Source of the DNA: Myxococcaceae bacterium | GTDB lineage: Bacteria; Myxococcota; Myxococcia; Myxococcales; Myxococcaceae | Length of the DNA stretch: 64,000 bases | Reading direction: 5' to 3' | NCBI GenBank assembly: GCA_016793095.1 | Contig: JAEUJQ010000045.1 | Span: forward strand, 62,001 to 126,000 | Shown here: positions 1 to 64,000 of the stretch, one piece after another | Numbering within the stretch: the stretch's first letter is position 1 | Layout: each line of letters begins with the position of its first letter | Notes under the pieces: model-generated | Databases searched by the model: none | Seen by the model: only the letters and a program-made list of their open reading frames with translations | Told to the model about the DNA's origin: nothing | Translations under genes and position numbers: made by a program

Positions 1-371
1 ACCTCTTCTTTGCCGACGGCCACGCCCGCGTCCTGAAGGCTCCCGGAGTGATCGTGGGACGACAGGTTGCCCCACGCCTGCACGGTGCCCATGTGCGCGA
101 GGATGGTGGTGGGCACCACCCCGGTGTTCGCCTGCTGCCGGAACTTCGTGATCAGCTCGTCCAGCATCGCCTTGCCGGGCGTCTGCTTGAGCTCTTCGGT
201 GACGAGCGAGCGCAGCAGCGCCTCGAGCACCAGGCGCGCGTTCTGCATCACGCCCTTGAAGTCCCCTGCCCGCCCGCGGCTCACCATCGCCTCGAGATCG
301 CTCTGCAGGCGGCCGAAGTGCGGCGCGTAGGACGACAGGCGGTTCAGCAGCGGTTCGAGCTCGACGGCCAT
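1..371 (-). CDS. N-terminal part of an unidentified protein with a helical domain (runs off the left edge)
   Basis: The reading frame opens at an ATG at 371 and stays open to the window edge (123 codons), so this is the 5' part of a longer gene. The visible N-terminus starts MAVELEPLLNRL and is predicted helical, with an acidic, Leu-rich first half and a segment around TILAHMGTVQAWGN. From memory, similar N-terminal domains sit in front of varied signalling or effector domains in myxobacterial proteins, some near DUF4145. I cannot see which domain follows here. It starts 4 nt after the stop of the upstream CsgG-like gene (376-1056), so the two are probably co-transcribed. Function is unknown. 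Confidence 0.65.
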   Translation of the reverse strand, partial: MAVELEPLLNRLSSYAPHFGRLQSDLEAMVSRGRAGDFKGVMQNARLVLEALLRSLVTEELKQTPGKAMLDELITKFRQQANTGVVPTTILAHMGTVQAWGNLSSHDHSGSLQDAGVAVGKEE

Positions 372-375
372 GGGC

Positions 376-1056
376 TCACTTTGCCAGCGCCGCGAGATCG
401 AGGCGCGCGAGAATGAAGTCCGGCTGCTCCGCCACCACCTGGTTGAGCAGCGTCTTCGCCTTCTCCTTGTCCTTCTCGTCCTTCGCTGACAGGGCCTGGC
501 CGTACTTCACCGCCGTCTCCAGCTTGAGCTTCACGGCCTTCTTCGGCGGCGCGGCGAGGGTCAGCTTCGCGGTGTCAGCGAGCCCGGCGATCAGCTTCGC
601 CGCCACCACCTGTTCGCCCTCCAGCACGTCTTCGGACGTCACCTTCGCCCGCGCGGTGACGACGATCTTCAAGTCGGACAGCCGGAACACCTTCGCCTCG
701 AGCAGCAGCGCGTCCTTCGATGGCCGCAGGATCGTGCCCGCCACCTGGTAGTGCGCGCCGACCATGCCGCCCACCTGCACCGCCGTCTTCTGATCGAAGT
801 TCTTCGTGGACTGCAGCTTGAGCTCCTTCATCGCGTCTTCGATGCGGGCGCGCTCGACGACGTCGACGCTCCCCGCGCCGACGAGATCGGTGATCAGCAT
901 CTCGGCCAGGCCCTTGCGGAACATGGTGAGGTCGCCCAGCTTGTCATCGACGTCGAAGTAGAGGACGGCGACGACAGGCCGCCCCGCGCCCGCGTCGGGT
1001 TGGGCGAGGGACGACGCCGCGAGGGTGAGCGCCGCGAGGGAAGCAAGCCGTGTCAT
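376..1056 (-). CDS. small CsgG/FlgO-like periplasmic protein
   Basis: A 226-residue protein with an N-terminal signal peptide (about residues 1-18, cleaved after SSLAQ). The mature part begins with VVAVLYFDV and continues with a GLAEMLITDL segment and VVER, the pattern of the CsgG/FlgO/LpoB-type domain found in periplasmic accessory lipoproteins. The last 50 residues are Lys-rich and look like a single TPR-type helical pair. It is clearly paralogous to the N-terminal third of the 717-residue protein at 3404-5557 (shared AVLYFD, RKGLA, ELKLQ-TK-FDQ and TAV motifs). It is probably co-transcribed with the gene starting at 371. The exact role is not deducible. Confidence 0.75.
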   Translation of the reverse strand: MTRLASLAALTLAASSLAQPDAGAGRPVVAVLYFDVDDKLGDLTMFRKGLAEMLITDLVGAGSVDVVERARIEDAMKELKLQSTKNFDQKTAVQVGGMVGAHYQVAGTILRPSKDALLLEAKVFRLSDLKIVVTARAKVTSEDVLEGEQVVAAKLIAGLADTAKLTLAAPPKKAVKLKLETAVKYGQALSAKDEKDKEKAKTLLNQVVAEQPDFILARLDLAALAK

Positions 1057-1117
1057 GGGTTCGTTCTACCCCTATGCTCGCGCGCCACCAACGCGCCCCG
1101 AGCGCCGATGGAGCGGA

Positions 1118-3400
1118 ATGGACCCTGCCCTGCGGAAGACCGTCGACGCGCTGTTCGACCCGGCCCGGGTGACGTGGAGCTTCGTCAGACCCAACCCCGG
1201 AGACGAGCCCGGCGCGCAGGAATTCTTCGTCGGCTGCGGCACCCGCGAGGCCGGGCGGGACGCGCACCCGCGCATGCTGAACTGGAAGCTGCCGCAGTGG
1301 CGGGGCGCGAACCTGCGCTCGTCCACTGAGGCGGTGGCGGCGAGCGCCGGCGTGCTCGATGGCGGGGGCGTGCCCGTCACCTTCCGCTCGCACGAGGCCA
1401 CCTTCGACGTCACCGTCGGGGTGCTGCTCGCCGCGCACCGGCTGCTCCACAAGGCGTGGCCCCCGGGCATGGCGGCGCTCGTCGAGTACGTCAGCGAGTG
1501 GGAGCAGGGCCGCACCGAGGCCGCGGGGCCGTACGATCGCGCGCTCGCGTCGGTCTTCTACGCGTCGATGCACGTCTTCAGATCGACCGGCAGCGCGCGC
1601 CCGCTCATCGAGCTGATCGCCGAGGTGCTGTCCCTCGACCCGTCGCCCGCCGACCTCGCCACCCTGCCCGCGGCGCTGGTCCCCGCGCGCGTCACGCGGC
1701 GCCTCAAGGCCGACGCCGATCTGTACCGCACCGAGCTGTCGCGGGCGTGGAAGGTGCAGCTCGATCTGCCGCTCGATCAGTCGGCTGAGGCGGCCTACCG
1801 GCGCATCGACGCGCTCTTCCTCTCGTCACCGCAGGACGTGACGGTGCTGAAGCTGCTCGCCCGGCCCGACGCGCAGGCCTCGACGTACGGGCGCGGCTTC
1901 GAGCTGATGGCGGTGCACGCGCCGAACGAGCCACAGGCCTGGGGCCGGCACACCATCTCGATCCCGCCCGAGAGCCCCGGCTCGCTCGCCGATCTCGCGC
2001 TGGTGCTCGATCGCCGCGAAGGCCCGCTCAAGCCCGACGGCGCGCCCCGGGAGCGCCAGAAACCCCGCTTCACGCACCAGCCCGCCGAGCTCGAGGGCCT
2101 GTCCGATCCCTGGTACTCCGACGGCTACGCCTGGGCGAAGGGGCGCTCGACGATCGTGGCCCCGCCCTTCGTCGGCACGCGCCTGTCCCGCGAGGAGGTG
2201 TGGGAGACGATCTGGGATCGCTTCCACGTCGGCCGCAACGTGCACGTCACCTCGGCGCGCACGATCTTCGTGAAGCCGGTGCGCACGCCGCCCGACTTCG
2301 ACGCGGTGTGGCTCGACCGGCTCGGCTTCACCCGCTCGTCGTGGGACGGGGCGCGCGCGGGCCTGTCACCCTCGGTGGTGACGTCGTTCCTCGGCGACCC
2401 GGCAGTGGGCGACGTGAGCCACTTCGAGCGTCGGGACGACGAGCGCACCGTACGGGTGTCGCTCTACCCGTCCCAGCTCGCGCTGATCTGGGTCGAACAG
2501 ACGATCGGAAGGGCCACGCTCTACGACGTCGCGCGGCAGCAGGCGGCGCTCACGGCTGGCCGGGCGCTGGACGAGCTGCGGGCCGTGCGCGAGCTCACCG
2601 ACGTCGTCCGCCCCGTCGGCGGCGAGCGCTGGCTCGTCTTCGGCGCCTACCGCGTCAACCGCGCCCGCTCGTCGATGCTCGATCAGTCGCGCAGCGTGCA
2701 GGGGCTGCTCCACGCGCTCGCGGCCGGCGAAGCGCCCACCCTCGCGAACCTGCCGAGCGAGTCGGAGGCGCGCGCCCGGGTGGTGCAGCTGCAGCGCGAC
2801 GTCGAGCACTGGCTGACGTCGACCGGCGGCGCGCGGGTGGAGCTCGAGCTCGAGGATCGCGCCGAGCCGCCCGCCCTCGACGGCGACTTCGCCCTCTTCC
2901 TGCTCACCACCGGCCAGCGCTACTCGGCCTTCGAGATCACCCGGCGCATGGGCGAGCTCGAGCGCCGCTCCCGCCGCAGCCGCTGGGCCTCGCTCAAGCC
3001 CTCGACGACGCTGCGGGCCGACGTCATGTTCTTCACCAACTCGCTCTGGTACTCACGGGTGAGCGACGAGCCCGACATCAACGCGCGCTACGACGCCTGG
3101 CGCACGCTGCACGGCATGTACGAGACGGTGGAGTCGCTGCGCAGCCAGACCGCCGAGCTCGACGAGTACCGCAAGGAGCGGTTCGAGAAGACGACCGGCG
3201 TGCTGCTGCTCCTCTTCCTGCCGATCACCATGGCCACGGGCTTCTTCTCGGGCGCGCAGTTCAACGAGATGGAGCTGCGCGTCGGCCTGCCGTGGACGAC
3301 CGGCGGGTGGAAGGTCTTCCTCATCTACACCGCCGTCTTCACCGTGCTGGTGTTCGGCGCGCTAGTGCTCGCGCGCCTGCTGTCCTGGCGGAAGCGGTGA
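1118..3400 (+). CDS. large membrane protein with a CorA-like two-helix C-terminus
   Basis: A 760-residue protein. I chose the ATG at 1118 because GGAG lies 4 nt upstream; in-frame upstream starts would overlap the 5' end of the divergent gene. About 680 residues of apparently soluble sequence precede a helix-rich stretch and two membrane segments at the C-terminus (TGVLLLLFLPITMATGFF and VFLIYTAVFTVLVFGALVLA), followed by a basic tail. This layout, and LPITMATGFFSGAQFNEMEL after the first helix, resembles the CorA/ZntB Mg2+ channel, where that place carries GMN. Here GMN is absent. The soluble domain is far longer than in CorA. Its stop is 3 nt from the stop of the convergent gene. Function is unknown; a CorA-superfamily relation is inferred. 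Confidence 0.75.
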   Translation: MDPALRKTVDALFDPARVTWSFVRPNPGDEPGAQEFFVGCGTREAGRDAHPRMLNWKLPQWRGANLRSSTEAVAASAGVLDGGGVPVTFRSHEATFDVTVGVLLAAHRLLHKAWPPGMAALVEYVSEWEQGRTEAAGPYDRALASVFYASMHVFRSTGSARPLIELIAEVLSLDPSPADLATLPAALVPARVTRRLKADADLYRTELSRAWKVQLDLPLDQSAEAAYRRIDALFLSSPQDVTVLKLLARPDAQASTYGRGFELMAVHAPNEPQAWGRHTISIPPESPGSLADLALVLDRREGPLKPDGAPRERQKPRFTHQPAELEGLSDPWYSDGYAWAKGRSTIVAPPFVGTRLSREEVWETIWDRFHVGRNVHVTSARTIFVKPVRTPPDFDAVWLDRLGFTRSSWDGARAGLSPSVVTSFLGDPAVGDVSHFERRDDERTVRVSLYPSQLALIWVEQTIGRATLYDVARQQAALTAGRALDELRAVRELTDVVRPVGGERWLVFGAYRVNRARSSMLDQSRSVQGLLHALAAGEAPTLANLPSESEARARVVQLQRDVEHWLTSTGGARVELELEDRAEPPALDGDFALFLLTTGQRYSAFEITRRMGELERRSRRSRWASLKPSTTLRADVMFFTNSLWYSRVSDEPDINARYDAWRTLHGMYETVESLRSQTAELDEYRKERFEKTTGVLLLLFLPITMATGFFSGAQFNEMELRVGLPWTTGGWKVFLIYTAVFTVLVFGALVLARLLSWRKR

Positions 3401-3403
3401 GCG

Positions 3404-5557
3404 TCACTGTCGGCGGACACGGAACTCGCCCTGGGTGAGCTCCGTCTTGCGCGGGCGGCCGTCCCACGTCCACGTGAAGCTCGCCGAGAAGGTGCCCTCG
3501 TCGAAGTCGCCCTTGTCCTTCGCCTCCTTCGTGAGCTTCGCGGTGCAGGGCCCGGTCTGCTGATCGCCGTTCGAGTCGCGCCAGGTGGCGTCGCGGCACT
3601 TCCAGCCGGCGCCGTCGGGCACCAGGTAGAGCGAGAGATCGACCGAGTTGCTCTGGTTGTGGCCCGAGATCGCCAGCTGCTTGCCGTCATAGGACTTCAC
3701 CGAGGCGAGGTACTGATCGGCCTCGCGCGTCCAGTGGCGATCTTCGGTGAACTTGAGCCAGCTGACGCTCTTGCGCACGTCGCCGTAGTCGCACCAGGGC
3801 ACGTAGTTCTTGTGGTACCCGAGCATGTCGCTGATCGAGCCGTCGAGCTCGACGTACTGCAGCCAGTACCTCTTCGAGAGCTCGCAGTCGTCGTAGCGCG
3901 CGGCGTCCATGGCGAGATCCTTCGCGATGTAGGCGAGCACGTTGCGCGTCTTCGCGGTGGGCGGGCACGCCTTGATGACGCCGCTCCAGAAGGCGTCGAG
4001 GCCGGCGATGCCCTGGTGCTTGACGAGCGCGTCAGCCGCGCCGCCGCTGCCCACCCGCAGATCCATGTCCTCGCAGGTCTTGAGCCCCTTCGCCCAGCGC
4101 TCGCGCCGGTCGCGCTCGTAGTCGTGCTCGCCGCCGATCAGCTTCTTGATGCGGCCCTCGCGCCACGAGTTGCGGCCGTCGGTCGGGAACGTGTCGAGGA
4201 TCGTCTGCCACACGCCCACCGCGTCGTCGTCGCGCAGGAGACGCTCGAGCAGCTCGGCCTTGCGCTCGAGCGCCGAGATGGCCTCCCGAGCCAGGCGATC
4301 GCGATCGGCGGCGCTGGCCTGGGTGGCCTTCGACAGCCGGCTGGTGACGCGCTCGTCGATCTCCTTCCAGAGCGTCGTCGCGTCGGCTGGCGTCAGATCG
4401 GCCCAGGTGGGCGCCATCGTGTACGACTGATCGTTCCGGTCGGCGCCGGTGCCGTCGTACACACGCCCGAGGAACACGAAGTCCACCAGCCGATCGAACG
4501 CCTGGTCCTCGTTCATCATCGTCGCTGGGCCGAGCCCCGAGTCGTTGATGTCGTTCACCAGCTCGGGCGTCATCGCGCCGTCGCGCACGCTCGAGCCCGC
4601 CGCCGCGCCGTACTGCTTGAGCTCGTCGAGGGAGCGGCGGTGGTTCGCGTACCACTGGCGCATGCCCTCGAGCGCCTGCTGCTTCTTCGGGGCGAGCACC
4701 ACGCGCAGCGAGCTCTCGCGCGACGAGAGGTACTGCTTGAGCACCCGCGCGAGGAAGTGCCCCTTCACGCGGCGCATCGCGAGGAAGGTGGCCTGCTCGG
4801 AGGAAGACAGCTGCGCGAACCGGCCCTCGTTCTTCAGCACGTCGTCGGCGGCCTTCGCGACCCGCACCGCCGACGCGGTGACGATCTCCCGCTTGCGCTT
4901 GTTGTACTCCTCGAGCGCCTTCACGGCCTGCTCCTTGCGCTCGCGCGCCATCAGGAACGTGGGCGACTTCGAGACGAGCGCCGCGAACGCCTTCTGCGCC
5001 TCCTCGACCTTGCCCTGATCGGTGAGCTCGATCGCCTTCGAGTACTCGAGCAGGGCCTCGAGCGACGGCACCTTCGCCTTCCGCCGGGCACCCTCGTTCT
5101 TCACCTTGAGCTCGATGCCGGCGGCGACCTTCTCGACGAGCGCCTGCTCGACCACGAAGACGTCGTCTTTCGGGCCGTCGGCGCGCGCCGTCACGACCAC
5201 CGAGTTCTTCGCCGTGTCGAGCAGCTTCGCGTCGAGGATCAGCTTTTCGCCGCTGAACGCCATGCTGCCGGTGAGCAGGTAGTTCGCCTGCAGGAACTTG
5301 CCGATCTTCACCGCCGTCGATTGATCGAAGTACTTCGTGCGCTGCAGCTTGAGCTCGGCGACCACCGCCTCGAACTTGTCGCGCTCGACGACGGTGACGC
5401 CGTCCCACGCCACCAGGTCGGTGACCATCATGTCGGCGAGGCCCTTGCGCATGACCTCGAGGTCGTCGCTCTTCGTGTTGTTGTCGAAGTACAGCACCGC
5501 CAGGGTCGGCTTGTCGGCGCCGAGCGCGAGGGCGAGGGTCAGCAGGGCCGCATGCAT
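3404..5557 (-). CDS. large CsgG/FlgO-like periplasmic protein, last gene of the caspase operon
   Basis: A 717-residue protein with a short signal peptide (MHAALLTLALALG). The first 170 residues form a CsgG/FlgO/LpoB-like domain (LAVLYFDNNTK, RKGLADMMVTDL, VVERDKFE) closely related to the 226-residue protein at 376-1056. Residues about 170-240 look like a TPR-type helical pair (QGKVEEAQKAFAALVSKSP). A long helical middle follows. A C-terminal beta-rich domain has several Trp and two Cys (CRDATWRDSNG, TGPC). Its start is one base after the stop of the caspase gene, so translation is probably coupled. I infer an envelope scaffold or sensor for the upstream proteases; no enzyme motif is visible. 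Confidence 0.75.
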   Translation of the reverse strand: MHAALLTLALALGADKPTLAVLYFDNNTKSDDLEVMRKGLADMMVTDLVAWDGVTVVERDKFEAVVAELKLQRTKYFDQSTAVKIGKFLQANYLLTGSMAFSGEKLILDAKLLDTAKNSVVVTARADGPKDDVFVVEQALVEKVAAGIELKVKNEGARRKAKVPSLEALLEYSKAIELTDQGKVEEAQKAFAALVSKSPTFLMARERKEQAVKALEEYNKRKREIVTASAVRVAKAADDVLKNEGRFAQLSSSEQATFLAMRRVKGHFLARVLKQYLSSRESSLRVVLAPKKQQALEGMRQWYANHRRSLDELKQYGAAAGSSVRDGAMTPELVNDINDSGLGPATMMNEDQAFDRLVDFVFLGRVYDGTGADRNDQSYTMAPTWADLTPADATTLWKEIDERVTSRLSKATQASAADRDRLAREAISALERKAELLERLLRDDDAVGVWQTILDTFPTDGRNSWREGRIKKLIGGEHDYERDRRERWAKGLKTCEDMDLRVGSGGAADALVKHQGIAGLDAFWSGVIKACPPTAKTRNVLAYIAKDLAMDAARYDDCELSKRYWLQYVELDGSISDMLGYHKNYVPWCDYGDVRKSVSWLKFTEDRHWTREADQYLASVKSYDGKQLAISGHNQSNSVDLSLYLVPDGAGWKCRDATWRDSNGDQQTGPCTAKLTKEAKDKGDFDEGTFSASFTWTWDGRPRKTELTQGEFRVRRQ

Positions 5558-5558
5558 G

Positions 5559-7343
5559 TCAGGGCTCCGGAGGCAGGAAGAGGAACTGGCCGGATCGGGG
5601 CAGGTGTTCGTCGAAGCGGTGGAACTGCGGGGTCTGCTCGGCCTGCCGCGACTGTCGCACGGCCGCGGGCACCTTCGCCGTGAGAAACGAGGCCAGCTCG
5701 TCGTCGGTGATCACCCGGTCGCCGTTCGCGTCGGCCTGAGCCCGCCCCAGCCCCTCCAGCAGGAACGCGGTGAGCGCGGAGTGGCCGTTCCACGCCCACG
5801 CGGCGGGAGCTGCCTCGTCTTCCCACGCACGCTGGCCGCGCGCCGCGGCGCTGATCACCACCTCAGCCCGCTCGTTCCACAGGCTGCGCAGCTCGCCCGA
5901 GCGCCGAGCGTCGCCCTTCGCGCCGGCCGCCCAGCCCGAGTAGCAGGCGTCGAGGATCACCATGACGTGCCGCGCGGGCACGCCCTTGCGCAGATCGTCG
6001 ACGAGCTCCTGCATGTCCCAGCCGCGCTCGGAGATAGGCCGCTCGGGGTGCTCGAAGTAGCCCGCCGGCTGCAGCACGCCGAAGTCCTTCCGCGCGCCCG
6101 CCTCGAAGCCGCCGTGGCCCGAGTAGTAGAAGAGGAAGCTCGAGGTCTCGTCGGCCGTCGGGAAGCGCTGGCGGAAGCGCTCCACGGCGAGCTTGAGGTT
6201 CTCGGCCGTCGGTTCCCCGTCGGTCGCCTCGCCCGGCTCCGGGCGATCCACGAAGAAGAGGATGTGGTCGCGTTGATAGCCGAGCTTCGTCACGAGCAGC
6301 TCGCGGACGGCGCGCGCGTCGCGGCAAGGCGCGTGGAGGGTGCGCTCCCCCGAATAGCCACACACCCCAGCGACCAGCGCATATGGCTCGAAGGAGCGGG
6401 GGCCGTCCTGGGCGGCGAGCAGATCGATCACGCCCGCGCGCGACACCACCTCACCCTTCGCTCCACCCGACGAGCTCACCGTGACGCCGGGGCGCCGGGT
6501 CAGCCCGAGCACCAGCACTGCGGCAGCAGCCACCAGGCCAGCGACGAGCAGGAGCGGCGCACGACGGCCCTGCAGGGGTTTCGCGCCCATCGCCGAGAGC
6601 ACCTGCCCGAAGTCGAGGCTCGTCCCCTCCTTCGATGAGGCGATCAGCGTGCCGCCATGGCGCTCACCGGAGTACCAGCGGTGCACGTCGAGGGTGGAGA
6701 GCCGCTCGGCCAACCAGTCGAGGCGCAGCTTGCGCGACGGGTCGGCCGAGACGACGAGCGTGCCATCGGGTTGCCGAACGAGGAGCAGGGCCGCGTCGCA
6801 GCGTTGGCGAGCCCACAGCTTGAACTGGGTGGACGCAGGTCGATCGAGCGCCAGCAGCAGCACCGTCCGAGCCGCGCCGGTCGTCGAGGCCTGGGCAGGG
6901 AGCGATACCCGGTGCTGGCTGCCGCGACGCAGGTCTTCGTCGAAGAGGCGCGCGTCGTCGGTCAGCTGGGCGACGTACTTCTGCAGCGCCGGCGAGATCT
7001 TGAGGAAGGGCTCGTCGAGCAGCCCGCGTCCCGCCTCGAGGTGCTCCCTGACCGCGTCGAACAGCACGGACACCTCGCGCTCGAAGGCGGCTCGATCCGC
7101 CCGGCCGAGCAAGGTCTCCTGAGCGAGGGCCAGGTAGATGGCCTGCAGGCTGAAGCGCGGCTCGACCCGATCGGGCCAGCGGCCCTGTCTCACGTCCTCG
7201 GCGTAGTGGCACGCCGCCTCGAGGGCAGCCGGCACCTGCTCGAGGCCCATCAGGTACCACCGCAGCGCGTCGTCCAGCGTCGGGAACTCGGGCAGCTCGC
7301 GCGGACCGGCGGCGCGCGTGCGGAACCACTCGAGCGACGTCAT
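5559..7343 (-). CDS. membrane-anchored caspase-family (C14) protease
   Basis: A 594-residue protein in three parts. Residues 1-260 form a helical domain of unknown type, with no signal peptide. Residues about 262-281 form one transmembrane helix. Residues about 320-530 form a caspase/metacaspase p20-like domain. The catalytic dyad is intact: His410 in YYSGHGG and Cys467 in LDACYSGW. After the protease fold, DANGDRVITDDE (about 538-549) is an EF-hand-like calcium loop. The gene overlaps the upstream trypsin-like gene by 4 nt (ATGA) and the CsgG-like gene follows one base later. Caspase-family proteins in bacteria cleave partner proteins in signalling, defence or cell death; which applies here is not known. 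Catalytic activity looks likely from the residues. Confidence 0.9.
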   Translation of the reverse strand: MTSLEWFRTRAAGPRELPEFPTLDDALRWYLMGLEQVPAALEAACHYAEDVRQGRWPDRVEPRFSLQAIYLALAQETLLGRADRAAFEREVSVLFDAVREHLEAGRGLLDEPFLKISPALQKYVAQLTDDARLFDEDLRRGSQHRVSLPAQASTTGAARTVLLLALDRPASTQFKLWARQRCDAALLLVRQPDGTLVVSADPSRKLRLDWLAERLSTLDVHRWYSGERHGGTLIASSKEGTSLDFGQVLSAMGAKPLQGRRAPLLLVAGLVAAAAVLVLGLTRRPGVTVSSSGGAKGEVVSRAGVIDLLAAQDGPRSFEPYALVAGVCGYSGERTLHAPCRDARAVRELLVTKLGYQRDHILFFVDRPEPGEATDGEPTAENLKLAVERFRQRFPTADETSSFLFYYSGHGGFEAGARKDFGVLQPAGYFEHPERPISERGWDMQELVDDLRKGVPARHVMVILDACYSGWAAGAKGDARRSGELRSLWNERAEVVISAAARGQRAWEDEAAPAAWAWNGHSALTAFLLEGLGRAQADANGDRVITDDELASFLTAKVPAAVRQSRQAEQTPQFHRFDEHLPRSGQFLFLPPEP

Positions 7344-9532
7344 GGCTCGATCAGCTCCGGGGCGAAGGTCTCGACGGCGAGCGTGCGCATGCGGCCGGCA
7401 CGGGTGGGATCCACCAGGAGGGCGGGCCGGACCGGGCGGCCGGGCGCGAGGTCTGGCGCATCGGAGATCGCGCCATCGCCCGAGATGCGGCGCGCCGACT
7501 GGGTGCGGCCCTCACGGAGGATCACGGTGTCCACCCGCCCGTCCCCGTCGGTGTCGTACTGGAACCACTCGCGACCCGACCTCGAAGACCAGAGGAAGCC
7601 TGCCTTCGGGAACCCGTCTTGCGCCCACGTCGAGCGGCTGGCCAGGGACTCGTCGGCACTTCCGTCCAGCGCGAAGGCGATCGTCGTCGCGTCGTGTTCG
7701 CTGGCCGTGACGATGGCGCGGGGGAGCGCCGTCGCCGACATGGTCGTGATGCGCGCGCGTGTGCCGAAGATCGGGAAAGGCCTCGACGCCGGGGCGGGAC
7801 GGTCGCCCGACAGGGTCGCGATCGCGCGCGAGGCCCGGGTCCGCGCCTGACCGGTGAGGAACGAGAGCGTGAGGCCGCGCCAGTCGGTGCCGCCCAGCTC
7901 GGGGGCAGGCACCAGCTCGCCAGCCGCGGGCTTGAGGAACGCGCGCGACACGGTGATGAAGTCGATCGACTCGAGGACGCGCGTCGCGCCAACGAAGATC
8001 CACCATCGGCCGGGTTGCCGCACCACGGTGACGGCGACGCCCGCCCGGAGCTGTTCCTCCAGCGTCCCCGGGCGCCCGAGCGCCTCCTCCATCGCGTCGA
8101 TGAAGAGGACCATTCCTGCGCCGCGCCGTGCGCTCACCACGTCATTGCGTCCGTCTCCGTCGAGGTCTCTCGCCTTCAGCTCGCGTGCGCCGGCGAGAGG
8201 CTCGGGAGGCGTCGGCAGCGCCTTCTCGTCGATGGTGGGCTCGAGCTCCTTCGCGATGAGCGCCCAGCGCGGCGACGGCAGCAACGTCGGGTCGAGCAGC
8301 GACGCCGCGCCGAGGAACCGGCCCGGCTGCTGCCCCGCGAGCTCCATCGCCTGCCCCACCACGCCGCCCAGGAGCACCCGATCGAACTCGCCATCACCGT
8401 CGCGGTCGAACCAGCCGACCCACTGCCCGCCGACCTGCCCCAGCACCGCGTCGGGAGCCATCTTCGACACGAGGGAGGGCGCAGGGCGCTGCGAGGCGTT
8501 CACGACGAAGGCGGTCCGCGGTCCTGTGCCCGACGTGTAGAGATCGTGTTTGCCGTCGCCGTCCACGTCCGCCCAGGCGCCGCCCGCCAGCACGAGATCC
8601 CACGGCGAGGGCAGCCGCCGCGTGGGCTCCGACGGCACAGCCTCGAGGAAGCGCCGCACCTCGGCGACGTGCACATGGAAGTTCGTCGCCACCCCCGCGC
8701 GAGGGTCTGTCTTCAGGAAGGCGTTCACGCCCACCAGCTCGCCGGCCAGGTTCACCAGCGGCCCTCCGGAGTCACCTGGCGAGATCGTGCAGCTCGACTG
8801 CACGATCAGGCCTGGCACCTTCTCCTCCAGCCGCTTGCGCTCCAGCTCGACGCTCGCCCCGGCCGAGCGGCACGCCGGCGAGGCGGTTCCGTCCGACTCG
8901 ACGACGCAGTCGGTGCCCACGAGCGACGCGAGGTGGGTCGAGAGCCGGCCGACGCTGGCGACCTCGCCGTCTTTGATCGCCCAGAGCAGCCCGATGCCGC
9001 CATGGCCGAGCGCGGCGACCGGCTCCCCCGGCGAGGGGTCGCGCTTCGAGAGCCTGATGCTGGCGAGCTCGGCCGGCGGCTCGGCGAGCTTCAGCACCGC
9101 GAGATCGAGCAGCGGGTCGGACTTCAGCACCCACGCCGTGAGCGGTCGCTCGTCGAGGGACATGATGCCTTCACGGGTGAGCGCGCCGCGCTGGATCTGC
9201 ACCTTCGCCTTGAGATCGACGAGCTCAGCGCGCGCGATCACGTGGTGGTTCGTGAGGATGAAGCCGCGCGCGTCGAACACCACGCCGCTCCCGTAGCTGG
9301 CGCCGGCGCGGATGAGCACGGTCGCGGGGGCCACCTTCCGGTAGACCTCCCGCAGGTCGCCCTTGGCCCCGGTGGTGCGCTCGACGCGGCTGAAGCTCGA
9401 GGGCGACGCGCTCTCCCGGAGCGCGAGCAGCAGCCGCGCCGGATCGTCGACTGGGGTGGGCGCAGCGGGGCTCGGCGTGACGCCGGCGGTCACGCACGAG
9501 CAGCACGCGAGCACCGTGATGAGGCGCCGCAC
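7340..9532 (-). CDS. secreted trypsin-like (S1/HtrA-type) protease with calcium-loop repeat C-terminus
   Basis: A 730-residue protein with an N-terminal signal of lipoprotein type (VLAC, Cys10). Residues about 60-300 form a chymotrypsin-fold protease with a complete triad: His97 (TNHHV), Asp143 (LLDLAVL) and Ser255 (GDSGGP). An insertion between Asp and Ser carries several Cys. The C-terminal 430 residues contain four DxDGDGxxD loops (DVDGDGKHD, DRDGDGEFD, DLDGDGRND, DTDGDGRVD) of the kind seen in VCBS/FG-GAP or thrombospondin type-3 repeats, which normally bind calcium. No PDZ domain is seen. It is the second gene of a minus-strand operon, 10 nt after the SFPD-repeat gene and overlapping the caspase gene. 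Confidence 0.88.
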   Translation of the reverse strand: MRRLITVLACCSCVTAGVTPSPAAPTPVDDPARLLLALRESASPSSFSRVERTTGAKGDLREVYRKVAPATVLIRAGASYGSGVVFDARGFILTNHHVIARAELVDLKAKVQIQRGALTREGIMSLDERPLTAWVLKSDPLLDLAVLKLAEPPAELASIRLSKRDPSPGEPVAALGHGGIGLLWAIKDGEVASVGRLSTHLASLVGTDCVVESDGTASPACRSAGASVELERKRLEEKVPGLIVQSSCTISPGDSGGPLVNLAGELVGVNAFLKTDPRAGVATNFHVHVAEVRRFLEAVPSEPTRRLPSPWDLVLAGGAWADVDGDGKHDLYTSGTGPRTAFVVNASQRPAPSLVSKMAPDAVLGQVGGQWVGWFDRDGDGEFDRVLLGGVVGQAMELAGQQPGRFLGAASLLDPTLLPSPRWALIAKELEPTIDEKALPTPPEPLAGARELKARDLDGDGRNDVVSARRGAGMVLFIDAMEEALGRPGTLEEQLRAGVAVTVVRQPGRWWIFVGATRVLESIDFITVSRAFLKPAAGELVPAPELGGTDWRGLTLSFLTGQARTRASRAIATLSGDRPAPASRPFPIFGTRARITTMSATALPRAIVTASEHDATTIAFALDGSADESLASRSTWAQDGFPKAGFLWSSRSGREWFQYDTDGDGRVDTVILREGRTQSARRISGDGAISDAPDLAPGRPVRPALLVDPTRAGRMRTLAVETFAPELIEP

Positions 9533-9542
9533 GGTCGCCCGG

Positions 9543-9887
9543 TCAGTTCGCCCCGGGGAACGAGCTGACGTACTGGATCTTCACGTCCGGGAACGAGCTG
9601 ACGAACTGCACCTTCGTGTCCGGGAAGGACGTGACGAACTGCCACTTGCCGCACGAGTCGGGGAACGACGTCACCTTCTGCACCTTGACGTCAGGGAAGC
9701 TCGAGACCTCCTGGACCTTCACGTCGGGGAAGCTCGTGACGACCTGGATCTTCCCGTACAGCTTCTTGCCGTTGAAGGTGCAGCTCGACTTGTTGAACGA
9801 GCCGCCGGCCTCGGCGCGCAGGGTGCTGAGCGTGCCGGCGACGGCGATGAGCGCGGTGAGGGCGTGGACGAGGAGCTTCCGGTGCAT
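9543..9887 (-). CDS. small secreted SFPD-repeat protein, probable 7(1) septoil-knot family
   Basis: A 114-residue protein with a signal peptide (about 1-25). The mature 90 residues are almost entirely a short tandem repeat: SFPD at residues 52, 63, 74, 87 and 98, and SFPG at 109, each followed by a V-K-x-Q-x-V strand. Spacing is 11 residues, or 13 where SCGKWQF is inserted. From memory, SFPD/KVxxV repeats with a GKW-containing unit are typical of the family predicted, and for one member experimentally shown, to form a 7(1) protein knot; I could not check this. The start has AAGGAAG 5 nt upstream. It is the promoter-proximal gene of the protease/caspase operon, with 10 nt to the next start. 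Biological role is unknown. Confidence 0.75.
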   Translation of the reverse strand: MHRKLLVHALTALIAVAGTLSTLRAEAGGSFNKSSCTFNGKKLYGKIQVVTSFPDVKVQEVSSFPDVKVQKVTSFPDSCGKWQFVTSFPDTKVQFVSSFPDVKIQYVSSFPGAN

Positions 9888-9971
9888 GGGGGCTTCCTTG
9901 GTGGGTGGTGAGGCGACTTGAGCATGACCCCCGACCGGCCTGTCAGGTGAAAACCGTGAGCCGAAGCGCCC

Positions 9972-11348
9972 TCACGCGACGCAGACCTCGGGCGCCGCCG
10001 CGACGTCAGGGATCACCACCGCCGGCAGCGAGTCGATGCCCACCTGCCTGCCCGACAGCGAGGCCGCGCTCGCCGCTCCGATCGCCACCCGGGCCAGGGC
10101 GCCGATGGGCGCGTCGCCGTCGAAGTTCACCGTCGTGTTGTGGCTGGTTCGACCGAAGCGACGGGTCGGATCGGTGCGCGAAGCGCCCTCCACCAGGACC
10201 TCGACCGTCTGCCCCACCTGCGCCGCGTTGAACTCGACGCTGAGCTTCTTCTGCAGGGCGTTGAGCCGCTCGAGCCGCGCGATCTTCACCTCGTGCGGTA
10301 CCGCGCCCCACTCTCCTTCGCGCATCGCGGCGGCCGTCTTCGGGCGGGGCGAGTAGATGAACGAGAACTGGCCCGCGTAGCGGACCTGCTCGGTGAGCTG
10401 GTACGTCTTCTCGAAGTCCTCGTCGGTCTCGCCCGGGAAGCCCACGATGATGTCGGTGGTGACGGCGATGCCGGGGCGGGCCTCGCGCAGCTTCCCCAGC
10501 CGCTCGAGGTACTCGGCCACCGTGTAGTCGCGCCGCATGCGCTCGAGCACCTCGTCGGAGCCGCTCTGCACGGGCAGGTGGAAGTGCCCCATGATCTTCG
10601 GCTCGACCCGGAAAGCCTCGATCAGCTCGTCGGAGAGATCGTGCGGGTGGCTCGTGGTGAAGCGCACGCGCTCGATGCCGGGCACCTGGGCGGTGCGCAG
10701 CAGCAGCTGGGCGAACGAGACGCCGCCGCGGTACGAGTTCACGTTCTGCCCGACGAGCGTCACCTCGCGCACGCCGACGGTGGTGAGCGACGCCGCCTCC
10801 TGCAGGATGTCCCCGAACGGGCGGCTCACCTCGCGGCCGCGGGTGTGCGGCACCACGCAGAAGGCGCAGACGTTGTCGCAGCCCTTCATCACGGTGATGA
10901 ACTCGGTGGCCTTGCCCCGCGAGGTGTTCGGGTCGGCGCGCGGGAAGACGTAGTCTTCGCTGTCCACCCAGGCCGTCTCGACGACGCGCACCCGATCCGC
11001 CTCCACCCGCTGGATGATCTCGGGCAGCTTCTGGATGGCGTCGGGCCCGAAGACGAAGTCCACGTAGGGCACCCGCTCGAGAATGCGGTTCTTCTCCTGC
11101 TGCGCGACGCAGCCGCCCACGCCGATCAACGCCCCACGCTGCAGCTTCACCTGCCGGTAGCGCCCCAGCGCCGACAGCATCTTGTCCTCGGCCTTCTCGC
11201 GAATGGAGCAGGTGTTCAGGATGATCAGATCGGCGCTCTCGGGAGCCGGAGTCGGCGCGTACTGCATCGAGGCGAGCGCCTCCGACATCCGCATGGTGTC
11301 GTTGACGTTCATCTGGCAGCCGAAGGTGTGAATGAAGACGCGCTTCAT
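9972..11348 (-). CDS. miaB: tRNA-2-methylthio-N6-dimethylallyladenosine synthase
   Basis: A 458-residue radical-SAM methylthiotransferase that adds the 2-methylthio group to i6A37 of tRNAs reading codons starting with U. The N-terminal UPF0004 domain has the three cluster cysteines (TFGCQMN, NTCSIRE, GGCVAQQ). The central radical-SAM domain has CDNVCAFCVVPHTRGRE, with CxxxCxxC. The C-terminal TRAM domain follows at about residue 385. Length matches the family (about 440-475). CSIREKAE and the exact RSAM signature distinguish MiaB from RimO and MtaB. The partner gene miaA lies 40 kb away in this window (51545-52417), so the two are not in one operon. Confidence 0.95.
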   Translation of the reverse strand: MKRVFIHTFGCQMNVNDTMRMSEALASMQYAPTPAPESADLIILNTCSIREKAEDKMLSALGRYRQVKLQRGALIGVGGCVAQQEKNRILERVPYVDFVFGPDAIQKLPEIIQRVEADRVRVVETAWVDSEDYVFPRADPNTSRGKATEFITVMKGCDNVCAFCVVPHTRGREVSRPFGDILQEAASLTTVGVREVTLVGQNVNSYRGGVSFAQLLLRTAQVPGIERVRFTTSHPHDLSDELIEAFRVEPKIMGHFHLPVQSGSDEVLERMRRDYTVAEYLERLGKLREARPGIAVTTDIIVGFPGETDEDFEKTYQLTEQVRYAGQFSFIYSPRPKTAAAMREGEWGAVPHEVKIARLERLNALQKKLSVEFNAAQVGQTVEVLVEGASRTDPTRRFGRTSHNTTVNFDGDAPIGALARVAIGAASAASLSGRQVGIDSLPAVVIPDVAAAPEVCVA

Positions 11349-11490
11349 GGGCGGGCGCTTCTCGCGTCAGTCGGGGCTGCAAGTCAACCCGCCGGACCAC
11401 CGAGCCACCGCCGGGCTGGTCGCGATTCTGCACACGGGCGGCCTCCCCCGGGTTCCCCCAGCACACCCGCAGTCCTCGATGGAGCGCACG

Positions 11491-11970
11491 ATGGGATTCT
11501 TCGACAAGGCGAAGCACTTCATGGGCGGTCACGGCGTGAAGGTCCAGAACACCGTGATCGAGCGGCAGGACCCGCTCGCGGTGACCCTCCCGATCGGCGA
11601 CACCGTGGTGAAGGGGAAGTTCAACGTCAGCGCCGACAAGGACTGCGAGGTGCTCTCGATGAAGGCCGCGTTCCTCGCCGAGTACGTGCACCCGGACGGG
11701 CGTGTCGAGGAGGTGGTGCTGGGCGAAGACGTCTTCCCCGAGCCCAACACGTCGCGCTCGGACGACATGCTCAAGTACCCCTACAAGCTGTCCGGCGGCG
11801 CGACGCAGGAGGACTTCTTCAACATCCTCATGCAGCGCGACATCCCCTCCCTGCTCTCGGACAAGTCCTGGCCAAAGGAGAAGGTGCGCTTCTTCGTGAA
11901 GACGATGGTGGACGTGAAGGGCTCGCCCTTCGATCCCGACACGAAGAACGAGGTGAAGATCCTCGCGTGA
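11491..11970 (+). CDS. small protein resembling Spo0M/arrestin-like proteins
   Basis: A 159-residue protein. I chose the ATG at 11491 because GGAG sits 6 nt upstream; an in-frame ATG at 11479 has no such site. The sequence starts MGFFDKAKHFMGG and is predicted mostly beta after that, with no signal peptide or membrane helix. The short amphipathic start followed by a beta sandwich, and the ending with VDVKGSPFDPD, recall Spo0M (SpoOM, arrestin-like) proteins. That is a weak family guess, not a firm assignment. It stands alone, divergent from miaB and convergent with der. Confidence 0.6.
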   Translation: MGFFDKAKHFMGGHGVKVQNTVIERQDPLAVTLPIGDTVVKGKFNVSADKDCEVLSMKAAFLAEYVHPDGRVEEVVLGEDVFPEPNTSRSDDMLKYPYKLSGGATQEDFFNILMQRDIPSLLSDKSWPKEKVRFFVKTMVDVKGSPFDPDTKNEVKILA

Positions 11971-11976
11971 GGTGAC

Positions 11977-13398
11977 TCACCGTCGCCGGCGCCGGTGCTC
12001 TGCGCGCTTCTTGAACGTCTGCGCGGCCAGCGCCCGGTCCTTCTTTCCGGGCCGCTCCCGCCAGAACAGCCGCATCGGCACCCGCAGGCTGAACGTCTTG
12101 CGCAGGTAGTTCGAGACGTAGCGCACGTACCGATCGGGCACCGACTTCGGGTTCGAGCAGATGAACGCGAAGGCTGGCGGCGCGGTGCCCACCTGCATCG
12201 CGTAGTAGATCTTCAGCGCGCGCGAGCCGCTCCACGGCATCGGGTGCTCGGTGGTGATGTGCTCGGTCACCCGGTTGAGCATCGGCGTGGCCGCGCGGAA
12301 GTACTGCTGGCCGAACAGCTCGAGGGCGAGATCGAGCACCTTGGTGACGCCCTGCCCGTCGAGCGCCGAGACGAACACCATCGGCGCCCAGTCGACGTGC
12401 TTGAGGTACCACTTGAGCTCGTCGCGCCACTCGGCCTGCGAGCCGTGCTTGCCCTTCACCAGATCCCACTTGTTGACGCAGATGATCAGCGCGCGACCCT
12501 TCTCTTCGGCGATCGCGGCGATCTTCTGATCTTGATCGACGCCCGCCTCGGTGGCGTCGAGGACCAGCACGACGACGTCGGCGTCTTCGGCAGCGCGGAT
12601 CGCGCCCATCACCGAGTAACCCTCGACCTTCTGGGTGATCACCGCCTTGCGGCGGATGCCGGCGGTGTCGGTGAGGAGGAGCTCGCGCCCCTTCCACGTG
12701 AAGGCCGAGTCGATGGGATCTCGCGTGGTGCCGGCGATGGGGCTCGCGACGACCCGCTCCTCGCCGAGGATCGCGTTCACCAGCGACGACTTGCCGACGT
12801 TGGGGCGGCCGACGATGGCGACGCGAATCGGCGCGTCGGTGTCCTGCTCGGCGAGCGCGTCTGCCTCAGGGGGCGCGACCGGCGGCGGCAGCATGGGCTC
12901 GAGCCGATCGGCCAGGGTGTGCATGCCCTCGCCGTGCTCGGCCGCGACCGCGATCGGCTCGCCGAGGCCCAGCCGGTGGAACTCGGCCACCATGGTGTCG
13001 GCGTCCTTCAGGCCGTCGCACTTGTTCACCAGCACGACGATGGGCCGATCCTGCTTGCGCAGGTAGCGCGCCACCTCTTCGTCCCCCGCCGTCACGCCCG
13101 CGCGGCCGTCGACCACCAGCAGCACGAGCTCGCACGCCTCGACCGCCGCCTGGGCCTGCTGGCGCACCAGCCGCTCGAGCTGGTCTTCCTTCCCTTCGGG
13201 CACGAACCCGCCGGTGTCGATGAAGGTGACGGGCCGCTCGAGGTAATCGACGTCGGCGAAGTGCCGATCACGCGTGACGCCGGGCGTGTCCTCGACGATC
13301 GCGCGCCGCCTTCGGATGAGGCGGTTGAAGAGCGTCGACTTGCCGACGTTCGGCCGACCGACGATCGCGATGAGGGTTCGCCTGGGGCCGCGGGCCAT
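11977..13398 (-). CDS. der: ribosome-assembly GTPase Der (EngA)
   Basis: A 473-residue protein with two consecutive Era-like GTPase domains and a C-terminal KH-like domain, the unique layout of Der, which acts in 50S subunit maturation. Domain 1 has GRPNVGKST (about 14-22), DTGGF and NKCD. Domain 2 has GRPNVGKSS, DTAGIRRK and NKWD. The C-terminus ends with a basic tail (AEHRRRRR) and has the typical FWRERPGKK segment. The gene is 3 nt upstream of nothing else on its strand; era lies 3 nt before it, so era-der are co-transcribed. Length is normal for the family. Confidence 0.96.
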   Translation of the reverse strand: MARGPRRTLIAIVGRPNVGKSTLFNRLIRRRRAIVEDTPGVTRDRHFADVDYLERPVTFIDTGGFVPEGKEDQLERLVRQQAQAAVEACELVLLVVDGRAGVTAGDEEVARYLRKQDRPIVVLVNKCDGLKDADTMVAEFHRLGLGEPIAVAAEHGEGMHTLADRLEPMLPPPVAPPEADALAEQDTDAPIRVAIVGRPNVGKSSLVNAILGEERVVASPIAGTTRDPIDSAFTWKGRELLLTDTAGIRRKAVITQKVEGYSVMGAIRAAEDADVVVLVLDATEAGVDQDQKIAAIAEEKGRALIICVNKWDLVKGKHGSQAEWRDELKWYLKHVDWAPMVFVSALDGQGVTKVLDLALELFGQQYFRAATPMLNRVTEHITTEHPMPWSGSRALKIYYAMQVGTAPPAFAFICSNPKSVPDRYVRYVSNYLRKTFSLRVPMRLFWRERPGKKDRALAAQTFKKRAEHRRRRR

Positions 13399-13401
13399 GA
13401 G

Positions 13402-14394
13402 TCACTCCCGGACCATGGAGTAGCCCATGCGGCGCAGCATGTCGTGGCGCTCGCTCCAGCGCTCTTCCACCTTCACCTGCAGCGACAGGAAGACGTTGGT
13501 GCCGAGCAGTCGCTGGATCGACTGGCGCGCGTCGGTGCCGATGGTCTTGAGCATCTGCCCGCGCTTGCCGATCACGATCGCCTTCTGGCTGTCGCGCTCG
13601 ACGTAGATGTTGGCGTGGATGCGCACGAGCCCCGTGAGCCGGGGGCCAGGCTTCGGCGGCGGGGCCTTCTTGCCCTTCTTCGGCGCGCGCGGCGGCGGCG
13701 GCGTGAAGCGCTCGCTCTCGTCGAACAGCTCGACGACGACGGCGGTCGAGTACGGCACCTCCTGCCGGCAGTGCCGCAGCAGCTGCTCGCGAACGTACTC
13801 GGCGACCAGCACCCGCTCGGCCTGATCGGTGAGCATGTCGTCGGGGAACAGGTTCGGCCCCTCGGGCATCGCCGCCACCACCCGCTCGTAGAGCAGCGGC
13901 AGGCCGTCACCGGAGCGCGCCGACACGGGGATCACCTCTGCGAACGAGAAGTGCTTCCGGTACAGATCGATGAGCGGCAGCAGCAGGTGCTTCTTCACCA
14001 GGTCGATCTTCGTGACCACCAGCACCGTGGGCTTGCCGATGGCCGCGAGGCGCTCCATCACGAAGCGGTTGCCCGGCCCGATCTCCGGCGCCCGCCCCTC
14101 CTCGAGCCCCTCGGCCTCGACCAGGAACAACACGACGTCGCACTCGCTGGCGGCGTTGAGCGCCACGTCCACCATGTACGTGTTGAGGGCGCCCTTCGCC
14201 TGGTGCACGCCCGGTGTGTCCACGAAGGCCACCTGCCCTGCTTCCTTCGTCACCACGCCGAGGATCCGCGTGCGGGTCGTCTGCGGCTTCGGCGAGACGA
14301 TCGCCAGCCGCTCGCCCGCCAACGCGTTGAGGAGCGTCGACTTGCCCACGTTGGGCCGGCCTATGAGGGCGGCGAAGCCACTGCGGGTGGGCAC
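13402..14394 (-). CDS. era: GTPase Era, 16S rRNA-binding, with a Lys/Pro-rich insert
   Basis: A 330-residue protein with a GTP start codon context of GTG at 14394. The GTPase domain has GRPNVGKSTLLN (about 11-22), DTPGVHQ and TKIDLV. The C-terminal KH domain contains GKRGQMLKTIG and binds the 3' end of 16S rRNA. It is about 30 residues longer than typical Era because of a Pro/Lys-rich stretch (PPPPRAPKKGKKAPPPKPG) between the GTPase and KH domains, where most Era proteins have a short linker. It sits between a cyclophilin gene and der; rnc lies four genes upstream, so the usual rnc-era link is broken only by the three cyclophilins. Confidence 0.95.
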   Translation of the reverse strand: MPTRSGFAALIGRPNVGKSTLLNALAGERLAIVSPKPQTTRTRILGVVTKEAGQVAFVDTPGVHQAKGALNTYMVDVALNAASECDVVLFLVEAEGLEEGRAPEIGPGNRFVMERLAAIGKPTVLVVTKIDLVKKHLLLPLIDLYRKHFSFAEVIPVSARSGDGLPLLYERVVAAMPEGPNLFPDDMLTDQAERVLVAEYVREQLLRHCRQEVPYSTAVVVELFDESERFTPPPPRAPKKGKKAPPPKPGPRLTGLVRIHANIYVERDSQKAIVIGKRGQMLKTIGTDARQSIQRLLGTNVFLSLQVKVEERWSERHDMLRRMGYSMVRE

Positions 14395-14425
14395 GGCGGT
14401 GTCCTCGGAGCTCGAGCGCGGTCGT

Positions 14426-14977
14426 TCAGGCCGTCTTCGAGATGGTGAGCTTCTTGATGACGATGTCGGTCTTCGGGCGATCGCCCGGGCCCTTCGGCAC
14501 CACGTTGGCGATGCGATCGATGATGTCCTGGCCGGACATCACCTCGCCGAAGATCGTGTGCTTGTTGTTGAGCCACGCGGTGCTGGTGACGGTGATGAAG
14601 AACTGACAGCCGTTGCTGTTGGGCCCCGAGTTGGCCATCGCGAGCAGGCCCGGCCGATCGAAGCGGCGCCCCGACTGGAACTCGTCTTCGAACTTGAAGC
14701 CCGGGTTGCCGCGGCCGGTGCCGGCGGGATCGCCCCCCTGCACCATGAAGTTCGGGATGCAGCGGTGGAGGATCGTGCCGTCGTAGAGCGGCGTGTTCTT
14801 CATCGCCTCACCGGTCGCGGGGTGCGTCCAGGGCTTCTCTCCCGTCGCCAGGCCGACGAAGTTCTCGACCGTCTTCGGCGCGTCCTTCGGGAACAGCCGC
14901 ACGACGATGGTGCCCTGGGTGGTGTCGAACGTCGCGTACAGATCATGGCCGGCGCGGGCCTCGTCCATCATTCCCAT
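14426..14977 (-). CDS. cytoplasmic cyclophilin-type peptidyl-prolyl isomerase
   Basis: A 183-residue cyclophilin with no signal peptide, so probably cytoplasmic. It catalyses cis-trans isomerisation of Xaa-Pro bonds. Motifs of the fold are clear: TTQGTIVVRLF at the N-terminus, FVGLATG, the active-site block FHR-like LHRCIPNFMVQGGD, ANSGPNSNGCQFFITV, and the C-terminal HTIFGEVMSG. The start ATG at 14977 is preceded by GGAG 8 nt upstream. It is the third of three tandem cyclophilin genes on this strand, 21 nt after the lipoprotein paralogue. Confidence 0.93.
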   Translation of the reverse strand: MGMMDEARAGHDLYATFDTTQGTIVVRLFPKDAPKTVENFVGLATGEKPWTHPATGEAMKNTPLYDGTILHRCIPNFMVQGGDPAGTGRGNPGFKFEDEFQSGRRFDRPGLLAMANSGPNSNGCQFFITVTSTAWLNNKHTIFGEVMSGQDIIDRIANVVPKGPGDRPKTDIVIKKLTISKTA

Positions 14978-14998
14978 CTGGCTTGCTCCCTCTCCCGG

Positions 14999-15634
14999 TT
15001 ACGGCTGCGTGTCTGACAACGTGATGCTCGTGATGTTGATGGCCTCGAGCGGCTTGTCCATCGGAGACTTCGGCGCCTTCGAGATCGCCTGCACGATCTC
15101 GTAGCCCTTCACGACCTCGCCGAAGATCGTGTGCTTGTTGTTCAGGTACTGCGGCGTCGAGGTGGTGATGAAGAACTGAGAACCGTTCGTGTTGGGCCCG
15201 GCGTTCGCCATCGCGAGCAGGCCCGGCTTGTCGAAGGCGCAGCCCTTCTGGCACTCGTCTTCGAAGGAGTACCCGGGATCGCCGGTGCCGGTGCCGAGCG
15301 GGCAGCCGCCCTGGATCATGAAGTCCTGGATCACGCGGTGGAACGTCAGCCCGTCGTAGAACGGCGCGCCCTTCTTGCGCTCGCCGGTGGCCGGGTTCTT
15401 CCAGTCCTTCTCGCCCGCGGCCAGGCCGACGAAGTTCGCGACGGTCTTCGGGGTGCGATCGGACCAGAGCTTGAGCGTGATGTCGCCGAGGCTCGTCTTC
15501 ATGACCGCGTAGATCGGCTTGCCGGCCTCGGCCTTGCCCATCCACGTGGACGCGCTGGCGCCGCCCGTCGACCCGGCGTCTTTCGGGCACGCGGTGAGCG
15601 TCAGCACGATCGCAGCGACGAAGGCCGACTTCAC
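14999..15634 (-). CDS. lipoprotein cyclophilin-type peptidyl-prolyl isomerase
   Basis: A 211-residue cyclophilin with an N-terminal lipoprotein signal (VLTLTAC, Cys16 followed by PKDAG). It should therefore be anchored in the envelope, facing the periplasm or surface. The cyclophilin core starts at about residue 40 (KTSLGDITLKLW), with FHRVIQDFMIQGG, ANAGPNTNGSQFFI and HTIFGEVVKG. All main catalytic-site motifs including FHR and the QFFI block are present. Its start overlaps the stop of the upstream paralogue by 4 nt (ATGA), which suggests coupled translation. Confidence 0.92.
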   Translation of the reverse strand: MKSAFVAAIVLTLTACPKDAGSTGGASASTWMGKAEAGKPIYAVMKTSLGDITLKLWSDRTPKTVANFVGLAAGEKDWKNPATGERKKGAPFYDGLTFHRVIQDFMIQGGCPLGTGTGDPGYSFEDECQKGCAFDKPGLLAMANAGPNTNGSQFFITTSTPQYLNNKHTIFGEVVKGYEIVQAISKAPKSPMDKPLEAINITSITLSDTQP

Positions 15635-16263
15635 TTCTTCGGCTCCTTCTTCGCGGCGGCCGTGGGGGCCTTCTCGGAGATCGCGACCTTGAGCATCTTC
15701 TGTTCGACGACCGGGCGATCCATCGGGCCCTTCTGCACGTCGCCGATCTTCACCACGTTCTCGTAGCCGGAGATCACCTCGCCGAAGATCGTGTGCTTGT
15801 TGTTGAGGTACGTGGGCGTCGAGGTGGTGATGAAGAACTGGGAGCCGTTCGTGCCGGGGCCCGCGTTGGCCATCGCGAGCAGGCCGGTCTTGTCGAAGCC
15901 CCGCCCGGACTGGAACTCGTCCGCGAAGCGGTAGCCCGGGCCGCCACGGCCAGAGCCCTCGGGGTCGCCGCCCTGGATCATGAAGTTGGGGATCACGCGG
16001 TGGAAGATGAGCCCGTCGTAGAACGGCCGCTTCGTCGGCTGGCCGGTCTTCGGATCGACGAACTCCTTCTCACCGGCGGCGAGGCCCACGAAGTTCGCCA
16101 CCGTCTTCGGCGCGTCCTTCGAGAAGAGGCGAATGACGATCTCGCCCTGGGTCGTGGTGAGGGTGGCGTAGAGGTCCTTCCCCTCCTCCGCCAGCTTCAT
16201 GAACTTGCCCTGGGCGAACGACAGCGCGGGGACCAGCATCAACAGCCATGTGAGGTTTCGCAT
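15631..16263 (-). CDS. secreted cyclophilin-type peptidyl-prolyl isomerase
   Basis: A 210-residue cyclophilin. I use the ATG at 16263 (MRNLTWLLMLVPALSFAQ) because it gives a clean cleavable signal peptide; a longer frame upstream adds an unlikely charged leader. The core has TTQGEIVIRLF, FHRVIPNFMIQGGD, ANAGPGTNGSQFFI and HTIFGEVISG. The C-terminus ends in a basic tail (AAAKKEPKK). It is first of three tandem cyclophilins and overlaps the next by 4 nt. Predicted location is the periplasm, in contrast to the lipoprotein and cytoplasmic paralogues downstream. Confidence 0.92.
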   Translation of the reverse strand: MRNLTWLLMLVPALSFAQGKFMKLAEEGKDLYATLTTTQGEIVIRLFSKDAPKTVANFVGLAAGEKEFVDPKTGQPTKRPFYDGLIFHRVIPNFMIQGGDPEGSGRGGPGYRFADEFQSGRGFDKTGLLAMANAGPGTNGSQFFITTSTPTYLNNKHTIFGEVISGYENVVKIGDVQKGPMDRPVVEQKMLKVAISEKAPTAAAKKEPKK

Positions 16264-16308
16264 GGCGCGGAAGGTACCGCCCGAGGTGGGCCGCTCCAAG
16301 CTGGTTTT

Positions 16309-17058
16309 TCAGGGCTGGGGCGTGGGCGTCTGGCCGTTTCGCTGGGCGAGCAGGTGCAGGGTGTCGCGCGCGGCGGCCTGCTCGGCCTCTTTCTTCGATC
16401 GGCCGGTCGATCGGGCGAACACCTCGGCGCCGATCGAGACCTCGACCTCGAAGATCTTCTCGTGATCGGGGCCCGTCTCGCCGACGACGCGGTACCGCGG
16501 AGACGTCTTGAACAGGCTCTGCCCCTCCTCCTGCAGCAGCGACTTGTAGTCCTGGCCCTGGCGGCCCTCGGCGACGCCGTCGAGCGCCTCGGCGAAGACC
16601 CGATCGACGAAGGGCATCACCGCGCCCATGCCGGCGCACAGGTACAGCGCGCCCACCGCGGCCTCGAGCGCGTCGGCGATGATCGACGTCTTGTCGCGCC
16701 CGCCCGTCAGCTCCTCTCCCCGCCCCAGCAACAGCACCTCGCCCAGGCCGAGCGCGCGACCGATGCGGCCCAGGCACTCTTCGTTGACGATCAGCGCGCG
16801 CAGCTTCGACAGCTCGCCCTCGTCGGCCTTCGGGAAGCGCTCCATGAGCCGGTGCCCGATGGCGAGATCGACCACCGCGTCGCCGAGGTACTCGAGGCGC
16901 TCGTTGTCCTCGAGGGGCAGCTCCTTGTGCTCGTTGCAGAAGCTCTTGTGGGTGATGGCGCGCAGGGCGAGCGCCTTGTCGTCGAAGCTGAAGGAGAGGC
17001 GCTGCTCGAGCCCCGCCACCCGCTCTTCGTTCGTCTTGAGTCTCGGAGAGGAGCTCAT
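16309..17058 (-). CDS. rnc: ribonuclease III
   Basis: A 249-residue double-strand-specific endoribonuclease that processes rRNA precursors and structured RNAs. The N-terminal RNase III domain carries the signature NERLEYLGDAVVDL (about 58-71) with the catalytic Glu/Asp, and a second acidic set around DALEAAVGALYL. The C-terminal double-stranded-RNA-binding domain (about 170-240) includes FEVEVSIG and STGRSKKEAEQAAARD. Length is typical. It starts 4 nt after the stop of the FHA-GGDEF gene and precedes the cyclophilins. Confidence 0.95.
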   Translation of the reverse strand: MSSSPRLKTNEERVAGLEQRLSFSFDDKALALRAITHKSFCNEHKELPLEDNERLEYLGDAVVDLAIGHRLMERFPKADEGELSKLRALIVNEECLGRIGRALGLGEVLLLGRGEELTGGRDKTSIIADALEAAVGALYLCAGMGAVMPFVDRVFAEALDGVAEGRQGQDYKSLLQEEGQSLFKTSPRYRVVGETGPDHEKIFEVEVSIGAEVFARSTGRSKKEAEQAAARDTLHLLAQRNGQTPTPQP

Positions 17059-17062
17059 CGGG

Positions 17063-17941
17063 TCAGCAGATCTGGTTGCGGCCGGCGGCTTTGGCCTCGT
17101 AGAGCTTCTCGTCCGCCCGCTGCACCAGGGCCGCCGAGGTGTCGCCCTTCTTTCCGAGGGTGCCGACGCCGCACGAGATGGTCACCGGGATCACCTCGTC
17201 ATCGAAGCTGAACTCGTGCTTCTCGATCATGCGCCGCAGCTTCTCGGCCATGGCCCTGGCGCCCTTCAGATCGATCTCCGGCGTCAGCACCGCGAACTCC
17301 TCGCCGCCGTAGCGCGAGAGGTGATCCTCCTTGCGAATGCGCTTCTTGATCGCCGAGGCGACCTCCTTGAGCACCGCGTCACCTGCCAGGTGGCCGAAGG
17401 TGTCGTTGATCTTCTTGAAGTGATCGACGTCGATCAGCACCAGCGAGAGCGTTCGTCCGTACCGCCGGCAGCGAGACAGCTCGCGCTCGATCACCTCGTC
17501 GAACGAGCGCCGGTTGTGCACCTGCGTGAGCCCATCGACCGTGGTGAGCCGGTAGATCTCGTCATGGTACGCCGCCTCGATGTTGTTGTGGGCGATGAAC
17601 TTGAAGACGGTGCGGCCGACCTTCACGAGATCGTTCGTTCGCAGCGCGACCCGCCCAGCCAGGCTCTCGTCATTGAGGAAGGTGCCGTTGGTCGAGCCCA
17701 GATCCTCGATCTCGACGCGCCCGTCCTCCACCGTCACGCGCACGTGCTGGCGAGAGACCGAGTCGTGATCGATCTGAATGTCGCTCTTCGACGAGCGGCC
17801 GATGATCGTCTTGCCGTCCTCGAGATCGTACTTCCGGCCGAGCTCCTGGCCGTAGATCACCACCAGCGCCGAGCTGCGCGCGAACGGGCGCTTCTGGATC
17901 TTCGAGATCGCGGTGACGGCCGTGACGGTCTTCTGCCCCAT
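17063..17941 (-). CDS. FHA-GGDEF diguanylate cyclase
   Basis: A 292-residue protein; I place the start at the ATG at 17941 (MGQKTVTAV). An FHA domain, which binds phosphothreonine peptides, spans about 28-115 and has GRS (48-50), SRQH (63-66) and GSTNGTFLND. The GGDEF domain (about 125-290) has the intact active motif GGEEF (212-216), so it should make cyclic di-GMP from two GTP. An inhibitory I-site, RKED (203-206), lies exactly five residues before GG, suggesting product feedback. No membrane helix or signal. The FHA domain implies input from a Ser/Thr kinase. Two PilZ proteins, possible c-di-GMP readers, occur at 56.9-57.7 kb. Confidence 0.93.
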   Translation of the reverse strand: MGQKTVTAVTAISKIQKRPFARSSALVVIYGQELGRKYDLEDGKTIIGRSSKSDIQIDHDSVSRQHVRVTVEDGRVEIEDLGSTNGTFLNDESLAGRVALRTNDLVKVGRTVFKFIAHNNIEAAYHDEIYRLTTVDGLTQVHNRRSFDEVIERELSRCRRYGRTLSLVLIDVDHFKKINDTFGHLAGDAVLKEVASAIKKRIRKEDHLSRYGGEEFAVLTPEIDLKGARAMAEKLRRMIEKHEFSFDDEVIPVTISCGVGTLGKKGDTSAALVQRADEKLYEAKAAGRNQIC

Positions 17942-17974
17942 CGATGGGGTTGAGCCTACCACTCCGGCTCCCAC

Positions 17975-18014
17975 GCAAAAAACAACCGCGCCCGGCGTGG
18001 ACTCCGGAGCGCGG
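17975..18014 (-). terminator. intrinsic terminator of the small Cys-rich gene
   Basis: Read on the minus strand, a GC-rich hairpin of about 10 bp (CCGCGC and CCGG arms with one bulged base, 8-nt loop, 17986-18014) is followed at once by TTGTTTTTTG (17975-17985). It lies 30 nt downstream of the stop of the 77-residue gene (18044-18277) and upstream of the FHA-GGDEF gene, so it separates the two transcripts. Confidence 0.8.
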
Positions 18015-18043
18015 CGGAACTCATTGAGCTGTAGGACGACGCC

Positions 18044-18277
18044 TCAGACGAGGCGGCGCTGAGTCGCGAACGACTCGATGCCCATCTGCGGCCCGGACGG
18101 CAGGGCGTAGAGCGGGCACTTGATGCAGGTGAAAGACTGCCAACCACGACGGACGGCCTCGTCGAGGCAGTTGTCGTAGTGCGAGCAGCTCAGATTGCGG
18201 TGCTGCTCGACACCAAGGCGCTTGGGCCCGGCCTCAGGGTTGATGCTCTGCGGTAGTTCGGTCGGACACGGCTTCAT
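18044..18277 (-). CDS. small Cys-rich soluble protein
   Basis: A 77-residue protein starting at an ATG at 18277 with GGAGG 9 nt upstream. It has five Cys: C4, C31, C37, C51 and C54, the last two as CIKC. The CSHYDNC and TCIKCPLY segments suggest a bound zinc or iron site rather than disulfides, since there is no signal peptide. The gene stands alone with its own strong terminator. I recall similar short proteins in other myxobacteria but no function. A frame extending upstream of 18277 exists but has no ribosome site and odd composition. Confidence 0.7.
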   Translation of the reverse strand: MKPCPTELPQSINPEAGPKRLGVEQHRNLSCSHYDNCLDEAVRRGWQSFTCIKCPLYALPSGPQMGIESFATQRRLV

Positions 18278-18518
18278 GTGGGTTCGGCCTCCCTGAAACT
18301 CCCCCCGGACGTCGGTGGAATGAGAAACGCTCACTGCCTTTGAATGAGTCAGCTCCGAGCTTCGCCCCCCGCCCTGCGGCTGCAACTTCTCTTCTGCTCG
18401 GAACAGCGGCGCACCGTATGGACCGTCCAGAAGCCCGGTCAACCCGGTGAGCGCGGAATCCTTATGAGATTCACTCCGTTTCCTGCTTCGAACTTCGACT
18501 ACGGTTCGGCGAAGCAGC
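18278..18518. promoter_or_regulatory. divergent promoter region between the Cys-rich gene and the transglycosylase
   Basis: About 240 bp with no convincing gene. It must hold the divergent promoters of the 77-residue protein (minus) and the lytic transglycosylase (plus). It is somewhat less GC-rich than neighbouring coding DNA. I cannot identify a reliable -35/-10 pair or operator. Confidence 0.4.
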
Positions 18519-20798
18519 GTGTACGGCATCCTTCCGACGAATGTCAAACCGGGGTCGGCGTTCTGGCCAGGCGCGGCGACCGCCATCGCCCTCCTGCTCG
18601 GAGCGACGCCCTCGTTCGCGCAGTCTCCCGGCCTGCTGGAGGGGGTGCGCATTCACGCGCCGGGGCTCGCCCAACGAGCGCAGGCCGAGCTCGACGCCTG
18701 CGAGGGCTCGTCTGACGGAGGCGTGACGAAGAAGCCCTGCGCCGAGCGCGCGCGCCTGTCCCTGCTGACGGGCGTGCTGTGGCTGTCGGAGGGCGACGCG
18801 GCCCGCGCGGCGAGCCAGCTCAGCGCGCACAGACCGCCCAGGCCCCTCGAGCCCTTCCACGCCTGGTACCTCGGCGAGGCGCAGGCGTGGTCGGCGCAGC
18901 GCGCCCAGGCCGTCAAGACGCTCACGAAGGCGAAGGCGAACGCCCCACCCTGGCTCTCCCGACGCATCGAGCTGCGCATCGCCGAGCTGCAGCTCGATCT
19001 CGGCCAGGCCCCGAAGGCGCGCCCGGTGCTCGAGTCGGCCGCCTCAGAGACCCCGACCGCCGAGCTTCTGCTCTCGCGCGCCTACGCCCGCCTCGCCACC
19101 GGCGCGCGGCCCGAGGCGCTGAAGGATCTGCGCTCGATCCTCATCCGCTTCCCCACCCACCCGCACGCCGCCGAGGCGATGCGGCTGCTCTCCCTCGACG
19201 GCCCGCCGGTGTTCAGCTTCGAGGAGCAGCTCTCCCGCGCCCAGGCGCTCATCGCGCAGGGCGCACCGTCCGAGGCGATCGCGCAGCTTGACGGCTCCCC
19301 ACCGCCCGAGGGGCGGGACCGCCAGCCTGCGCTCGCCCGCATCGCCCTGCTCAAAGGGCAGGCGCTGCTCGCGAAGGGACAGGAGGCCGACGCGCTCGCC
19401 CAGCTCGACCTCGCCGCCAGCTCCGGCAAGCCGAACACGGCCGCCGAGGCGATGATGACGAAGGCGCGGCGCTTGATGCGGGCGGAGGATCATCAGGGGG
19501 CGCGCGCGCTCATGCTGGCGATCGATCAGCGCTCGCCCGACAACGGCAACGCCGAGGAGGCCGGCTACCTCGGCGCGTGGCTCTCGCTGAGCGACGGCCG
19601 GTTCGAGCAGGCGATCGCCGACTTCGACGACTTCGAGCGGCGCCACCCGCAGGCGAGGAAACGGGACGAGGCGAAGTGGTTCCGCGCGTGGGCCCTCTTC
19701 CGGCTTGGCCGGCACGCCGACGCCCGAAACGGCCTCGACGCGCTGGCCGACGAATTCCCGAGGTCGTCGCTGGTTCCCCAGGCCCGGTACTGGGCGACGC
19801 GCTTCGCCCAGCTCGGCGGTCTCAAGGCCGTCACGGCGAAGCAGGCGCTCGACGACGGCGGCGTGGCGGAGACGCGGCGTGCCGCGGCGGACGGCGGTGT
19901 GCCCATCGACGTCAACCGTGAGTACCGGGAGCTGCTGCAGGCCTTCCCCGGCACGATCTACGGCGCGCTAGCGGCCGAGCGCCTCCTCGAGCGTCAGCAG
20001 GACCCACCCCGCCTCTTCACGAAGGAGCCCGTCGGCCTCGCGGTCAAGCCGCCCGCCTCACTCAGCCTCGCCATCGAGCTCGCGAAGACCGGCCTCCTGC
20101 GCGACGCCGCCGAAGAGGTGAACCGGATCATCGGAACGGTGGACGGCGCCGAGGCGGCCCTGCAGCTGGGCCACGCCCTGCAGACGATCGGAGAGTACGG
20201 GCCGGCGCACGGGCTCGCGGCCCGGTGGCTGTGGGGCCAGGTGTACACGGCCCGACGCCCTGAGGCGTTGATGCTGATGTACCCGCGCGCCTGGCGGTCG
20301 GCCGTCGAGGCTCGCGCGAACGAGGTGGGGCTCGACCCCTTCCTCGCGTGGGCCATCATGCGCAGAGAGAGCGGCTTCCGTCCCGAGGTCGTGAGCAGCG
20401 CCGACGCCCGCGGCCTCATGCAGATCATCCCGCCGACGGCGAAGGCGATCGCCGCCGAGCTCAAGGTGCCGACCCCCGCGCCCGACGATCTCTACGCCCC
20501 GGACGTCAACGTGCGCTTCGGCACCTGGTACCTGGCGGCGCTGCTCGAGCGCATGGGCCACCCGGGGCTGTGCGCGGCCTCGTACAACGCCGGCCCGTCA
20601 GCGGTGGCGAAGTGGATGACGCAGCGGGGCCATCTGCCGCTCGACGAGTGGATGGAGGAGATCCCCTACAAGGAGACCCGCGGCTACGTGAAGCAGGTGC
20701 TCGCCGATTACGTGATCTACCGACAGCTCTACGGCGCCAGCGAGTGGCGGCTGTCGCTGTCGCTGCCCACGCCGAAGACGTCGGGCGTCGCCTTCTGA
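18519..20798 (+). CDS. soluble lytic murein transglycosylase with TPR-like helical N-terminus
   Basis: A 759-residue protein beginning at a GTG (18519), with a signal peptide (about 12-35, ending PSFAQ). Residues 40-570 are alpha-helical repeats of TPR/superhelix type, as in Slt70. The C-terminal SLT/lysozyme-like domain (about 600-730) has the catalytic Glu617 in RRESGFRPE, then ADARGLMQIIPPTA and AASYNAGPSAVAKW. It cleaves the MurNAc-GlcNAc bond of peptidoglycan to anhydro products in the periplasm. Its stop is 2 nt from the end of the convergent MlaC-like gene. Confidence 0.92.
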   Translation: MYGILPTNVKPGSAFWPGAATAIALLLGATPSFAQSPGLLEGVRIHAPGLAQRAQAELDACEGSSDGGVTKKPCAERARLSLLTGVLWLSEGDAARAASQLSAHRPPRPLEPFHAWYLGEAQAWSAQRAQAVKTLTKAKANAPPWLSRRIELRIAELQLDLGQAPKARPVLESAASETPTAELLLSRAYARLATGARPEALKDLRSILIRFPTHPHAAEAMRLLSLDGPPVFSFEEQLSRAQALIAQGAPSEAIAQLDGSPPPEGRDRQPALARIALLKGQALLAKGQEADALAQLDLAASSGKPNTAAEAMMTKARRLMRAEDHQGARALMLAIDQRSPDNGNAEEAGYLGAWLSLSDGRFEQAIADFDDFERRHPQARKRDEAKWFRAWALFRLGRHADARNGLDALADEFPRSSLVPQARYWATRFAQLGGLKAVTAKQALDDGGVAETRRAAADGGVPIDVNREYRELLQAFPGTIYGALAAERLLERQQDPPRLFTKEPVGLAVKPPASLSLAIELAKTGLLRDAAEEVNRIIGTVDGAEAALQLGHALQTIGEYGPAHGLAARWLWGQVYTARRPEALMLMYPRAWRSAVEARANEVGLDPFLAWAIMRRESGFRPEVVSSADARGLMQIIPPTAKAIAAELKVPTPAPDDLYAPDVNVRFGTWYLAALLERMGHPGLCAASYNAGPSAVAKWMTQRGHLPLDEWMEEIPYKETRGYVKQVLADYVIYRQLYGASEWRLSLSLPTPKTSGVAF

Positions 20799-20800
20799 CG

Positions 20801-21400
20801 TCACTTGCCGGCTGAGCCGGCGCTCCCGCCTTCGCCCGGCGGCGACCGCTCGAGCTGGTCCCGCTTCGCCTTGAGGGAGCTGAGCAGCCCGTCGAAGCCC
20901 TTGCTGCCGATCATCTTCCGGAACTGGTCCGCGTAGGTGCCCACGAGCGAGACGTCGTCGGTCACCACGTCGTAGATGCGCCAGTTCGTCTTCGCGTCGG
21001 GGCGGTAGAGCTTGTAGGTGACCGGGAACCGATCGCTCTTCATCACGAGGGTCGCCTGCACCGTGGCCTCGGCGCCCTCGATCTTCTCGCTCACGTACTC
21101 GAACTTCGCCCCGTTCTTGCCGTCGCCGAGCGCCTTCTGCGCGTAGCTCGCCCGGAGCAGCCCCTTCATCGTGGCGCTGAAGTCGTCCTGCTTCTTCTTG
21201 TCGAGCTTCGTCCACTCCTTCTGCCCCAGCGCGCGCCGAGCCAGCTCGACCCAGTCGATGTACCCATCGGCGACCGACGCGAGCTTCTCGATCGTCACCT
21301 CTTTCTCGAGCAGCTTCTGGACATCGGAGTCGGCGGCCTTGACGACGGCCAGGGGACCGGGGGCGACAGCCAGGAGCGAGGCGGCGACGAGCGAGAGCAC
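20801..21400 (-). CDS. MlaC/Ttg2D-family phospholipid-binding periplasmic protein
   Basis: A 199-residue protein. I choose the GTG at 21400 because GGAGG lies 7 nt upstream and it gives a clean signal peptide (MLSLVAASLLAVAPGPLAVVKA). The mature part has the features of the Tol-Tol-Ttg2/MlaC family: DVQKLLEKEVTIEKLASV at the start, then WTKLDKKKQDDF and a C-terminal YDVVTDDVSLVGTYADQFRKMI block. MlaC carries phospholipid between outer and inner membranes for an MCE-type ABC transporter. The transporter genes are not next to it here. A C-terminal Gly/Ser tail follows the domain. Confidence 0.88.
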   Translation of the reverse strand: MLSLVAASLLAVAPGPLAVVKAADSDVQKLLEKEVTIEKLASVADGYIDWVELARRALGQKEWTKLDKKKQDDFSATMKGLLRASYAQKALGDGKNGAKFEYVSEKIEGAEATVQATLVMKSDRFPVTYKLYRPDAKTNWRIYDVVTDDVSLVGTYADQFRKMIGSKGFDGLLSSLKAKRDQLERSPPGEGGSAGSAGK

Positions 21401-21473
21401 GAGTGATCCTCCGGGACAGGCGTGTAACACGCCTTCGACTCACCAGACGAGGTGCCATTCACCGCGCAGACGA

Positions 21474-22883
21474 TCACCTCGGCGTGAGGGCCCCTGAAAC
21501 CGGCGGAGTCACTGGGCTCGGATCGTACGGAACCTGGAGCAGCACGGGTTGACCGACGACCCTCGACAGGCTCTTGAGCCCGAGCTGCACGTCATGGAGC
21601 GCCTGGGCCCGCTGCGCCGACGCGCTCGCCAGGGCGGTGAAGGACTCGACGAGGTCGCGCGTGTCTCCGGTGCCGAGATCGAAGGCCGCGAACGCGGCGG
21701 TCGCCCAGCGCCGCGCGGACTTCTCGGCCTGGGTCTGCTTCTCGACGCGCACCAGCGCGCTCTGGAGCTCGCCATGGGCCTTCTCGAGCTCGAGCCGCAC
21801 GCCCGCCTTGAGCAGATCGCGCTGGGCCTTCATCTTGTCGAGCTCGGCCCGCGCCGCGGCCAGCAGCGCGCTCTTCTGCGGGAAGTCCCACGTGTAGCGC
21901 GAGACCAGCGCCATGCCCGCCGAGAGATCGTTGTAGGGATCGTACGCGAAGGGCGAGCGCTGCCGGGTCGCGCTGGTCGTCCACACCCAGCGGGCGAAGC
22001 CGACGATGCCGAAGTCGGGGTAGTACATGCGCTCGCGGATCAGCACCTCCTGCTCGCGGGCGCCCACCCCCGCCTCGACGGCCCGTAGCTCAGGGCGGTG
22101 CGTCAGCGCCTGCTCGAGCAGCGTCTCGGTGGCCTCGGGCTGCCCTCGCGGCTCGGGCAGCGCCGCGGTCTCGATCTCGAGCACCTCGTCCGCGCGGGCG
22201 CCGATGAGCAGCCGGATGGCCGCGAGCGCGAAGGCCTCGCCCTGCTTCGCCGCCTGCCGCTGCACCTCCGCCTGCTGGCGGTAGAAGTCGAGCTTGTAGA
22301 CGTCCATCTGGGTGACCTGCTCGCTCTCGAGCTTGCGCAGCCGCTCGAGCGTCGTCTTCGCGTCGTCGAGCCGCTTGAGCGTGTCGTCGATCACCGCGAA
22401 GCCCGCCCTCGCCAGGGTGAGGCCCCAGTACGCCTGTGACACCTGGAGCTCGGCCTCGTCGGCGGCGCGAACGGCGAGCGCTTCTCCCGCTTCGACGCCC
22501 TTCGCCCCCGCGGCCTCGAGCGCGTCGAGCTTCCCGAAGGTGTAGATGGGCAGCAGCGCCTCGGCCCCGGCGCGGAACTGCACGCCGACCTGGCCGAAGT
22601 CGAGATCGTACATGAGCGTGGACTTCGTGCTCGGCGGACCCCCGAGGCCGTCGTTGCGCGCCTCGGGCGTCGGGCCGGCGACCGCCACGTAGGACTCGAC
22701 GCGCGGGAACCACGCCCAGCGCGCCTCGTCGTACTTCGCGCGGAACCACTGCAGCTGCGCCTGGCTCTCCTTGACGCGCAGATCGTTCTTGCGCGCGCGC
22801 TCGATCAGGTCGGCCAACGTCAGCGGAGCGCCCTGCGCAGCGACGGAACTGCCGAGAATCAGGCTGGCGACCAGGGCTCGCAC
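21474..22883 (-). CDS. TolC-family outer-membrane efflux protein
   Basis: A 469-residue protein with a signal peptide starting at a GTG at 22883 (MRALVASLILGSSVAAQG). It has the two-repeat, coiled-coil-rich organisation of outer-membrane efflux channels: LTLADLIERARKNDLRVKESQAQL at the front, a long helical hairpin around 170-220, a middle beta part with YYPDFGIVGFARW, and a second hairpin around 340-430. A TolC trimer forms the exit duct of a tripartite pump or type I secretion system. No adaptor or inner-membrane pump gene is adjacent; the MlaC-like gene follows after 73 nt on the same strand, hinting at lipid export, which is only a guess. Confidence 0.88.
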   Translation of the reverse strand: MRALVASLILGSSVAAQGAPLTLADLIERARKNDLRVKESQAQLQWFRAKYDEARWAWFPRVESYVAVAGPTPEARNDGLGGPPSTKSTLMYDLDFGQVGVQFRAGAEALLPIYTFGKLDALEAAGAKGVEAGEALAVRAADEAELQVSQAYWGLTLARAGFAVIDDTLKRLDDAKTTLERLRKLESEQVTQMDVYKLDFYRQQAEVQRQAAKQGEAFALAAIRLLIGARADEVLEIETAALPEPRGQPEATETLLEQALTHRPELRAVEAGVGAREQEVLIRERMYYPDFGIVGFARWVWTTSATRQRSPFAYDPYNDLSAGMALVSRYTWDFPQKSALLAAARAELDKMKAQRDLLKAGVRLELEKAHGELQSALVRVEKQTQAEKSARRWATAAFAAFDLGTGDTRDLVESFTALASASAQRAQALHDVQLGLKSLSRVVGQPVLLQVPYDPSPVTPPVSGALTPR

Positions 22884-22949
22884 GGACGCGCGCCACGTAC
22901 CCCACCGACGGTTTGAATTGAAGCGCTGCGGGCGCGGTACAGTGGTCGC

Positions 22950-23552
22950 ATGTCACGCACCTCTTCCATCGTGGTGATCGCCGCTGCGCTGTGCGCCCTC
23001 CCCGCCCGGGCTGAGGAGAAGAAGGCTCAGCCGAAGCTGAAGGGCTCGATGAAGCAGCAGGCGCCGAAGATCGACCTGGGCCTCCCGACGTTCGGCAGCA
23101 TCCCCTCGGGCGACGGGCTCAAGAAGGTCGAAGAGAAGCCCGCCGCCGATCGGCCCACGACCACCTCCGGCCAGGCGACCTACACGATCGTCAGCGTGCA
23201 GCACGGCAAGGGCTTCATCCGCACGCCCACCGGCTCGAAGCCCTCGGCGCCCTACCCGGCCGTGACCGCCGCGGGCAGCCCGCTGATGACCGAGAAGTTC
23301 ACCACCGTGGTGCGGGTGAAAGCCCCGGACAAGAAGACGACGTCGATCGAGGTGGTGGTGCTCGACCCGCGGGGCGACACGGTGATGGACGCGAACGGCT
23401 CCCTCCCGTTCAAGAACGAGGAGGCCGACTGGACGGTGGACTGGGACCCGACGGGCATTCGGGCGGCGGGGGAGTTCCAGGTGCTCGTCAGGCTCGGCGG
23501 CAACCCGCTCGGCACGTTCCCGCTGAAGGTCGAGGCGGCACCACCCAAATGA
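22950..23552 (+). CDS. secreted protein of unknown function
   Basis: A 200-residue protein with a signal peptide (MSRTSSIVVIAAALCALPARA). A Lys/Pro-rich linker of about 60 residues follows. The last 120 residues look like one immunoglobulin-like beta sandwich (FTTVVRVKAPDKKTTSIEVVVLDPRGDTV, then AAGEFQVLVRLGG). No enzyme motif is visible. It is divergent from the TolC-like gene with 66 nt between starts, and the aldolase follows 59 nt downstream. I do not recognise the family. Confidence 0.7.
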   Translation: MSRTSSIVVIAAALCALPARAEEKKAQPKLKGSMKQQAPKIDLGLPTFGSIPSGDGLKKVEEKPAADRPTTTSGQATYTIVSVQHGKGFIRTPTGSKPSAPYPAVTAAGSPLMTEKFTTVVRVKAPDKKTTSIEVVVLDPRGDTVMDANGSLPFKNEEADWTVDWDPTGIRAAGEFQVLVRLGGNPLGTFPLKVEAAPPK

Positions 23553-23611
23553 AATGACGGTCCTCCGCCCGTGGGCTATGGGGGCGCGGTCCTCTTCAAG
23601 GAGACCGCCTC

Positions 23612-24529
23612 ATGGCCTACAGCGATCGCGTCAAGCAGATCCTCTCGTGGTACCCGTCCGACACCCCCGGTGTGCTGACGAACCTCGCGCGCATGCTCAA
23701 CACGGGCACGCTCGCGGGCACGGGGAACATGGTGATCCTGCCGGTGGATCAGGGCTTCGAGCATGGGCCCGCGCGCAGCTTCCAGCCGAACCCGGCTGGC
23801 TACGATCCCGACTACCACGCGCAGCTCGCCATCGACTCCGGGTGCAACGCCTACGCGGCCCCGCTCGGGTTCCTCGAGGCGGTCGCCGGCAAGCTCAAGG
23901 GCGAGATCCCGCTCATCCTCAAGCTGAACAACTCCGACACGCTCGCGAAGGTCGAGAACCCGATGTCGGCGCTCACCGGCACCGTGAAAGACGCGGTGCG
24001 GCTCGGCTGCGTCGCCATCGGCTACACGATCTACCCGGGCTCCGGCGCGCGCAACCAGCAGTACCAGGACCTGCGCGACCTCATCGCCGAGGCGAAGGAC
24101 GCGGGCCTGCCGACGGTGCTGTGGGCGTACCCTCGCGGCAACATGTCGAAGGACGGTGAGACGGCCGTCGACGTCGTCGCCTACGCCGCGCAGATCTCGG
24201 CGCAGCTCGGGGCGCACGTCATCAAGGTGAAGCCCCCGAAGGACTTCGTGGAGCAGGCCGAGGCCAAGAAGGTCTTCGAGAAGTACGCGATCCCCACGAA
24301 GACGATGGCTGATCGCATCCGCCACGTCATGCAGAGCGCCTTCAACGGCAAGCGCATCGTCATCTTCTCCGGCGGCGAGACGAAGGACACGCCCGCGCTG
24401 CTGGAAGAGATCCGCGGCATCCGCGAAGGCGGCGGCATGGGCGCCATCATGGGCCGCAACGCGTTCCAGCGTCCCCGCGCCGAGTCGCTGCAGCTGCTCA
24501 AGGACGTGATGAGCATCTACAAGGCCTGA
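23612..24529 (+). CDS. fbaB: class I fructose-bisphosphate aldolase (DhnA/FbaB type)
   Basis: A 305-residue protein of the archaeal-type class I aldolase family, which cleaves fructose 1,6-bisphosphate to dihydroxyacetone phosphate and glyceraldehyde 3-phosphate through a Schiff-base lysine. The likely Schiff-base residue is Lys205 in HVIKVKPPKDF. Other family marks are ILPVDQGFEHGPARSF near the N-terminus, LKLNNSD, and IFSGGETKDT plus GAIMGRNAFQRP at the phosphate site. GGAG lies 8 nt before the ATG. Length suits the family. No metal-binding class II motif is present. Confidence 0.92.
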   Translation: MAYSDRVKQILSWYPSDTPGVLTNLARMLNTGTLAGTGNMVILPVDQGFEHGPARSFQPNPAGYDPDYHAQLAIDSGCNAYAAPLGFLEAVAGKLKGEIPLILKLNNSDTLAKVENPMSALTGTVKDAVRLGCVAIGYTIYPGSGARNQQYQDLRDLIAEAKDAGLPTVLWAYPRGNMSKDGETAVDVVAYAAQISAQLGAHVIKVKPPKDFVEQAEAKKVFEKYAIPTKTMADRIRHVMQSAFNGKRIVIFSGGETKDTPALLEEIRGIREGGGMGAIMGRNAFQRPRAESLQLLKDVMSIYKA

Positions 24530-24574
24530 TCGCATTCCCCCGCAGTCCCACGCAGTCTGCTCATGGAGAGCCAA

Positions 24575-25327
24575 GTGAAGAACCTCGTGCTGTCGCTGTG
24601 CCTCGCGTCGAGCGTGGCGCTGGCGCAGGCCGGCAAGGCGGCTGAACCGCCGAAGCCCCCTGCCCTGCCCACCGGCGAAGAGCTGAACAAGGTGCTGTAC
24701 ACGTTCGGCGTGCTGCTCGCCAAGAACACCCCCGTCGCGATGGCGGGCCTCACCGACGCCGAGCTCGCCGAGCTGAAGAAGGGCGTGCTGGACGCGGCGA
24801 TGAAGAAGCCGCTCGCCGTCGACGCGCAGCAGTTCGACGCGAAGGTGGGCCAGTTCCTCCGGCAGCGCCAGGAGGAGCGCGGCGCGCAGGAGAAGACGAA
24901 GGGCGCCGAGTACCAGGCGAAGATGGCCGCCGAGAAGGGCGCGCAGAAGACGCCGTCGGGCCTCGTCTACATCGAGACCGCGGCGGGCTCGGGCGACCAG
25001 CCCGCGGCGACCGACACGGTGAAGGTGCACTACAAGGGCACCCTCCTCGACGGCACCGAGTTCGACAGCTCCTACAAGCGCAACCAGCCGGCCGAGTTCC
25101 CGCTCCAGGGCGTGATCAAGTGCTGGACCGAGGGCGTCGCGAAGATGAAGACCGGCGGCAAGGCGAAGCTGATCTGCCCGCCCGAGATCGCCTACGGCGA
25201 GATGGGCCGGCCGTCGATTCCGCCCAACGCCACCCTGACGTTCGAGGTGGAGCTGCTCGAGGTGAAGAAGGCTCCGCCGCCGATGCCCCAGATGCCTGGC
25301 GCGCCGCCGCCGGGAGGTGCCCAGTGA
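24575..25327 (+). CDS. secreted FKBP-type peptidyl-prolyl isomerase
   Basis: A 250-residue protein. I prefer the GTG at 24575, with GGAG 6 nt upstream, over the in-frame ATG at 24563, since it yields a compact signal peptide ([18 protein letters not shown]). Residues about 40-120 form the helical dimerisation domain of Mip/FkpA-type FKBPs. The C-terminal FKBP domain carries [39 protein letters not shown] and [23 protein letters not shown]. It isomerises prolyl bonds and acts as a chaperone in the periplasm. The next gene overlaps its stop (GTGA). Confidence 0.92.
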
Positions 25328-26112
25328 AGCTCCGCATCTTGTCGTCCCTCGTCGCCGCCGGCCTCGCGCTGACCGGCTGCCCGAACAAGGACAGCGGCGG
25401 TGGCTCAGGTGGCACCACGACCACCACGCCCGTCGCCAACAACCCGGTCGTGCCTCCCGTCAACCCCACCGAGCCGCCCAAGCCGCCGCCGCCGCCTCCG
25501 CTCACGGCAGACGAGGTGAACAAGGTCGCCTACGTGCTCGGCACCTTCGTCGCACAGCGCACGCCCCTCGCCTCGACGGACCTGACCGAGGCGGAGCTGA
25601 ACGAGGTCATGAAGGGCCTCTCGGACGCCGCCCAGGGCAAGGAGCTGGCGGTCAAGCTGGAGGAGTACGGTCCGAAGGTCGATCAGTTCCTCCAGGCCAA
25701 GGGCGCCGAGCGCGCCGTGAAGGCCAAGGCGATGGCCGAGAAGGATCTCGCGAAGTTCGCGAAGGAGAAGGGCGCGAAGAAGACCGCGTCTGGCCTCGTG
25801 TACATCGAGCAGAAGGCCGGCAAGGGCAACGCCCCGAAGCCGGAGGACACGGTGAAGGTGCACTACCGCGGCACGCTGCTCGACGGGAAGGAGTTCGACT
25901 CGTCCTACGCGCGCAACCAGCCGACGGAGTTCCCCCTCAACGGCGTCATCAAGTGCTGGACGGAAGGCGTCGGCATGATGAAGCCGGGCGGCAAGGCGAA
26001 GCTCGTGTGCCCGCCTGACATCGCGTACGGCGAGCGCGGCGCGCCCCCGTCGATTCCCGGCAACTCGGTGCTCGTCTTCGAGGTCGAGCTCCTCGAGATC
26101 AAGGCGAAGTAA
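25324..26112 (+). CDS. lipoprotein FKBP-type peptidyl-prolyl isomerase
   Basis: A 262-residue protein starting at a GTG at 25324 that overlaps the stop of its paralogue. The lipobox LTGC (Cys18) predicts lipid anchoring. A Gly/Thr and Pro-rich linker (about 20-60, including a run of Pro) is followed by a helical domain and a C-terminal FKBP domain ([38 protein letters not shown]). It is about 60% similar by eye to the upstream FKBP, so the pair arose by tandem duplication, with one copy secreted and one lipid-anchored. Confidence 0.92.
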
Positions 26113-26197
26113 GGCGCGTCAGCCGACGAGCCGCACGTGGGGCGTTCGTTCCATCTCGGAGCGGACGCCCTTCGTCATTTGCGGGAAGAAAGACGAA

Positions 26198-26223
26198 GGG
26201 CCCCGGCGTTTCCACCGGAGCCC
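26198..26223 (-). terminator. hairpin downstream of tRNA-Ala
   Basis: A 9-bp GC-rich stem with one mismatch (GGGCCCCGG against CCGGAGCCC, 8-nt loop) lies 10 nt past the 3' end of the tRNA. On the minus strand it is followed by TTCGTCTTTCTT, a moderately T-rich tail. It fits a terminator for the tRNA transcript and could also stop the FKBP transcript arriving from the other side. Confidence 0.5.
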
Positions 26224-26232
26224 TGTCGTTTG

Positions 26233-26305
26233 TGGAGCCAAGCGGGATCGAACCGCTGACCTCCTGAATGCCATTCAGGCGCTCTCCCAGCTGAGCTATG
26301 GCCCC
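26233..26305 (-). tRNA. tRNA-Ala (anticodon GGC)
   Basis: A 73-nt cloverleaf on the minus strand. The 7-bp acceptor stem pairs GGGGCCA with TGGCTCC, with discriminator A. The D arm has GCTCAGCTGGGAGAGC, the anticodon arm CCTGA-ATGGCAT-TCAGG with GGC, and the T arm GGTTCGATCC. The CCA end is not encoded. Confidence 0.95.
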
Positions 26306-26350
26306 GTATTCACTTGAGTCTTCGGGCTGGGGCCCGAAGGCGCGCGTCAG

Positions 26351-26746
26351 TTACCGCCTTTTCGTCTGCGGCGCTACTCCCTTCGACGCGGCGCTCATTT
26401 TTTCCTGAAGGCGCCTGGCGATCTCGGCGCCCTCGGCGAGCAGATCGTTGATCGAGGCGTTCTGGGCCTGGATCCTGTTGGTGACCGCCTCGAGCGCCTT
26501 GCGGACCGACGAGAGGTTGCTGCTGAGCTGGAGGCGGCCCTTGGAGACCTCGGCCCACACGGCCTCGCCGAGATCGCGGTAGGCGCGGTCCATGTCGCGC
26601 TCGAGCATGTTCGAGGCGACCTTCGCCTGGGCGATCTGGTTCAGGTGCTCGACCTGCTCCCTCAACGCGCGGAGCTGCGCCTGCGCCTCGTCCCACGCGG
26701 CCTGGATCTGCTTGATGACTGCCTCGTTTCCGGTCGGCGGCGGCAT
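26351..26746 (-). CDS. coiled-coil protein of unknown function
   Basis: A 131-residue protein with no signal or membrane segment, starting at an ATG with GAGGAG upstream. It is almost wholly helical with heptad-like spacing (IKQIQAAWDEAQAQLRALREQ, then LSSVRKALEAVTNRIQAQN), so a coiled-coil dimer or oligomer is likely. The C-terminus is basic (APQTKRR). It is the downstream partner of the RNA methyltransferase gene, 36 nt away on the same strand. I do not recognise a family. Confidence 0.65.
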   Translation of the reverse strand: MPPPTGNEAVIKQIQAAWDEAQAQLRALREQVEHLNQIAQAKVASNMLERDMDRAYRDLGEAVWAEVSKGRLQLSSNLSSVRKALEAVTNRIQAQNASINDLLAEGAEIARRLQEKMSAASKGVAPQTKRR

Positions 26747-26782
26747 GTGGAGCTCCTCGAAGAAGAAGGTCGCGGCACGGTA

Positions 26783-28081
26783 TCACCGCTTCACGAGCCG
26801 GGCACCGAAGAAGCCCCCGCCGGCGATCCGGTGCGGCCACACCCGCAGCGGCGGCCCGTCGAGCGTGCACTCGGGGTGCTTCGCGAGGAACCGCTCCACC
26901 ACCGCCTCGTCTTCGTCCTTCAGCACGCTGCAGGTTCCGTAGACGATCACCCCGCCCCGCTTCAGCGGCCCGACAACCTGCTCGAGGATGCCCAGCTGCG
27001 TCGTCTGGAGCTCGGCGATCTTCTGCTTCGTCAGTTTCCACTTCTGGTCGGGCTCGCGCGCGAGCGTGCCCGAGCCGCTGCACGGCGCGTCCACCAGCAC
27101 GACGTCGGCGAGATCGAGGCGGGGCTCCTTCGGGAAGCTGACGTGGCGCAGCTTGAGCTCGGCGCAGCGGCTCCTCGCCTCGGCCAGGCGCTTCGCCGAG
27201 GTGTCGTGCGCGTACACCCGGCCGCTCGGCCCCACCGCGTCAGCGAGGAAGATCGACTTGCCGCCCGCGCCCGCGCAGAAGTCCACCACGGTCTGGCCCG
27301 GCGTCACGCGACAGAGCCCGGCGAGCAGCTGGCTCCCGAGATCCATCACCAGCAGCCGGCCCTCCTTCATCCAGCGGGACTCGAAGATCGCGCGGCCCTC
27401 GTCGGTGACCTGGAGGGCGTCGGGAGACTCGTCACAGGCCTTCACCGGGAAGCCCCCCGCGGTGAGGAGCGGCAGCAGCTCGTCGCGCGTGCCGTTCGGG
27501 CGCACCTTCAGCGTGAGGAACGGCTCCCGATTGAGCGCCGCCAGCACGTCGGCGAGCTCCCCGGGAGGCGCGACCTCGGCGATCGCCGTCGCCAGCCACG
27601 TCGGGAAGGAGTGCAGCGTCGCCGCCCGCTCGAGAGGATCATCGGGCAGCCCGAGCGGGACCTCCTTCGAGAGCTCTTCGGTCAACACCGCGTCTGGCAG
27701 CGATCGCGGCCGCACGGGCCCCGGGAGCGCGACCTCGATCATCGTCCGCTCCGCTGACGCGCCAGTGACGACCCGTCGCCAGAGCGCGTAGCGGAAGATC
27801 GCCTGATCCTCGGGAAGGTGCAGTGACGAGGGGGCGCGGCCACGCGCCTTCGCCGCGAGATCGAGCAGCCGCTGGTGACGGGACAGCTCGCGGACCGCGA
27901 AGGCGACGAAGCGGCGATCGTTGCCGCCGAGCTTGTGGTGCCTGGCGAGCGCCTCGGAGATCGCCGCCCGCAGCGGCTTGCCCTTGAGCACCGCGAGGTG
28001 CGCCTCGATCGCGGCGGTGGCTCCCGCGCGGGACGCCCGACCCACCACCGTGCTCGCGCCGAACGTCAGCTCCTCAGCCAT
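26783..28081 (-). CDS. RsmB/Sun-family (NOL1/NOP2/Sun) RNA m5C methyltransferase
   Basis: A 432-residue protein. The N-terminal NusB-like RNA-binding domain (about 20-150) is followed by a SAM-dependent m5C methyltransferase domain. The SAM motif is VDFCAGAGGKS, and the two catalytic-loop cysteines occur as VDAPCSGSG and YGTCSVLKDEDE. These are the marks of the RsmB/RsmF group that methylates cytosine in rRNA; the NusB-like domain favours RsmB (C967 of 16S rRNA). A decayed copy of its first third lies just upstream (28389-28691). Confidence 0.9.
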   Translation of the reverse strand: MAEELTFGASTVVGRASRAGATAAIEAHLAVLKGKPLRAAISEALARHHKLGGNDRRFVAFAVRELSRHQRLLDLAAKARGRAPSSLHLPEDQAIFRYALWRRVVTGASAERTMIEVALPGPVRPRSLPDAVLTEELSKEVPLGLPDDPLERAATLHSFPTWLATAIAEVAPPGELADVLAALNREPFLTLKVRPNGTRDELLPLLTAGGFPVKACDESPDALQVTDEGRAIFESRWMKEGRLLVMDLGSQLLAGLCRVTPGQTVVDFCAGAGGKSIFLADAVGPSGRVYAHDTSAKRLAEARSRCAELKLRHVSFPKEPRLDLADVVLVDAPCSGSGTLAREPDQKWKLTKQKIAELQTTQLGILEQVVGPLKRGGVIVYGTCSVLKDEDEAVVERFLAKHPECTLDGPPLRVWPHRIAGGGFFGARLVKR

Positions 28082-28740
28082 CGCGCCCCGTCAGTACCGC
28101 GCCCACCGCGGTTTCGCGCCGGAATTCCATCGGGCGGGCGCCAATCCGCGCCTTCGGGCCGCCGGCTTCGGTCCTGGCCAGCGGCGAGGAGTCGCGTCGT
28201 CGCCCACCTCGGTGACGAGCCCCGAGCGACCTCGACTCGGCACCAGCCTGCAGGTTCCGCACACCCGCCACGACGAGGTTCCCGCGCGAGCCCTGCGCGT
28301 CGTTGCTCCCACCAACAGATTGCAGGACTCGCAGTCGCGGAGCGCCCGACGGTGCTCGACAGCGCCCCCCCCACGCCGCTGAGCAGCCTGCGCCGTAGCG
28401 GAAGAGCGCCTGATCCTCGGGGAGCTGGAGCGACGACGGCACCCGGCCGCGGGCCTTCGCCGCGAGATCGAGCAGCCGCTGGCCGCTGGTCACGGGACAG
28501 CTCGCGCACCGCGAAGGCCACGAAGCGGCGATCGTTGCCACCCAGCTTGTGGTGCTTCTCGAGCGCCTCGCCGATCGCCGCGCGCAGGGGCTTTCCCTTG
28601 AGCACCGCGAGGTGCGCCTCGATGGCCGCCGTCGCCCCCGCGCGGGACGCCCGCTCCACCACCCCGCTCGTCCCTGTGACTCCTGAGCCATCGCGCCGTC
28701 AGTACCGCGCCGACCGTGGTTTCGCGCAGGGATTCCACCG
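27785..28740. repeat. imperfect direct repeat pair of about 330-350 bp
   Basis: Copy A runs about 27785-28125 and copy B about 28389-28740. Similarity is high by eye but interrupted by small indels. The 260 bp between the copies (about 28130-28388) match neither copy and contain no gene I can support. The pair explains the pseudogene at 28389-28691. Confidence 0.75.
28389..28691 (-). pseudogene. decayed partial duplicate of the RsmB/Sun-type methyltransferase 5' end
   Basis: This stretch repeats the first ~100 codons and the upstream DNA of the gene starting at 28081. Both copies share the start context (GCCATCGCGCC) and the flank TCAGTACCGCGCC. The copy has lost function. Near the start it is 4 nt shorter than the parent, shifting the frame. 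Further on, a 7-bp unit CCGCTGG is doubled, which restores the original frame. Between the two sites the parent peptide IEAHLAVLKGKPLRAAI is read in another frame, and after the second site QRLLDLAAKARGR is back in phase with the start. Homology stops at FRYGAG, so the catalytic domain is missing. Confidence 0.8.
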
Positions 28741-28771
28741 TGTGGCGACGACGGGGCGGCTGAGCGGTGGC

Positions 28772-29752
28772 TCAGGCCAGGGAGGTCGCGCGGCCGAGCG
28801 CCCGCTTCACCAGCACCCGCACCATCTGCTTGCGCCACACGACGTCGCCTTCGATGTTGGGCAGCGGGTTGCACTCACGGAGCGCCGCGTCGGCGAGCGT
28901 GTCGATGGGCAGCGTGGCGAGGTCCGCAGCGCCGAGCTTCTGCGCGGCGGCGAGCCGCCTGGGCTTCGCGGCGAGGGCCGAGATGACGACGTCGAGCGCG
29001 CGCGCCGAGCCGTCTTCCCGGTCGAGCCGCACGGCGACCGACAGGAGCGGGAAGTCGATCGCGCCCCGCCGCCGCAGCTTCTCGTACACGCTCACCCGGC
29101 CCGCGCGCACGGGCACCTCGAGCGCCGTCAGCAGCTCGCCCTCGCGCCGCGCGGTGTTCCTGGCGCCGTCGGCGACGAAGAAGTCGGCCGCGGGCAGCCG
29201 GCGGATCCCCGCAGGCCCGGTGAGCACGACGGTCGCCTCGAGCGCGATGGCCGCGGCCGCCGTGTCATTCGACGCCGCCGCGACGCACTTCCTGCCGCCC
29301 TCGACGACGTGACAGGTGTCTCCGTCCTTCTTGAGGCAGTAGCCGAGCGCGCCGCGCCAGAAGGCCGTCTGGTTGTAGTACCGGCAGCGCGTGTCGAGGC
29401 ACAGGTTGCCGCCGAGCGTGCCCATGCGCCGGTGCTGGGGCCCTCCGACGACGGCGGCGGCCTCGGCGAGCGCGGCGGCGTGCGTCTTCGCCTCGGCGGA
29501 GCCGGCGACCGCGTCGAGCGTCGTCATGGCGCCGATCACGAGGGCGTCACCTTCCCTCCGGACGCCGCGCAGGGCCCCCAGGCGCTGCAGGGACACGACG
29601 TGCGCGGGCGCGTGCAGGCCCTGCTTCATGTTCGGCAGCAGATCGGTGCCGCCGGCGAGCAACATGGCCCCCGGGCCCAGCTTCGCGAGCAGCGCGACCG
29701 CCTCGTCGACCGACGCTGGCGTGTGCACGGTGAACTCGGGGAGCGGCAGCAT
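28772..29752 (-). CDS. hcrB: 4-hydroxybenzoyl-CoA reductase beta subunit (FAD and 4Fe-4S)
   Basis: A 326-residue protein of the molybdopterin-dehydrogenase FAD-binding family. FAD motifs are AGGTDLLPNM (about 33-42) and GTLGGNLCLD (about 111-120). It carries extra cysteines at C118, C123, C139, C147 and C156 (DTRCRYYN, GYCLKKDG, TCHV, KCVA). Such a cluster-binding insert is the hallmark of the 4-hydroxybenzoyl-CoA reductase beta subunit and is absent from ordinary xanthine dehydrogenases. The enzyme removes the para hydroxyl of 4-hydroxybenzoyl-CoA to give benzoyl-CoA. The start overlaps the stop of hcrA by one base (TGATG). It is the last gene of the 13-gene aromatic operon. Confidence 0.9.
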   Translation of the reverse strand: MLPLPEFTVHTPASVDEAVALLAKLGPGAMLLAGGTDLLPNMKQGLHAPAHVVSLQRLGALRGVRREGDALVIGAMTTLDAVAGSAEAKTHAAALAEAAAVVGGPQHRRMGTLGGNLCLDTRCRYYNQTAFWRGALGYCLKKDGDTCHVVEGGRKCVAAASNDTAAAAIALEATVVLTGPAGIRRLPAADFFVADGARNTARREGELLTALEVPVRAGRVSVYEKLRRRGAIDFPLLSVAVRLDREDGSARALDVVISALAAKPRRLAAAQKLGAADLATLPIDTLADAALRECNPLPNIEGDVVWRKQMVRVLVKRALGRATSLA

Positions 29753-32031
29753 CAGCCCCTCCCCCGCTGCTGGAGCGCCTCGAGCACGCGCCCCGGCGAG
29801 AACGGCAGCCTGCTCAGCCTGATGCCCACGGCGTCGTAGATCGCGTTCGCCACCGCGGGGATGCTCGAGTGCAGCGGCCCCTCGCCGGCCTCCTTCGCGC
29901 CCAGGGGCCCCTCGGGGTCCATCGACTCGACGATCATCGAGTGAATGGCTGGCACGTCGAGGCTCGTGGGGATGCGGTAGTCGAGCAGGTTCGGCCCGCG
30001 GTGGAGGCCGCTCGGCGAGATCAGGTGCTCCTCGAAGATCGCCTCGGCGACGCCCATGTAGACGCTGCCGTCCAGCTGGCCGATCACCTGGGTGGGCAGC
30101 AGCGCCTTGCCGCAGTCGTGGGCGCACCAGACGTTCACCACGTCCACCACGCCGGTCTCGACGTCGACCTGCACCTCGGCCACGTGCGCCGAGAACGAGT
30201 ACGCGGGCGACGCGCCGATGGTGCCGCCGCGGTACTCCCCTCCCAGCTTCGGCGGCGTCTTGTACGAGCCCACGGCGCCCAGCGCTCCGAAGCGCGCCTC
30301 GGCGAGCTTGATCGCCTCGTCCACCGGCACCGCGTCGCCCTCGCGGCCCTTCACGCAGAGCGCCCCGCGCGTGACGAAGACGGCGTCCTCGGGCACCTCG
30401 AGCTTCGCCGCGACCGCCGCGATCAGCTTCGCCTTCACCTGCCGGGCCGCCGCGAGGCACGCATTGCCGTTCATGAAGGTGCCGCGTGACGAGTACGCCC
30501 CGAGATCGACGGGGCAGAGATCGGTGTCCGCCGAGACGACCCGCACGCAGTCGAGCGGCAGGCCCAGCTCGTCGGCGACGATCGTCGCGAGCAGCATGTC
30601 GGTGCCCTGCCCCAGCTCGCTGGCGCCGTTGAAGACCGTCACCACGCCCGAGCGGTCCACCTTGAGCTGCACCGCGCTCTGCGCCATCTCGTTCGGGTAG
30701 ATCGGGTAGTTCGTGCCCGAGATGTAGGCCGACGACGCGACGCCGAGGCCACGACCGAACCCGAGCTTCCCGCGGCGCTCCTTCCACCCTGACGCGGCCT
30801 CCACCTTCGCGAGGCACTCGAGGTTGCCGTTGGACGTCACCCGCATGCCGTTGATCGTCTTCGAGTCGGCGGCGACGGCGTTGCGGCGCCGCAGCTCGAT
30901 GGGATCGAGCTTCAGCCGCTCGGCGAGGCGATCGAGCATCACCTCGAAGGCGAACCGGGGCTGCACGCTGCCGTGCCCGCGCTTGGGCCCGCACGGGGGC
31001 TTGTTGGTGAAGTAGCGCGTCGACGAGAAGCGGTACGACTTCGCGGTGGTGGGCAGCGTGAGCAGCTGCCCTGAGTAGTACGTCGTCACCAGGCCGAAGG
31101 ACGAATAGGCGCCGCCGTCGATCTGCGTGCGCGCGTCGATGCCGGTGAGCGTGCCGTCGGCCCTCGCGCCCACCTTGAACGAGAGGCGCATCGGGTGGCG
31201 GCCGCGGTGCAGGTAGAACTCCTCCTCCCGCGTCATCAGGAACTTCACGGGGCGGCCGGTGATCATCGCCAGCTTCGCCGCGGTGAACTCGTGACCGAAG
31301 GGCTCGCTCTTGCCGCCGAACGCGCCGCCGAGCGGAGGCTGGATCACCCGGATGCGGGCCGGTGACAGGCGCAGCACGCGGGACAGCTCGCGGTGCAGGT
31401 AGTGCGGCACCTGGGTGGTGGACCAGACGGTGAGCAGGCCCGCCGCGTCGACCTGGGCGATCGCGCAGTGCGGCTCGATGGGCACGTGCGCGGTGCCCTC
31501 GAAGTGGAAGTCGCCCTCGAGCACCACCTCGCTCGCCGCGAGCTCGGCGTCGACGTCACCGAACGCGAGGTCGACGGCCTTGCTCACGTTGTCCTGCCGC
31601 TTCGCGCCGAGGCCGATCTCCGGCTTCGTGATCGCCGTGTCGAGCTCGACGGCCGAGGGCAGCACCTCGTAGACGACCTCGATCGCCTCGCAGGCCTTCG
31701 CCGCCGTGCGCTCGTCGGCCGCCGCCACCGCCGCGACGCCGTCTCCGACGAAGCGCGCGATCTCGAGGGCCAGCGGGTGCTCGTCGGGCGTCCAGGGGAT
31801 GATGCCGAAGCGCTCGGGCAGATCCTTCCCGGTGATCACCGCGGCGACGCCCGGCATCGCGAGCGCCTTCGAGGCGTCGACGCGGGCGATGCGCGCGTGC
31901 GGGTGCGGGCAGCGCAGCGTCTTGCCGTGCAGCATGCGCGGCAGGTGCAGATCGTCGGTGAAGCGGGTGCTGCCGAGCGCGCGCTGCACGAGGTCGCCGC
32001 GACGCCCGGCCTTGCCGATGAGCCCGCTCAT
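29752..32031 (-). CDS. hcrA: 4-hydroxybenzoyl-CoA reductase alpha subunit (molybdenum cofactor)
   Basis: A 759-residue molybdopterin-cytosine-dinucleotide subunit of the xanthine oxidase family. I use the ATG at 32031, which overlaps the hcrC stop (ATGA). The N-terminal a/b hammerhead domain has GSTRFTDDLHLPRMLHGK. The molybdenum-binding part has LGGAFGGKSEPFGHE, LGQGTDM, and near the C-terminus GEGPLHSSIPAVANAIYDA. It forms a three-subunit enzyme with the adjacent 2Fe-2S and FAD subunits. Family assignment to 4-hydroxybenzoyl-CoA reductase rests mainly on the beta subunit's cluster insert and the operon context. Confidence 0.9.
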   Translation of the reverse strand: MSGLIGKAGRRGDLVQRALGSTRFTDDLHLPRMLHGKTLRCPHPHARIARVDASKALAMPGVAAVITGKDLPERFGIIPWTPDEHPLALEIARFVGDGVAAVAAADERTAAKACEAIEVVYEVLPSAVELDTAITKPEIGLGAKRQDNVSKAVDLAFGDVDAELAASEVVLEGDFHFEGTAHVPIEPHCAIAQVDAAGLLTVWSTTQVPHYLHRELSRVLRLSPARIRVIQPPLGGAFGGKSEPFGHEFTAAKLAMITGRPVKFLMTREEEFYLHRGRHPMRLSFKVGARADGTLTGIDARTQIDGGAYSSFGLVTTYYSGQLLTLPTTAKSYRFSSTRYFTNKPPCGPKRGHGSVQPRFAFEVMLDRLAERLKLDPIELRRRNAVAADSKTINGMRVTSNGNLECLAKVEAASGWKERRGKLGFGRGLGVASSAYISGTNYPIYPNEMAQSAVQLKVDRSGVVTVFNGASELGQGTDMLLATIVADELGLPLDCVRVVSADTDLCPVDLGAYSSRGTFMNGNACLAAARQVKAKLIAAVAAKLEVPEDAVFVTRGALCVKGREGDAVPVDEAIKLAEARFGALGAVGSYKTPPKLGGEYRGGTIGASPAYSFSAHVAEVQVDVETGVVDVVNVWCAHDCGKALLPTQVIGQLDGSVYMGVAEAIFEEHLISPSGLHRGPNLLDYRIPTSLDVPAIHSMIVESMDPEGPLGAKEAGEGPLHSSIPAVANAIYDAVGIRLSRLPFSPGRVLEALQQRGRG

Positions 32032-32555
32032 GGCTTCGGCGCCTCCCACGACGGCAGCGGCGCCGGGAGCGGCTCCTCGTCCTTCTTCCCGCGCCTGCCC
32101 TCACCCGCCGCGGCGATCGCCTCGACGATCGGCCCATAGCCGGTGCAGCGGCAGAGGTTGCCCGAGATGGCCTGCTTGATCGTCTCCCTGGACGGCCGGC
32201 CGTGCTTCGCGAGCAGGCCCTTCGCGGTCATCAGCATGCCTGGGGTGCAGAACCCGCACTGGCCGGCGCCATGGCAGTCGAAGGCGTCGACGAGAGGATC
32301 CTCGCGGGTGAGCGACTCCACCGTCTGCACGACGCGCCCCTCGCACGTCACCGCGAGCGTGAGGCACGCGAGCACGGGCTCGCCGTCGAGCAGCACCGTG
32401 CACGCGCCACAGTCCCCCTTGTCGCAGCCCTGCTTGGTGCCGGTGAGCTCGAGGCCCACCCGCAGCACCTCGAGCAACGTCTGGCTCGGGCGCACCGCGA
32501 CCCGCACGTCGTCGCCGTTGACACGCAACGACAGGGTGACCAGCGCCTCGGGCAC
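32028..32555 (-). CDS. hcrC: 4-hydroxybenzoyl-CoA reductase gamma subunit (two 2Fe-2S clusters)
   Basis: A 175-residue ferredoxin-like subunit. The N-terminal plant-type 2Fe-2S domain has C44, C49, C52 and C64 (GCDKGDCGACTVLLDG). The C-terminal helical domain holds the second cluster with C100, C103, C135 and C137 (CGFCTPGML and CRCTGYGPI). It passes electrons between the FAD subunit and the molybdenum site. A charged, Pro-rich tail follows. It begins one base after the thiolase stop and overlaps hcrA by 4 nt. Confidence 0.92.
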   Translation of the reverse strand: MPEALVTLSLRVNGDDVRVAVRPSQTLLEVLRVGLELTGTKQGCDKGDCGACTVLLDGEPVLACLTLAVTCEGRVVQTVESLTREDPLVDAFDCHGAGQCGFCTPGMLMTAKGLLAKHGRPSRETIKQAISGNLCRCTGYGPIVEAIAAAGEGRRGKKDEEPLPAPLPSWEAPKP

Positions 32556-32556
32556 G

Positions 32557-33825
32557 TCAGAGCGCCTCGACCACCATCGCGATGCCCTGGCCGCCGCCGA
32601 TGCACGCCGACGCGACGCCGTAGCGCCCGCCGCGGGCCTTGAGCGCCTTGAGCAGCGTCGTCACCAGCCGCGTGCCCGTCGCGCCCAGCGGGTGGCCGAT
32701 CGCGATCGCGCCGCCGTGGACGTTCAGCTTCGCCTGATCGAGCTCGAGCGTCTTCGCCACCGACAGCGCCTGCGCGCCGAAGGCCTCGTTGATCTCGAAG
32801 AGATCGATGTCCTTGAGCGACAGCTTCGCGGCCTTGAGCACGCTCCTGATGGCGGGCACCGGGCCGAAGCCCATGATCCGCGGCTGGCAGCCGACCGAGG
32901 CGATCGCCTTCACCTTGCCCAGCGGCTTCTGCCCGCTCTTCTGCACGTACCCCTCGCCGGCGATCAGCACCGCGCACGCGCCGTCGACGATGCCCGAGGC
33001 CGAGCCCGCCGTCGTGGGCCCGTCCTTCGAGAAGACGAACGGCAGCTTCGCGAGCTTCTCGAGCGTGGTGCGCCGCGGGTGCTCGTCCTGGGCGAGCGTG
33101 TCGACGCCCTGCAGCTTCACGCGCCTCGCCTTCAGCTCGGGCGCCTCGTGCATGCCGTTGGACACGGGCACGATCTCGCCCGCGAAGAAGCCGGCCTCGA
33201 GCGCCTTCGCGTACCGCTCCTGGCTCTGGAACGCGAAGCGATCGACCTCGTCACGCGTCACGCCGACCTCGGCCGCGAGGTTGTCGGCGGTGACGCCCAT
33301 GGGCACCGCGGCGGTGTCGTCGAGCGAGGCCCACAGCATGTCGACGAAGTCGGGCTTGCCCAGCGGGAAGCCCTGGCGCGCGCCGAACGAGGCCAGCGGG
33401 AAGCGGCTCATCGTCTCGGTGCCGGTGCCCAGCACGAGGTTCGCCTTGCCGAGGCCGATCTGCTCGGCCGCGACGCCGATCACCTCGATGCCAGAGCCAC
33501 AGATGCGCTGCACCATGAGCGCGGGCACGTTCAGCGGCACGCCCGAGTACAGCCCGATGTGCCGCGGCAGGAACAGGCAGTCGGCGCTCGCCTGGCCGAT
33601 GTTCGAGACGATCACCTGATCGACGTCGGTGGGCTTCGCCTTCACCGCCTCGAGCACCGCCTTCGACGCCGAGATGCCCAGATCGGTCGGCGACACCGAC
33701 GAGAGCGCCCCGCAGAACTTGCCGAACGGGGTGCGCTTGCCCTCGAGCACGTAGACGCCGTCGAAGACCGCGCCGGTCCCCTGTTCGCTGCTGACGAAAC
33801 CGCTGACTGACGAGCCGTTGGGCAT
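32557..33825 (-). CDS. thiolase (acetyl-CoA C-acyltransferase family)
   Basis: A 422-residue thiolase. The nucleophilic Cys109 lies in QRICGSGIEVIG. The C-terminal catalytic motifs are GHPLGATGTRL and CIGGGQGIAMV. In this operon it probably performs thiolytic cleavage of a 3-oxoacyl-CoA in the lower, beta-oxidation-like part of the pathway (for example 3-oxopimeloyl- or acetoacetyl-CoA). An unusual Ser/Gly-rich 20-residue N-terminus precedes the domain (start of fold near GVYVLEGKRTPFG). It lies 39 nt after the ketopantoate-reductase-like gene and 1 nt before hcrC. Confidence 0.9.
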   Translation of the reverse strand: MPNGSSVSGFVSSEQGTGAVFDGVYVLEGKRTPFGKFCGALSSVSPTDLGISASKAVLEAVKAKPTDVDQVIVSNIGQASADCLFLPRHIGLYSGVPLNVPALMVQRICGSGIEVIGVAAEQIGLGKANLVLGTGTETMSRFPLASFGARQGFPLGKPDFVDMLWASLDDTAAVPMGVTADNLAAEVGVTRDEVDRFAFQSQERYAKALEAGFFAGEIVPVSNGMHEAPELKARRVKLQGVDTLAQDEHPRRTTLEKLAKLPFVFSKDGPTTAGSASGIVDGACAVLIAGEGYVQKSGQKPLGKVKAIASVGCQPRIMGFGPVPAIRSVLKAAKLSLKDIDLFEINEAFGAQALSVAKTLELDQAKLNVHGGAIAIGHPLGATGTRLVTTLLKALKARGGRYGVASACIGGGQGIAMVVEAL

Positions 33826-33864
33826 GTTCGCTCCGGGTGTGGCTGGGTGGTGCTGGCTGCGCTG

Positions 33865-34836
33865 CTAGGGGTCGCTGCTCCGCATGCCGTCGGCGACGTA
33901 GCGGTTCAGCACGACGGCCTTCTCGAGGTTCTTCGTGAGGTAATAGAGGGTCTGGATCACCGGCACGTCGATGTTGAAGCGCTGCGCCAGCTTGAAGATC
34001 GCGCCCGCGTGGAACTCGTTCTCGGTGTTCCGCTGGGCCTCGATGTCCACCAGCATCGACGGCTTGTGATCGCCGCCCTTGCGCAGGTACGCGAGCGCGG
34101 CCTCCTGGTACGAGCGATCGAGCGTGGGGAACTTGAGCGCCTCGGCGACGAGCAGGCTCTCGCGCACGATCTCGGTCACCATGCGCTCGATCTCGGGGTC
34201 GGCCATGGCCTGCCGCATCGTCAGGCGAGTGAGCGCGCAGGCGGTGCTCAGCGCGGTGTTGAGAATGGCCTTCCGGTAGACGTCCTCGCGGTACTCGCGC
34301 CGCACCTCGAAGTCGAAGCCGGCCGCCACGAACTCGGCGGCGATCGTCTTGTCGAGCCCGCCGGCCTCGAGGTTCTCGGACAGGATGTGATGGAAGCAGA
34401 ACTCGACCCACACCTCGTTCACCTTCACGAAGTTGCAGCCGAGGTTGAGCACCGCGCGCAGCGTGCGCCGGCGGCCGAAGACGTCGGCGACGATGTCTTC
34501 CACGTCGATGCCGTTCTGGCAGCACACGAAGACGGCGTTCTCGGCCACGCCCATCGCCTTCATCTGCCGCACGAGATCGCGCGACTGGCTGGCCTTCACG
34601 CAGATGAGGATGACGTCGGGCTTCTCGTGCAGGAACTCGTCGAGGTGCGTGACGATCGACGTGGGCATCCACTCGCCCTGCAGCTTCCCGTTCACCTTGA
34701 GCCCGTTGCGCTTGAAGTGCTCGGCCCGCGTCGGGTTGCGGCAGAGCACCGACACCTGGTGCCCCGCCTTGCCCAGCATCACCGCGAACGTCGTGCCGAC
34801 GGGCCCCAGGCCGATGACGCCGTAGTGCAGGCTCAT
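33865..34836 (-). CDS. ketopantoate-reductase-like (PanE/ApbA family) oxidoreductase
   Basis: A 323-residue protein starting at the ATG at 34836, overlapping the ligase stop by 4 nt. The Rossmann N-terminus has GVIGLGPVGTTFAVML for NADP binding, followed by ILICVKASQ and the CQNG motif. The C-terminal ApbA helical domain has RKAILNTALSTACALTR and FHAGAIFKLAQRFN. PanE reduces 2-dehydropantoate in CoA biosynthesis. Inside an aromatic-CoA operon, either CoA supply or reduction of a different keto acid is possible; the sequence does not decide. Confidence 0.85.
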   Translation of the reverse strand: MSLHYGVIGLGPVGTTFAVMLGKAGHQVSVLCRNPTRAEHFKRNGLKVNGKLQGEWMPTSIVTHLDEFLHEKPDVILICVKASQSRDLVRQMKAMGVAENAVFVCCQNGIDVEDIVADVFGRRRTLRAVLNLGCNFVKVNEVWVEFCFHHILSENLEAGGLDKTIAAEFVAAGFDFEVRREYREDVYRKAILNTALSTACALTRLTMRQAMADPEIERMVTEIVRESLLVAEALKFPTLDRSYQEAALAYLRKGGDHKPSMLVDIEAQRNTENEFHAGAIFKLAQRFNIDVPVIQTLYYLTKNLEKAVVLNRYVADGMRSSDP

Positions 34837-36569
34837 TTCTTCTCCTTCGCGGGCGCGCCCTCGCGCAGGTCGATCAGCTCTGCGTCGTCGGGCAACTCGG
34901 TCTCGCCCTTCTCGAGCAGCCGCATGTACTCGCCGAAGCGCGTCTCGATGCTGCGCGGAATGACCTTGAACGACGGGGTGAGCTCCTGCCGATCGACGGA
35001 CAGCTCGCGATCGATGATCAGCGCGCGCGAGACCCGGTTGATCTTCGTGCCGGTGCGCTTGTTCATGCAGTCGATGCACTCGGTGAGGCAGGCGCGCAGG
35101 TGCTCCACCGAGCGCGGGCGCTCGCAGTTCGCGTCCTCGGCGCGCACCGTGCTGGACCCGAGCAGCTCGTTGTTCGGGAAGAGCAGCGCCAGCGGCGCGT
35201 CCTGTCCGCTGCCGAAGATGTAGGCGTGCTTCACGTACCGGCACGTCGCCGCGAGGCTGTCTTCGATCGGCGTGGGGAAGACCTTCTCGCCGTTGCCCAG
35301 CTTGAAGATGCGATCCTTGCGCGAGACGATCTTGAGCCCGCCCGCCGTCACCTCGCCGACGTCGCCCGTCTTGAACCAGCCGTCGTCGAACGCCGCCGCC
35401 GTGAGATCTGGCCGGTCGAAGTAGCCGCGCATGATGTTCGGGCCCTTCACGAGGATCTCGCCGTCGTCGGCGATCTTCACGGTCACCCCGGGGATCGGCT
35501 GGCCCACCACGCCCGGCTGCCGCTCGAGCGACATCGACGTCAGCGTGCAGCACGGCGAGGTCTCGGTGAGCCCCCACCCCTCGAGCACCGGAACGCCGCG
35601 CGCCTTGAACACGTCCGACACGTTGAGCGGCAGGGGCGCCGCCGCGGTGAAGACGAAGCGCAGCTCGGGGTGGAAGAAGGCCTGCTCGTGCTCAGGCGAG
35701 CTGAGGATGCGGCTCATCAGCTCGGCGTAGATCTTCGGCACGCTGAAGAAGACGTGTGGCCGCACCGCGCGCACGTTCTCGAGCATGAGCTCGATGTTGC
35801 GCCCGCCGGAGTCGTCGAGGGTGATCGAGCCGCCCGTCGACAGCGCGAAGAAGCGCTCGAAGAGGCCGCCGAAGCTGTGGTGCCACGGCAGGTACGAGAG
35901 CAGCCGCATGCCCGCGGTCGGCTTCCACAGCGCCCGCAGCGCCGCCTGCTGCGACAAGATGTTCCCGTGCGTGAGCATCACGCCCTTGGGGAAGTTCGTC
36001 GTGCCCGAGGTGAACATGATCACCGCGAGATCGTCGGCGCGGCTCTCGGTGGCGAAGCGCTCGAGCGCGGCGTCGCCGTCACGGTCGCCGATCACCTCGG
36101 CCCAGGTGCTCGCGCCGGGCGCCTGGCCGTTCAGCACCACCACGCACGCCGGCCGCACGTCCTCGGGGAGGCTGGCGAGGCGCGCCGGCGTGTCGACCAC
36201 CAGGGCGCTCACCCTCGAGAACGTGAGCAGCTGCGCGACGAAGTCGGCCGGGTAGCCGGGGAAGATCGGCACGCTCGTGCGGCCCGACGCCATGATCCCC
36301 AGCTCGACGACGAGGCGCTCGGCCGAGTTCCCGCACCACACGGCCACCCGCTCCTGCCGTCCGATGCCCCGGGCCTCGAAGAAGGCCCCGGCAGCGCCCA
36401 CGTGCCCGACGAAGCGCCCCCACGCCATGGGCTCGAACGACCCGCCCGCGCCGCGCTGGGACACCGCCGGCGCCGCGCGATCGAAGGTGCTCGCCTCGCG
36501 CAGCATCGCCGCGAGGTTCACGGTCACCGCCGGCAGGGAGGCCTCGGCCTCGAGCAGTCGCGCGCTCAC
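34833..36569 (-). CDS. AMP-forming acyl-CoA synthetase
   Basis: A 578-residue member of the adenylate-forming ligase family. The P-loop-like motif is MFTSGTTNFPKGVML. Downstream are GWGLTETSPC and FKTGDVGEV, and the hinge KDRIFKLGNGEKV. The general layout, with a long C-terminal part, is nearer to long-chain acyl-CoA synthetases than to benzoate-CoA ligases. In context it probably activates an aromatic or related carboxylic acid such as 4-hydroxybenzoate, but substrate cannot be read from the sequence. It follows bzdQ by 6 nt. Confidence 0.88.
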   Translation of the reverse strand: MSARLLEAEASLPAVTVNLAAMLREASTFDRAAPAVSQRGAGGSFEPMAWGRFVGHVGAAGAFFEARGIGRQERVAVWCGNSAERLVVELGIMASGRTSVPIFPGYPADFVAQLLTFSRVSALVVDTPARLASLPEDVRPACVVVLNGQAPGASTWAEVIGDRDGDAALERFATESRADDLAVIMFTSGTTNFPKGVMLTHGNILSQQAALRALWKPTAGMRLLSYLPWHHSFGGLFERFFALSTGGSITLDDSGGRNIELMLENVRAVRPHVFFSVPKIYAELMSRILSSPEHEQAFFHPELRFVFTAAAPLPLNVSDVFKARGVPVLEGWGLTETSPCCTLTSMSLERQPGVVGQPIPGVTVKIADDGEILVKGPNIMRGYFDRPDLTAAAFDDGWFKTGDVGEVTAGGLKIVSRKDRIFKLGNGEKVFPTPIEDSLAATCRYVKHAYIFGSGQDAPLALLFPNNELLGSSTVRAEDANCERPRSVEHLRACLTECIDCMNKRTGTKINRVSRALIIDRELSVDRQELTPSFKVIPRSIETRFGEYMRLLEKGETELPDDAELIDLREGAPAKEKK

Positions 36570-36575
36570 GGTCGT

Positions 36576-37397
36576 TCAGTTCCTGGCCAGCCGCACGTGG
36601 CGGTAGCCGCCCCAGATGCCGCAGCCGATCGCCCCCGCCATCGGCGAGAGCTCGTGGTTCACCACCTCGACGTTGCCGCCCGTCATGTTCTCCTTGATGG
36701 CCGCGACCAGCCCCACGTCGAGCCCGAGCCCGCCCGTCACCAGGATGCGCCCCTGCGCCTTCACCAGCCGCAGCAGGTTGACGAGCCGCTTGGCCATCGA
36801 CACGTGAATGCCCTTCAAGATGTTCCGGGTGGCGATGCCGCGGCTCACCATGTTGATCACGTCGGTCTCGGCGAGCACCGCGCAGATGCCCGACACGGCG
36901 GTCGGCTCGTCGGCCTCGAGCGACAGCTTGCCGACGTCTTCGATGGTGATGCCGAGGTAGCGCGAGATGTTCTCGATGAACTGCCCCGAGCCCGACGCGC
37001 ACTGCGACGTCATGCGGTAGCCGAGCACCTTCGAGCGCTCGTCCATGATGAGCGCCTTCGCGTGCAGCGCGCCCACGTCCACCACGGCGCGCGCGCCCGG
37101 GTCGATGAAGAGGGCGCCGCGGGCGTGCGAGGTCATCGAGTAGAAGTGCCCACGCCGGAACTCGACCAGCTCGCCGTCGCCGGTCGTCGCCACGTACGCG
37201 ATCTGATCGGGCGCGAGCTTGTTGCGGGCCAGCACGCGCTCCCAGGCCCCCTCGATCACCGCCTTCGGATCTCGCTTGCGCAGCTTCGACAGCTCGGTGT
37301 CGACGAGCCGCGGCTTCGAGACGTCCCCACTGAACTCGAGCAGCGCCACCTTGACCGAGCTGTTCCCCGCGTCGATGCCTGCCGTGTAGAAGTTCAT
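36576..37397 (-). CDS. bzdQ: class I benzoyl-CoA reductase subunit Q (ATPase, BcrD/BadG type)
   Basis: A 273-residue ASKHA-fold ATPase of the BadF/BadG/BcrA/BcrD family. It has the phosphate-1 loop GIDAGNSSVKVALL, a second loop VVDVGALHAKAL, and cysteines Cys133 (SQCASGSGQF) and Cys172 (SGICAVLAE), which with subunit P bind one bridging 4Fe-4S cluster. ATP hydrolysis here drives low-potential electrons to the N/O subunits for ring reduction of benzoyl-CoA. The start overlaps the bzdP stop by 4 nt. The order N-O-P-Q matches bzdNOPQ and bcrCBAD of denitrifiers. Confidence 0.9.
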   Translation of the reverse strand: MNFYTAGIDAGNSSVKVALLEFSGDVSKPRLVDTELSKLRKRDPKAVIEGAWERVLARNKLAPDQIAYVATTGDGELVEFRRGHFYSMTSHARGALFIDPGARAVVDVGALHAKALIMDERSKVLGYRMTSQCASGSGQFIENISRYLGITIEDVGKLSLEADEPTAVSGICAVLAETDVINMVSRGIATRNILKGIHVSMAKRLVNLLRLVKAQGRILVTGGLGLDVGLVAAIKENMTGGNVEVVNHELSPMAGAIGCGIWGGYRHVRLARN

Positions 37398-38767
37398 CGC
37401 TGCTCCTGGGCGGTCGGCTTCACCGGCTTCTGCAGCGCCTTGAGATCGACGCCGATGAGATCGCCCTTGCGGTCGCGCTTGGCGAACAGGGCGGCCCCGA
37501 TGGCGCCGGTGAAGATGCTGTCGGGGCTGATGTTGATCGTCATCTCGCCGTAGTTCTCGGCGATCAGCTTGCGGAGCGCGTCGGTGGCGGCCTGGTTCTT
37601 CGCGACACCGCCGGTGAAGGTGAACTCGCTCACCACGCCGCCGCTGCGGGCGAGCAGCGACATCGCGCGCAAGATGATGGCGCGGTGCAGGCCGGCCAGC
37701 ATGTCTTCCCGGCGCTCGCCGAGGGCCAGCCGCTCACGCAGCTCGGCGCCGGCGAACACGGTGCAGGTCGAGTTGATCTTCACCTGCTTGCGCGACTTCA
37801 TCGCGAGCGGCCCCAGCTCGTGCAGGCCCACGTTCATCTCGTCGGCGATGTAGCCGAGGTAGCGGCCGCACCCGGCGGCGCAGCGATCGTTCATCTGGAA
37901 GTTGGTGACGATGCCGTTCTCGTCGACCTGGATCGCCTTCGTGTCCTGGCCGCCGATGTCGAGCACCGTGCGCGTCTTCGGGAACATGAAGTGGGCGCCC
38001 AGCCCGTGGCAGAGGATCTCGGAGCGGATCTGCTCCTTCGGGAACGGCAGGCGCTGGCGGCCGTAGCCGGTGCCGATGGTGTTCAGCACCCGGAACTCGA
38101 TGGCGATCGTGTTCGCCACCGCGCGCGTGATCGCCTCGCCGTGCGCCTCGAACTCGGGCATGCGCCGCACGGCGTCGGCCGCGAAGCGAATGTAGTCGGC
38201 GAACGCGTTCGTGTAGCTCTTCGCCTCGACCTGCAGGATCGACTTGTCGTAGGTGCCGATGAGCCGATCGAGCAGCTTCGCGTCGTCGCCGGCCTTCTTC
38301 TCGGCGAGGTGCAGGAACGAGCTCGCCGCCACGTCGCGGAAGAAGTCGCTGCGCGCCACCGCGCCGGGCGTGAAGAGCCCCACGGCCTCGCGCTCCATCT
38401 CCGTGAGGATCTGATCGAGCACCGCGTGCGTCGGCGGCCGGTGCGCCGCGTTGGGCAGCAGATCGACGGCCTTCCGGCACGCCTGCGCGAGCGCCTCGAG
38501 CTGCCGGCTGTGCTGCGCCAGGCGGTACTTCTGGAACAGCCACGCGATCAGCTGCTCGTGGCCGTCGCCCGCCACCTGCGAGCGCAGCTCACGCCGGAGG
38601 ATCGCGAAGCGCGAGTTGATCTCGGCCTCCTCGCGGGCGATCTGACAGGCGATGTCGTAGTCGCTGCGAGAGTTGGTGATGCCGAAGCCGAGCAGCTTCT
38701 CGTGCTCGTCGAGGAAGACGGCCTTCGTGGTGGTCGATCCGAGATCGATGCCGACGTACGCGTCCAT
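37394..38767 (-). CDS. bzdP: class I benzoyl-CoA reductase subunit P (ATPase, BcrA/BadF type)
   Basis: A 457-residue ATPase of the same family as subunit Q but with a large insert (about 50-240). It has GIDLGSTTTKAVFLD at the N-terminus, VLDIGGQDTKAI, and the cluster cysteines Cys296 (DRCAAGCGRYL) and Cys335 (NSTCTVFAGAE). FTFTGGVAKNQ marks the adenosine site. The length and insert match the long subunit BzdP/BcrA. It follows bzdO by 3 nt and overlaps bzdQ by 4 nt. Confidence 0.92.
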   Translation of the reverse strand: MDAYVGIDLGSTTTKAVFLDEHEKLLGFGITNSRSDYDIACQIAREEAEINSRFAILRRELRSQVAGDGHEQLIAWLFQKYRLAQHSRQLEALAQACRKAVDLLPNAAHRPPTHAVLDQILTEMEREAVGLFTPGAVARSDFFRDVAASSFLHLAEKKAGDDAKLLDRLIGTYDKSILQVEAKSYTNAFADYIRFAADAVRRMPEFEAHGEAITRAVANTIAIEFRVLNTIGTGYGRQRLPFPKEQIRSEILCHGLGAHFMFPKTRTVLDIGGQDTKAIQVDENGIVTNFQMNDRCAAGCGRYLGYIADEMNVGLHELGPLAMKSRKQVKINSTCTVFAGAELRERLALGERREDMLAGLHRAIILRAMSLLARSGGVVSEFTFTGGVAKNQAATDALRKLIAENYGEMTINISPDSIFTGAIGAALFAKRDRKGDLIGVDLKALQKPVKPTAQEQR

Positions 38768-38770
38768 GGC

Positions 38771-40039
38771 TCAGCTCCTCGCCTCGAGCATCTGGAAGTA
38801 CGACTCGAGCCGGTTCTTGATGTTGGCGGCGCTGAAGTAGCGCGGGTCGACGAGATCGGACTCGATGAAGCCGCCGGCGCGCCCGGTGCGCTTCTCGATC
38901 TCCTTCATCATCAGCAGCTGGCCGGCCGAGAACGAGTTGCAGCTCTTGATCGAGTTGACGACGAAGCCGTCGGCCTGAAAGTCCTCGATCTGCTTCGCGA
39001 TCAGGTCGACGCGGCTCGGCAGGTTGCGGTTCGTGTAACAGCCCATGCAGTAGTCGGCGAGGCTCTCTAGCGGGTGCTCGGGGTCGTGCCGGAAGCCCTG
39101 CTCGTAGAGGCCCCCCACGCGCGTGTACGTCGAGCTCACGCAGACCGCGCCCTCGGCGTAGAACATCTCCCAGAACTCCCGGAAGCTCGTCCAGTTCGGC
39201 GGGCCCTCGACGACGAGCCGGTACTTCTCCTGGTGCACCTTGCCGTCCGGCGTGACGGGCCCGAGGCCCTGCTTCGCGCGCTGCTCCACCTCGGCGCGCA
39301 GCGTGCGGTAGTAGCTCTCGCACTCCTTCGTGCCGCGGAACGCCGTGAAGATCGGGCCGATGTAATAGACGCCGCCGAAGTACGCGTCGATCGGCGACGG
39401 CTTCTGCTTCGCCGCGTCCCACACGGCGACGAGATCGTCTTCGGACCGCGCCGACGAGGCGAGCATCGCGCGCAGCTTGTCCTCGTCGTACTTCTTGCCC
39501 GAGATCTCCTCGAGCTTCGGGATCACGACCTCCTTGAGCTGCTTCACCACGTACTTGCGCATCTCGGGCGTGATGCGCCCGTCGGCCTGGTAGGGCACGT
39601 GCAGCATCACCACCGGGCAGTTGTATTCCTGCTTCAGCAGCTCGAACCACTTCATGAAGGTGAAGCAGCCCGTGTAGCTGAGCAGCAGCAGCGACGGCTC
39701 GGGCAGGCGCTGGCCGGTGGGGCCGATGTTGCCCTTGCGCATCATGCCGATGTCGCTCTTCACGTACGTGCACACGTCCTCGGAGTGGCCCGCCTTCTCG
39801 GCCTCGAGCACGTAGTCGCCGCTCTGCTTCCGCATGGCCGACTGCAGCGCGTTGATCTCGGGGTGCACCGGCAGCAGATCGAACGCCCAGATCAGCTCGT
39901 TCAGGTTGCCGGGCACGAACGTGTAGACGGCCTTCTCGCCCGTCTTCGCCGTGTTCGCGAGCCGATCGAAGTGGCCCGCGATCATCTTCTTCTGCAACAG
40001 CATGCTGTCTTCTTTGATCGCGTCAGGTCGTGCGGTCAT
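38771..40039 (-). CDS. bzdO: class I benzoyl-CoA reductase subunit O (BcrB/BadE type)
   Basis: A 422-residue subunit of the 2-hydroxyacyl-CoA dehydratase D-component family that forms the substrate and cluster-binding module with subunit N. Typical parts are PVHPEINALQ, SEDVCTYVKSDIGMM, LLLSYTGCFTFMKW and the C-terminal NSIKSCNSFSAGQLLM. Conserved Cys residues in those segments are expected to ligate a 4Fe-4S cluster. It carries no ATPase motif. It overlaps bzdN by 4 nt. Confidence 0.92.
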   Translation of the reverse strand: MTARPDAIKEDSMLLQKKMIAGHFDRLANTAKTGEKAVYTFVPGNLNELIWAFDLLPVHPEINALQSAMRKQSGDYVLEAEKAGHSEDVCTYVKSDIGMMRKGNIGPTGQRLPEPSLLLLSYTGCFTFMKWFELLKQEYNCPVVMLHVPYQADGRITPEMRKYVVKQLKEVVIPKLEEISGKKYDEDKLRAMLASSARSEDDLVAVWDAAKQKPSPIDAYFGGVYYIGPIFTAFRGTKECESYYRTLRAEVEQRAKQGLGPVTPDGKVHQEKYRLVVEGPPNWTSFREFWEMFYAEGAVCVSSTYTRVGGLYEQGFRHDPEHPLESLADYCMGCYTNRNLPSRVDLIAKQIEDFQADGFVVNSIKSCNSFSAGQLLMMKEIEKRTGRAGGFIESDLVDPRYFSAANIKNRLESYFQMLEARS

Positions 40040-41202
40040 GCGGCTCCCCAGAGCTTGATCGAGTCGGCGAAGGTGCCCGTCTGTTCCTTGAAGACGTGGT
40101 ACTGGCTGGTGTTCTCGGCGTAGTTGAACGAGGTGTGCGGCACGCCGGCCTTGTTGAGCGCCTCGACGAGCATCGGCCGCTCGAGCAGCGCCGGGTCGCA
40201 GAAGCTGGGCGCGCAGAACACGACGCCCTCGGCGCCGTACTTCTTGACGCTGTCGATGAGGAACGCGCCCTTCTTGCGCCGCGGCTCGTAGCGCGAGGCC
40301 GTCTCGACGGTGTCGCCGAGGTAGGCGTTGGCGAGCTCGGTGAGCGGATCGTCGCCGAGCTTCACGTCGCCCAGCAGGTAGCGCGCGCCCAGCACCCAGT
40401 CGTCGTCCACCACGTAGCAGCCGCTCGCCTCGAGGGCGCGGATGAGGGCGATGGGCGGCTGCTCGCAGAAGGCGCCGGTCACCACCACGCGCGCGTTGTC
40501 GAGCGGCTTGCGGTCACGCTTCGCCGCCGCGGCGAGGTAGCGCTCGACGAGCGCGGTGTGCTCCTCGACGGGCAGCACGTTCGAGGCGCGCATGACGAGG
40601 TACAGCTCGTAGGTGGGCACCTTCTCGGGCGTCTTCGCGCGCGTGTCGTACAGCTTCGCGATGACGCGCCGGTTCTCGTTGTAGAGCGCGATCGACTGCC
40701 GCAGCCGCTCGGGCGTCACCGTCACCTTCGACAGCGCGCTGAGCTGCTGCAAGAGCCCCTCGAGCTCGTGCCGGTAGAAGGCGCCGCCGATGCCCGCGGT
40801 GAACTCCTGGGGGAAGTCGAGGTAGCGGACCAGCTTGTCCTTGAAGAGCATCTGCCACATGCCGCTCAGGTTGCGGATCACGTCGCAGATCGCGGGGAAC
40901 AGCATGCCGTCGAGGCAGTCGAGGCGGCCCGTCACGCCAAGCTCGATGGTCGAGCGCGGGATGTGACAGATGTACGACTGGAAGTACGCGTCGCCCTTGA
41001 TGATCTCGAGGTTCTCGCCGCCGCCCATGATGCCCACCGGCAGCATGCCCGCCGCGTGGATCAGCTCGCGCGGCGCGTACACCGGCATGAAGCCCACGGC
41101 GCGGCCGCCAGTGCGCTCCTTCCACTGCTTCACGGCGGTGAAGCTCAGGTCCTCGTAGAGGACGCGGCACTGCTCGACGATCTCGGTGGTCGGGTCAGTC
41201 AT
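40036..41202 (-). CDS. bzdN: class I benzoyl-CoA reductase subunit N (BcrC/BadD type)
   Basis: A 388-residue member of the 2-hydroxyacyl-CoA dehydratase family. It starts at the ATG at 41202, inside the last codons of the TetR gene (8-nt overlap). Family features are GFMPVYAPRELIHAAGMLPVG, SYICHIPRST, LDGMLFPAICDVIRNLSG and VVTGAFCEQPP. The order and sizes of the four subunits (388, 422, 457 and 273) match the Azoarcus-type BzdNOPQ enzyme. Together they reduce benzoyl-CoA to the cyclohexadiene at the cost of two ATP per electron pair, as known for the family, and are oxygen-sensitive. Confidence 0.92.
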   Translation of the reverse strand: MTDPTTEIVEQCRVLYEDLSFTAVKQWKERTGGRAVGFMPVYAPRELIHAAGMLPVGIMGGGENLEIIKGDAYFQSYICHIPRSTIELGVTGRLDCLDGMLFPAICDVIRNLSGMWQMLFKDKLVRYLDFPQEFTAGIGGAFYRHELEGLLQQLSALSKVTVTPERLRQSIALYNENRRVIAKLYDTRAKTPEKVPTYELYLVMRASNVLPVEEHTALVERYLAAAAKRDRKPLDNARVVVTGAFCEQPPIALIRALEASGCYVVDDDWVLGARYLLGDVKLGDDPLTELANAYLGDTVETASRYEPRRKKGAFLIDSVKKYGAEGVVFCAPSFCDPALLERPMLVEALNKAGVPHTSFNYAENTSQYHVFKEQTGTFADSIKLWGAA

Positions 41203-41878
41203 GGTGCTCCTTGCGCAGGCCAGAGACGAGCTTCCCCACCCGCTCGCGGCGATCGTCGATCTTCCGGCGCGCGCAGACGCCGTCGACGAAGGTGTGGAAG
41301 ATGTCGTCGGTGAGATCGCGGCCGGTGCCGTGCTTCTGCGGCGAGTACCAGCCGAAGATCCAGTTCATCATGCCGAACAGCAGGTACGTCGCGCGGGTCA
41401 GCCCCTTCGCGTCGGGCAGCTCGCCGCCCCGGTGGGCGATGAAGTCGCTCACCACCTGCCGGCACTGCTCGGTGTACCCGTCCTTGAGGCGGCGGATCTC
41501 GGCGATGCGCTCGAGCGTGAGGTTGTGCGTGCCGAGCATCAGCACCTTCATCTCGTCGCGGTGGTGCGAGAAGTAGTCGAGGTGGTTGAAGATCAGCGCG
41601 TAGAGCCGATCTTCGGGGTCGCTCAGGTGCGAGAGGATCGCCTCGAGGCTCTTCGTGAGCGCCGAGAAGCCGCGCACGTTGATCCAGTAGACGAGGTCCT
41701 CCTTCGTTTGGAAGTAGTGGTACAGCCCCGAGAGGCTGCGGCCCGTCTCGCTCGCGATGTCGCGCAGGCTGGTGCCGTGGTACCCGCGCTGGGCCATCAG
41801 CCGCGCCGAGTAGCGGAGGATCTCGTCGAGCCCCTCCTTGCCGGGCACGACCGCGCCGTTGCCGTTGCCGTGGCTCAC
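41195..41878 (-). CDS. TetR-family regulator, probable repressor of the aromatic operon
   Basis: A 227-residue regulator. The N-terminal helix-turn-helix (about 18-62) has YSARLMAQRGYHGTSLRDIA and GLYHYFQTKEDLV, the TetR signature. The C-terminal ligand-binding part is helical with MMNWIFGWYSP. It lies inside the operon, overlapping the hydratase gene before it and bzdN after it, so it would control its own expression. The nearby dyad at 43743-43760 is a natural operator. By analogy with PaaR-type TetR repressors, an aryl-CoA such as benzoyl-CoA could be the inducer; that is inference. It is not related to BzdR or BoxR. Confidence 0.9.
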   Translation of the reverse strand: MSHGNGNGAVVPGKEGLDEILRYSARLMAQRGYHGTSLRDIASETGRSLSGLYHYFQTKEDLVYWINVRGFSALTKSLEAILSHLSDPEDRLYALIFNHLDYFSHHRDEMKVLMLGTHNLTLERIAEIRRLKDGYTEQCRQVVSDFIAHRGGELPDAKGLTRATYLLFGMMNWIFGWYSPQKHGTGRDLTDDIFHTFVDGVCARRKIDDRRERVGKLVSGLRKEHHD

Positions 41879-42642
41879 GCGTTGCTCCAGGTGGGCCGGC
41901 GCTTCTCGATGAAGGCCTTGATGCCCTCGTTCGCGTCCTTCGTCGCCATCAGCTCGACGAGGTACTGGTGCTCGAGCTCGCCGATCAGCTCGCGGTAGCG
42001 CTTCACGAGGCCGAGCCGCGCCGCCCGGTTCGCCTGCCGCAGGGCCGCCGCGCTCTGCGGGAGGATGTGCTTCTCGAGGAAGCCGGCGACGACCTCGGCC
42101 AGCTTGCCCTTCGGAGCGACCTCGTTGGCGAGCCCCAGCCGCGAGAGCTCCGCCGCGTCGCAGGCGCGCCCGGTGAGCACGAGCTCGGCCGCCCGCGCCC
42201 CGGGAATGAGCGCACCCAGCAGCGCCGCCGCCACCGGCGGGAAGACGCCCAGCTTCACCTCGGGCACCCCCATCGAGACGGTCTCGTCGACCATCACCAG
42301 CGAGCAGGCCATCGCCACCTCGAAGCCGCCGCCGAAGCAGCGCCCCGAGACGCGGGCGAGGGTCGGCACCGGCAGCTCGAGGATGGTGCCGATCAGCTGG
42401 TGGAACTTCGGCAGCATCGCGTTCACCGCGGGCGCCTGGTGCTCCTCGACGCTCGCGCCGTAGGAGAAGTGATCGCCCTTCCCGCTCAGGATGATCAGCT
42501 TCACGCCCGGGCGCGCGGCCGCCTCGCGTAGCGCCGCGTCGAGGGCGACGATCACCCGCTCCGACACGATGTTCGCGGGAGGCGTGGCGATCAGCAGCTC
42601 GATCACCTGGCCGTTCATCAGCTCGTTTCGCTCGAGATCCAT
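41875..42642 (-). CDS. bzdW: cyclohexa-1,5-diene-1-carbonyl-CoA hydratase
   Basis: A 255-residue crotonase-family protein; the ATG at 42642 gives the family length (about 255-260). GDHFSYGASVEEH and RCFGGGFEVAMACS form the oxyanion-hole regions, and MGVPEVKLGVFPP follows. FSYGASVEEHQ is, from memory, typical of dienoyl-CoA hydratases (Dch/BzdW/BadK-like) and not of general enoyl-CoA hydratases. It adds water to the product of benzoyl-CoA reductase to give 6-hydroxycyclohex-1-ene-1-carbonyl-CoA. It is 11 nt after the dehydrogenase and overlaps the TetR gene by 4 nt. Confidence 0.9.
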   Translation of the reverse strand: MDLERNELMNGQVIELLIATPPANIVSERVIVALDAALREAAARPGVKLIILSGKGDHFSYGASVEEHQAPAVNAMLPKFHQLIGTILELPVPTLARVSGRCFGGGFEVAMACSLVMVDETVSMGVPEVKLGVFPPVAAALLGALIPGARAAELVLTGRACDAAELSRLGLANEVAPKGKLAEVVAGFLEKHILPQSAAALRQANRAARLGLVKRYRELIGELEHQYLVELMATKDANEGIKAFIEKRRPTWSNA

Positions 42643-42653
42643 CGCTCGCTCCT

Positions 42654-43709
42654 TCAGGGCGTGAAGATGACGCGCTTCTTCAGGCTGTGGTGCTGCGCCG
42701 CCGTGAAGACCTCGTTGATCGTCGCCAGCGGCCGGTACTCGACGTTCGCGAGCAGCTCGACGCGGTCGGCGATCACGTCCTTCACCACGTCGTCGTAGTA
42801 CTGCGGGCGGCAGCCCCAGTTGCCGAAGCACTCGGCGTCGAAGGCCATCAGGTTCGACAGCCGCAGGTCGAGCTTGTCCATCGTGAAGCCGACGATGGCG
42901 AGCGTGCCGGCGTACGAGAGCAGGTTGTACGCGGTCTCCTGCCCGCCCTTCGTGCCGCTCATCTCAAACACGCGCCACTGGTACGCGGGCAGCTTGTTGT
43001 CCTTCACGAGCGCGCGGAGCTTCTGCTTCAGCTCCTTCTGATCGAGCCCCTTCGTGTTGAGCGTGAAGCGCGCGCCCTGGGCCTTCGCGAGCTCGAGGCG
43101 GCCCTCGTCGACGTCGAGCGCGATCACCGTCGCGCCGACGTTCTTCGCGTGCTGCACCATGTAGATGCCGACGCCGCCGACGCCCACGACGATGGCCAGC
43201 TCGCCCGCCTTGAGCCCGCTGCGCTTGAGCGACTGGTACGGCGTGGTGATCGCGTCGGCGACGACCGAGAGATCCGACACCTTGTGGCGCCCCAGCTCAA
43301 CCGGCAGCACGCAGAGGAAGCGGCCCGGCACGAGGATGTGCGTCGCGAAGCCGCCATCGAAGTCGTTGCCCGGCATCTTCTGGTGCTGGCAGATGTTCTC
43401 GCGCCCGGCGCGGCAGAGCTCGCACTCGCCGCAGGGCAGCACCGCCGGCACGATCACCTGCTTGCCGACGAGGTGCTGCGAGGCGGGCCCGGCGGCGATC
43501 ACCTTGCCGCTCACCTCGTGCCCGAGGATCAGCGGCGCGCCCTTCTTCGTCTGCACGCCCTCGAAGAAGGTGAGGTCGGTGTGGCAGAGCCCACAGCCCG
43601 CGATCTCGATCACCGCGTCAGCGCCCTGCGGCGGCGCGATGGTGAACGCGCGCCTCTCGAGGGGCTTGCCGACCTGCGTGAAGAACCACCCAGAGGCCTC
43701 GATGCTCAT
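42654..43709 (-). CDS. bzdX: 6-hydroxycyclohex-1-ene-1-carbonyl-CoA dehydrogenase
   Basis: A 351-residue zinc-type alcohol dehydrogenase. The start at 43709 has GGAGA 6 nt upstream. The catalytic zinc site is GCGLCHTD and GHE, and the structural zinc lobe has four cysteines in CGECELCRAGRENIC. The Rossmann motif is VVGVGGVGIYMV. The C-terminal part, with GNWGCRPQYYDDVV, fits Had/BzdX enzymes that oxidise the 6-hydroxy product to 6-oxocyclohex-1-ene-1-carbonyl-CoA with NAD. It is the first gene of the 13-gene operon. Confidence 0.9.
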   Translation of the reverse strand: MSIEASGWFFTQVGKPLERRAFTIAPPQGADAVIEIAGCGLCHTDLTFFEGVQTKKGAPLILGHEVSGKVIAAGPASQHLVGKQVIVPAVLPCGECELCRAGRENICQHQKMPGNDFDGGFATHILVPGRFLCVLPVELGRHKVSDLSVVADAITTPYQSLKRSGLKAGELAIVVGVGGVGIYMVQHAKNVGATVIALDVDEGRLELAKAQGARFTLNTKGLDQKELKQKLRALVKDNKLPAYQWRVFEMSGTKGGQETAYNLLSYAGTLAIVGFTMDKLDLRLSNLMAFDAECFGNWGCRPQYYDDVVKDVIADRVELLANVEYRPLATINEVFTAAQHHSLKKRVIFTP

Positions 43710-43742
43710 GCGATCTCTCCGATTGACCTGGCTCAATTCCCA

Positions 43743-43760
43743 CCCGAACGTTCGTTCGGG
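43743..43760. promoter_or_regulatory. TetR-type operator dyad (CCCGAACGTTCGTTCGGG)
   Basis: An 8-2-8 perfect inverted repeat lies 33 nt upstream of bzdX and about 120 nt upstream of the divergent dehydratase-like gene. Its core, 43745-43758, fits CNAACGNNCGTTNG, the consensus I recall for the TetR-family phenylacetate repressor PaaR. On the minus strand it sits just downstream of a weak promoter-like pair (TTTACA at 43791-43786, TACTCC at 43767-43762). A repressor bound here could shut off bzdX onwards, and possibly the divergent pair. Confidence 0.7.
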
Positions 43761-43878
43761 AGGAGTACCGCAGCGGCTCCGCTCCTGTAAAGTGCCTCGT
43801 CGCGACGGGGCGCGTCGTGGGGCCGCGTTGACGGGCGTGACGAAGGCGGCGAAGACGCGAACGAGCGAGGAGATCAGC

Positions 43879-45096
43879 GTGGGCGAGATTCGAGCGACGA
43901 ACGAGCTGAAGCGGATCTTGAAGGACGCCTTCCAGGGCTTCTTCCCGAAGGAAGGCCCGGCGCCGAAGGTGGCCTGGTGCACCAGCGTCGGCCCGGCCGA
44001 GCTGCTGATCGCGATGGGCTTCAAGGTCTACTACCCCGAGAACCACGGCGCGCTCCTCGGGGCCACGCGGCTCGCGAACGAGTACATGGGCGCGGCGAAC
44101 GCGCTCGGCTACTCCCCCGACATCTGCTCGTACCTCACGGCCGACGTGGGCGCGTTCCTGCAGCACCAGACGCCGCTCACGAAGGCCTACGGCATTCCCG
44201 GCGTCCCGAAGCCCGACGTGCTCGTCTACAACACGAACCAGTGCCGCGAGGTGCAGGACTGGTTCATGTTCTACGCGCGCCACTTCAAGGTGCCCGCCTT
44301 CGGCGTCATCTCGCCGAACATGGTGAACGAGCTCGAGCCCTCGCAGATCGACTACTGCGCGGCGCAGCTGAAGGACCTCTCCTTCGCGCTGGGGAAGATC
44401 GCGGGCGCCACGCTCGATCACGACCGGCTCGCCGAGGTGGTCGAGCTGTCGCGACAGACCTCGGTGCTGTGGGGCGAGTTCCTCGACTTTGGCCGGCACA
44501 AGCCCGCGCCGATGACGTTCTTCGACGGCTGCATTCAGATGGCGCCCGCGGTGGTGCTGCGCGGCACGAAGCCCGCCGTGGACTACTACCGGCTCCTCAA
44601 CGACGAGCTGCGCGCCCACGTCGCGCGGAACGACGCCGCGGTGAAGGGCGAGACGGTGCGCCTGTACTGGGAGGGCATGCCGCTGTGGGGCAAGCTGCGC
44701 TACTTCTCCGAGACGCTCGGGGGCATGGGCGCGAACGCGGTCGCCTCGACGTACTGCAACTCGTGGGTGTTCGACGACTTCGACGCGAAGGACCCCTTCC
44801 GCTCGATGGCGCGCGCGTACACCGAGATCTTCATCAACCGCAGCGAGGCCAAGAAGGAAGAGCTGATGAAGGCGATGCTCGAGCGCTTCGAGATCGACGG
44901 CGTCATCTACCACGACGCCAAGACGTGCCCGCACAACTCGAACTCGCGCTTCGGCATGCCCCAGCGCCTGTCGGCGGCCACCGGCATTCCCCACCTGGTG
45001 ATGAACGGCGACCTCTGCGATCTGCGCTGCTTCTCCGAGGAGCAGACCACCACCTCGCTCGAGGCCTTCGTCGAGCAGCTCAAGGAGCGCAACTGA
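43879..45096 (+). CDS. 2-hydroxyacyl-CoA dehydratase / benzoyl-CoA-reductase-like protein
   Basis: A 405-residue protein. I chose the GTG at 43879 because AGGAG lies 6 nt upstream. It belongs to the dehydratase D-component superfamily that includes HgdB, BcrB and double-cubane proteins. Cysteines lie at 34, 83, 122, 160, 218, 293, 350, 380 and 384; those in WCTS, DICSYL, NQC and AKTC are at the usual cluster-ligand places. There is no second dehydratase subunit beside it. The next gene, 2 nt on, encodes a matching activator ATPase. Possible roles are a second reductase, a dehydratase, or a double-cubane-type reductase. It is divergent from the aromatic operon. Confidence 0.85.
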   Translation: MGEIRATNELKRILKDAFQGFFPKEGPAPKVAWCTSVGPAELLIAMGFKVYYPENHGALLGATRLANEYMGAANALGYSPDICSYLTADVGAFLQHQTPLTKAYGIPGVPKPDVLVYNTNQCREVQDWFMFYARHFKVPAFGVISPNMVNELEPSQIDYCAAQLKDLSFALGKIAGATLDHDRLAEVVELSRQTSVLWGEFLDFGRHKPAPMTFFDGCIQMAPAVVLRGTKPAVDYYRLLNDELRAHVARNDAAVKGETVRLYWEGMPLWGKLRYFSETLGGMGANAVASTYCNSWVFDDFDAKDPFRSMARAYTEIFINRSEAKKEELMKAMLERFEIDGVIYHDAKTCPHNSNSRFGMPQRLSAATGIPHLVMNGDLCDLRCFSEEQTTTSLEAFVEQLKERN

Positions 45097-45098
45097 CG

Positions 45099-45899
45099 AT
45101 GGCGGACGCGACCCACTTCGCGGGCATCGACCTCGGCTCGGCCTTCACCAAGGCCGTGGTGATCACCGGCGACGGCGAGGTCGTGGGCCGCCACGTCGAG
45201 CGCACCGGCATCTCGTTCGAGACGAACGCCGACAAGGTGTTCGACGGCGCGCTGAACGAGGCCGGCCTCACCCGGGCGCAGGTGAAGGCCGTGGGCGCGA
45301 CCGGCGTGGGGCGGCGCAACTGCGCGTTCGCCACCGTGGTGAAGCCCGAGATCGGCTGCTTCGCGAAGGGCGTCTTCTTTCACCAGCGCGGCCTGTGCGT
45401 GGTGATCGACATCGGCGGACAGGACAACAAGATCATCCGCGTGACCGCGCAGGGCCAGCAGGACTTCTTCAAGATGAACCGCAAGTGCGCGGCGGGCACC
45501 GGCGCGTTCCTCGAAGAGATCTCGTTCAAGCTCGCGGTGCCGCAGCCCGAGATGAACGCGCGGGCGAGCCGGGCCACGAAGGTCGTCAGCATCGGCAGCT
45601 ACTGCACGGTGTTCTCGGCGACCGAGATCATCCACCACATCCGCGAGGGCCACGACGTCGACGCGATCTTCCGCGGCGTCTACGAGTCGGTGGTGAAGCG
45701 GGTGCTCGAGATGGCGCCGATCACCGACACGGCGGTGCTCGCCGGCGGCGCGATCGCGACCAACCCGGTGCTGGTGGACCTCTTCCGCGAGAAGCTCAAG
45801 GTGCCGGTGGTGGTGCCGCCGTCGCCGCAGACGCTCGGCGCCCTCGGCGCGGCCCTCTACGCCCGGGACGGCGCGGCGAGCGACGACACCGACGCCTGA
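45099..45899 (+). CDS. activator ATPase of the 2-hydroxyacyl-CoA dehydratase type (HgdC/BadF family)
   Basis: A 266-residue ASKHA-fold ATPase, the size of stand-alone archerase activators such as HgdC (about 260). It has GIDLGSAFTKAV, VVIDIGGQDNKII, and cluster cysteines Cys130 (RKCAAGTGAFLE) and Cys169 (GSYCTVFSATE). As a homodimer it would hold one 4Fe-4S cluster and pass ATP-driven electrons to the partner encoded 2 nt upstream. It differs clearly from the P and Q subunits on the other strand, so it is not a simple recent duplicate. Confidence 0.9.
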   Translation: MADATHFAGIDLGSAFTKAVVITGDGEVVGRHVERTGISFETNADKVFDGALNEAGLTRAQVKAVGATGVGRRNCAFATVVKPEIGCFAKGVFFHQRGLCVVIDIGGQDNKIIRVTAQGQQDFFKMNRKCAAGTGAFLEEISFKLAVPQPEMNARASRATKVVSIGSYCTVFSATEIIHHIREGHDVDAIFRGVYESVVKRVLEMAPITDTAVLAGGAIATNPVLVDLFREKLKVPVVVPPSPQTLGALGAALYARDGAASDDTDA

Positions 45900-45900
45900 G

Positions 45901-46310
45901 CTGCGAGCTCGGTCTCGGGGCCCGAACTCCGCCTCCGCGCGCGGCTCCAGCGCGGCGGACGAGCGACGCCTGTGCCGCGGGCTCCGTCTCGGGCCCGAAC
46001 TGCGGCCAGGTCGAGCGCATCGCGCCGGTCACTTACCAGGCCGTGGTCGACTCCGCCTCATGCGGCGCCCGCGCGGCCGGCGAGCGACGCCTGTGCCGCC
46101 AGCTCCGTCTCGGGCCCGAACTGCGGCCAGGTCGAGCCCATCGCGCCGGTCCAGTTGCCAGGCCGTGGTCGACTCCGCCTCATGCGGCGCCCGCACAGCC
46201 GGCGAGCGACGCCTGTGCCGCGAGCTCCGTCTCGGGCCCCGCGCGAGGCCGTGGTCGACTCCGCCTCCGTGCGGTGCCCGCGGCTGGCGAGCGCTGTGAC
46301 GAGCTGCCCA
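45901..46310. repeat. tandem repeat array, unit about 121 bp
   Basis: The segment starting GAGCGACGCCTGTGCCGC recurs at 45961, 46082 and 46204, giving units of 121 and 122 bp. The third unit lacks about 37 bp in the middle and is followed by a degenerate start of a fourth at 46289. A partial unit lies before 45961. The unit length is not a multiple of three, so each copy changes frame and a repeat protein is unlikely. The array fills the gap between two convergent genes. It includes GTCGAC and GCGCC-rich dyads but no clear terminator. Confidence 0.85.
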
Positions 46311-46347
46311 CGAGACGAGGGCCTGCGCGCGATCCCGCGGCGCCGGG

Positions 46348-46788
46348 TCAGCGTGGCGGCGACTTCTCGGCCTCCTGCGCCAGCTGGGCGGCCAGCAGCG
46401 CGTGCAGGTCGTCCGGGAACTGCGTCGCGGTGAACGTCGAGGTGTCGATGCCCGCCTGCTTCAGCACGATGACGGCGCAGCGCTCGTCGGTCTCGCCCCG
46501 GTAGAAGGTGAAGCGCGAGGTGACGGAGCGCTTCGAGATCGTCAGCACCTCCATCACGATGCGCGCGGTGTCGCCCAGGCGCAGCGGCGCGAAGAAGTTC
46601 GCCTCGCTGTGGACGATGGGGAAGCCGAGCCGGCGCGTCGCCAGCACCTCTCCGTAGGGGATCTTCGCGTGGTCGTTGAAGAAGTCCTCGAAGGTGCGGT
46701 GGGCGAAGTCGAAGAAGCGCGCGAAGTAGACGACGCGCGCCCAGTCGATGTCCGCGAAGCGCACCAGGTGACGTGCGGTGAAGGCCAT
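46348..46788 (-). CDS. 4-hydroxybenzoyl-CoA-thioesterase-family (hotdog) thioesterase
   Basis: A 146-residue hotdog-fold protein with the 4HBT signature RFADIDWARVVYFARFFDF near the N-terminus; Asp14 is the expected catalytic residue. It would hydrolyse an acyl- or aroyl-CoA to the free acid. Next to an aromatic-CoA operon, a role in releasing CoA from stalled aromatic thioesters is plausible, but the family also includes general YbgC-type thioesterases. It lies downstream of the repeat array and transcribes toward it. Confidence 0.88.
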   Translation of the reverse strand: MAFTARHLVRFADIDWARVVYFARFFDFAHRTFEDFFNDHAKIPYGEVLATRRLGFPIVHSEANFFAPLRLGDTARIVMEVLTISKRSVTSRFTFYRGETDERCAVIVLKQAGIDTSTFTATQFPDDLHALLAAQLAQEAEKSPPR

Positions 46789-46892
46789 GGCGTCAGCTCC
46801 TCCCCGCGGCAGAGGAGCGACCGTTGTTCAGGACGACGTGCGGGGGCATGGGCGCGCGCCTGTACCACGCTCATGCCGGGACGGAACGCGTT

Positions 46893-47744
46893 TCAACCGA
46901 GGTTGAAGACGCGCTTCGCGTTGTCGCGCAGCACCTTCTTCGCGGTGTCCTCGTCCATGCCCAGCTCGTCGAACTGCTGGTTGTAGCGCTCCCACGAGAG
47001 GCCGTTCGAGCCGAAGAGCACCTTCTCGCGGCCCGCGCGCGACTTCAGGTACTGCAGCAGCGCGGGGCTGATGTACTTCGGCAGCCACGCGGACAGCGAC
47101 ACGAAGACGTTCGGCCACTTCGTCGTCACCGCGATCATCTCGTCCACCCACGGCCAGCCGGTGTGCGTGCCGACGAGCTTGAGCTGCGGGAAGTCGCAGG
47201 CGATGCGATCGAGCTGAATCGGGCGGCCGTGCTCGCTGGGCATCGCCTCGAGCACGTGACCGACCTGCATCGACACCGTCACGCCGAGGCCCTCACACAT
47301 CGCGTAGAGCGGGTACATCTTCCGGTGATCGAGCGGGATGTCGTAGCCGTAGATGTGGAGGTAGACGCCCTTGAAACCTCTCTTCGTGACGTCCTCCTCG
47401 ACCTTCTTGAGGCCGGCGCGGATGTCGTTCGGATCGTAGTCGGCGAGGCCGTACACGCGGCCCGGGTACTTCTTCGACAGCGCGGTGATGTCCTCGGTGA
47501 GGTCGAGGGCGAAGCGCTTCTGGCGCCGGTACGACCACGCGAGGAGATCGGTCGCGAGCACGCACTCGACGTTCGCTGCGTCCATCGCCTTGATGAGCGC
47601 CTCGCCGTCGTCGTAGCCGTCGCCCCACGCGAGCTCGACCTTGCACTTGAGCTCGCCCGGCGAGTTTGTCGCCTCGACCCAGCTCTGCTTCCACTTCTTG
47701 AGGAGCAGCGGGAACAACGTGTCGACGCTCTTGATCTGGCTCAT
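46893..47744 (-). CDS. amidohydrolase-2-like protein with incomplete metal site
   Basis: A 283-residue TIM-barrel protein of the amidohydrolase_2/ACMSD-like group, starting at the ATG at 47744 with GAGG upstream. It has GVYLHIYGYDIP, KLVGTHTGWPWVDE and KVLFGSNGLSWE, and ends VLRDNAKRVFNLG, all typical for the group. However, the N-terminal HxH metal motif usually found in the first ten residues is absent; the sequence there is SVDTLFPLLLKKW. It may bind metal differently or be non-hydrolytic. Members decarboxylate or hydrolyse ring compounds, so a link with the aromatic cluster is possible. Confidence 0.8.
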   Translation of the reverse strand: MSQIKSVDTLFPLLLKKWKQSWVEATNSPGELKCKVELAWGDGYDDGEALIKAMDAANVECVLATDLLAWSYRRQKRFALDLTEDITALSKKYPGRVYGLADYDPNDIRAGLKKVEEDVTKRGFKGVYLHIYGYDIPLDHRKMYPLYAMCEGLGVTVSMQVGHVLEAMPSEHGRPIQLDRIACDFPQLKLVGTHTGWPWVDEMIAVTTKWPNVFVSLSAWLPKYISPALLQYLKSRAGREKVLFGSNGLSWERYNQQFDELGMDEDTAKKVLRDNAKRVFNLG

Positions 47745-48329
47745 GTGTGCCTCGGGCAGGAGAAAGTGGGGCGACGACAAAGCACCTGTGCCCGCGCGAG
47801 TCGACTCGACGAATGAAGCGAAGCTCACGCGGCGTGTGATTCCTGCTCACGCGAGGCCGATACTGGGACAGCGATGCCGGTGCGCGCCGCGGCCGTCAGG
47901 TCGCGTCGAGGGAGTTCATGCGGTAGGAGCACGCTGAGATGCGCAGCGACCTGCACTCGCTCACTCGCTGGCTGAAGTTGCTGGCCACCTGCCTGGCGGT
48001 GGGCTCGATGGTGAGCCTGCGCAGGTCGTCAGCCCCATCGGGACGGTGAGCGTCGCGCATGGCGGGCCTGGCAAGAAGCCCGTTCCGACCACCACCCGCG
48101 CCGAAGGCGTCGTTCGTCGCCTGGAGCCGAGCGCCGCCGTGCGCTCCTCTGTGGCGTGGCGCTTCGTTCAGGTCTGGCCCCCGAGAGAGCCCCTCCCGTC
48201 GGGCCCGCCTCGGTTCCTGCTGCATCGTGCGTTGCTGAACTGAGCGGCAACGCAGCAGCGCACTGCCTTCTCCAACCTCTCACCACTTCCGGCCGACTCC
48301 GTGCGGAGCGGCTCGTGCAGGAGCACGCC
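47745..48329. other. intergenic stretch without a supported gene
   Basis: About 585 bp between the amidohydrolase and the alpha/beta hydrolase starts. Short frames exist on both strands but none has a good start site and family-like sequence. A minus-strand frame ending at 47896 gives a plausible-looking C-terminal peptide (RQVASNFSQRVSECRSLR) and could be the remnant of a lost gene. Promoters for the two divergent genes must lie here; I cannot pin them down. Confidence 0.4.
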
Positions 48330-49238
48330 ATGAACCACCCCTCGCATTACCCCTTTGCTTCAGAGTCGAAGAAGGCGCGGTACCTCGCCCACCTTCAGCA
48401 GCGCGCCGCAGCCTGGCCCATCCCCTTCGAAGGAAGGACAGTGGAGACCGCCCGCGGGCGCACCTTCATGCGCATCAGCGGGCCCGCCGATGCGCCGCCG
48501 CTGGTGTTGCTCCCTGGCGGAGGCACCAGCTCGCTGATGTGGCAACCCAACATCGGGGGGCTTTCAGCGCACTACCGCACCTACGCGCTCGACAGCATCG
48601 TGGACCTCGGCCTGAGCGCGAACACGCACCCCGTCAAGACGGTCGATGATCTCACCACCTGGCTCGAGGAGCTCTTCGAGGCATTGCGGTTGGGACCAGG
48701 CCTCCGGCTCATGGGCCTCTCCCACGGCGCCTGGCTCGCGGCCCACTACGCGTATCGGTTTCCGTCGCGCCTCGCGAAGGTGGTCTTGCTGGCGCCTCCT
48801 GGCTGGGCCGTCGCCATTCGCCCCGGATATCTCCTGCGGATGATGCAGATCCTGCTCCCGCCCCGGCGCGTCTTCATTCGCAAGGTGTACCGAGAGAGCC
48901 TGCCTGGCCTGGTCGCGACCGGTGCGTCCGGACTGAAGCTGATCGACGAGATGACGGACGACCTGGCGCTGGCCTTCGAGTGCTTCGGGCTGCGCCGGAT
49001 GACGCAGATGCTCGAACCGACGGTGGCTGAGGACGAGAGGTTGCGGCTCACGATGCCGACTCTGTTCGTCATTGGCGAGCACGAGGTGATGTATCCCGCT
49101 CAGGAGGCGCTCGACCGCCTCGCCAGGGTCGCCCCCGGCATTCAGCGGCTGCTCATCCCCGGAGTGGGCCACGATCTCACGTGGGCCAGACCGGATGAGC
49201 TCAACCGGCACGTCCTTGCGTTCCTCGACGCGACCTGA
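48330..49238 (+). CDS. alpha/beta-fold hydrolase
   Basis: A 302-residue hydrolase; the ATG at 48330 has AGGAG 6 nt upstream. The oxyanion region is LLPGGGTSSLMW. The nucleophile Ser lies in MGLSHGAWL (GxSxG), the acid probably in FVIGEHEVMYP, and the base His in PGVGHDLTW. No signal peptide is seen. Substrate is unknown; the fold covers esterases, haloalkane dehalogenases and C-C hydrolases. It stands alone. Confidence 0.85.
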   Translation: MNHPSHYPFASESKKARYLAHLQQRAAAWPIPFEGRTVETARGRTFMRISGPADAPPLVLLPGGGTSSLMWQPNIGGLSAHYRTYALDSIVDLGLSANTHPVKTVDDLTTWLEELFEALRLGPGLRLMGLSHGAWLAAHYAYRFPSRLAKVVLLAPPGWAVAIRPGYLLRMMQILLPPRRVFIRKVYRESLPGLVATGASGLKLIDEMTDDLALAFECFGLRRMTQMLEPTVAEDERLRLTMPTLFVIGEHEVMYPAQEALDRLARVAPGIQRLLIPGVGHDLTWARPDELNRHVLAFLDAT

Positions 49239-49284
49239 ACCGGTCCCGCGCAGCCCTGTTCAAGGCCATGCACGGCCAGCACCA

Positions 49285-49369
49285 TGGCCCTCCCCGGACT
49301 CGAACCGGGACGCCTTTTGGGGGCGGCGGATTTTGAGTCCGCTGCGTCTACCAATTCCGCCAGAGGGCC
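49285..49369 (-). tRNA. tRNA-Leu (anticodon CAA)
   Basis: An 85-nt class II tRNA on the minus strand with a long variable arm. The acceptor stem pairs GGCCCTC with GAGGGCC, discriminator A. The anticodon arm is GCGGA-CTCAAAA-TCCGC with CAA. The D arm has GAATTGGTAGAC and the T arm GGTTCGAGTCC. CCA is not encoded. Confidence 0.94.
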
Positions 49370-49440
49370 AGCTGCGACAGACTGACGCGCCTCATAGCAG
49401 AACCCGACACCGACGGAAGACCACCGGAAGAGGACCAACG

Positions 49441-50605
49441 ATGACCTGCGCTTCGCGATTGCTCACCGTGCTCGCGACAGCGCTGGCCGCCTGCACTCAG
49501 CCACCGGGCCCGACCGACGGAGGCGCCGGCAGCGCCGGAGGGCAGGCGTCACAGGGCGGCGGGGCGACCGGCGGCGGAGCCGGGGGGTGCGGGCGGCGGC
49601 GCGAGCGGAGATGGAGGCCTCCTCGACGTCACCACCTTTCTTCCCGCCTGCGCCGCCCTTCCCCACGCCTGCGATGCCGACGGAGGCCCCGAGTGCGGGC
49701 AGTGCCAGTACCGCATCCGCGCCGACGGCACGCGCTGCGGGGCGGGCCGGCCATGTGACAGCCTCTTCCTGCTCTTCGCGGCCATGGAGTGCGAAGGCGC
49801 CACCGTCGCCGATACGCTCGACCGCGCCGTCGGCGGCAAGGCCGGCTGGCTCGCAGCCTGCGCCCAGCCCCTCTACCCCGGTGAGCAGCTCCCCACGACG
49901 CTCGGCGCACCGGCCCGCGACGACACGACGCTCACCGCGCTCTTCGCTGCCGCTCGCGCCGCCGGCTGGACTGGCAAGCGCCTGCTCCTGGCCGGCTGCA
50001 GCGCCGGGGCGACCCGCTACCCCGTCGTCGCCGCGCGCACCATGGACGACACGCGCTGGCTCGGCACCGAGCGCACCGCTGCGTGCTTCAGCGACGGCGT
50101 GTTCGACCTCGCTGCACAGGACGACTTCACCGGCGTCGGGGCGATCGACGGCGGCACCTCATGCGCCGCGCGGCACCGGCGCATCGCCGAGGCGTTCACC
50201 ACGGCCGCTCCTCGTCCCGGCCACGCCTGCACCGCGAGCCCCGGCGGGCAGTGCGCGTGTGATCCGGCGCGCATGACGAGGCTCTGGCCGGGCAGCTGCG
50301 GCACGGGCGACTGCCTCACCTTCGAGTCGATCGCGACCCCGGCCGCGCTGGCGCCCGGCGTCAGTCCGTCGGACTTCGCGGTGGCCCACTGGAAGATCGT
50401 CTCGGAGGGTTCGTCCTTCGCCAACACGCCCGAGCGCTGCACCCGCGACGTCGTCCCCGAACCCCCGCAGGTGGGCCTCTGCTCCGCGCTCGCCCGCGAC
50501 CCGTCCCACTCCTGCACCCTCGAGGCCTGGCCGGCCTCGCCCCACTGCGGCGCGTTCGGACAGAACCTGCCAACCATCTGCGTGGACTGGTTCGAGGCGC
50601 TCTGA
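49441..50605 (+). pseudogene. lipoprotein alpha/beta hydrolase with a frameshift in a G6 run
   Basis: The ATG at 49441 opens a lipoprotein signal (LLTVLATALAAC) and a Gly-rich linker. That frame then turns into Arg-rich nonsense. The +1 frame is open from the same linker to 50605 and encodes a Cys-rich protein (ECGQCQYRI, AGRPCDSLF), with GCSAG in LLLAGCSAGATRYP as an alpha/beta-hydrolase-type nucleophile elbow. Removing one G from the run at 49582-49587 would join the two into one protein of about 387 residues. So this is either a recent null mutation, a phase-variable gene, or a sequencing error. Related families include pectin-acetylesterase-like secreted hydrolases; substrate unknown. Confidence 0.75.
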
Positions 50606-50667
50606 CCAGGCCTGTCGGGCGAAGCACCTTGTCGGACGGGCGCTCCCTCGGGTACAGGCCCGCCACC

Positions 50668-51414
50668 ATGCTGAACCTGGTGTACGCCCTCGTGGCCGGA
50701 CTCGCCGTCACCGTCATCGTCAAGGTGGCAGGCTTCTCCCTCATCGCCGGCATCATCCCCGGCACCATCGTCTTCCTCGGCGCCTACGTCGTCCTCGCCC
50801 GCCGCACCTTCGTGAAGGTGCAGCAGGTCATGGAGGCGGTGAAGAAGGAGTTCGAGGCGATGCCGGCCAACGAGAAGGAGCGCAAGCTCAAGGCCGAGAA
50901 GGTGATCAAGATGCTCGAGGCGGCGCTGCCCCTCGGCAAGCAGCAGTTCCTCATCGAGAGCGAGCTGCACGCGCAGATCGGCATGATCCACCACCTGTTC
51001 AAGAACACCGATCTCGCGATGGCCTCGTTCGCGAAGACCACGCCGCGCAGCTACCTCGCCCGCGCGATCCAGGCCGCCATCCACTACCAGCGGAAGGACT
51101 TCGAGCAGATGCGCAAGGCCTTCGAGGAGGCCGTGAAGCACGGCAAGAAGGACGGCATGGTGTGGGCCGCCTACGCCTGGTGTCTGCAGCAGAACAAGGA
51201 CACCGACGGCGCCTTGAAGGTGCTCGCGCGGTCGGTGGCCGAGAACCCCAGCGACGAGAAGCTCAAGAACGCGCTCACCGCTCTGCAGAACGACAAGAAG
51301 CTCAAGATGAAGGCGTGGGAGCCCGCCTGGTGGCAGTTCGGCCTCGAGACGCCGCCGATGCAGCAGCCGCAGTTCGTCGGCGGTGGCCGGCGAGGCCGCT
51401 TCATGCGCCGCTGA
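50668..51414 (+). CDS. membrane-anchored TPR-like protein
   Basis: A 248-residue protein with two N-terminal hydrophobic segments (about 3-23 and 25-43), then a soluble helical domain. Residues 90-210 have TPR-like repeats (AMASFAKTTPRSYLARAIQA, then CLQQNKDTDGALKVLARSVAENP). The C-terminus is basic and Gly-rich (GGGRRGRFMRR). It probably faces the cytoplasm as a small scaffold. I do not recognise a named family. It is convergent with miaA; 130 bp between them hold a CCGT microrepeat but no clear terminator. Confidence 0.7.
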   Translation: MLNLVYALVAGLAVTVIVKVAGFSLIAGIIPGTIVFLGAYVVLARRTFVKVQQVMEAVKKEFEAMPANEKERKLKAEKVIKMLEAALPLGKQQFLIESELHAQIGMIHHLFKNTDLAMASFAKTTPRSYLARAIQAAIHYQRKDFEQMRKAFEEAVKHGKKDGMVWAAYAWCLQQNKDTDGALKVLARSVAENPSDEKLKNALTALQNDKKLKMKAWEPAWWQFGLETPPMQQPQFVGGGRRGRFMRR

Positions 51415-51544
51415 GCCGTCCGTCCGTCCGTTGCCAGAACCGCGCCGCGCGCCTCCCGTCTTCCCGGGCTGCGTTCTGCTGCCGGCTCGAGCTTCTCGCG
51501 ATGCCTCCGTCTCCGTGATTCCCAGCAGCAGTCGCTGACGTGTC

Positions 51545-52417
51545 TCAGGGTGCGAGTCGATACGGCGGCGGCACGAACTCGGCGCCGCGCTCCTTCCTGA
51601 ACCAGGTCCACTGGCGCTTCGCGTAGTGCCGCGTCTTCTGCGCGACGTCCGCGATCGCCTGCTCCACCGTCATCGCCCCGTCGATCACCTGGAGCGCCTG
51701 CGCGTAGCCCACCGCCCCCATCGGTGCGGCCTCGCGGTAGCCCTTCGCGATCAAGGCCCGGGTCTCCTCCACCAGGCCCGCGTCGAACATCGCCTTCGCG
51801 CGGGCGTTGATGGCCGCGTAGAGGGGCTCCCTCGGCGGGTCGAGCACCCAGAGCCTGAACGGGTACCGATCGGCCTGGAAGGCGTGCCGCTCGCGGTGGG
51901 CCGACGCGGGCTCGCCGGTGAGCGAGTGGATCTCGAGCGCGCGGATGAGGCGCACCCGATCGCTCGTGGGCAGCCGCTTCGCCGTGATCGGGTCCACGGC
52001 CGCGAGCTTCGCGTGGAGTTCCCCGTCAGCCAGTTGCTCGAGCTGAGCCCGCAGCGCCTCGTCACTCCCCGGCGCCGGCACCACGCCGTGCAGCAGCACG
52101 CGGATGTAGAGGCCCGTGCCGCCCACCACCACCACCCGCCTCCCCCGCCCTGCGATCTCGGCGATGGCCGCATCGGCGAGCTGCTGAAACCGCGCGGCGC
52201 TGAAGGCCTCCAACGGGTCCACGCACGAGACGAGGTGGTGTGTCACCCGCGCCAGCTCGGCGGCGGTGGGCTTCGCGGTGCCGATGTCGAAGTGCCGGTA
52301 GACCTGCTGCGAATCGGCGTTGACGATCTCGGCTCCGACCTGCTCGGCGAGCTCGATCGCCACCCGCGTCTTCCCCGACGCCGTGGGCCCGGCGATCACC
52401 AGCAGCGGCTGCGTCAC
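51545..52417 (-). CDS. miaA: tRNA dimethylallyltransferase
   Basis: A 290-residue enzyme that transfers a dimethylallyl group to A37 of tRNAs reading UNN codons, the substrate step for MiaB. It begins at a GTG at 52417 which overlaps the upstream stop (GTGA). The P-loop is GPTASGKT; NADSQQVYRHFDIGTAKP and VGGTGLYI follow, and the C-terminus has KTRHYAKRQWTWFR. All are signatures of the IPP transferase family. Length is slightly short but complete. Confidence 0.94.
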   Translation of the reverse strand: MTQPLLVIAGPTASGKTRVAIELAEQVGAEIVNADSQQVYRHFDIGTAKPTAAELARVTHHLVSCVDPLEAFSAARFQQLADAAIAEIAGRGRRVVVVGGTGLYIRVLLHGVVPAPGSDEALRAQLEQLADGELHAKLAAVDPITAKRLPTSDRVRLIRALEIHSLTGEPASAHRERHAFQADRYPFRLWVLDPPREPLYAAINARAKAMFDAGLVEETRALIAKGYREAAPMGAVGYAQALQVIDGAMTVEQAIADVAQKTRHYAKRQWTWFRKERGAEFVPPPYRLAP

Positions 52418-52977
52418 TTCGTCCCGAGGGCCGCCGTGACTTCCTTCTCGAGCAGCGCGCTGGCGTCGTCGCTGTAGCCGCGGTGCACCGTCTTCACCGT
52501 TCCGTCCGGACGAAGCATGAAGAGCGACGGCAGCGGGCTCTGGTTGCCCAGCCACCGGCGCGCGACGATGTTGAACCGATCCTTCAGCACCGGGAAGGTG
52601 ATCTTGTTCGTCGCGACGAGCTCGGCGACCTTCTTCTGGCCCTCCTCCTCGCGATCGATCGCCACCATCATCACCCGCAGGCCCTGCTCGCGGTACTTCT
52701 CGTGGAGCGACTGCAGGTACGGCATCTCCTTCTTGCAGGGGCCGCAGAAGCTGGCCATGAACGACACGACGAGCAGCTTCGTCTTCTTGTCCTGGGGCTC
52801 CTGCCCGACGTACCGATCGATGCCGATCATCGGGTTGCCCTGCTCGCCCATCGCCGCCGCGTTGTAGACGGGCAGGCGGAACGTCGGCGCGGGCCTGTCC
52901 ACCGTCGCGAGATCCTCGTCGGCGAACGACGTCGAGGCGAAGCTGATGATGGCAGCGATGGCGAAGCGGGTGTGCAT
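52414..52977 (-). CDS. TlpA-like periplasmic thioredoxin
   Basis: A 187-residue protein with a signal peptide (MHTRFAIAAIISFASTSFA). The thioredoxin-fold domain has the redox motif FCGPC (Cys78 and Cys81) in VSFMASFCGPCKKEMPYL, and the cis-Pro loop PLPSLFMLRPDG. This is the AhpC-TSA/Redoxin branch, with the typical TlpA-ResA insert. It would reduce or oxidise thiols in the periplasm, for example in cytochrome maturation. It overlaps miaA and follows hisS by 23 nt. Confidence 0.9.
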   Translation of the reverse strand: MHTRFAIAAIISFASTSFADEDLATVDRPAPTFRLPVYNAAAMGEQGNPMIGIDRYVGQEPQDKKTKLLVVSFMASFCGPCKKEMPYLQSLHEKYREQGLRVMMVAIDREEEGQKKVAELVATNKITFPVLKDRFNIVARRWLGNQSPLPSLFMLRPDGTVKTVHRGYSDDASALLEKEVTAALGTK

Positions 52978-53000
52978 GCGTCCTCGGGCGATCTGCGGGC

Positions 53001-54311
53001 TCAGGGCGTGACGGGAGCGGCCTGTGCGGCATTCAAGAGCCACGCGGCCAGCGCGTCGAGGGGAACCGTGACCTCCTTCGCTGGATCACCGTCCGGGAGG
53101 TCCATGTTCTTGATCTTGAAGGCGCGCGCCTCGTGCTCGGCCTGCCCGTAGACGAAGAAGTGCCGGGCCTTGACGGCCGCCGCGCGCTCGACCTGGCGCT
53201 TGATCTTCCCGCCCCGCGGATCGAAGTCGACGGACAGCCCCTGGGCGCGCAGGTCGGTGACGAGCTTCACCGCGTGCACCTTGAGCTCGCCCTCCATCGT
53301 CGCGACGAAGAGCACCGGCCTCCGCTCGGGCCGCTTCCCCAGCGCTTCCATGAGCAACACCAGGCGATCGAGGCCCATCGCGAAGCCGACCGCTGGCTTC
53401 TCGGGCCCGCCGAGCTCGTGAACGAGGTTGTCGTAGCGTCCGCCGCCGCACACCGTGCCCGCGGTCCCCAGCGCGTTGTCGCCGGCCGGCGGCTCGTAGA
53501 TGAACTCGAAGGTGGTGCGCGTGTAGTAGTCGAGGCCGCGCACGAGCTTCGGGTCGATCACGAACGGAATGCCGAGGGCGGTGAGCAGCGCCTTCACCTC
53601 GTCGAAGTGCTTCTTCGCCGCCTCACCCACGAACTCGGAGAGACTGGGCGCCGACTCCACGAGCGAGCGGAGCGCCTCGTCCTTCGTGTCGAGCAGCCGC
53701 ATGGTGTTGCGCTCGAACGTCTCCTTCGCGATCTCGCTGAAGGTGCCGACGTGGGGCGCGAAGTGCGCCTTCAGGGCCTCGAGGTACTTCGGCCGATCGC
53801 TGCTGTCGCCCAGGGTGTTGAGGTGCAGGCTGACGTGCTGGACGCCGATCGCCTTCAGGTAGTGCCACGCCAGCGCGATGTTCTCGACGTCCTGCGAGGC
53901 GTCGGCCGAGCCGTAGGCCTCCGCGCCCAGCTGGTAGAACTGGCGGTAGCGCCCGGTCTTCATGCGCTCGTACCGGAACATCGGCCCCAGGTAGTACCAG
54001 CGCGTCACCGGCTGCTGGGCGAAGCCGTGCTCGATGTACGCCCGCACGGCCGGCGCCGTGTTCTCGGGCCGCATCGTGATCGACCGGCCGCCTTTGTCGT
54101 CGAAGGTGTACATCTCCTTCGAGACGATGTCGGTCACCTCGCCCACGCTGCGAACGAACAGCGCGGTGTCTTCGACGATCGGCGTCCGGATCTCGGAGTA
54201 GCCCCAGGTACCGAAGAGCTCGCGGGCTGTGCGCTCGAGGACCTGCCAGATCTCGATCTGCGGCGGCAGCAGATCGTTCATGCCCTTCGGGGCGGCGAAC
54301 TTCTGACTCAT
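53001..54311 (-). CDS. hisS: histidyl-tRNA synthetase
   Basis: A 436-residue class II synthetase that charges tRNA-His. Motif 2 is in TMRPENTAPAVRAY with RWYYLGPMFRYER. The HisA signature regions are LVRGLDYYTRTTFEF and GGGRYDNLVHELGG, and motif 3 is in GFAMGLDRL. The C-terminal anticodon-binding domain has VDFDPRGGKIKRQVE. Length is typical. It is 10 nt after the psd stop on the same strand. Confidence 0.95.
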   Translation of the reverse strand: MSQKFAAPKGMNDLLPPQIEIWQVLERTARELFGTWGYSEIRTPIVEDTALFVRSVGEVTDIVSKEMYTFDDKGGRSITMRPENTAPAVRAYIEHGFAQQPVTRWYYLGPMFRYERMKTGRYRQFYQLGAEAYGSADASQDVENIALAWHYLKAIGVQHVSLHLNTLGDSSDRPKYLEALKAHFAPHVGTFSEIAKETFERNTMRLLDTKDEALRSLVESAPSLSEFVGEAAKKHFDEVKALLTALGIPFVIDPKLVRGLDYYTRTTFEFIYEPPAGDNALGTAGTVCGGGRYDNLVHELGGPEKPAVGFAMGLDRLVLLMEALGKRPERRPVLFVATMEGELKVHAVKLVTDLRAQGLSVDFDPRGGKIKRQVERAAAVKARHFFVYGQAEHEARAFKIKNMDLPDGDPAKEVTVPLDALAAWLLNAAQAAPVTP

Positions 54312-54321
54312 GGCTCGTCTC

Positions 54322-55164
54322 TCACGTGCGGGTGGCGATGCGCTGACCGAGGCGGACCGGCACGTCGGGCGCCAGCGCCGGAGCCCACGTCAGCTTGCCC
54401 TTCTGGAAGAGCAGGATCACCGTCGAGCCCATCTCGAACATGCCGATCTCGCCGCCCTTCGGCATGGGGATCGGCCGATCGTAGTTCAGCACCCGCTGGC
54501 CCTGGCCGGTGTGCGTCACCACCGCGTCGTAGGCCGCGTGGATGCGTGAGACACAGGTGGCGCCCACCGCGACGTAGGCGACGGGCCCCAGCGCGGTGTC
54601 GAGCCAGGTGACGAGGCGCTCGTTGATCGCGAACAGCGCGTCGACGGAGTTCACCGACGCCTGGTTCACCGGCCAGAACTTGCCCGGCAGGTACGAGTAG
54701 CCGGTGACGCGGCCTTCCAGCGGTGCGTGGAAGCGGTGGTAGTCGCGCGGCGACAGGTAGATGGTGACGAAGCTGCCGCCCTCGAAGTCGAGCGCGCGCC
54801 TGGCGTCGCCGAGCAGCTTGTCCACGGGGAAGTGAATGCCCTTCGCCTGCAGGCACCGGCCCGACTCGATCTGCCCCACCTGCGAGATCGCCCCGTCACA
54901 CGGGCTGACGATCGCCTCCGGCGCCTCGTCCTGTGGCCGCAGGCCAGGCTTGAGGCGGCGCGTGAAGAACTGGCCGAAGGTCGGGTACTGCTCGATGGGA
55001 CCCTCGGCCTCGTCGAGGTTGACCCGGTACTGCTTCGCGAACCACCGCACGGCCGCCTGGTGGAGAGCGGCGGGCACGGGCGCGCGCGTGGCCAGGCCCA
55101 CCGCTGAGGAGAGCGCCGACTTGGGCACCAGGCGCATCATCTTCATGAACGTCGAGTCATCCAT
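54322..55164 (-). CDS. psd: phosphatidylserine decarboxylase proenzyme
   Basis: A 280-residue enzyme making phosphatidylethanolamine at the membrane. The self-cleavage site is Gly246-Ser247 in MGSTVILLF, where Ser becomes the pyruvoyl group. The catalytic Asp90 is in SPCDG, and His143 and His146 are in SPRDYHRFH. Length is that of the classical E. coli-like type. It has the normal GST variant of the LGST motif. Confidence 0.94.
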   Translation of the reverse strand: MDDSTFMKMMRLVPKSALSSAVGLATRAPVPAALHQAAVRWFAKQYRVNLDEAEGPIEQYPTFGQFFTRRLKPGLRPQDEAPEAIVSPCDGAISQVGQIESGRCLQAKGIHFPVDKLLGDARRALDFEGGSFVTIYLSPRDYHRFHAPLEGRVTGYSYLPGKFWPVNQASVNSVDALFAINERLVTWLDTALGPVAYVAVGATCVSRIHAAYDAVVTHTGQGQRVLNYDRPIPMPKGGEIGMFEMGSTVILLFQKGKLTWAPALAPDVPVRLGQRIATRT

Positions 55165-55240
55165 CGGGCGCTCGTGTAGCGCCGAAGCGACGGCCGCTCA
55201 ACGAAGCCGATGGGGTTGTTGAGCCACCTCGTCGAGGGCC

Positions 55241-56053
55241 TCAGGGTTGTGGCCGCGCGCCCAGATCGCCCTCGGCCTTCGTCGGCTGCATCCCGTCGCC
55301 CGTCGAGCCCGCAGGCAGCGTTCCGGGCGCAGGGGCTGTCGGAGCGGCCGCGCCGGGCGGAAGGGGCGCACCCGGCACGACCAGGAACTGGGTCGGCGGT
55401 TGCTCGACCGTCCCGCCCGCCCCCCCGTCGAGGATGGTGCGGGTGACGGTCCTCGTAGACGACAGCCGTCCAGCGAGCGCACCGTTGACGAAGAAGAACC
55501 GCGACGGGCCTTCGACCTTGAGCTTCTTGAAGCACGGCGCAGTCTCGTTCACCTGGTACGCGGGCACCTCGCCCTGTCCGTCCACCTTGATCGGCTGCGG
55601 CCCGCTCACGCAGTCGCCGAACTGCTCCTTGAAGAGCGCCTCAGGCATTCCGCCGGTCGGGACCAGCTCGGGCACACCGCCGTCGAAGGGATCGACCGCC
55701 GCTGCGCTGGGTATCGCGACGGCCTCGGGCCGGCGGAAGTCGGGCACCTGGGGCTCGTCCGCTGGCTTCACGACGACAGCGCTCGCGCGTTCCTGCGCGA
55801 CCCGGGCTTTCTCCGCCGAGATCTTCGCCAGCAGCGCCTGCGCGCGGTCGTATTCGAAGGCCCGCGTCGGCACCGCGGCGAGCGTCTGGCTCACCTGCTC
55901 CATCTCGGGCATCAGGTACGCGTCGTCCCCTTCCTGAGCGGTCAACGAGTCGAAGCGACGCTGGGCCTCGAAGTACTCCTTCGAGCTCTTCTTGCAGCCG
56001 CCGAGGGCAGTGACCGACAGCAGGGCGAGGAGGATCAGGGCCGTGGTGCGCAT
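55241..56053 (-). CDS. lipoprotein of unknown function
   Basis: A 270-residue protein with a lipobox LGGC (Cys20, followed by KKSSKE). A helical, charged region (about 25-95) is followed by a Pro/Val-rich linker, a region around DCVSGPQPIKVDGQGEVPAY with two Cys, and a low-complexity Pro/Gly/Ala tail (PPGAAAPTAPAPG). No enzyme motif. It is probably transcribed alone or with psd, 76 nt away. I do not recognise the family. Confidence 0.65.
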   Translation of the reverse strand: MRTTALILLALLSVTALGGCKKSSKEYFEAQRRFDSLTAQEGDDAYLMPEMEQVSQTLAAVPTRAFEYDRAQALLAKISAEKARVAQERASAVVVKPADEPQVPDFRRPEAVAIPSAAAVDPFDGGVPELVPTGGMPEALFKEQFGDCVSGPQPIKVDGQGEVPAYQVNETAPCFKKLKVEGPSRFFFVNGALAGRLSSTRTVTRTILDGGAGGTVEQPPTQFLVVPGAPLPPGAAAPTAPAPGTLPAGSTGDGMQPTKAEGDLGARPQP

Positions 56054-56113
56054 GAGGAGACTTCGCGTCCTTTCACGCCTGACGGCAAGTTTTCTTCGCT
56101 CACCGTACCGGCG

Positions 56114-56845
56114 TCAGACTCCGAGGAAGAGCCGCTTGCCGAAGTTCAACGCGAGATCGGCGTCGAAGATCTTCTGCGCCGAGCCTTCGATGTCGTACTC
56201 GACGCGCATGTACTCCACCGTGCGGGCCTCCGTGTCGTAGATCACGAAGCACGCGCGGTTGTCGTAGTCGCGGGGCTGGCCGACGCTGCCCACGGAGATG
56301 ATGTACTTGTAGCCCTTCCGAACACCGAACTTCTGAGCCACCACGTCGTTCACCTCGCCCGAGCCCAGCGCGAAGGCTTTGCACAGGTGGCTGTGGCCGA
56401 TGAAGGTCACCTCGGGCAGATCGGTCGTGAAGGGCGTCAGCTCGCGGGCCTGCTCCAGGGCGAAGATGTACTCGTACGCGCGGGGCTCGATGGGCGAGCC
56501 GTGGCAGAAGCCCACCTCGCCGATGCGATAGGTGAAGGGCAGGCTGCGCAGCCACGCGGTGTTCTCTTCGCTGATGACGTTGGCTGACCAGTCGAGGGCG
56601 TGGCGGGCGGCGTCGTAGTAGAACGAGTAGTCCATTCGGCCGGCCACGGCCGCGTCGTGGTTCCCCAGCAGCGTGACCTCGGCGTTCTTCCGTACCAGCT
56701 CGCAGCAGGGGTTCGGCGAGGCGCCGTAGCCGACGACGTCTCCCAGGGAGACGATGCGATCGACCCGGCTGGCGTCGATCACCTTGAAGACCTCGGTCAG
56801 CGCCTCGATGTTGCTGTGAATGTCGGAGATGATCGCGATGCGCAC
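56114..56845 (-). CDS. metallophosphoesterase
   Basis: A 243-residue calcineurin-like phosphoesterase, starting at a GTG (56845). The metal ligands are in SDIHSN (near the N-terminus), GDVVGYGASPNP, GNHDAAV, and GHSH. FVIYDT and the late GSVGQPRD block fit the YfcE/MJ0936-like group acting on phosphodiesters. Substrate is unknown; cyclic nucleotides or phosphorylated proteins are both possible. It follows the PilZ gene by 26 nt on the same strand, which hints at nucleotide signalling. Confidence 0.88.
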   Translation of the reverse strand: MRIAIISDIHSNIEALTEVFKVIDASRVDRIVSLGDVVGYGASPNPCCELVRKNAEVTLLGNHDAAVAGRMDYSFYYDAARHALDWSANVISEENTAWLRSLPFTYRIGEVGFCHGSPIEPRAYEYIFALEQARELTPFTTDLPEVTFIGHSHLCKAFALGSGEVNDVVAQKFGVRKGYKYIISVGSVGQPRDYDNRACFVIYDTEARTVEYMRVEYDIEGSAQKIFDADLALNFGKRLFLGV

Positions 56846-56871
56846 GCAGTGCCTTCCGTCGAAGGGCCTCG

Positions 56872-57201
56872 TCACCGGACCAGCTGGTGGGACTCGGCCT
56901 GAACCAGCCGTCGTATCGTCTCCAGCCGGTCGTCGTCCACGCCTACGAACTGCAGCCCCATACCGGGCGGGCCGCCCTGCCCTTCCAGCCTCGCCCAGAT
57001 CACCCGGGCCTGCGCCTCGATCGCGTTGTCGTTGCCGAAGCGCAGCAGGGCGCTGCTGCCTTCCGTCAGCGGGGTGCTGGTACGCAGAAAGAGCCCACCC
57101 TCGGACAGATTCCCGATGCGCGCGTACACGGTGATGTTCTCGCCTTCGCACCAGCACCGCAGGCGCGAGGACACCCGGCTGTACCTGCGATTCTCCACCA
57201 C
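56872..57201 (-). CDS. PilZ-domain protein
   Basis: A 109-residue single-domain protein. It has the c-di-GMP-binding motif pair: basic RRYSRVSSRLR at the N-terminus and NLSEGGLF in the middle (a D/N-x-S-x-x-G motif). IWARLEGQGGPPGMGLQF closes the beta barrel. It should bind cyclic di-GMP and relay it to a partner. The downstream phosphoesterase lies 26 nt away. A second PilZ gene is divergent, 152 nt from this start. Confidence 0.85.
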   Translation of the reverse strand: MVENRRYSRVSSRLRCWCEGENITVYARIGNLSEGGLFLRTSTPLTEGSSALLRFGNDNAIEAQARVIWARLEGQGGPPGMGLQFVGVDDDRLETIRRLVQAESHQLVR

Positions 57202-57353
57202 GACTCACGCCTCCGCGAACGACGACCTCTTCATCGTTCTCCCCCCACCAACCGCCTCGATCGTATGGACCGCCGCTGAGCAACGTCAAGGAGTGACCGG
57301 GTGGCCACATCTCGCACATTGGCTTTCATGGCGACGCGGGGCACCCTTGGGTC

Positions 57354-57722
57354 ATGGCGACGCAGCCCAGACCCGTGCGGTACCGGTGCGAGCTCTACGC
57401 GAACATCGCTGAGGCTGAGGGCGATTCGCGCGCACGGGTGCTCGAGATGTCCGAGTCGGGAGCGTTCATCGAGGAGGCCGAGGGGTTCGATGATCGCCAG
57501 GTCGGTGACGAGGCGACGCTGACGCTCGCGCTGCCGGGAGGCGACCCCTGGTCGGGTCGATTCCGCATCAGCCGGCTGGGCACCTCGCGCCGAGAGCTCA
57601 AGGACCCGCGCGTCGAGCACGTGACGGTGGCGGTTCGGGGCTATGGCGTCGAGTTCCTCGAGCTGCACGACGACGAGCTGGAGCGGCTGCGCGACTTCCT
57701 CGAGCTGCTCGAGCTGCGGTAG
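57354..57722 (+). CDS. PilZ-like domain protein
   Basis: A 122-residue protein. The N-terminal RPVRYRCELYANI and EMSESGAFIEE correspond to PilZ strands, with SESG in place of the usual DxSxxG. The first motif has fewer Arg than the partner at 56872-57201, so ligand binding is less certain. The C-terminus is a Leu/Glu-rich helix. Convergent with the gene ending at 57737. Confidence 0.75.
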   Translation: MATQPRPVRYRCELYANIAEAEGDSRARVLEMSESGAFIEEAEGFDDRQVGDEATLTLALPGGDPWSGRFRISRLGTSRRELKDPRVEHVTVAVRGYGVEFLELHDDELERLRDFLELLELR

Positions 57723-57736
57723 CCAGGCGCGCGAGT

Positions 57737-58372
57737 TCAGCGCTGGCCGAAGTCGTAGATCTTCTCGATGGCGATCTGGCGGTAGCGATCCGCCTTCAGT
57801 GAGCGCCGGGCACAGTCGAACATCAGCTCGCGCTCTGGCTCCCCAGCCCGTCGGCGGCGCTCGGCCTCGGCGATGATCAGCGGCGCCGCCGCATGGGGGT
57901 GCCACACCCACGCGGACGAGAAGGCGAGCGAGTCACCCATCGGGATGAGGCGGGCCTCGAGCACGTCACCCACGGACAGGCCGTGCAGGGTGCGGCGCTC
58001 CGAGACGACGACCGCCGACTGGCTGCTGAGCGAGCGGAGCCTGACGCCCGCCCGATCCATGCCCGTCACCTCGAACAGGCCGTGCCAGGTCTCGGTCCAC
58101 GCTCGCCACCTGGAGGCTTGCTCGGCGTCGCCGCTCTGGAGGGCCTCGAGATAGCGCGCGCGTGCCGGCGTCTGGCCCGCCCATGGCGCGACGCGATCGC
58201 AGAGGTAGAACTCGAGGAAGCCCGACAGCCGCAGGTCGAGCTGCCGATCCTCCTCGAAGACCTCGCCAGCGAGGTGCGAGTACTCGGCCCGCGCCGCCAC
58301 CACGTCCTCCTGGCGCTCGGGCATCCGGGCCCACTGAACGAGGGCATCGAACGTGGCGTGGGACTGGCTCAT
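57737..58372 (-). CDS. protein of unknown function downstream of carA
   Basis: A 211-residue protein with no signal or membrane segment, starting at the ATG at 58372 overlapping the carA stop by 4 nt. The N-terminus is helical ([33 protein letters not shown]). The central part (about 105-150) has a beta-rich [20 protein letters not shown] do not recognise the family. Translational coupling to carA is likely but says nothing of role. Confidence 0.65.
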
Positions 58373-59514
58373 GCCGGCAACGGCGTGCCAGCCATCAGGT
58401 CCGCGAAGCGCTTGAACAGGTAGCGCGCGTCGTGAGGGCCTGGCGAGGCCTCGGGGTGGTACTGGACGCTGAAGCAGCGCGCCTCGGGCAGCGCGAGGCC
58501 CTCGACGGTCTGGTCGTTGAGGTTCACGTGCGTGACGCGGGCCTTCGCCGACAGGCTCTTCGCGTCCACCGCGAAGCCGTGGTTCTGAGAGGTGATCTCC
58601 ACCCGCCCGGTCGCGAGGTCCTGCACCGGCTGGTTGGCGCCGCGGTGCCCGAACTTGAGCTTGTAGGTCTGTGCCCCCAGCGCGCGCGCGAGGATCTGAT
58701 GGCCCAGGCAGATGCCGAACAGCGGCTTCTTGCCGATCAGGGCGGCGACCGTCTTGTCCGCGCCCGCCACCGCCGCCGGGTCGCCGGGGCCGTTGGTGAG
58801 GAAGATGCCGTCGGGCGAGAGGGCGAGCACCTCGTCGGCCGAGGTCTTCGCGGGCACCACCGTCACGCGGCAGCCCTGATCCACGAGGAACTGGAGCATG
58901 GCCTTCTTGAGGCCGTAGTCGATCGCCACCACGTGGAAGCGCACGGGCGCGGGCGGCGGCTGGGGGCCCAGCACGGCGGGCGTCGGGGTCGTCCACTCGT
59001 AGCGCTCACGGGTCGACACGCCGCTCGCGAGGTCGAGCCCCTCCATCGAGGGGATCTGCCTGGCCTTCTCCACCAGCGCCTTCGCGGTGACTGCCTCGGT
59101 GCTGATGACGCCGTTCTGTGAGCCGTGCGTGCGCAGGTGCCTCACCAGCCGCCGGGTGTCGAGGCCCTCGATGCCCCCGACCTTCCAGCGTGCGAGCCAG
59201 GTCGGCAACGGCTGCTGCGAGCGGAAGTTCGAGGGCTCGGACAGCTCTCGCACCACCAGCCCCGTCGCGTGCGGCCGCGCAGACTCCTCGTCGAACGCGT
59301 TGGCGCCGACGTTGCCGATCTGCGGACTCGCGAAGGTGACGATCTGCCCGACGTACGAGGGGTCAGTCAGGATCTCCTGGTAGCCCGTCATCGAGGTGTT
59401 GAAGACGACTTCGCCCAGCGAGGGCTCCTCGCTCGCGAACCCTCGCCCTTCGAAGATCGTCCCGTCGGCCAACGCCAGCACGGCTCGCTTCGGGCGCACA
59501 CCATCAGAAGACAT
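58369..59514 (-). CDS. carA: carbamoyl-phosphate synthase small (glutaminase) subunit
   Basis: A 381-residue glutamine amidotransferase subunit that frees ammonia for carbamoyl phosphate made by CarB. The N-terminal domain starts [21 protein letters not shown]. The class I amidotransferase domain has the nucleophile Cys in [20 protein letters not shown] with QNHGFAVD, and the base His in [14 protein letters not shown]. Length is typical. carB is not in the window. It overlaps the preceding gene by 11 nt. Confidence 0.95.
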
Positions 59515-59914
59515 TGGGCGGTCGCTCCTTGCGCTCGATGACGAACTTCAGCACGCGCACCTTGTCGGTGGGTTTCAGCTGGACCCGGCGCTCGTAGGCG
59601 ACCCGCACGTGCAGCACCTTGGTGCGCTCGTCGTACTCCACGAGCACCTGCTCCGGCTCGAGGAGCAGTCCCTTCTCGTGCACGACCTCGCCAAACTCGT
59701 TCTCCACGGGGTGGGTCTCCCACGGCACCATCAGGAACTTGCGCATCAGCTCGAGCTGGAGCTGCTCGGCCCCGAGATCCCTGAACTGGTTGAAGGTGCT
59801 GTTGACCAGGTCCTTGGCGTCCATGTGATCCACGTAGATGGGGCCAAACGTGATGGCGGAGTAGATGGCCCCCAGGAGGGCGGCGACCATCACGTATCCG
59901 AGGAAGGTACGCAT
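59504..59914 (-). CDS. small membrane-anchored protein of unknown function
   Basis: A 136-residue protein with one N-terminal membrane helix ([21 protein letters not shown]). A soluble domain follows ([20 protein letters not shown], then [20 protein letters not shown]). The start ATG is at 59914 and the last 11 nt overlap carA. It is probably translated with lepB upstream or as a separate unit. No known family is recognised. Confidence 0.65.
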
Positions 59915-59968
59915 GGAGGCGCTGTAGCGAGCCCCTCACCCGACCGTCAAGCAAGGCCTGATTCGACC

Positions 59969-61285
59969 TCAGGGCGGGGTTGGCGGAGCGCCCTCGGCGC
60001 CACACAGCTCCATTGGCTGGAACAGCCGGTCCGTGCGGAAGCCGGTGCCTCCGAAGACGCCGCTCAGCAGACCTCCGCGCCCGAGCGCGAGCCAGATCAC
60101 GGTCGCCTTCCCCTTGATGTGCCCGAACGGCACGAACTCGAAGTCGCCGGTGCCTCCACCGAGACCGAAGCGGCTGTCTTCGGAGTTGTCCCGGTTGTCG
60201 CCCATCACGAACACGGCGCCCTCGGGCACCTTCACCTCGCCGTCGCGATCCCGCGGCCTCATCGGGTCGTTGAGGATCCAGTGGGTGACGGTGTCGAGCT
60301 TCTCCTTGAGCAGCGTGGACTCAGAGAGGAACCAGTCGTCGGTGAACCACATGCGCGGGTGGCTGAGCTGGTAGCGCTGATCCCAGTACGTGTGCTTCGG
60401 GGTCTCGAGTGTGGCTTCGACGCGCTGGCCGTTCACCCGCAGCTCGCGGCCGGAGAAGCTCAAGGTGTCGCCGCCCACGCCGACGACGCGCTTGATGTAG
60501 TCCTTGTCGGGCGAGACCGGGTTGTTGAAGACGATCACGTCGCCGCGCTTCGGCGGCCGAACGATGACGAAGGGCACCGTGTTGGTGAAGGGCAGGCGCA
60601 CGCCGTAGATGAACTTGTTCACGAAGACCTGATCGCCAATCTCGAGGGTGGGCAACATCGACCCCGAGGGGATCTTGAAGGGCTCGAGGAAGACGGAGCG
60701 GACCAGCAGGGCGATCGCCAGCGCCTTGACGAGCCCTGAGCCGGTCTCGAGCCACCCTGCCCGCTTGTGCTTCGCGAGGTGCTTGTCGTGGGAGTCGAGC
60801 AGCTTCTTCGAGGTGTCGCGGAGCGCCTCGGGGCTCGCGGCCGGCAAGGCCTTCACCAGCGCCGAGGAGCGCTCGGTCAGCTCGGACCAGGCGGCCGGCT
60901 TGAGCAGCGCGCGGTGTTTGTTCGCGTCGGTCTCGACCTCCGAGAGCAGCTCCTCGGCCTCGTGGCGGGCCATGCGCAAGGCCTCCCACGGCTTCGCGAG
61001 GTAGCGCAGGCCCACCAGCACCGCCCACCAGCTCACGCACCCAAGGCCGAACGCCTTCATCGGGAACTGGAGCCACAGGTACGTGCAGACCGACGACTCG
61101 ACGATCGAGAGGTAGACGAGGAAGACGAGCGCCAGCACCGTGACCGGCGCCCAGAGCGACTTGGCCCGCTCGATCCACCGCGTCTTCTTCAGCGCCCGGA
61201 CGTCGTCCTGCGTGAGCGTCGCCTTGACCGCGTCACCGAGGGACTTCGCGTCGGGAGCCTTCTGCGCAGTCGTCTCGCCGGCCAC
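59969..61285 (-). CDS. lepB: signal peptidase I
   Basis: A 438-residue enzyme that cleaves signal peptides of exported proteins at the membrane surface. The catalytic Ser209 is in PSGSMLPTLE and the general-base Lys265 in DYIKRVVGVGGD. Box E is MGDNRDNSEDSR. It is longer than usual: two N-terminal membrane segments (about 46-66 and 80-96) are followed by a helical region (100-180) before a third hydrophobic segment at about 185-200. It begins one base after the lepA stop, matching the common lepA-lepB order. Confidence 0.94.
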   Translation of the reverse strand: MAGETTAQKAPDAKSLGDAVKATLTQDDVRALKKTRWIERAKSLWAPVTVLALVFLVYLSIVESSVCTYLWLQFPMKAFGLGCVSWWAVLVGLRYLAKPWEALRMARHEAEELLSEVETDANKHRALLKPAAWSELTERSSALVKALPAASPEALRDTSKKLLDSHDKHLAKHKRAGWLETGSGLVKALAIALLVRSVFLEPFKIPSGSMLPTLEIGDQVFVNKFIYGVRLPFTNTVPFVIVRPPKRGDVIVFNNPVSPDKDYIKRVVGVGGDTLSFSGRELRVNGQRVEATLETPKHTYWDQRYQLSHPRMWFTDDWFLSESTLLKEKLDTVTHWILNDPMRPRDRDGEVKVPEGAVFVMGDNRDNSEDSRFGLGGGTGDFEFVPFGHIKGKATVIWLALGRGGLLSGVFGGTGFRTDRLFQPMELCGAEGAPPTPP

Positions 61286-61286
61286 C

Positions 61287-63101
61287 TCAGTTCTCCGACT
61301 TCAGCACCGCGAGGAACGCCTCTTGCGGCAGCTCGACCGAGCCCACCTGCTTCATGCGCTTCTTCCCCTCCTTCTGCTTCTCGAGGAGCTTGCGCTTTCG
61401 CGAGATGTCACCGCCGTAGCACTTGGCGAGCACGTTCTTGCGGATCGCCGACACCGTCTCGCGGGCGATCACCTTGCTGCCGATCGCGGCCTGAATCGCG
61501 ACCTCGAACATCTGCCGCGGGATGACCTCCTTCAGCTTCTCGCAGACGTCGCGCCCGCGCTGGTACGCGCGCTCGCGGTGGACGATGATCGACAGCGCGT
61601 CGACCACCTCGCCGTTGATGAGGATGTCGAGCTTCACGAGCTCGCTCGTCTGGTAGCCGGCCAGCTCGTAGTCGAGCGACGCGTAGCCGCGGCTCACGCT
61701 CTTCATCTTGTCGAAGAAGTCGAACACCACCTCGGCCAGCGGCATGTCGTAGGTGACGCGCACGCGGGTGCCCGAGCTGCCCAGGTAGTCGATCGCCTTC
61801 TGAATGCCGCGCCGCTCCTGGCACAGCCCGAGGATCGCGCCGAGGAAGTCGTTCGGCACGTGGATGTGACAGGTGAGGAAGGGCTCCTCGAGGTGCTCGA
61901 TCTGCTGGACGGGCGGCAGCTTGGCCGGGTTGTCGACGAAGAGCGGCTCGCCGCCGCCGTGGGTGAAGACCTTGTAGACGACGCTCGGGGCCGTCGAGAT
62001 GAGGTTCAGGTTGTACTCGCGCTCGAGGCGCTCCTGGACGATCTCCATGTGGAGCAGGCCGAGGTAGCCGCAGCGGTAGCCGAAGCCGAGCGCCGTCGAG
62101 CTCTCGGGCTCGTAGGTGAACGCCGAGTCGTTGAGGCTCAGCTTGATCAGCGCGTCGCGCAGGTTCTCGTAGTCGGCGGCGTCGACCGGGAACACGCCCG
62201 AGAACACCATCGGCTTCACTTCCTTGAAGCCGGGGAACGGCGCGTCGGTCGGGCGCGCGTCGTCGGTGATGGTGTCGCCGACCTTGGCGTCGGCGAGCTC
62301 CTTGACGTTCGCGACCAGCACCCCGACCTCGCCGGCCATCAGGCTCTTCACCGGCGTCGCGAACGGGGCGATGACGCCGAGCTCCTGCACCTCGAACGCT
62401 TTCTTGTTCGACCAGAGGCGGATCTTCTGGCCGATCGCGACCGAGCCCTCGAGCACGCGGGTGAGCATCACCACGCCACGGTAGTTGTCGTACCAGCTGT
62501 CGAAGACGAGCGCCTTGAGCGGGGCGTCCTGGCTGCCCGAGGGCGGCGGCACCACGTTGACGATGCGCTCGAGCAGCTGATCGATGTTGAGCCCTTCCTT
62601 CGCCGAGACCGGCACCGCGACCGACGCGTCGAGGCCGATCACGTCCTCGATCTCGGCCTTGGTGCGCTCGACGTCCGCCGAGGGCAGATCGATCTTGTTG
62701 ATGACGGGGATGATCGTGAGGTCGTGCTCGAGCGCCATGTAGACGTTCGCGAGCGTCTGGGCCTCGACGCCCTGGGTGGCGTCCACCACGAGCAGCGCCC
62801 CCTCACAGGCCGCGAGCGAGCGGCTCACCTCGTAGGCGAAGTCCACGTGCCCGGGCGTGTCGATCAGGTTGAGGACGTAGTTCTTCCCGTCCTGCGCGGT
62901 GTACTTCATGCGCACCGACTGGGCCTTGATCGTGATGCCGCGCTCGCGCTCGATGTCCATGTTGTCGAGAAACTGCGCCTGCGACTCACGCTTCGACACG
63001 GTGCCGGTCTTCTCCAGCAGGCGGTCCGCGAGCGTCGACTTGCCATGATCGATGTGCGCGATGATGCAGAAGTTACGAATGTGGGCGTTCTCGGACGGCA
63101 T
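61287..63101 (-). CDS. lepA: elongation factor 4 (back-translocating GTPase LepA)
   Basis: A 604-residue translational GTPase. The G domain has [11 protein letters not shown], the switch motif DTPGHVDF, and NKIDLP. After domains related to EF-G come the specific C-terminal LepA features, including [13 protein letters not shown] and the [24 protein letters not shown] block. It acts on ribosomes during stress or initiation. Length is typical (about 600). Confidence 0.96.
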
Positions 63102-63167
63102 GTGAGCGGGGCCCGTAGCATCGAGGCTGCGCGATTGCCAATGAGGCCGGCGTCAGCGGGCCGCGGC

Positions 63168-63773
63168 TCACTCCAGCGAGATCTTCAGGGTGAGGCTGGT
63201 CGTCAGGTGCAGCCACGTCGCCTGGTAGGGCGGCTGAATCGACTCGCTCATCTCGACGAGCGACTGCACCTTGCCCAGCTTGCGCCCGGCCGCCGTCGCG
63301 TAGTCCTCGGCCTTGGCCCTCGCAGTCGCGACCGCTTCGCGCCGGGCGTCCGACTGGGCCTTCACGCGATCAGCGACGTCGTGCGTCACCGTGAGCGAGG
63401 TGACGCCCCGGATCGCCCCGAGCCGCGAGGCGATCAGCCGGGTGTGGGGGCGCGCGGGCAAGCGAACCTCGAGCGTCTGGGACACCGAGCCGCCGTTCGG
63501 CGGCGTCGCCGTGCTGGTCGAAGTCATCACCGTGACGACCCCCTTCGTCTCGTCCTTCTCGAGGATCTTGCGAATACGCCGCTCGGCCTCTTCGACGGTG
63601 CTGACTGCCGCCTCCCACTCGCGGGGGTCCGAGGCGGACAGCACGAGCGTGATGATGTCGGTGTCGGTCGCGATCCGACGCTGGGTGCTGGTGGTGACGG
63701 TGATCTGGGTCGCGTCGAGGGTGACGGTCTGGGCAGCGATGGTGGAGACAGCGAGCGCGAGGATCGCGGACAT
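63168..63773 (-). CDS. SIMPL-domain (DUF541) secreted protein
   Basis: A 201-residue protein; I choose the ATG at 63773, which gives a signal peptide (MSAILALAVSTIAAQ) and has GAGGAG upstream. The domain of about 180 residues has a repeat pattern ITVTTSTQRRIATDTDIITLVLSA, AERRIRKILEKD, and RREAVATARAKAEDYATAAGRKLG, all typical of SIMPL/DUF541 periplasmic proteins such as BP26. Function of the family is poorly known. It faces the start of the next gene on the plus strand. Confidence 0.85.
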   Translation of the reverse strand: MSAILALAVSTIAAQTVTLDATQITVTTSTQRRIATDTDIITLVLSASDPREWEAAVSTVEEAERRIRKILEKDETKGVVTVMTSTSTATPPNGGSVSQTLEVRLPARPHTRLIASRLGAIRGVTSLTVTHDVADRVKAQSDARREAVATARAKAEDYATAAGRKLGKVQSLVEMSESIQPPYQATWLHLTTSLTLKISLE

Positions 63774-63913
63774 GGGGACTCCTCTGGTGGGTTCGTGCCC
63801 GTTCGGGCCGCGCGAGATGAACGCACCACCCGCCCGGACGATCTGCGCCATTTCCTTGATCGCAGCGCGACAAAGTCAGGCAGACTCGCGGCCTCTCGTT
63901 CCAAGGGGGATTC

Positions 63914-64000
63914 ATGAACCTGCAGCACCTCGCCACGTCCGCCGCCCTCGTCCTCTCGTCGCTTGCCCTGGCCCAGGAAGCACCGCCCGCCGCCCCGGCC
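63914..64000 (+). CDS. start of a secreted protein (runs off the right edge)
   Basis: An ATG at 63914, 3 nt after GGGGGA, opens a frame that stays open to the end of the window (29 codons). It encodes a signal peptide (LATSAALVLSSLALAQ) followed by EAPPAAPA. No function can be read from this fragment. Confidence 0.6.
   Translation, partial: MNLQHLATSAALVLSSLALAQEAPPAAPA

Follow-up and report, generated by a model that had tools for sequence, protein, structure and literature searches.

To our knowledge, all characterised 2-hydroxyacyl-CoA dehydratases are α/β pairs. HadB pairs with HadC and is served by an HgdC-type activator, and phenyllactyl-CoA dehydratase (FldBC/FldI) is a two-subunit enzyme with the CoA-transferase FldA. 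Class I benzoyl-CoA reductases (BCR; BcrBC, BzdNO and MbdON) belong to the same superfamily and share its ATP-driven electron delivery, with two D subunits and two ATPases per system. The double-cubane cluster proteins (DCCP; 6eno, 7yyl) consist of one D protein and one activase. In BzdNO, the BzdO cluster is held by C95, C128 and C380, and the [8Fe-9S] cluster of BzdN by C36, C73, C100, C263, C293 and C327 (PMC11971306). In the scheme drawn from that work, α subunits lose the second sub-cluster, making room for substrate (PMC11971306). The window analysed here (the whole stretch of 64,000 nucleotides) contains a gene pair, SoloD and SoloAct, in which one D protein of the α type is accompanied by one activase.

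A two-gene unit divergent from a benzoyl-CoA operon

SoloD (43879–45096, + strand) is a single α-type HGD-D protein of 405 residues. Its GTG start codon is directly preceded by a GAGGAG motif, and 2 nt separate its stop codon from the ATG of SoloAct (45099–45899, + strand), an HgdC-type ATP-dependent activator of 266 residues. The initial annotation had proposed such a unit, and the open reading frames, Pfam and TIGR00241 agree on it. SoloD scores 212.1 bits against PF06050 HGD-D (gathering cut-off 28.4), and SoloAct scores 143 bits against the Pfam family BcrAD_BadFG (cut-off 31.5) and 198.5 bits against the NCBIfam acyl-CoA dehydratase activase model TIGR00241 (cut-off 125.4); scores above these cut-offs identify both as real genes rather than chance reading frames. 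Cys130 and Cys169 of SoloAct are present in 70/70 homologues and are likely the ligands of the cluster that bridges the activator dimer. Just past the activase gene lies a tandem repeat (45960–46239; 122-bp unit, 2.3 copies, 94% matches) that is unrelated to the gene pair as far as can be seen. The neighbouring genes on that side encode a hotdog thioesterase (4HBT_2; 46348–46788, − strand) and an amidohydrolase (Amidohydro_2; 46893–47756, − strand). A scan for sigma-70 promoters and terminators found none.

A class I benzoyl-CoA operon occupies the opposite strand, and 169 bp separate its Had gene from SoloD. Reading outward from SoloD, the operon comprises Had (42654–43709; TIGR03201, 454.8 bits, cut-off 338.65), a cyclohexa-1,5-diene-carbonyl-CoA hydratase-like gene (Dch, 41875–42711; best match TIGR03189, under its cut-off), a TetR-family regulator (41195–41878), the β-type D subunit of benzoyl-CoA reductase, BcrC (40036–41202; TIGR02263, over cut-off), the α-type D subunit BcrB (38771–40003; TIGR02260, over cut-off), the ATPase subunits BcrA (37394–38767; TIGR02259, 573 against a cut-off of 578) and BcrD (36576–37397; TIGR02261, over cut-off), and an AMP-dependent acyl-CoA synthetase as the acyl-CoA ligase (34833–36569), all on the − strand. 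Beyond the ligase, on the same strand, lie a PanE/ApbA-type 2-oxoacid reductase (33865–34839, start approximate), relatives of which adjoin SoloD/SoloAct in other genomes, and a thiolase (32557–33825) whose family is also found near SoloD in Geobacteraceae loci at 64–66% identity. The operon ends with 4-hydroxybenzoyl-CoA-reductase-like genes (28772–32555, − strand) in the order HcrC (32028–32555), HcrA (29752–32049) and HcrB (28772–29749), each named from its best NCBIfam match, below cut-off.

The divergent gap confirms that the two units share a control region. It contains a perfect inverted repeat, CCCGAACG-TT-CGTTCGGG (43743–43760; whole element CCCGAACGTTCGTTCGGG), which recurs identically and at the same site in L038, the nearest relative, amid flanking DNA that has diverged. 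The repeat pattern with up to 3 mismatches has a mean of 1.5 occurrences in shuffles of the window and is thus not rare by chance, so the case for an operator depends on the exactness of the match and on its conservation. On these grounds we infer that the repeat is a candidate operator for the TetR-type regulator of the operon.

Lineage and cysteine pattern of SoloD

SoloD had been likened in the initial annotation to the double-cubane (YjiM/YjiL-like) family, a membership that is rejected here. Against the family model NF040772 it scores 56.3 bits (cut-off 350), it lies on the α side of the tree, and its fold matches DCCP more weakly than HadB, the α subunit to which it is most similar. The highest NCBIfam score is to HadB α (NF052455, 215.1 bits, cut-off 750), followed by the BcrB (123 bits, cut-off 487) and BzdO (101 bits, cut-off 449) models; none of the equivalog cut-offs is reached. 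HadB is also the best PDB match, at 1.9e-47 for the single sequence and 7.6e-71 for a 51-sequence profile.

The AlphaFold2 model of SoloD (pLDDT 94.5, pTM 0.92) was compared with templates, as had been suggested, and is closest in fold to HadB (3o3m_A; Z 48.8, 1.9 Å over 392 residues), with BzdO (~45), MbdO (~42), DCCP (~33) and HadC (~32) following. In a tree with PDB references, whose sequences were taken from the search alignments, SoloD groups with a sister protein, D2, in a single clade (100/100) on the α side, which also holds BcrB, BzdO and MbdO. BcrC, HadC, BzdN, MbdN and DCCP lie on the opposite side, separated from the α lineage with 100/100 support. Owing to long reference branches, flagged by the tree program, the order of HadB, BzdO and MbdO on the α side is unsure. 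Sequence, tree and predicted fold all place SoloD as an α-type subunit of the HadB/BzdO lineage, and we classify it within the BCR/HAD family of radical enzymes as a variant outside DCCP, the HAD heterodimers and BCR.

The count of nine cysteines given previously is correct (residues 34, 83, 122, 160, 218, 293, 350, 380 and 384), but near-invariance across the family is limited to five of them, with a sixth, C384, common. Among 95 orthologues with 52–83% identity to SoloD, C83, C122 and C350 are present in 95/95, C34 and C293 in 94/95 each and C384 in 85/95, whereas Cys160, Cys218 and Cys380 are not conserved. C83, C122 and C350 occupy the three positions that ligate the cluster in HadB and BzdO. 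The residues around the open iron site are likewise those of HadB: E54 and V125 sit at its Glu and Val positions, and S36 matches both HadB and BzdO. SoloD thus has the three cysteines and the Glu54 and Ser36 equivalents of the α subunit of a heterodimeric (R)-2-hydroxyacyl-CoA dehydratase, but not its β partner. The acid/base His131 of BzdO is replaced by Val125; since BcrB and MbdO also lack this histidine, the predicted active site fits HadB yet remains compatible with ring reduction.

The three additional conserved cysteines set SoloD apart from HadB, which lacks Cys at positions equivalent to C34, C293 and C384. Related α-type proteins of Myxococcota, some with a β neighbour, also lack their equivalents. 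C293 aligns with the double-cubane ligand C263 of BzdN and with the corresponding DCCP cysteine past a strand of the C-terminal domain, and C34, like a DCCP cysteine, lies close to where the first strand ends. Exact alignment to double-cubane ligand positions is limited to C83, C122, C350 and C293. C34 is offset by one residue from BzdN C36, and the position of BzdN C293 has no Cys counterpart in SoloD; C384 would have to serve in its place as the sixth ligand, if there is one. In the SoloD model, C34, C122, C293, C350 and C384 are at or shortly past strand ends, with C83 at a helix start; the cluster cavity of BzdN lies in the same place. This correspondence makes a second cubane in SoloD plausible at the level of the model, with C384 or a non-Cys group as the sixth ligand.

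The extra cysteines favour multi-electron chemistry. SoloD may be an α-lineage homodimer that has regained the second sub-cluster, with a double-cubane-type centre next to the CoA-ester pocket, a possibility that we regard as real but doubtful. The published scheme has no such combination (PMC11971306). If it exists, anaerobic aromatic metabolism in bacteria and archaea would include a widespread step that has gone unrecognised. A different use of the same six cysteines, as a functional double-cubane protein that reduces small molecules like the Carboxydothermus DCCP and is placed here incidentally, appears improbable: the single D protein with its activase and a fold still clearly related to DCCP would suit it, but not the α lineage and the low NF040772 score, the retention of E54 and other α-type residues, or the steady linkage to benzoyl-CoA and acyl-CoA genes, which is unexpected for a general small-molecule reductase. 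The sister protein D2 (L029:11306–12571, − strand; L134:1471–2733, + strand) has its own activase and has lost all three canonical cluster cysteines.

Search for a partner subunit

The whole source genome encodes three HGD-D proteins: BcrB, BcrC and SoloD. No second D subunit flanks SoloD/SoloAct, and an HGD-D search of the genome yielded no β partner of the HadC/HgdB type, the only β-type D protein being BcrC. Among 19 other SoloD genomes searched, three drafts that may be incomplete (G199, G201 and G205) have SoloD as their sole HGD-D protein, and the three agree with one another. The earlier reading of one D subunit with its own activator is borne out in the source genome, and in these three genomes a partner is apparently not needed. 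The same annotation had named, as the outcome that would count against it, a firm grouping with a known 2-hydroxyacyl-CoA dehydratase combined with a partner elsewhere in the genome; the grouping is found loosely, with HadB α, and the partner is not.

Another contig of the source genome (G000, contig C43; L026:553–3660, + strand) encodes a large protein that combines two BcrAD-type ATPase stretches with a DUF2229 domain and is patchy in the genus. This activase-like protein was rejected as a partner, as it is present in a same-genus genome without SoloD (G001) and absent from five other SoloD genomes; it is missing from G199, G201 and G205. With SoloD alone in three draft genomes and the DUF2229 protein not a general partner, SoloD likely works as a homodimer.

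Alternatively, SoloD could be a second α subunit that pairs with the nearby BcrC and gives benzoyl-CoA reductase another substrate range. SoloD is α-type like BcrB, BcrC is the sole β-type D protein of the genome, and one control region serves both operons. The three genomes in which no other HGD-D protein was found, the dedicated activase and the extra cysteines missing from β-paired α subunits make this arrangement unlikely. Paralogy within one genome is suggested by Geobacter argillaceus (G195, L043), in which several HGD-D reading frames of about SoloD length (444, 427 and 498 residues) lie on different contigs.

Distribution, gene neighbours and proposed chemistry

A scan of GTDB genomes recovered at least 80 loci, mostly from metagenome bins. 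The best 80 include members of Myxococcota, Bdellovibrionota, Pseudomonadota, Geobacteraceae, Desulfarculaceae, Aminicenantes, Planctomycetota, Bacteroidota, Methylomirabilota, Asgard archaea and others, and an activase was recognised in 74 of them, mostly adjoining SoloD. The divergent layout of Bcr-TetR-Dch-(Oah)-Had and SoloD-SoloAct recurs in different phyla, completely at three loci (L039, L041 and L042) and partly at two (L038 and L040). Several Geobacteraceae loci have Had and Dch next to SoloD but no Bcr. The plasmid collection contained only distant relatives of SoloD (25–28% identity).

Had is present in 13/16 Myxococcota genomes with SoloD and in 20/179 without it (p = 4e-9, not corrected for kinship). 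As a control, genomes with other α-type proteins have Had in 14/26 cases, an odds ratio of 9 versus 34 for SoloD across the 195 Myxococcota genomes. The 19 other SoloD genomes searched all contain a Had match, which exceeds the cut-off in 16. This co-occurrence and the layout kept across phyla substantiate the proposed link to the aromatic pathway. Six genomes of the same genus have neither SoloD nor Had, and the cluster is accordingly patchy and probably mobile. A role tied to the class I reductase only was rejected, since G199, G201 and G205 lack BcrB and BcrC yet have Had and proteins of the AFOR family, whose AFOR_C domain is not specific to BamB.

The co-occurrence with the pathway, together with the loss of the three cluster cysteines from the related D2 in some Myxococcota, could also be accommodated if SoloD/SoloAct served as an accessory for re-activating or protecting benzoyl-CoA reductase, or were a diverged non-catalytic copy. 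We consider this very unlikely, because the catalytic and cluster residues of SoloD are strictly conserved across phyla, SoloD is present where the class I reductase is absent, and such an accessory is dispensable in the benzoate degrader Geobacter metallireducens, which has no catalytic D subunits (PMC1924859). For the same reason this well-studied organism would not have revealed the SoloD family. The open-access literature searched contained no characterised member, in keeping with the earlier statement that such a role was not known to be described, and nothing was found there on 3-hydroxybenzoyl-CoA dehydroxylation or on BadF-type ATPases with benzoate. The family is apparently uncharacterised. 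If our assignment is right, some ten bacterial and archaeal phyla carry a gene pair, linked to benzoyl-CoA metabolism with or without a class I reductase, that has so far been without a function, and the radical dehydratase/reductase family can run on one α-type subunit.

The genes that accompany SoloD bear on its substrate. An ADP-forming CoA ligase is directly downstream in 37 of the best 80 loci (median gap 11 bp), a PanE-type reductase is nearby in 28/80 (21/49 among loci longer than 15 kb), and IorA is found in 17/80. PanE adjoins SoloD or SoloAct directly in several unrelated lineages (L047, L064, L070, L087, L104 and the Lokiarchaeota loci) and in G050. Other frequent neighbours are acyl-CoA ligases, acyl-CoA dehydrogenase, enoyl-CoA hydratase and hydroxyacyl-CoA dehydrogenase, and the Geobacteraceae loci also contain IorAB and PaaK. 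The PanE family converts 2-oxo acids to (R)-2-hydroxy acids, and the PanE-type protein of the window matches PDB 3wfi, which we take to be D-mandelate dehydrogenase. PanE, a CoA ligase and an α-type dehydratase together make up the classical (R)-2-hydroxyacyl-CoA route. PanE-type, ligase and β-oxidation neighbours thus favour dehydratase-type chemistry over ring reduction. The difficult low-potential reduction envisaged in the initial annotation is possible, although the neighbourhoods point at least equally to dehydratase chemistry on 2-hydroxyacyl-CoA.

Our leading reading, which we hold tentatively and at less than even confidence, is that SoloD/SoloAct is an ATP-activated radical enzyme with a single α-type D protein, probably a homodimer, that carries out dehydratase-type chemistry on a CoA thioester in aromatic catabolism. 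From what is known of the family, SoloAct would hydrolyse ATP and drive a low-potential electron into the iron–sulphur centre of SoloD. A catalytic cubane on C83, C122 and C350 would handle the substrate with E54 and S36, as in HadB, and C34, C293 and usually C384, on the same face, may bind a second cubane that acts as the relay in place of the absent β subunit. The enzyme would most likely dehydrate, or reductively dehydroxylate, an (R)-2-hydroxyacyl-CoA, for example (R)-phenyllactyl-CoA or (R)-4-hydroxyphenyllactyl-CoA, which the PanE-type reductase and acyl-CoA ligases encoded nearby would supply. Gene context suggests that dehydration of the aryl-lactyl-CoA could give cinnamoyl-CoA or coumaroyl-CoA, which β-oxidation would convert to benzoyl-CoA or 4-hydroxybenzoyl-CoA; hydroxylated rings would then reach benzoyl-CoA through 4-hydroxybenzoyl-CoA reductase, and the window has a thiolase and Hcr-like genes. 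The proposed substrate class is that of FldBC/FldI, from which SoloD differs in having neither a second subunit nor the CoA-transferase FldA. A singular FldB-like gene (BzS1_13720, 30% identity) occurs in a sulphate reducer that degrades benzene and toluene (PMC13416013). If correct, this assignment would provide an added route, or a missing step, into the benzoyl-CoA pathway for aromatics such as aryl-lactates derived from amino acids. It would also offer a simple natural system, with one D protein and one activator, for ATP-driven low-potential catalysis and for the role of a second sub-cluster.

Several observations weigh against the leading reading. A dehydratase without a β subunit would be unprecedented, as the known enzymes are all α/β, and multi-electron storage, as in reductases, accounts for the extra cysteines better than the single catalytic electron that a dehydratase needs. 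SoloD also has no Cys at the ligand position of BzdN C293. Many SoloD loci have no PanE-type gene within range, and part of the PanE association reflects repeated counting of a single Geobacteraceae cluster. The linkage to benzoyl-CoA would suit other roles as well. These points leave some room, less than for the dehydratase, for an ATP-driven reductase of aryl-CoA or related compounds, a homodimer with a double-cubane-like centre per subunit that catalyses Birch-type reduction or reductive dehydroxylation of aromatics not taken by BcrABCD or the tungsten reductase. The six conserved cysteines, with C293 at the distal double-cubane ligand position, the dedicated activase and the occurrence of SoloD within benzoyl-CoA clusters, whether or not a class I reductase is present, would all be expected of such an enzyme, and the double cubane of BzdN stores electrons for ring reduction (PMC11971306). 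We nevertheless regard it as doubtful, because the closest characterised relative is a dehydratase α subunit, SoloD occurs in genomes that already have benzoyl-CoA reductase, the neighbouring genes suggest 2-oxo and 2-hydroxy acids, and the BzdO histidine is absent, although BcrB and MbdO show that this last point is not decisive. In G050, the unit has the order PanE-D2-Act2-D1-Act1, and similar D1/D2 tandems seem to occur in G096, G097, G101, G102 and G192.
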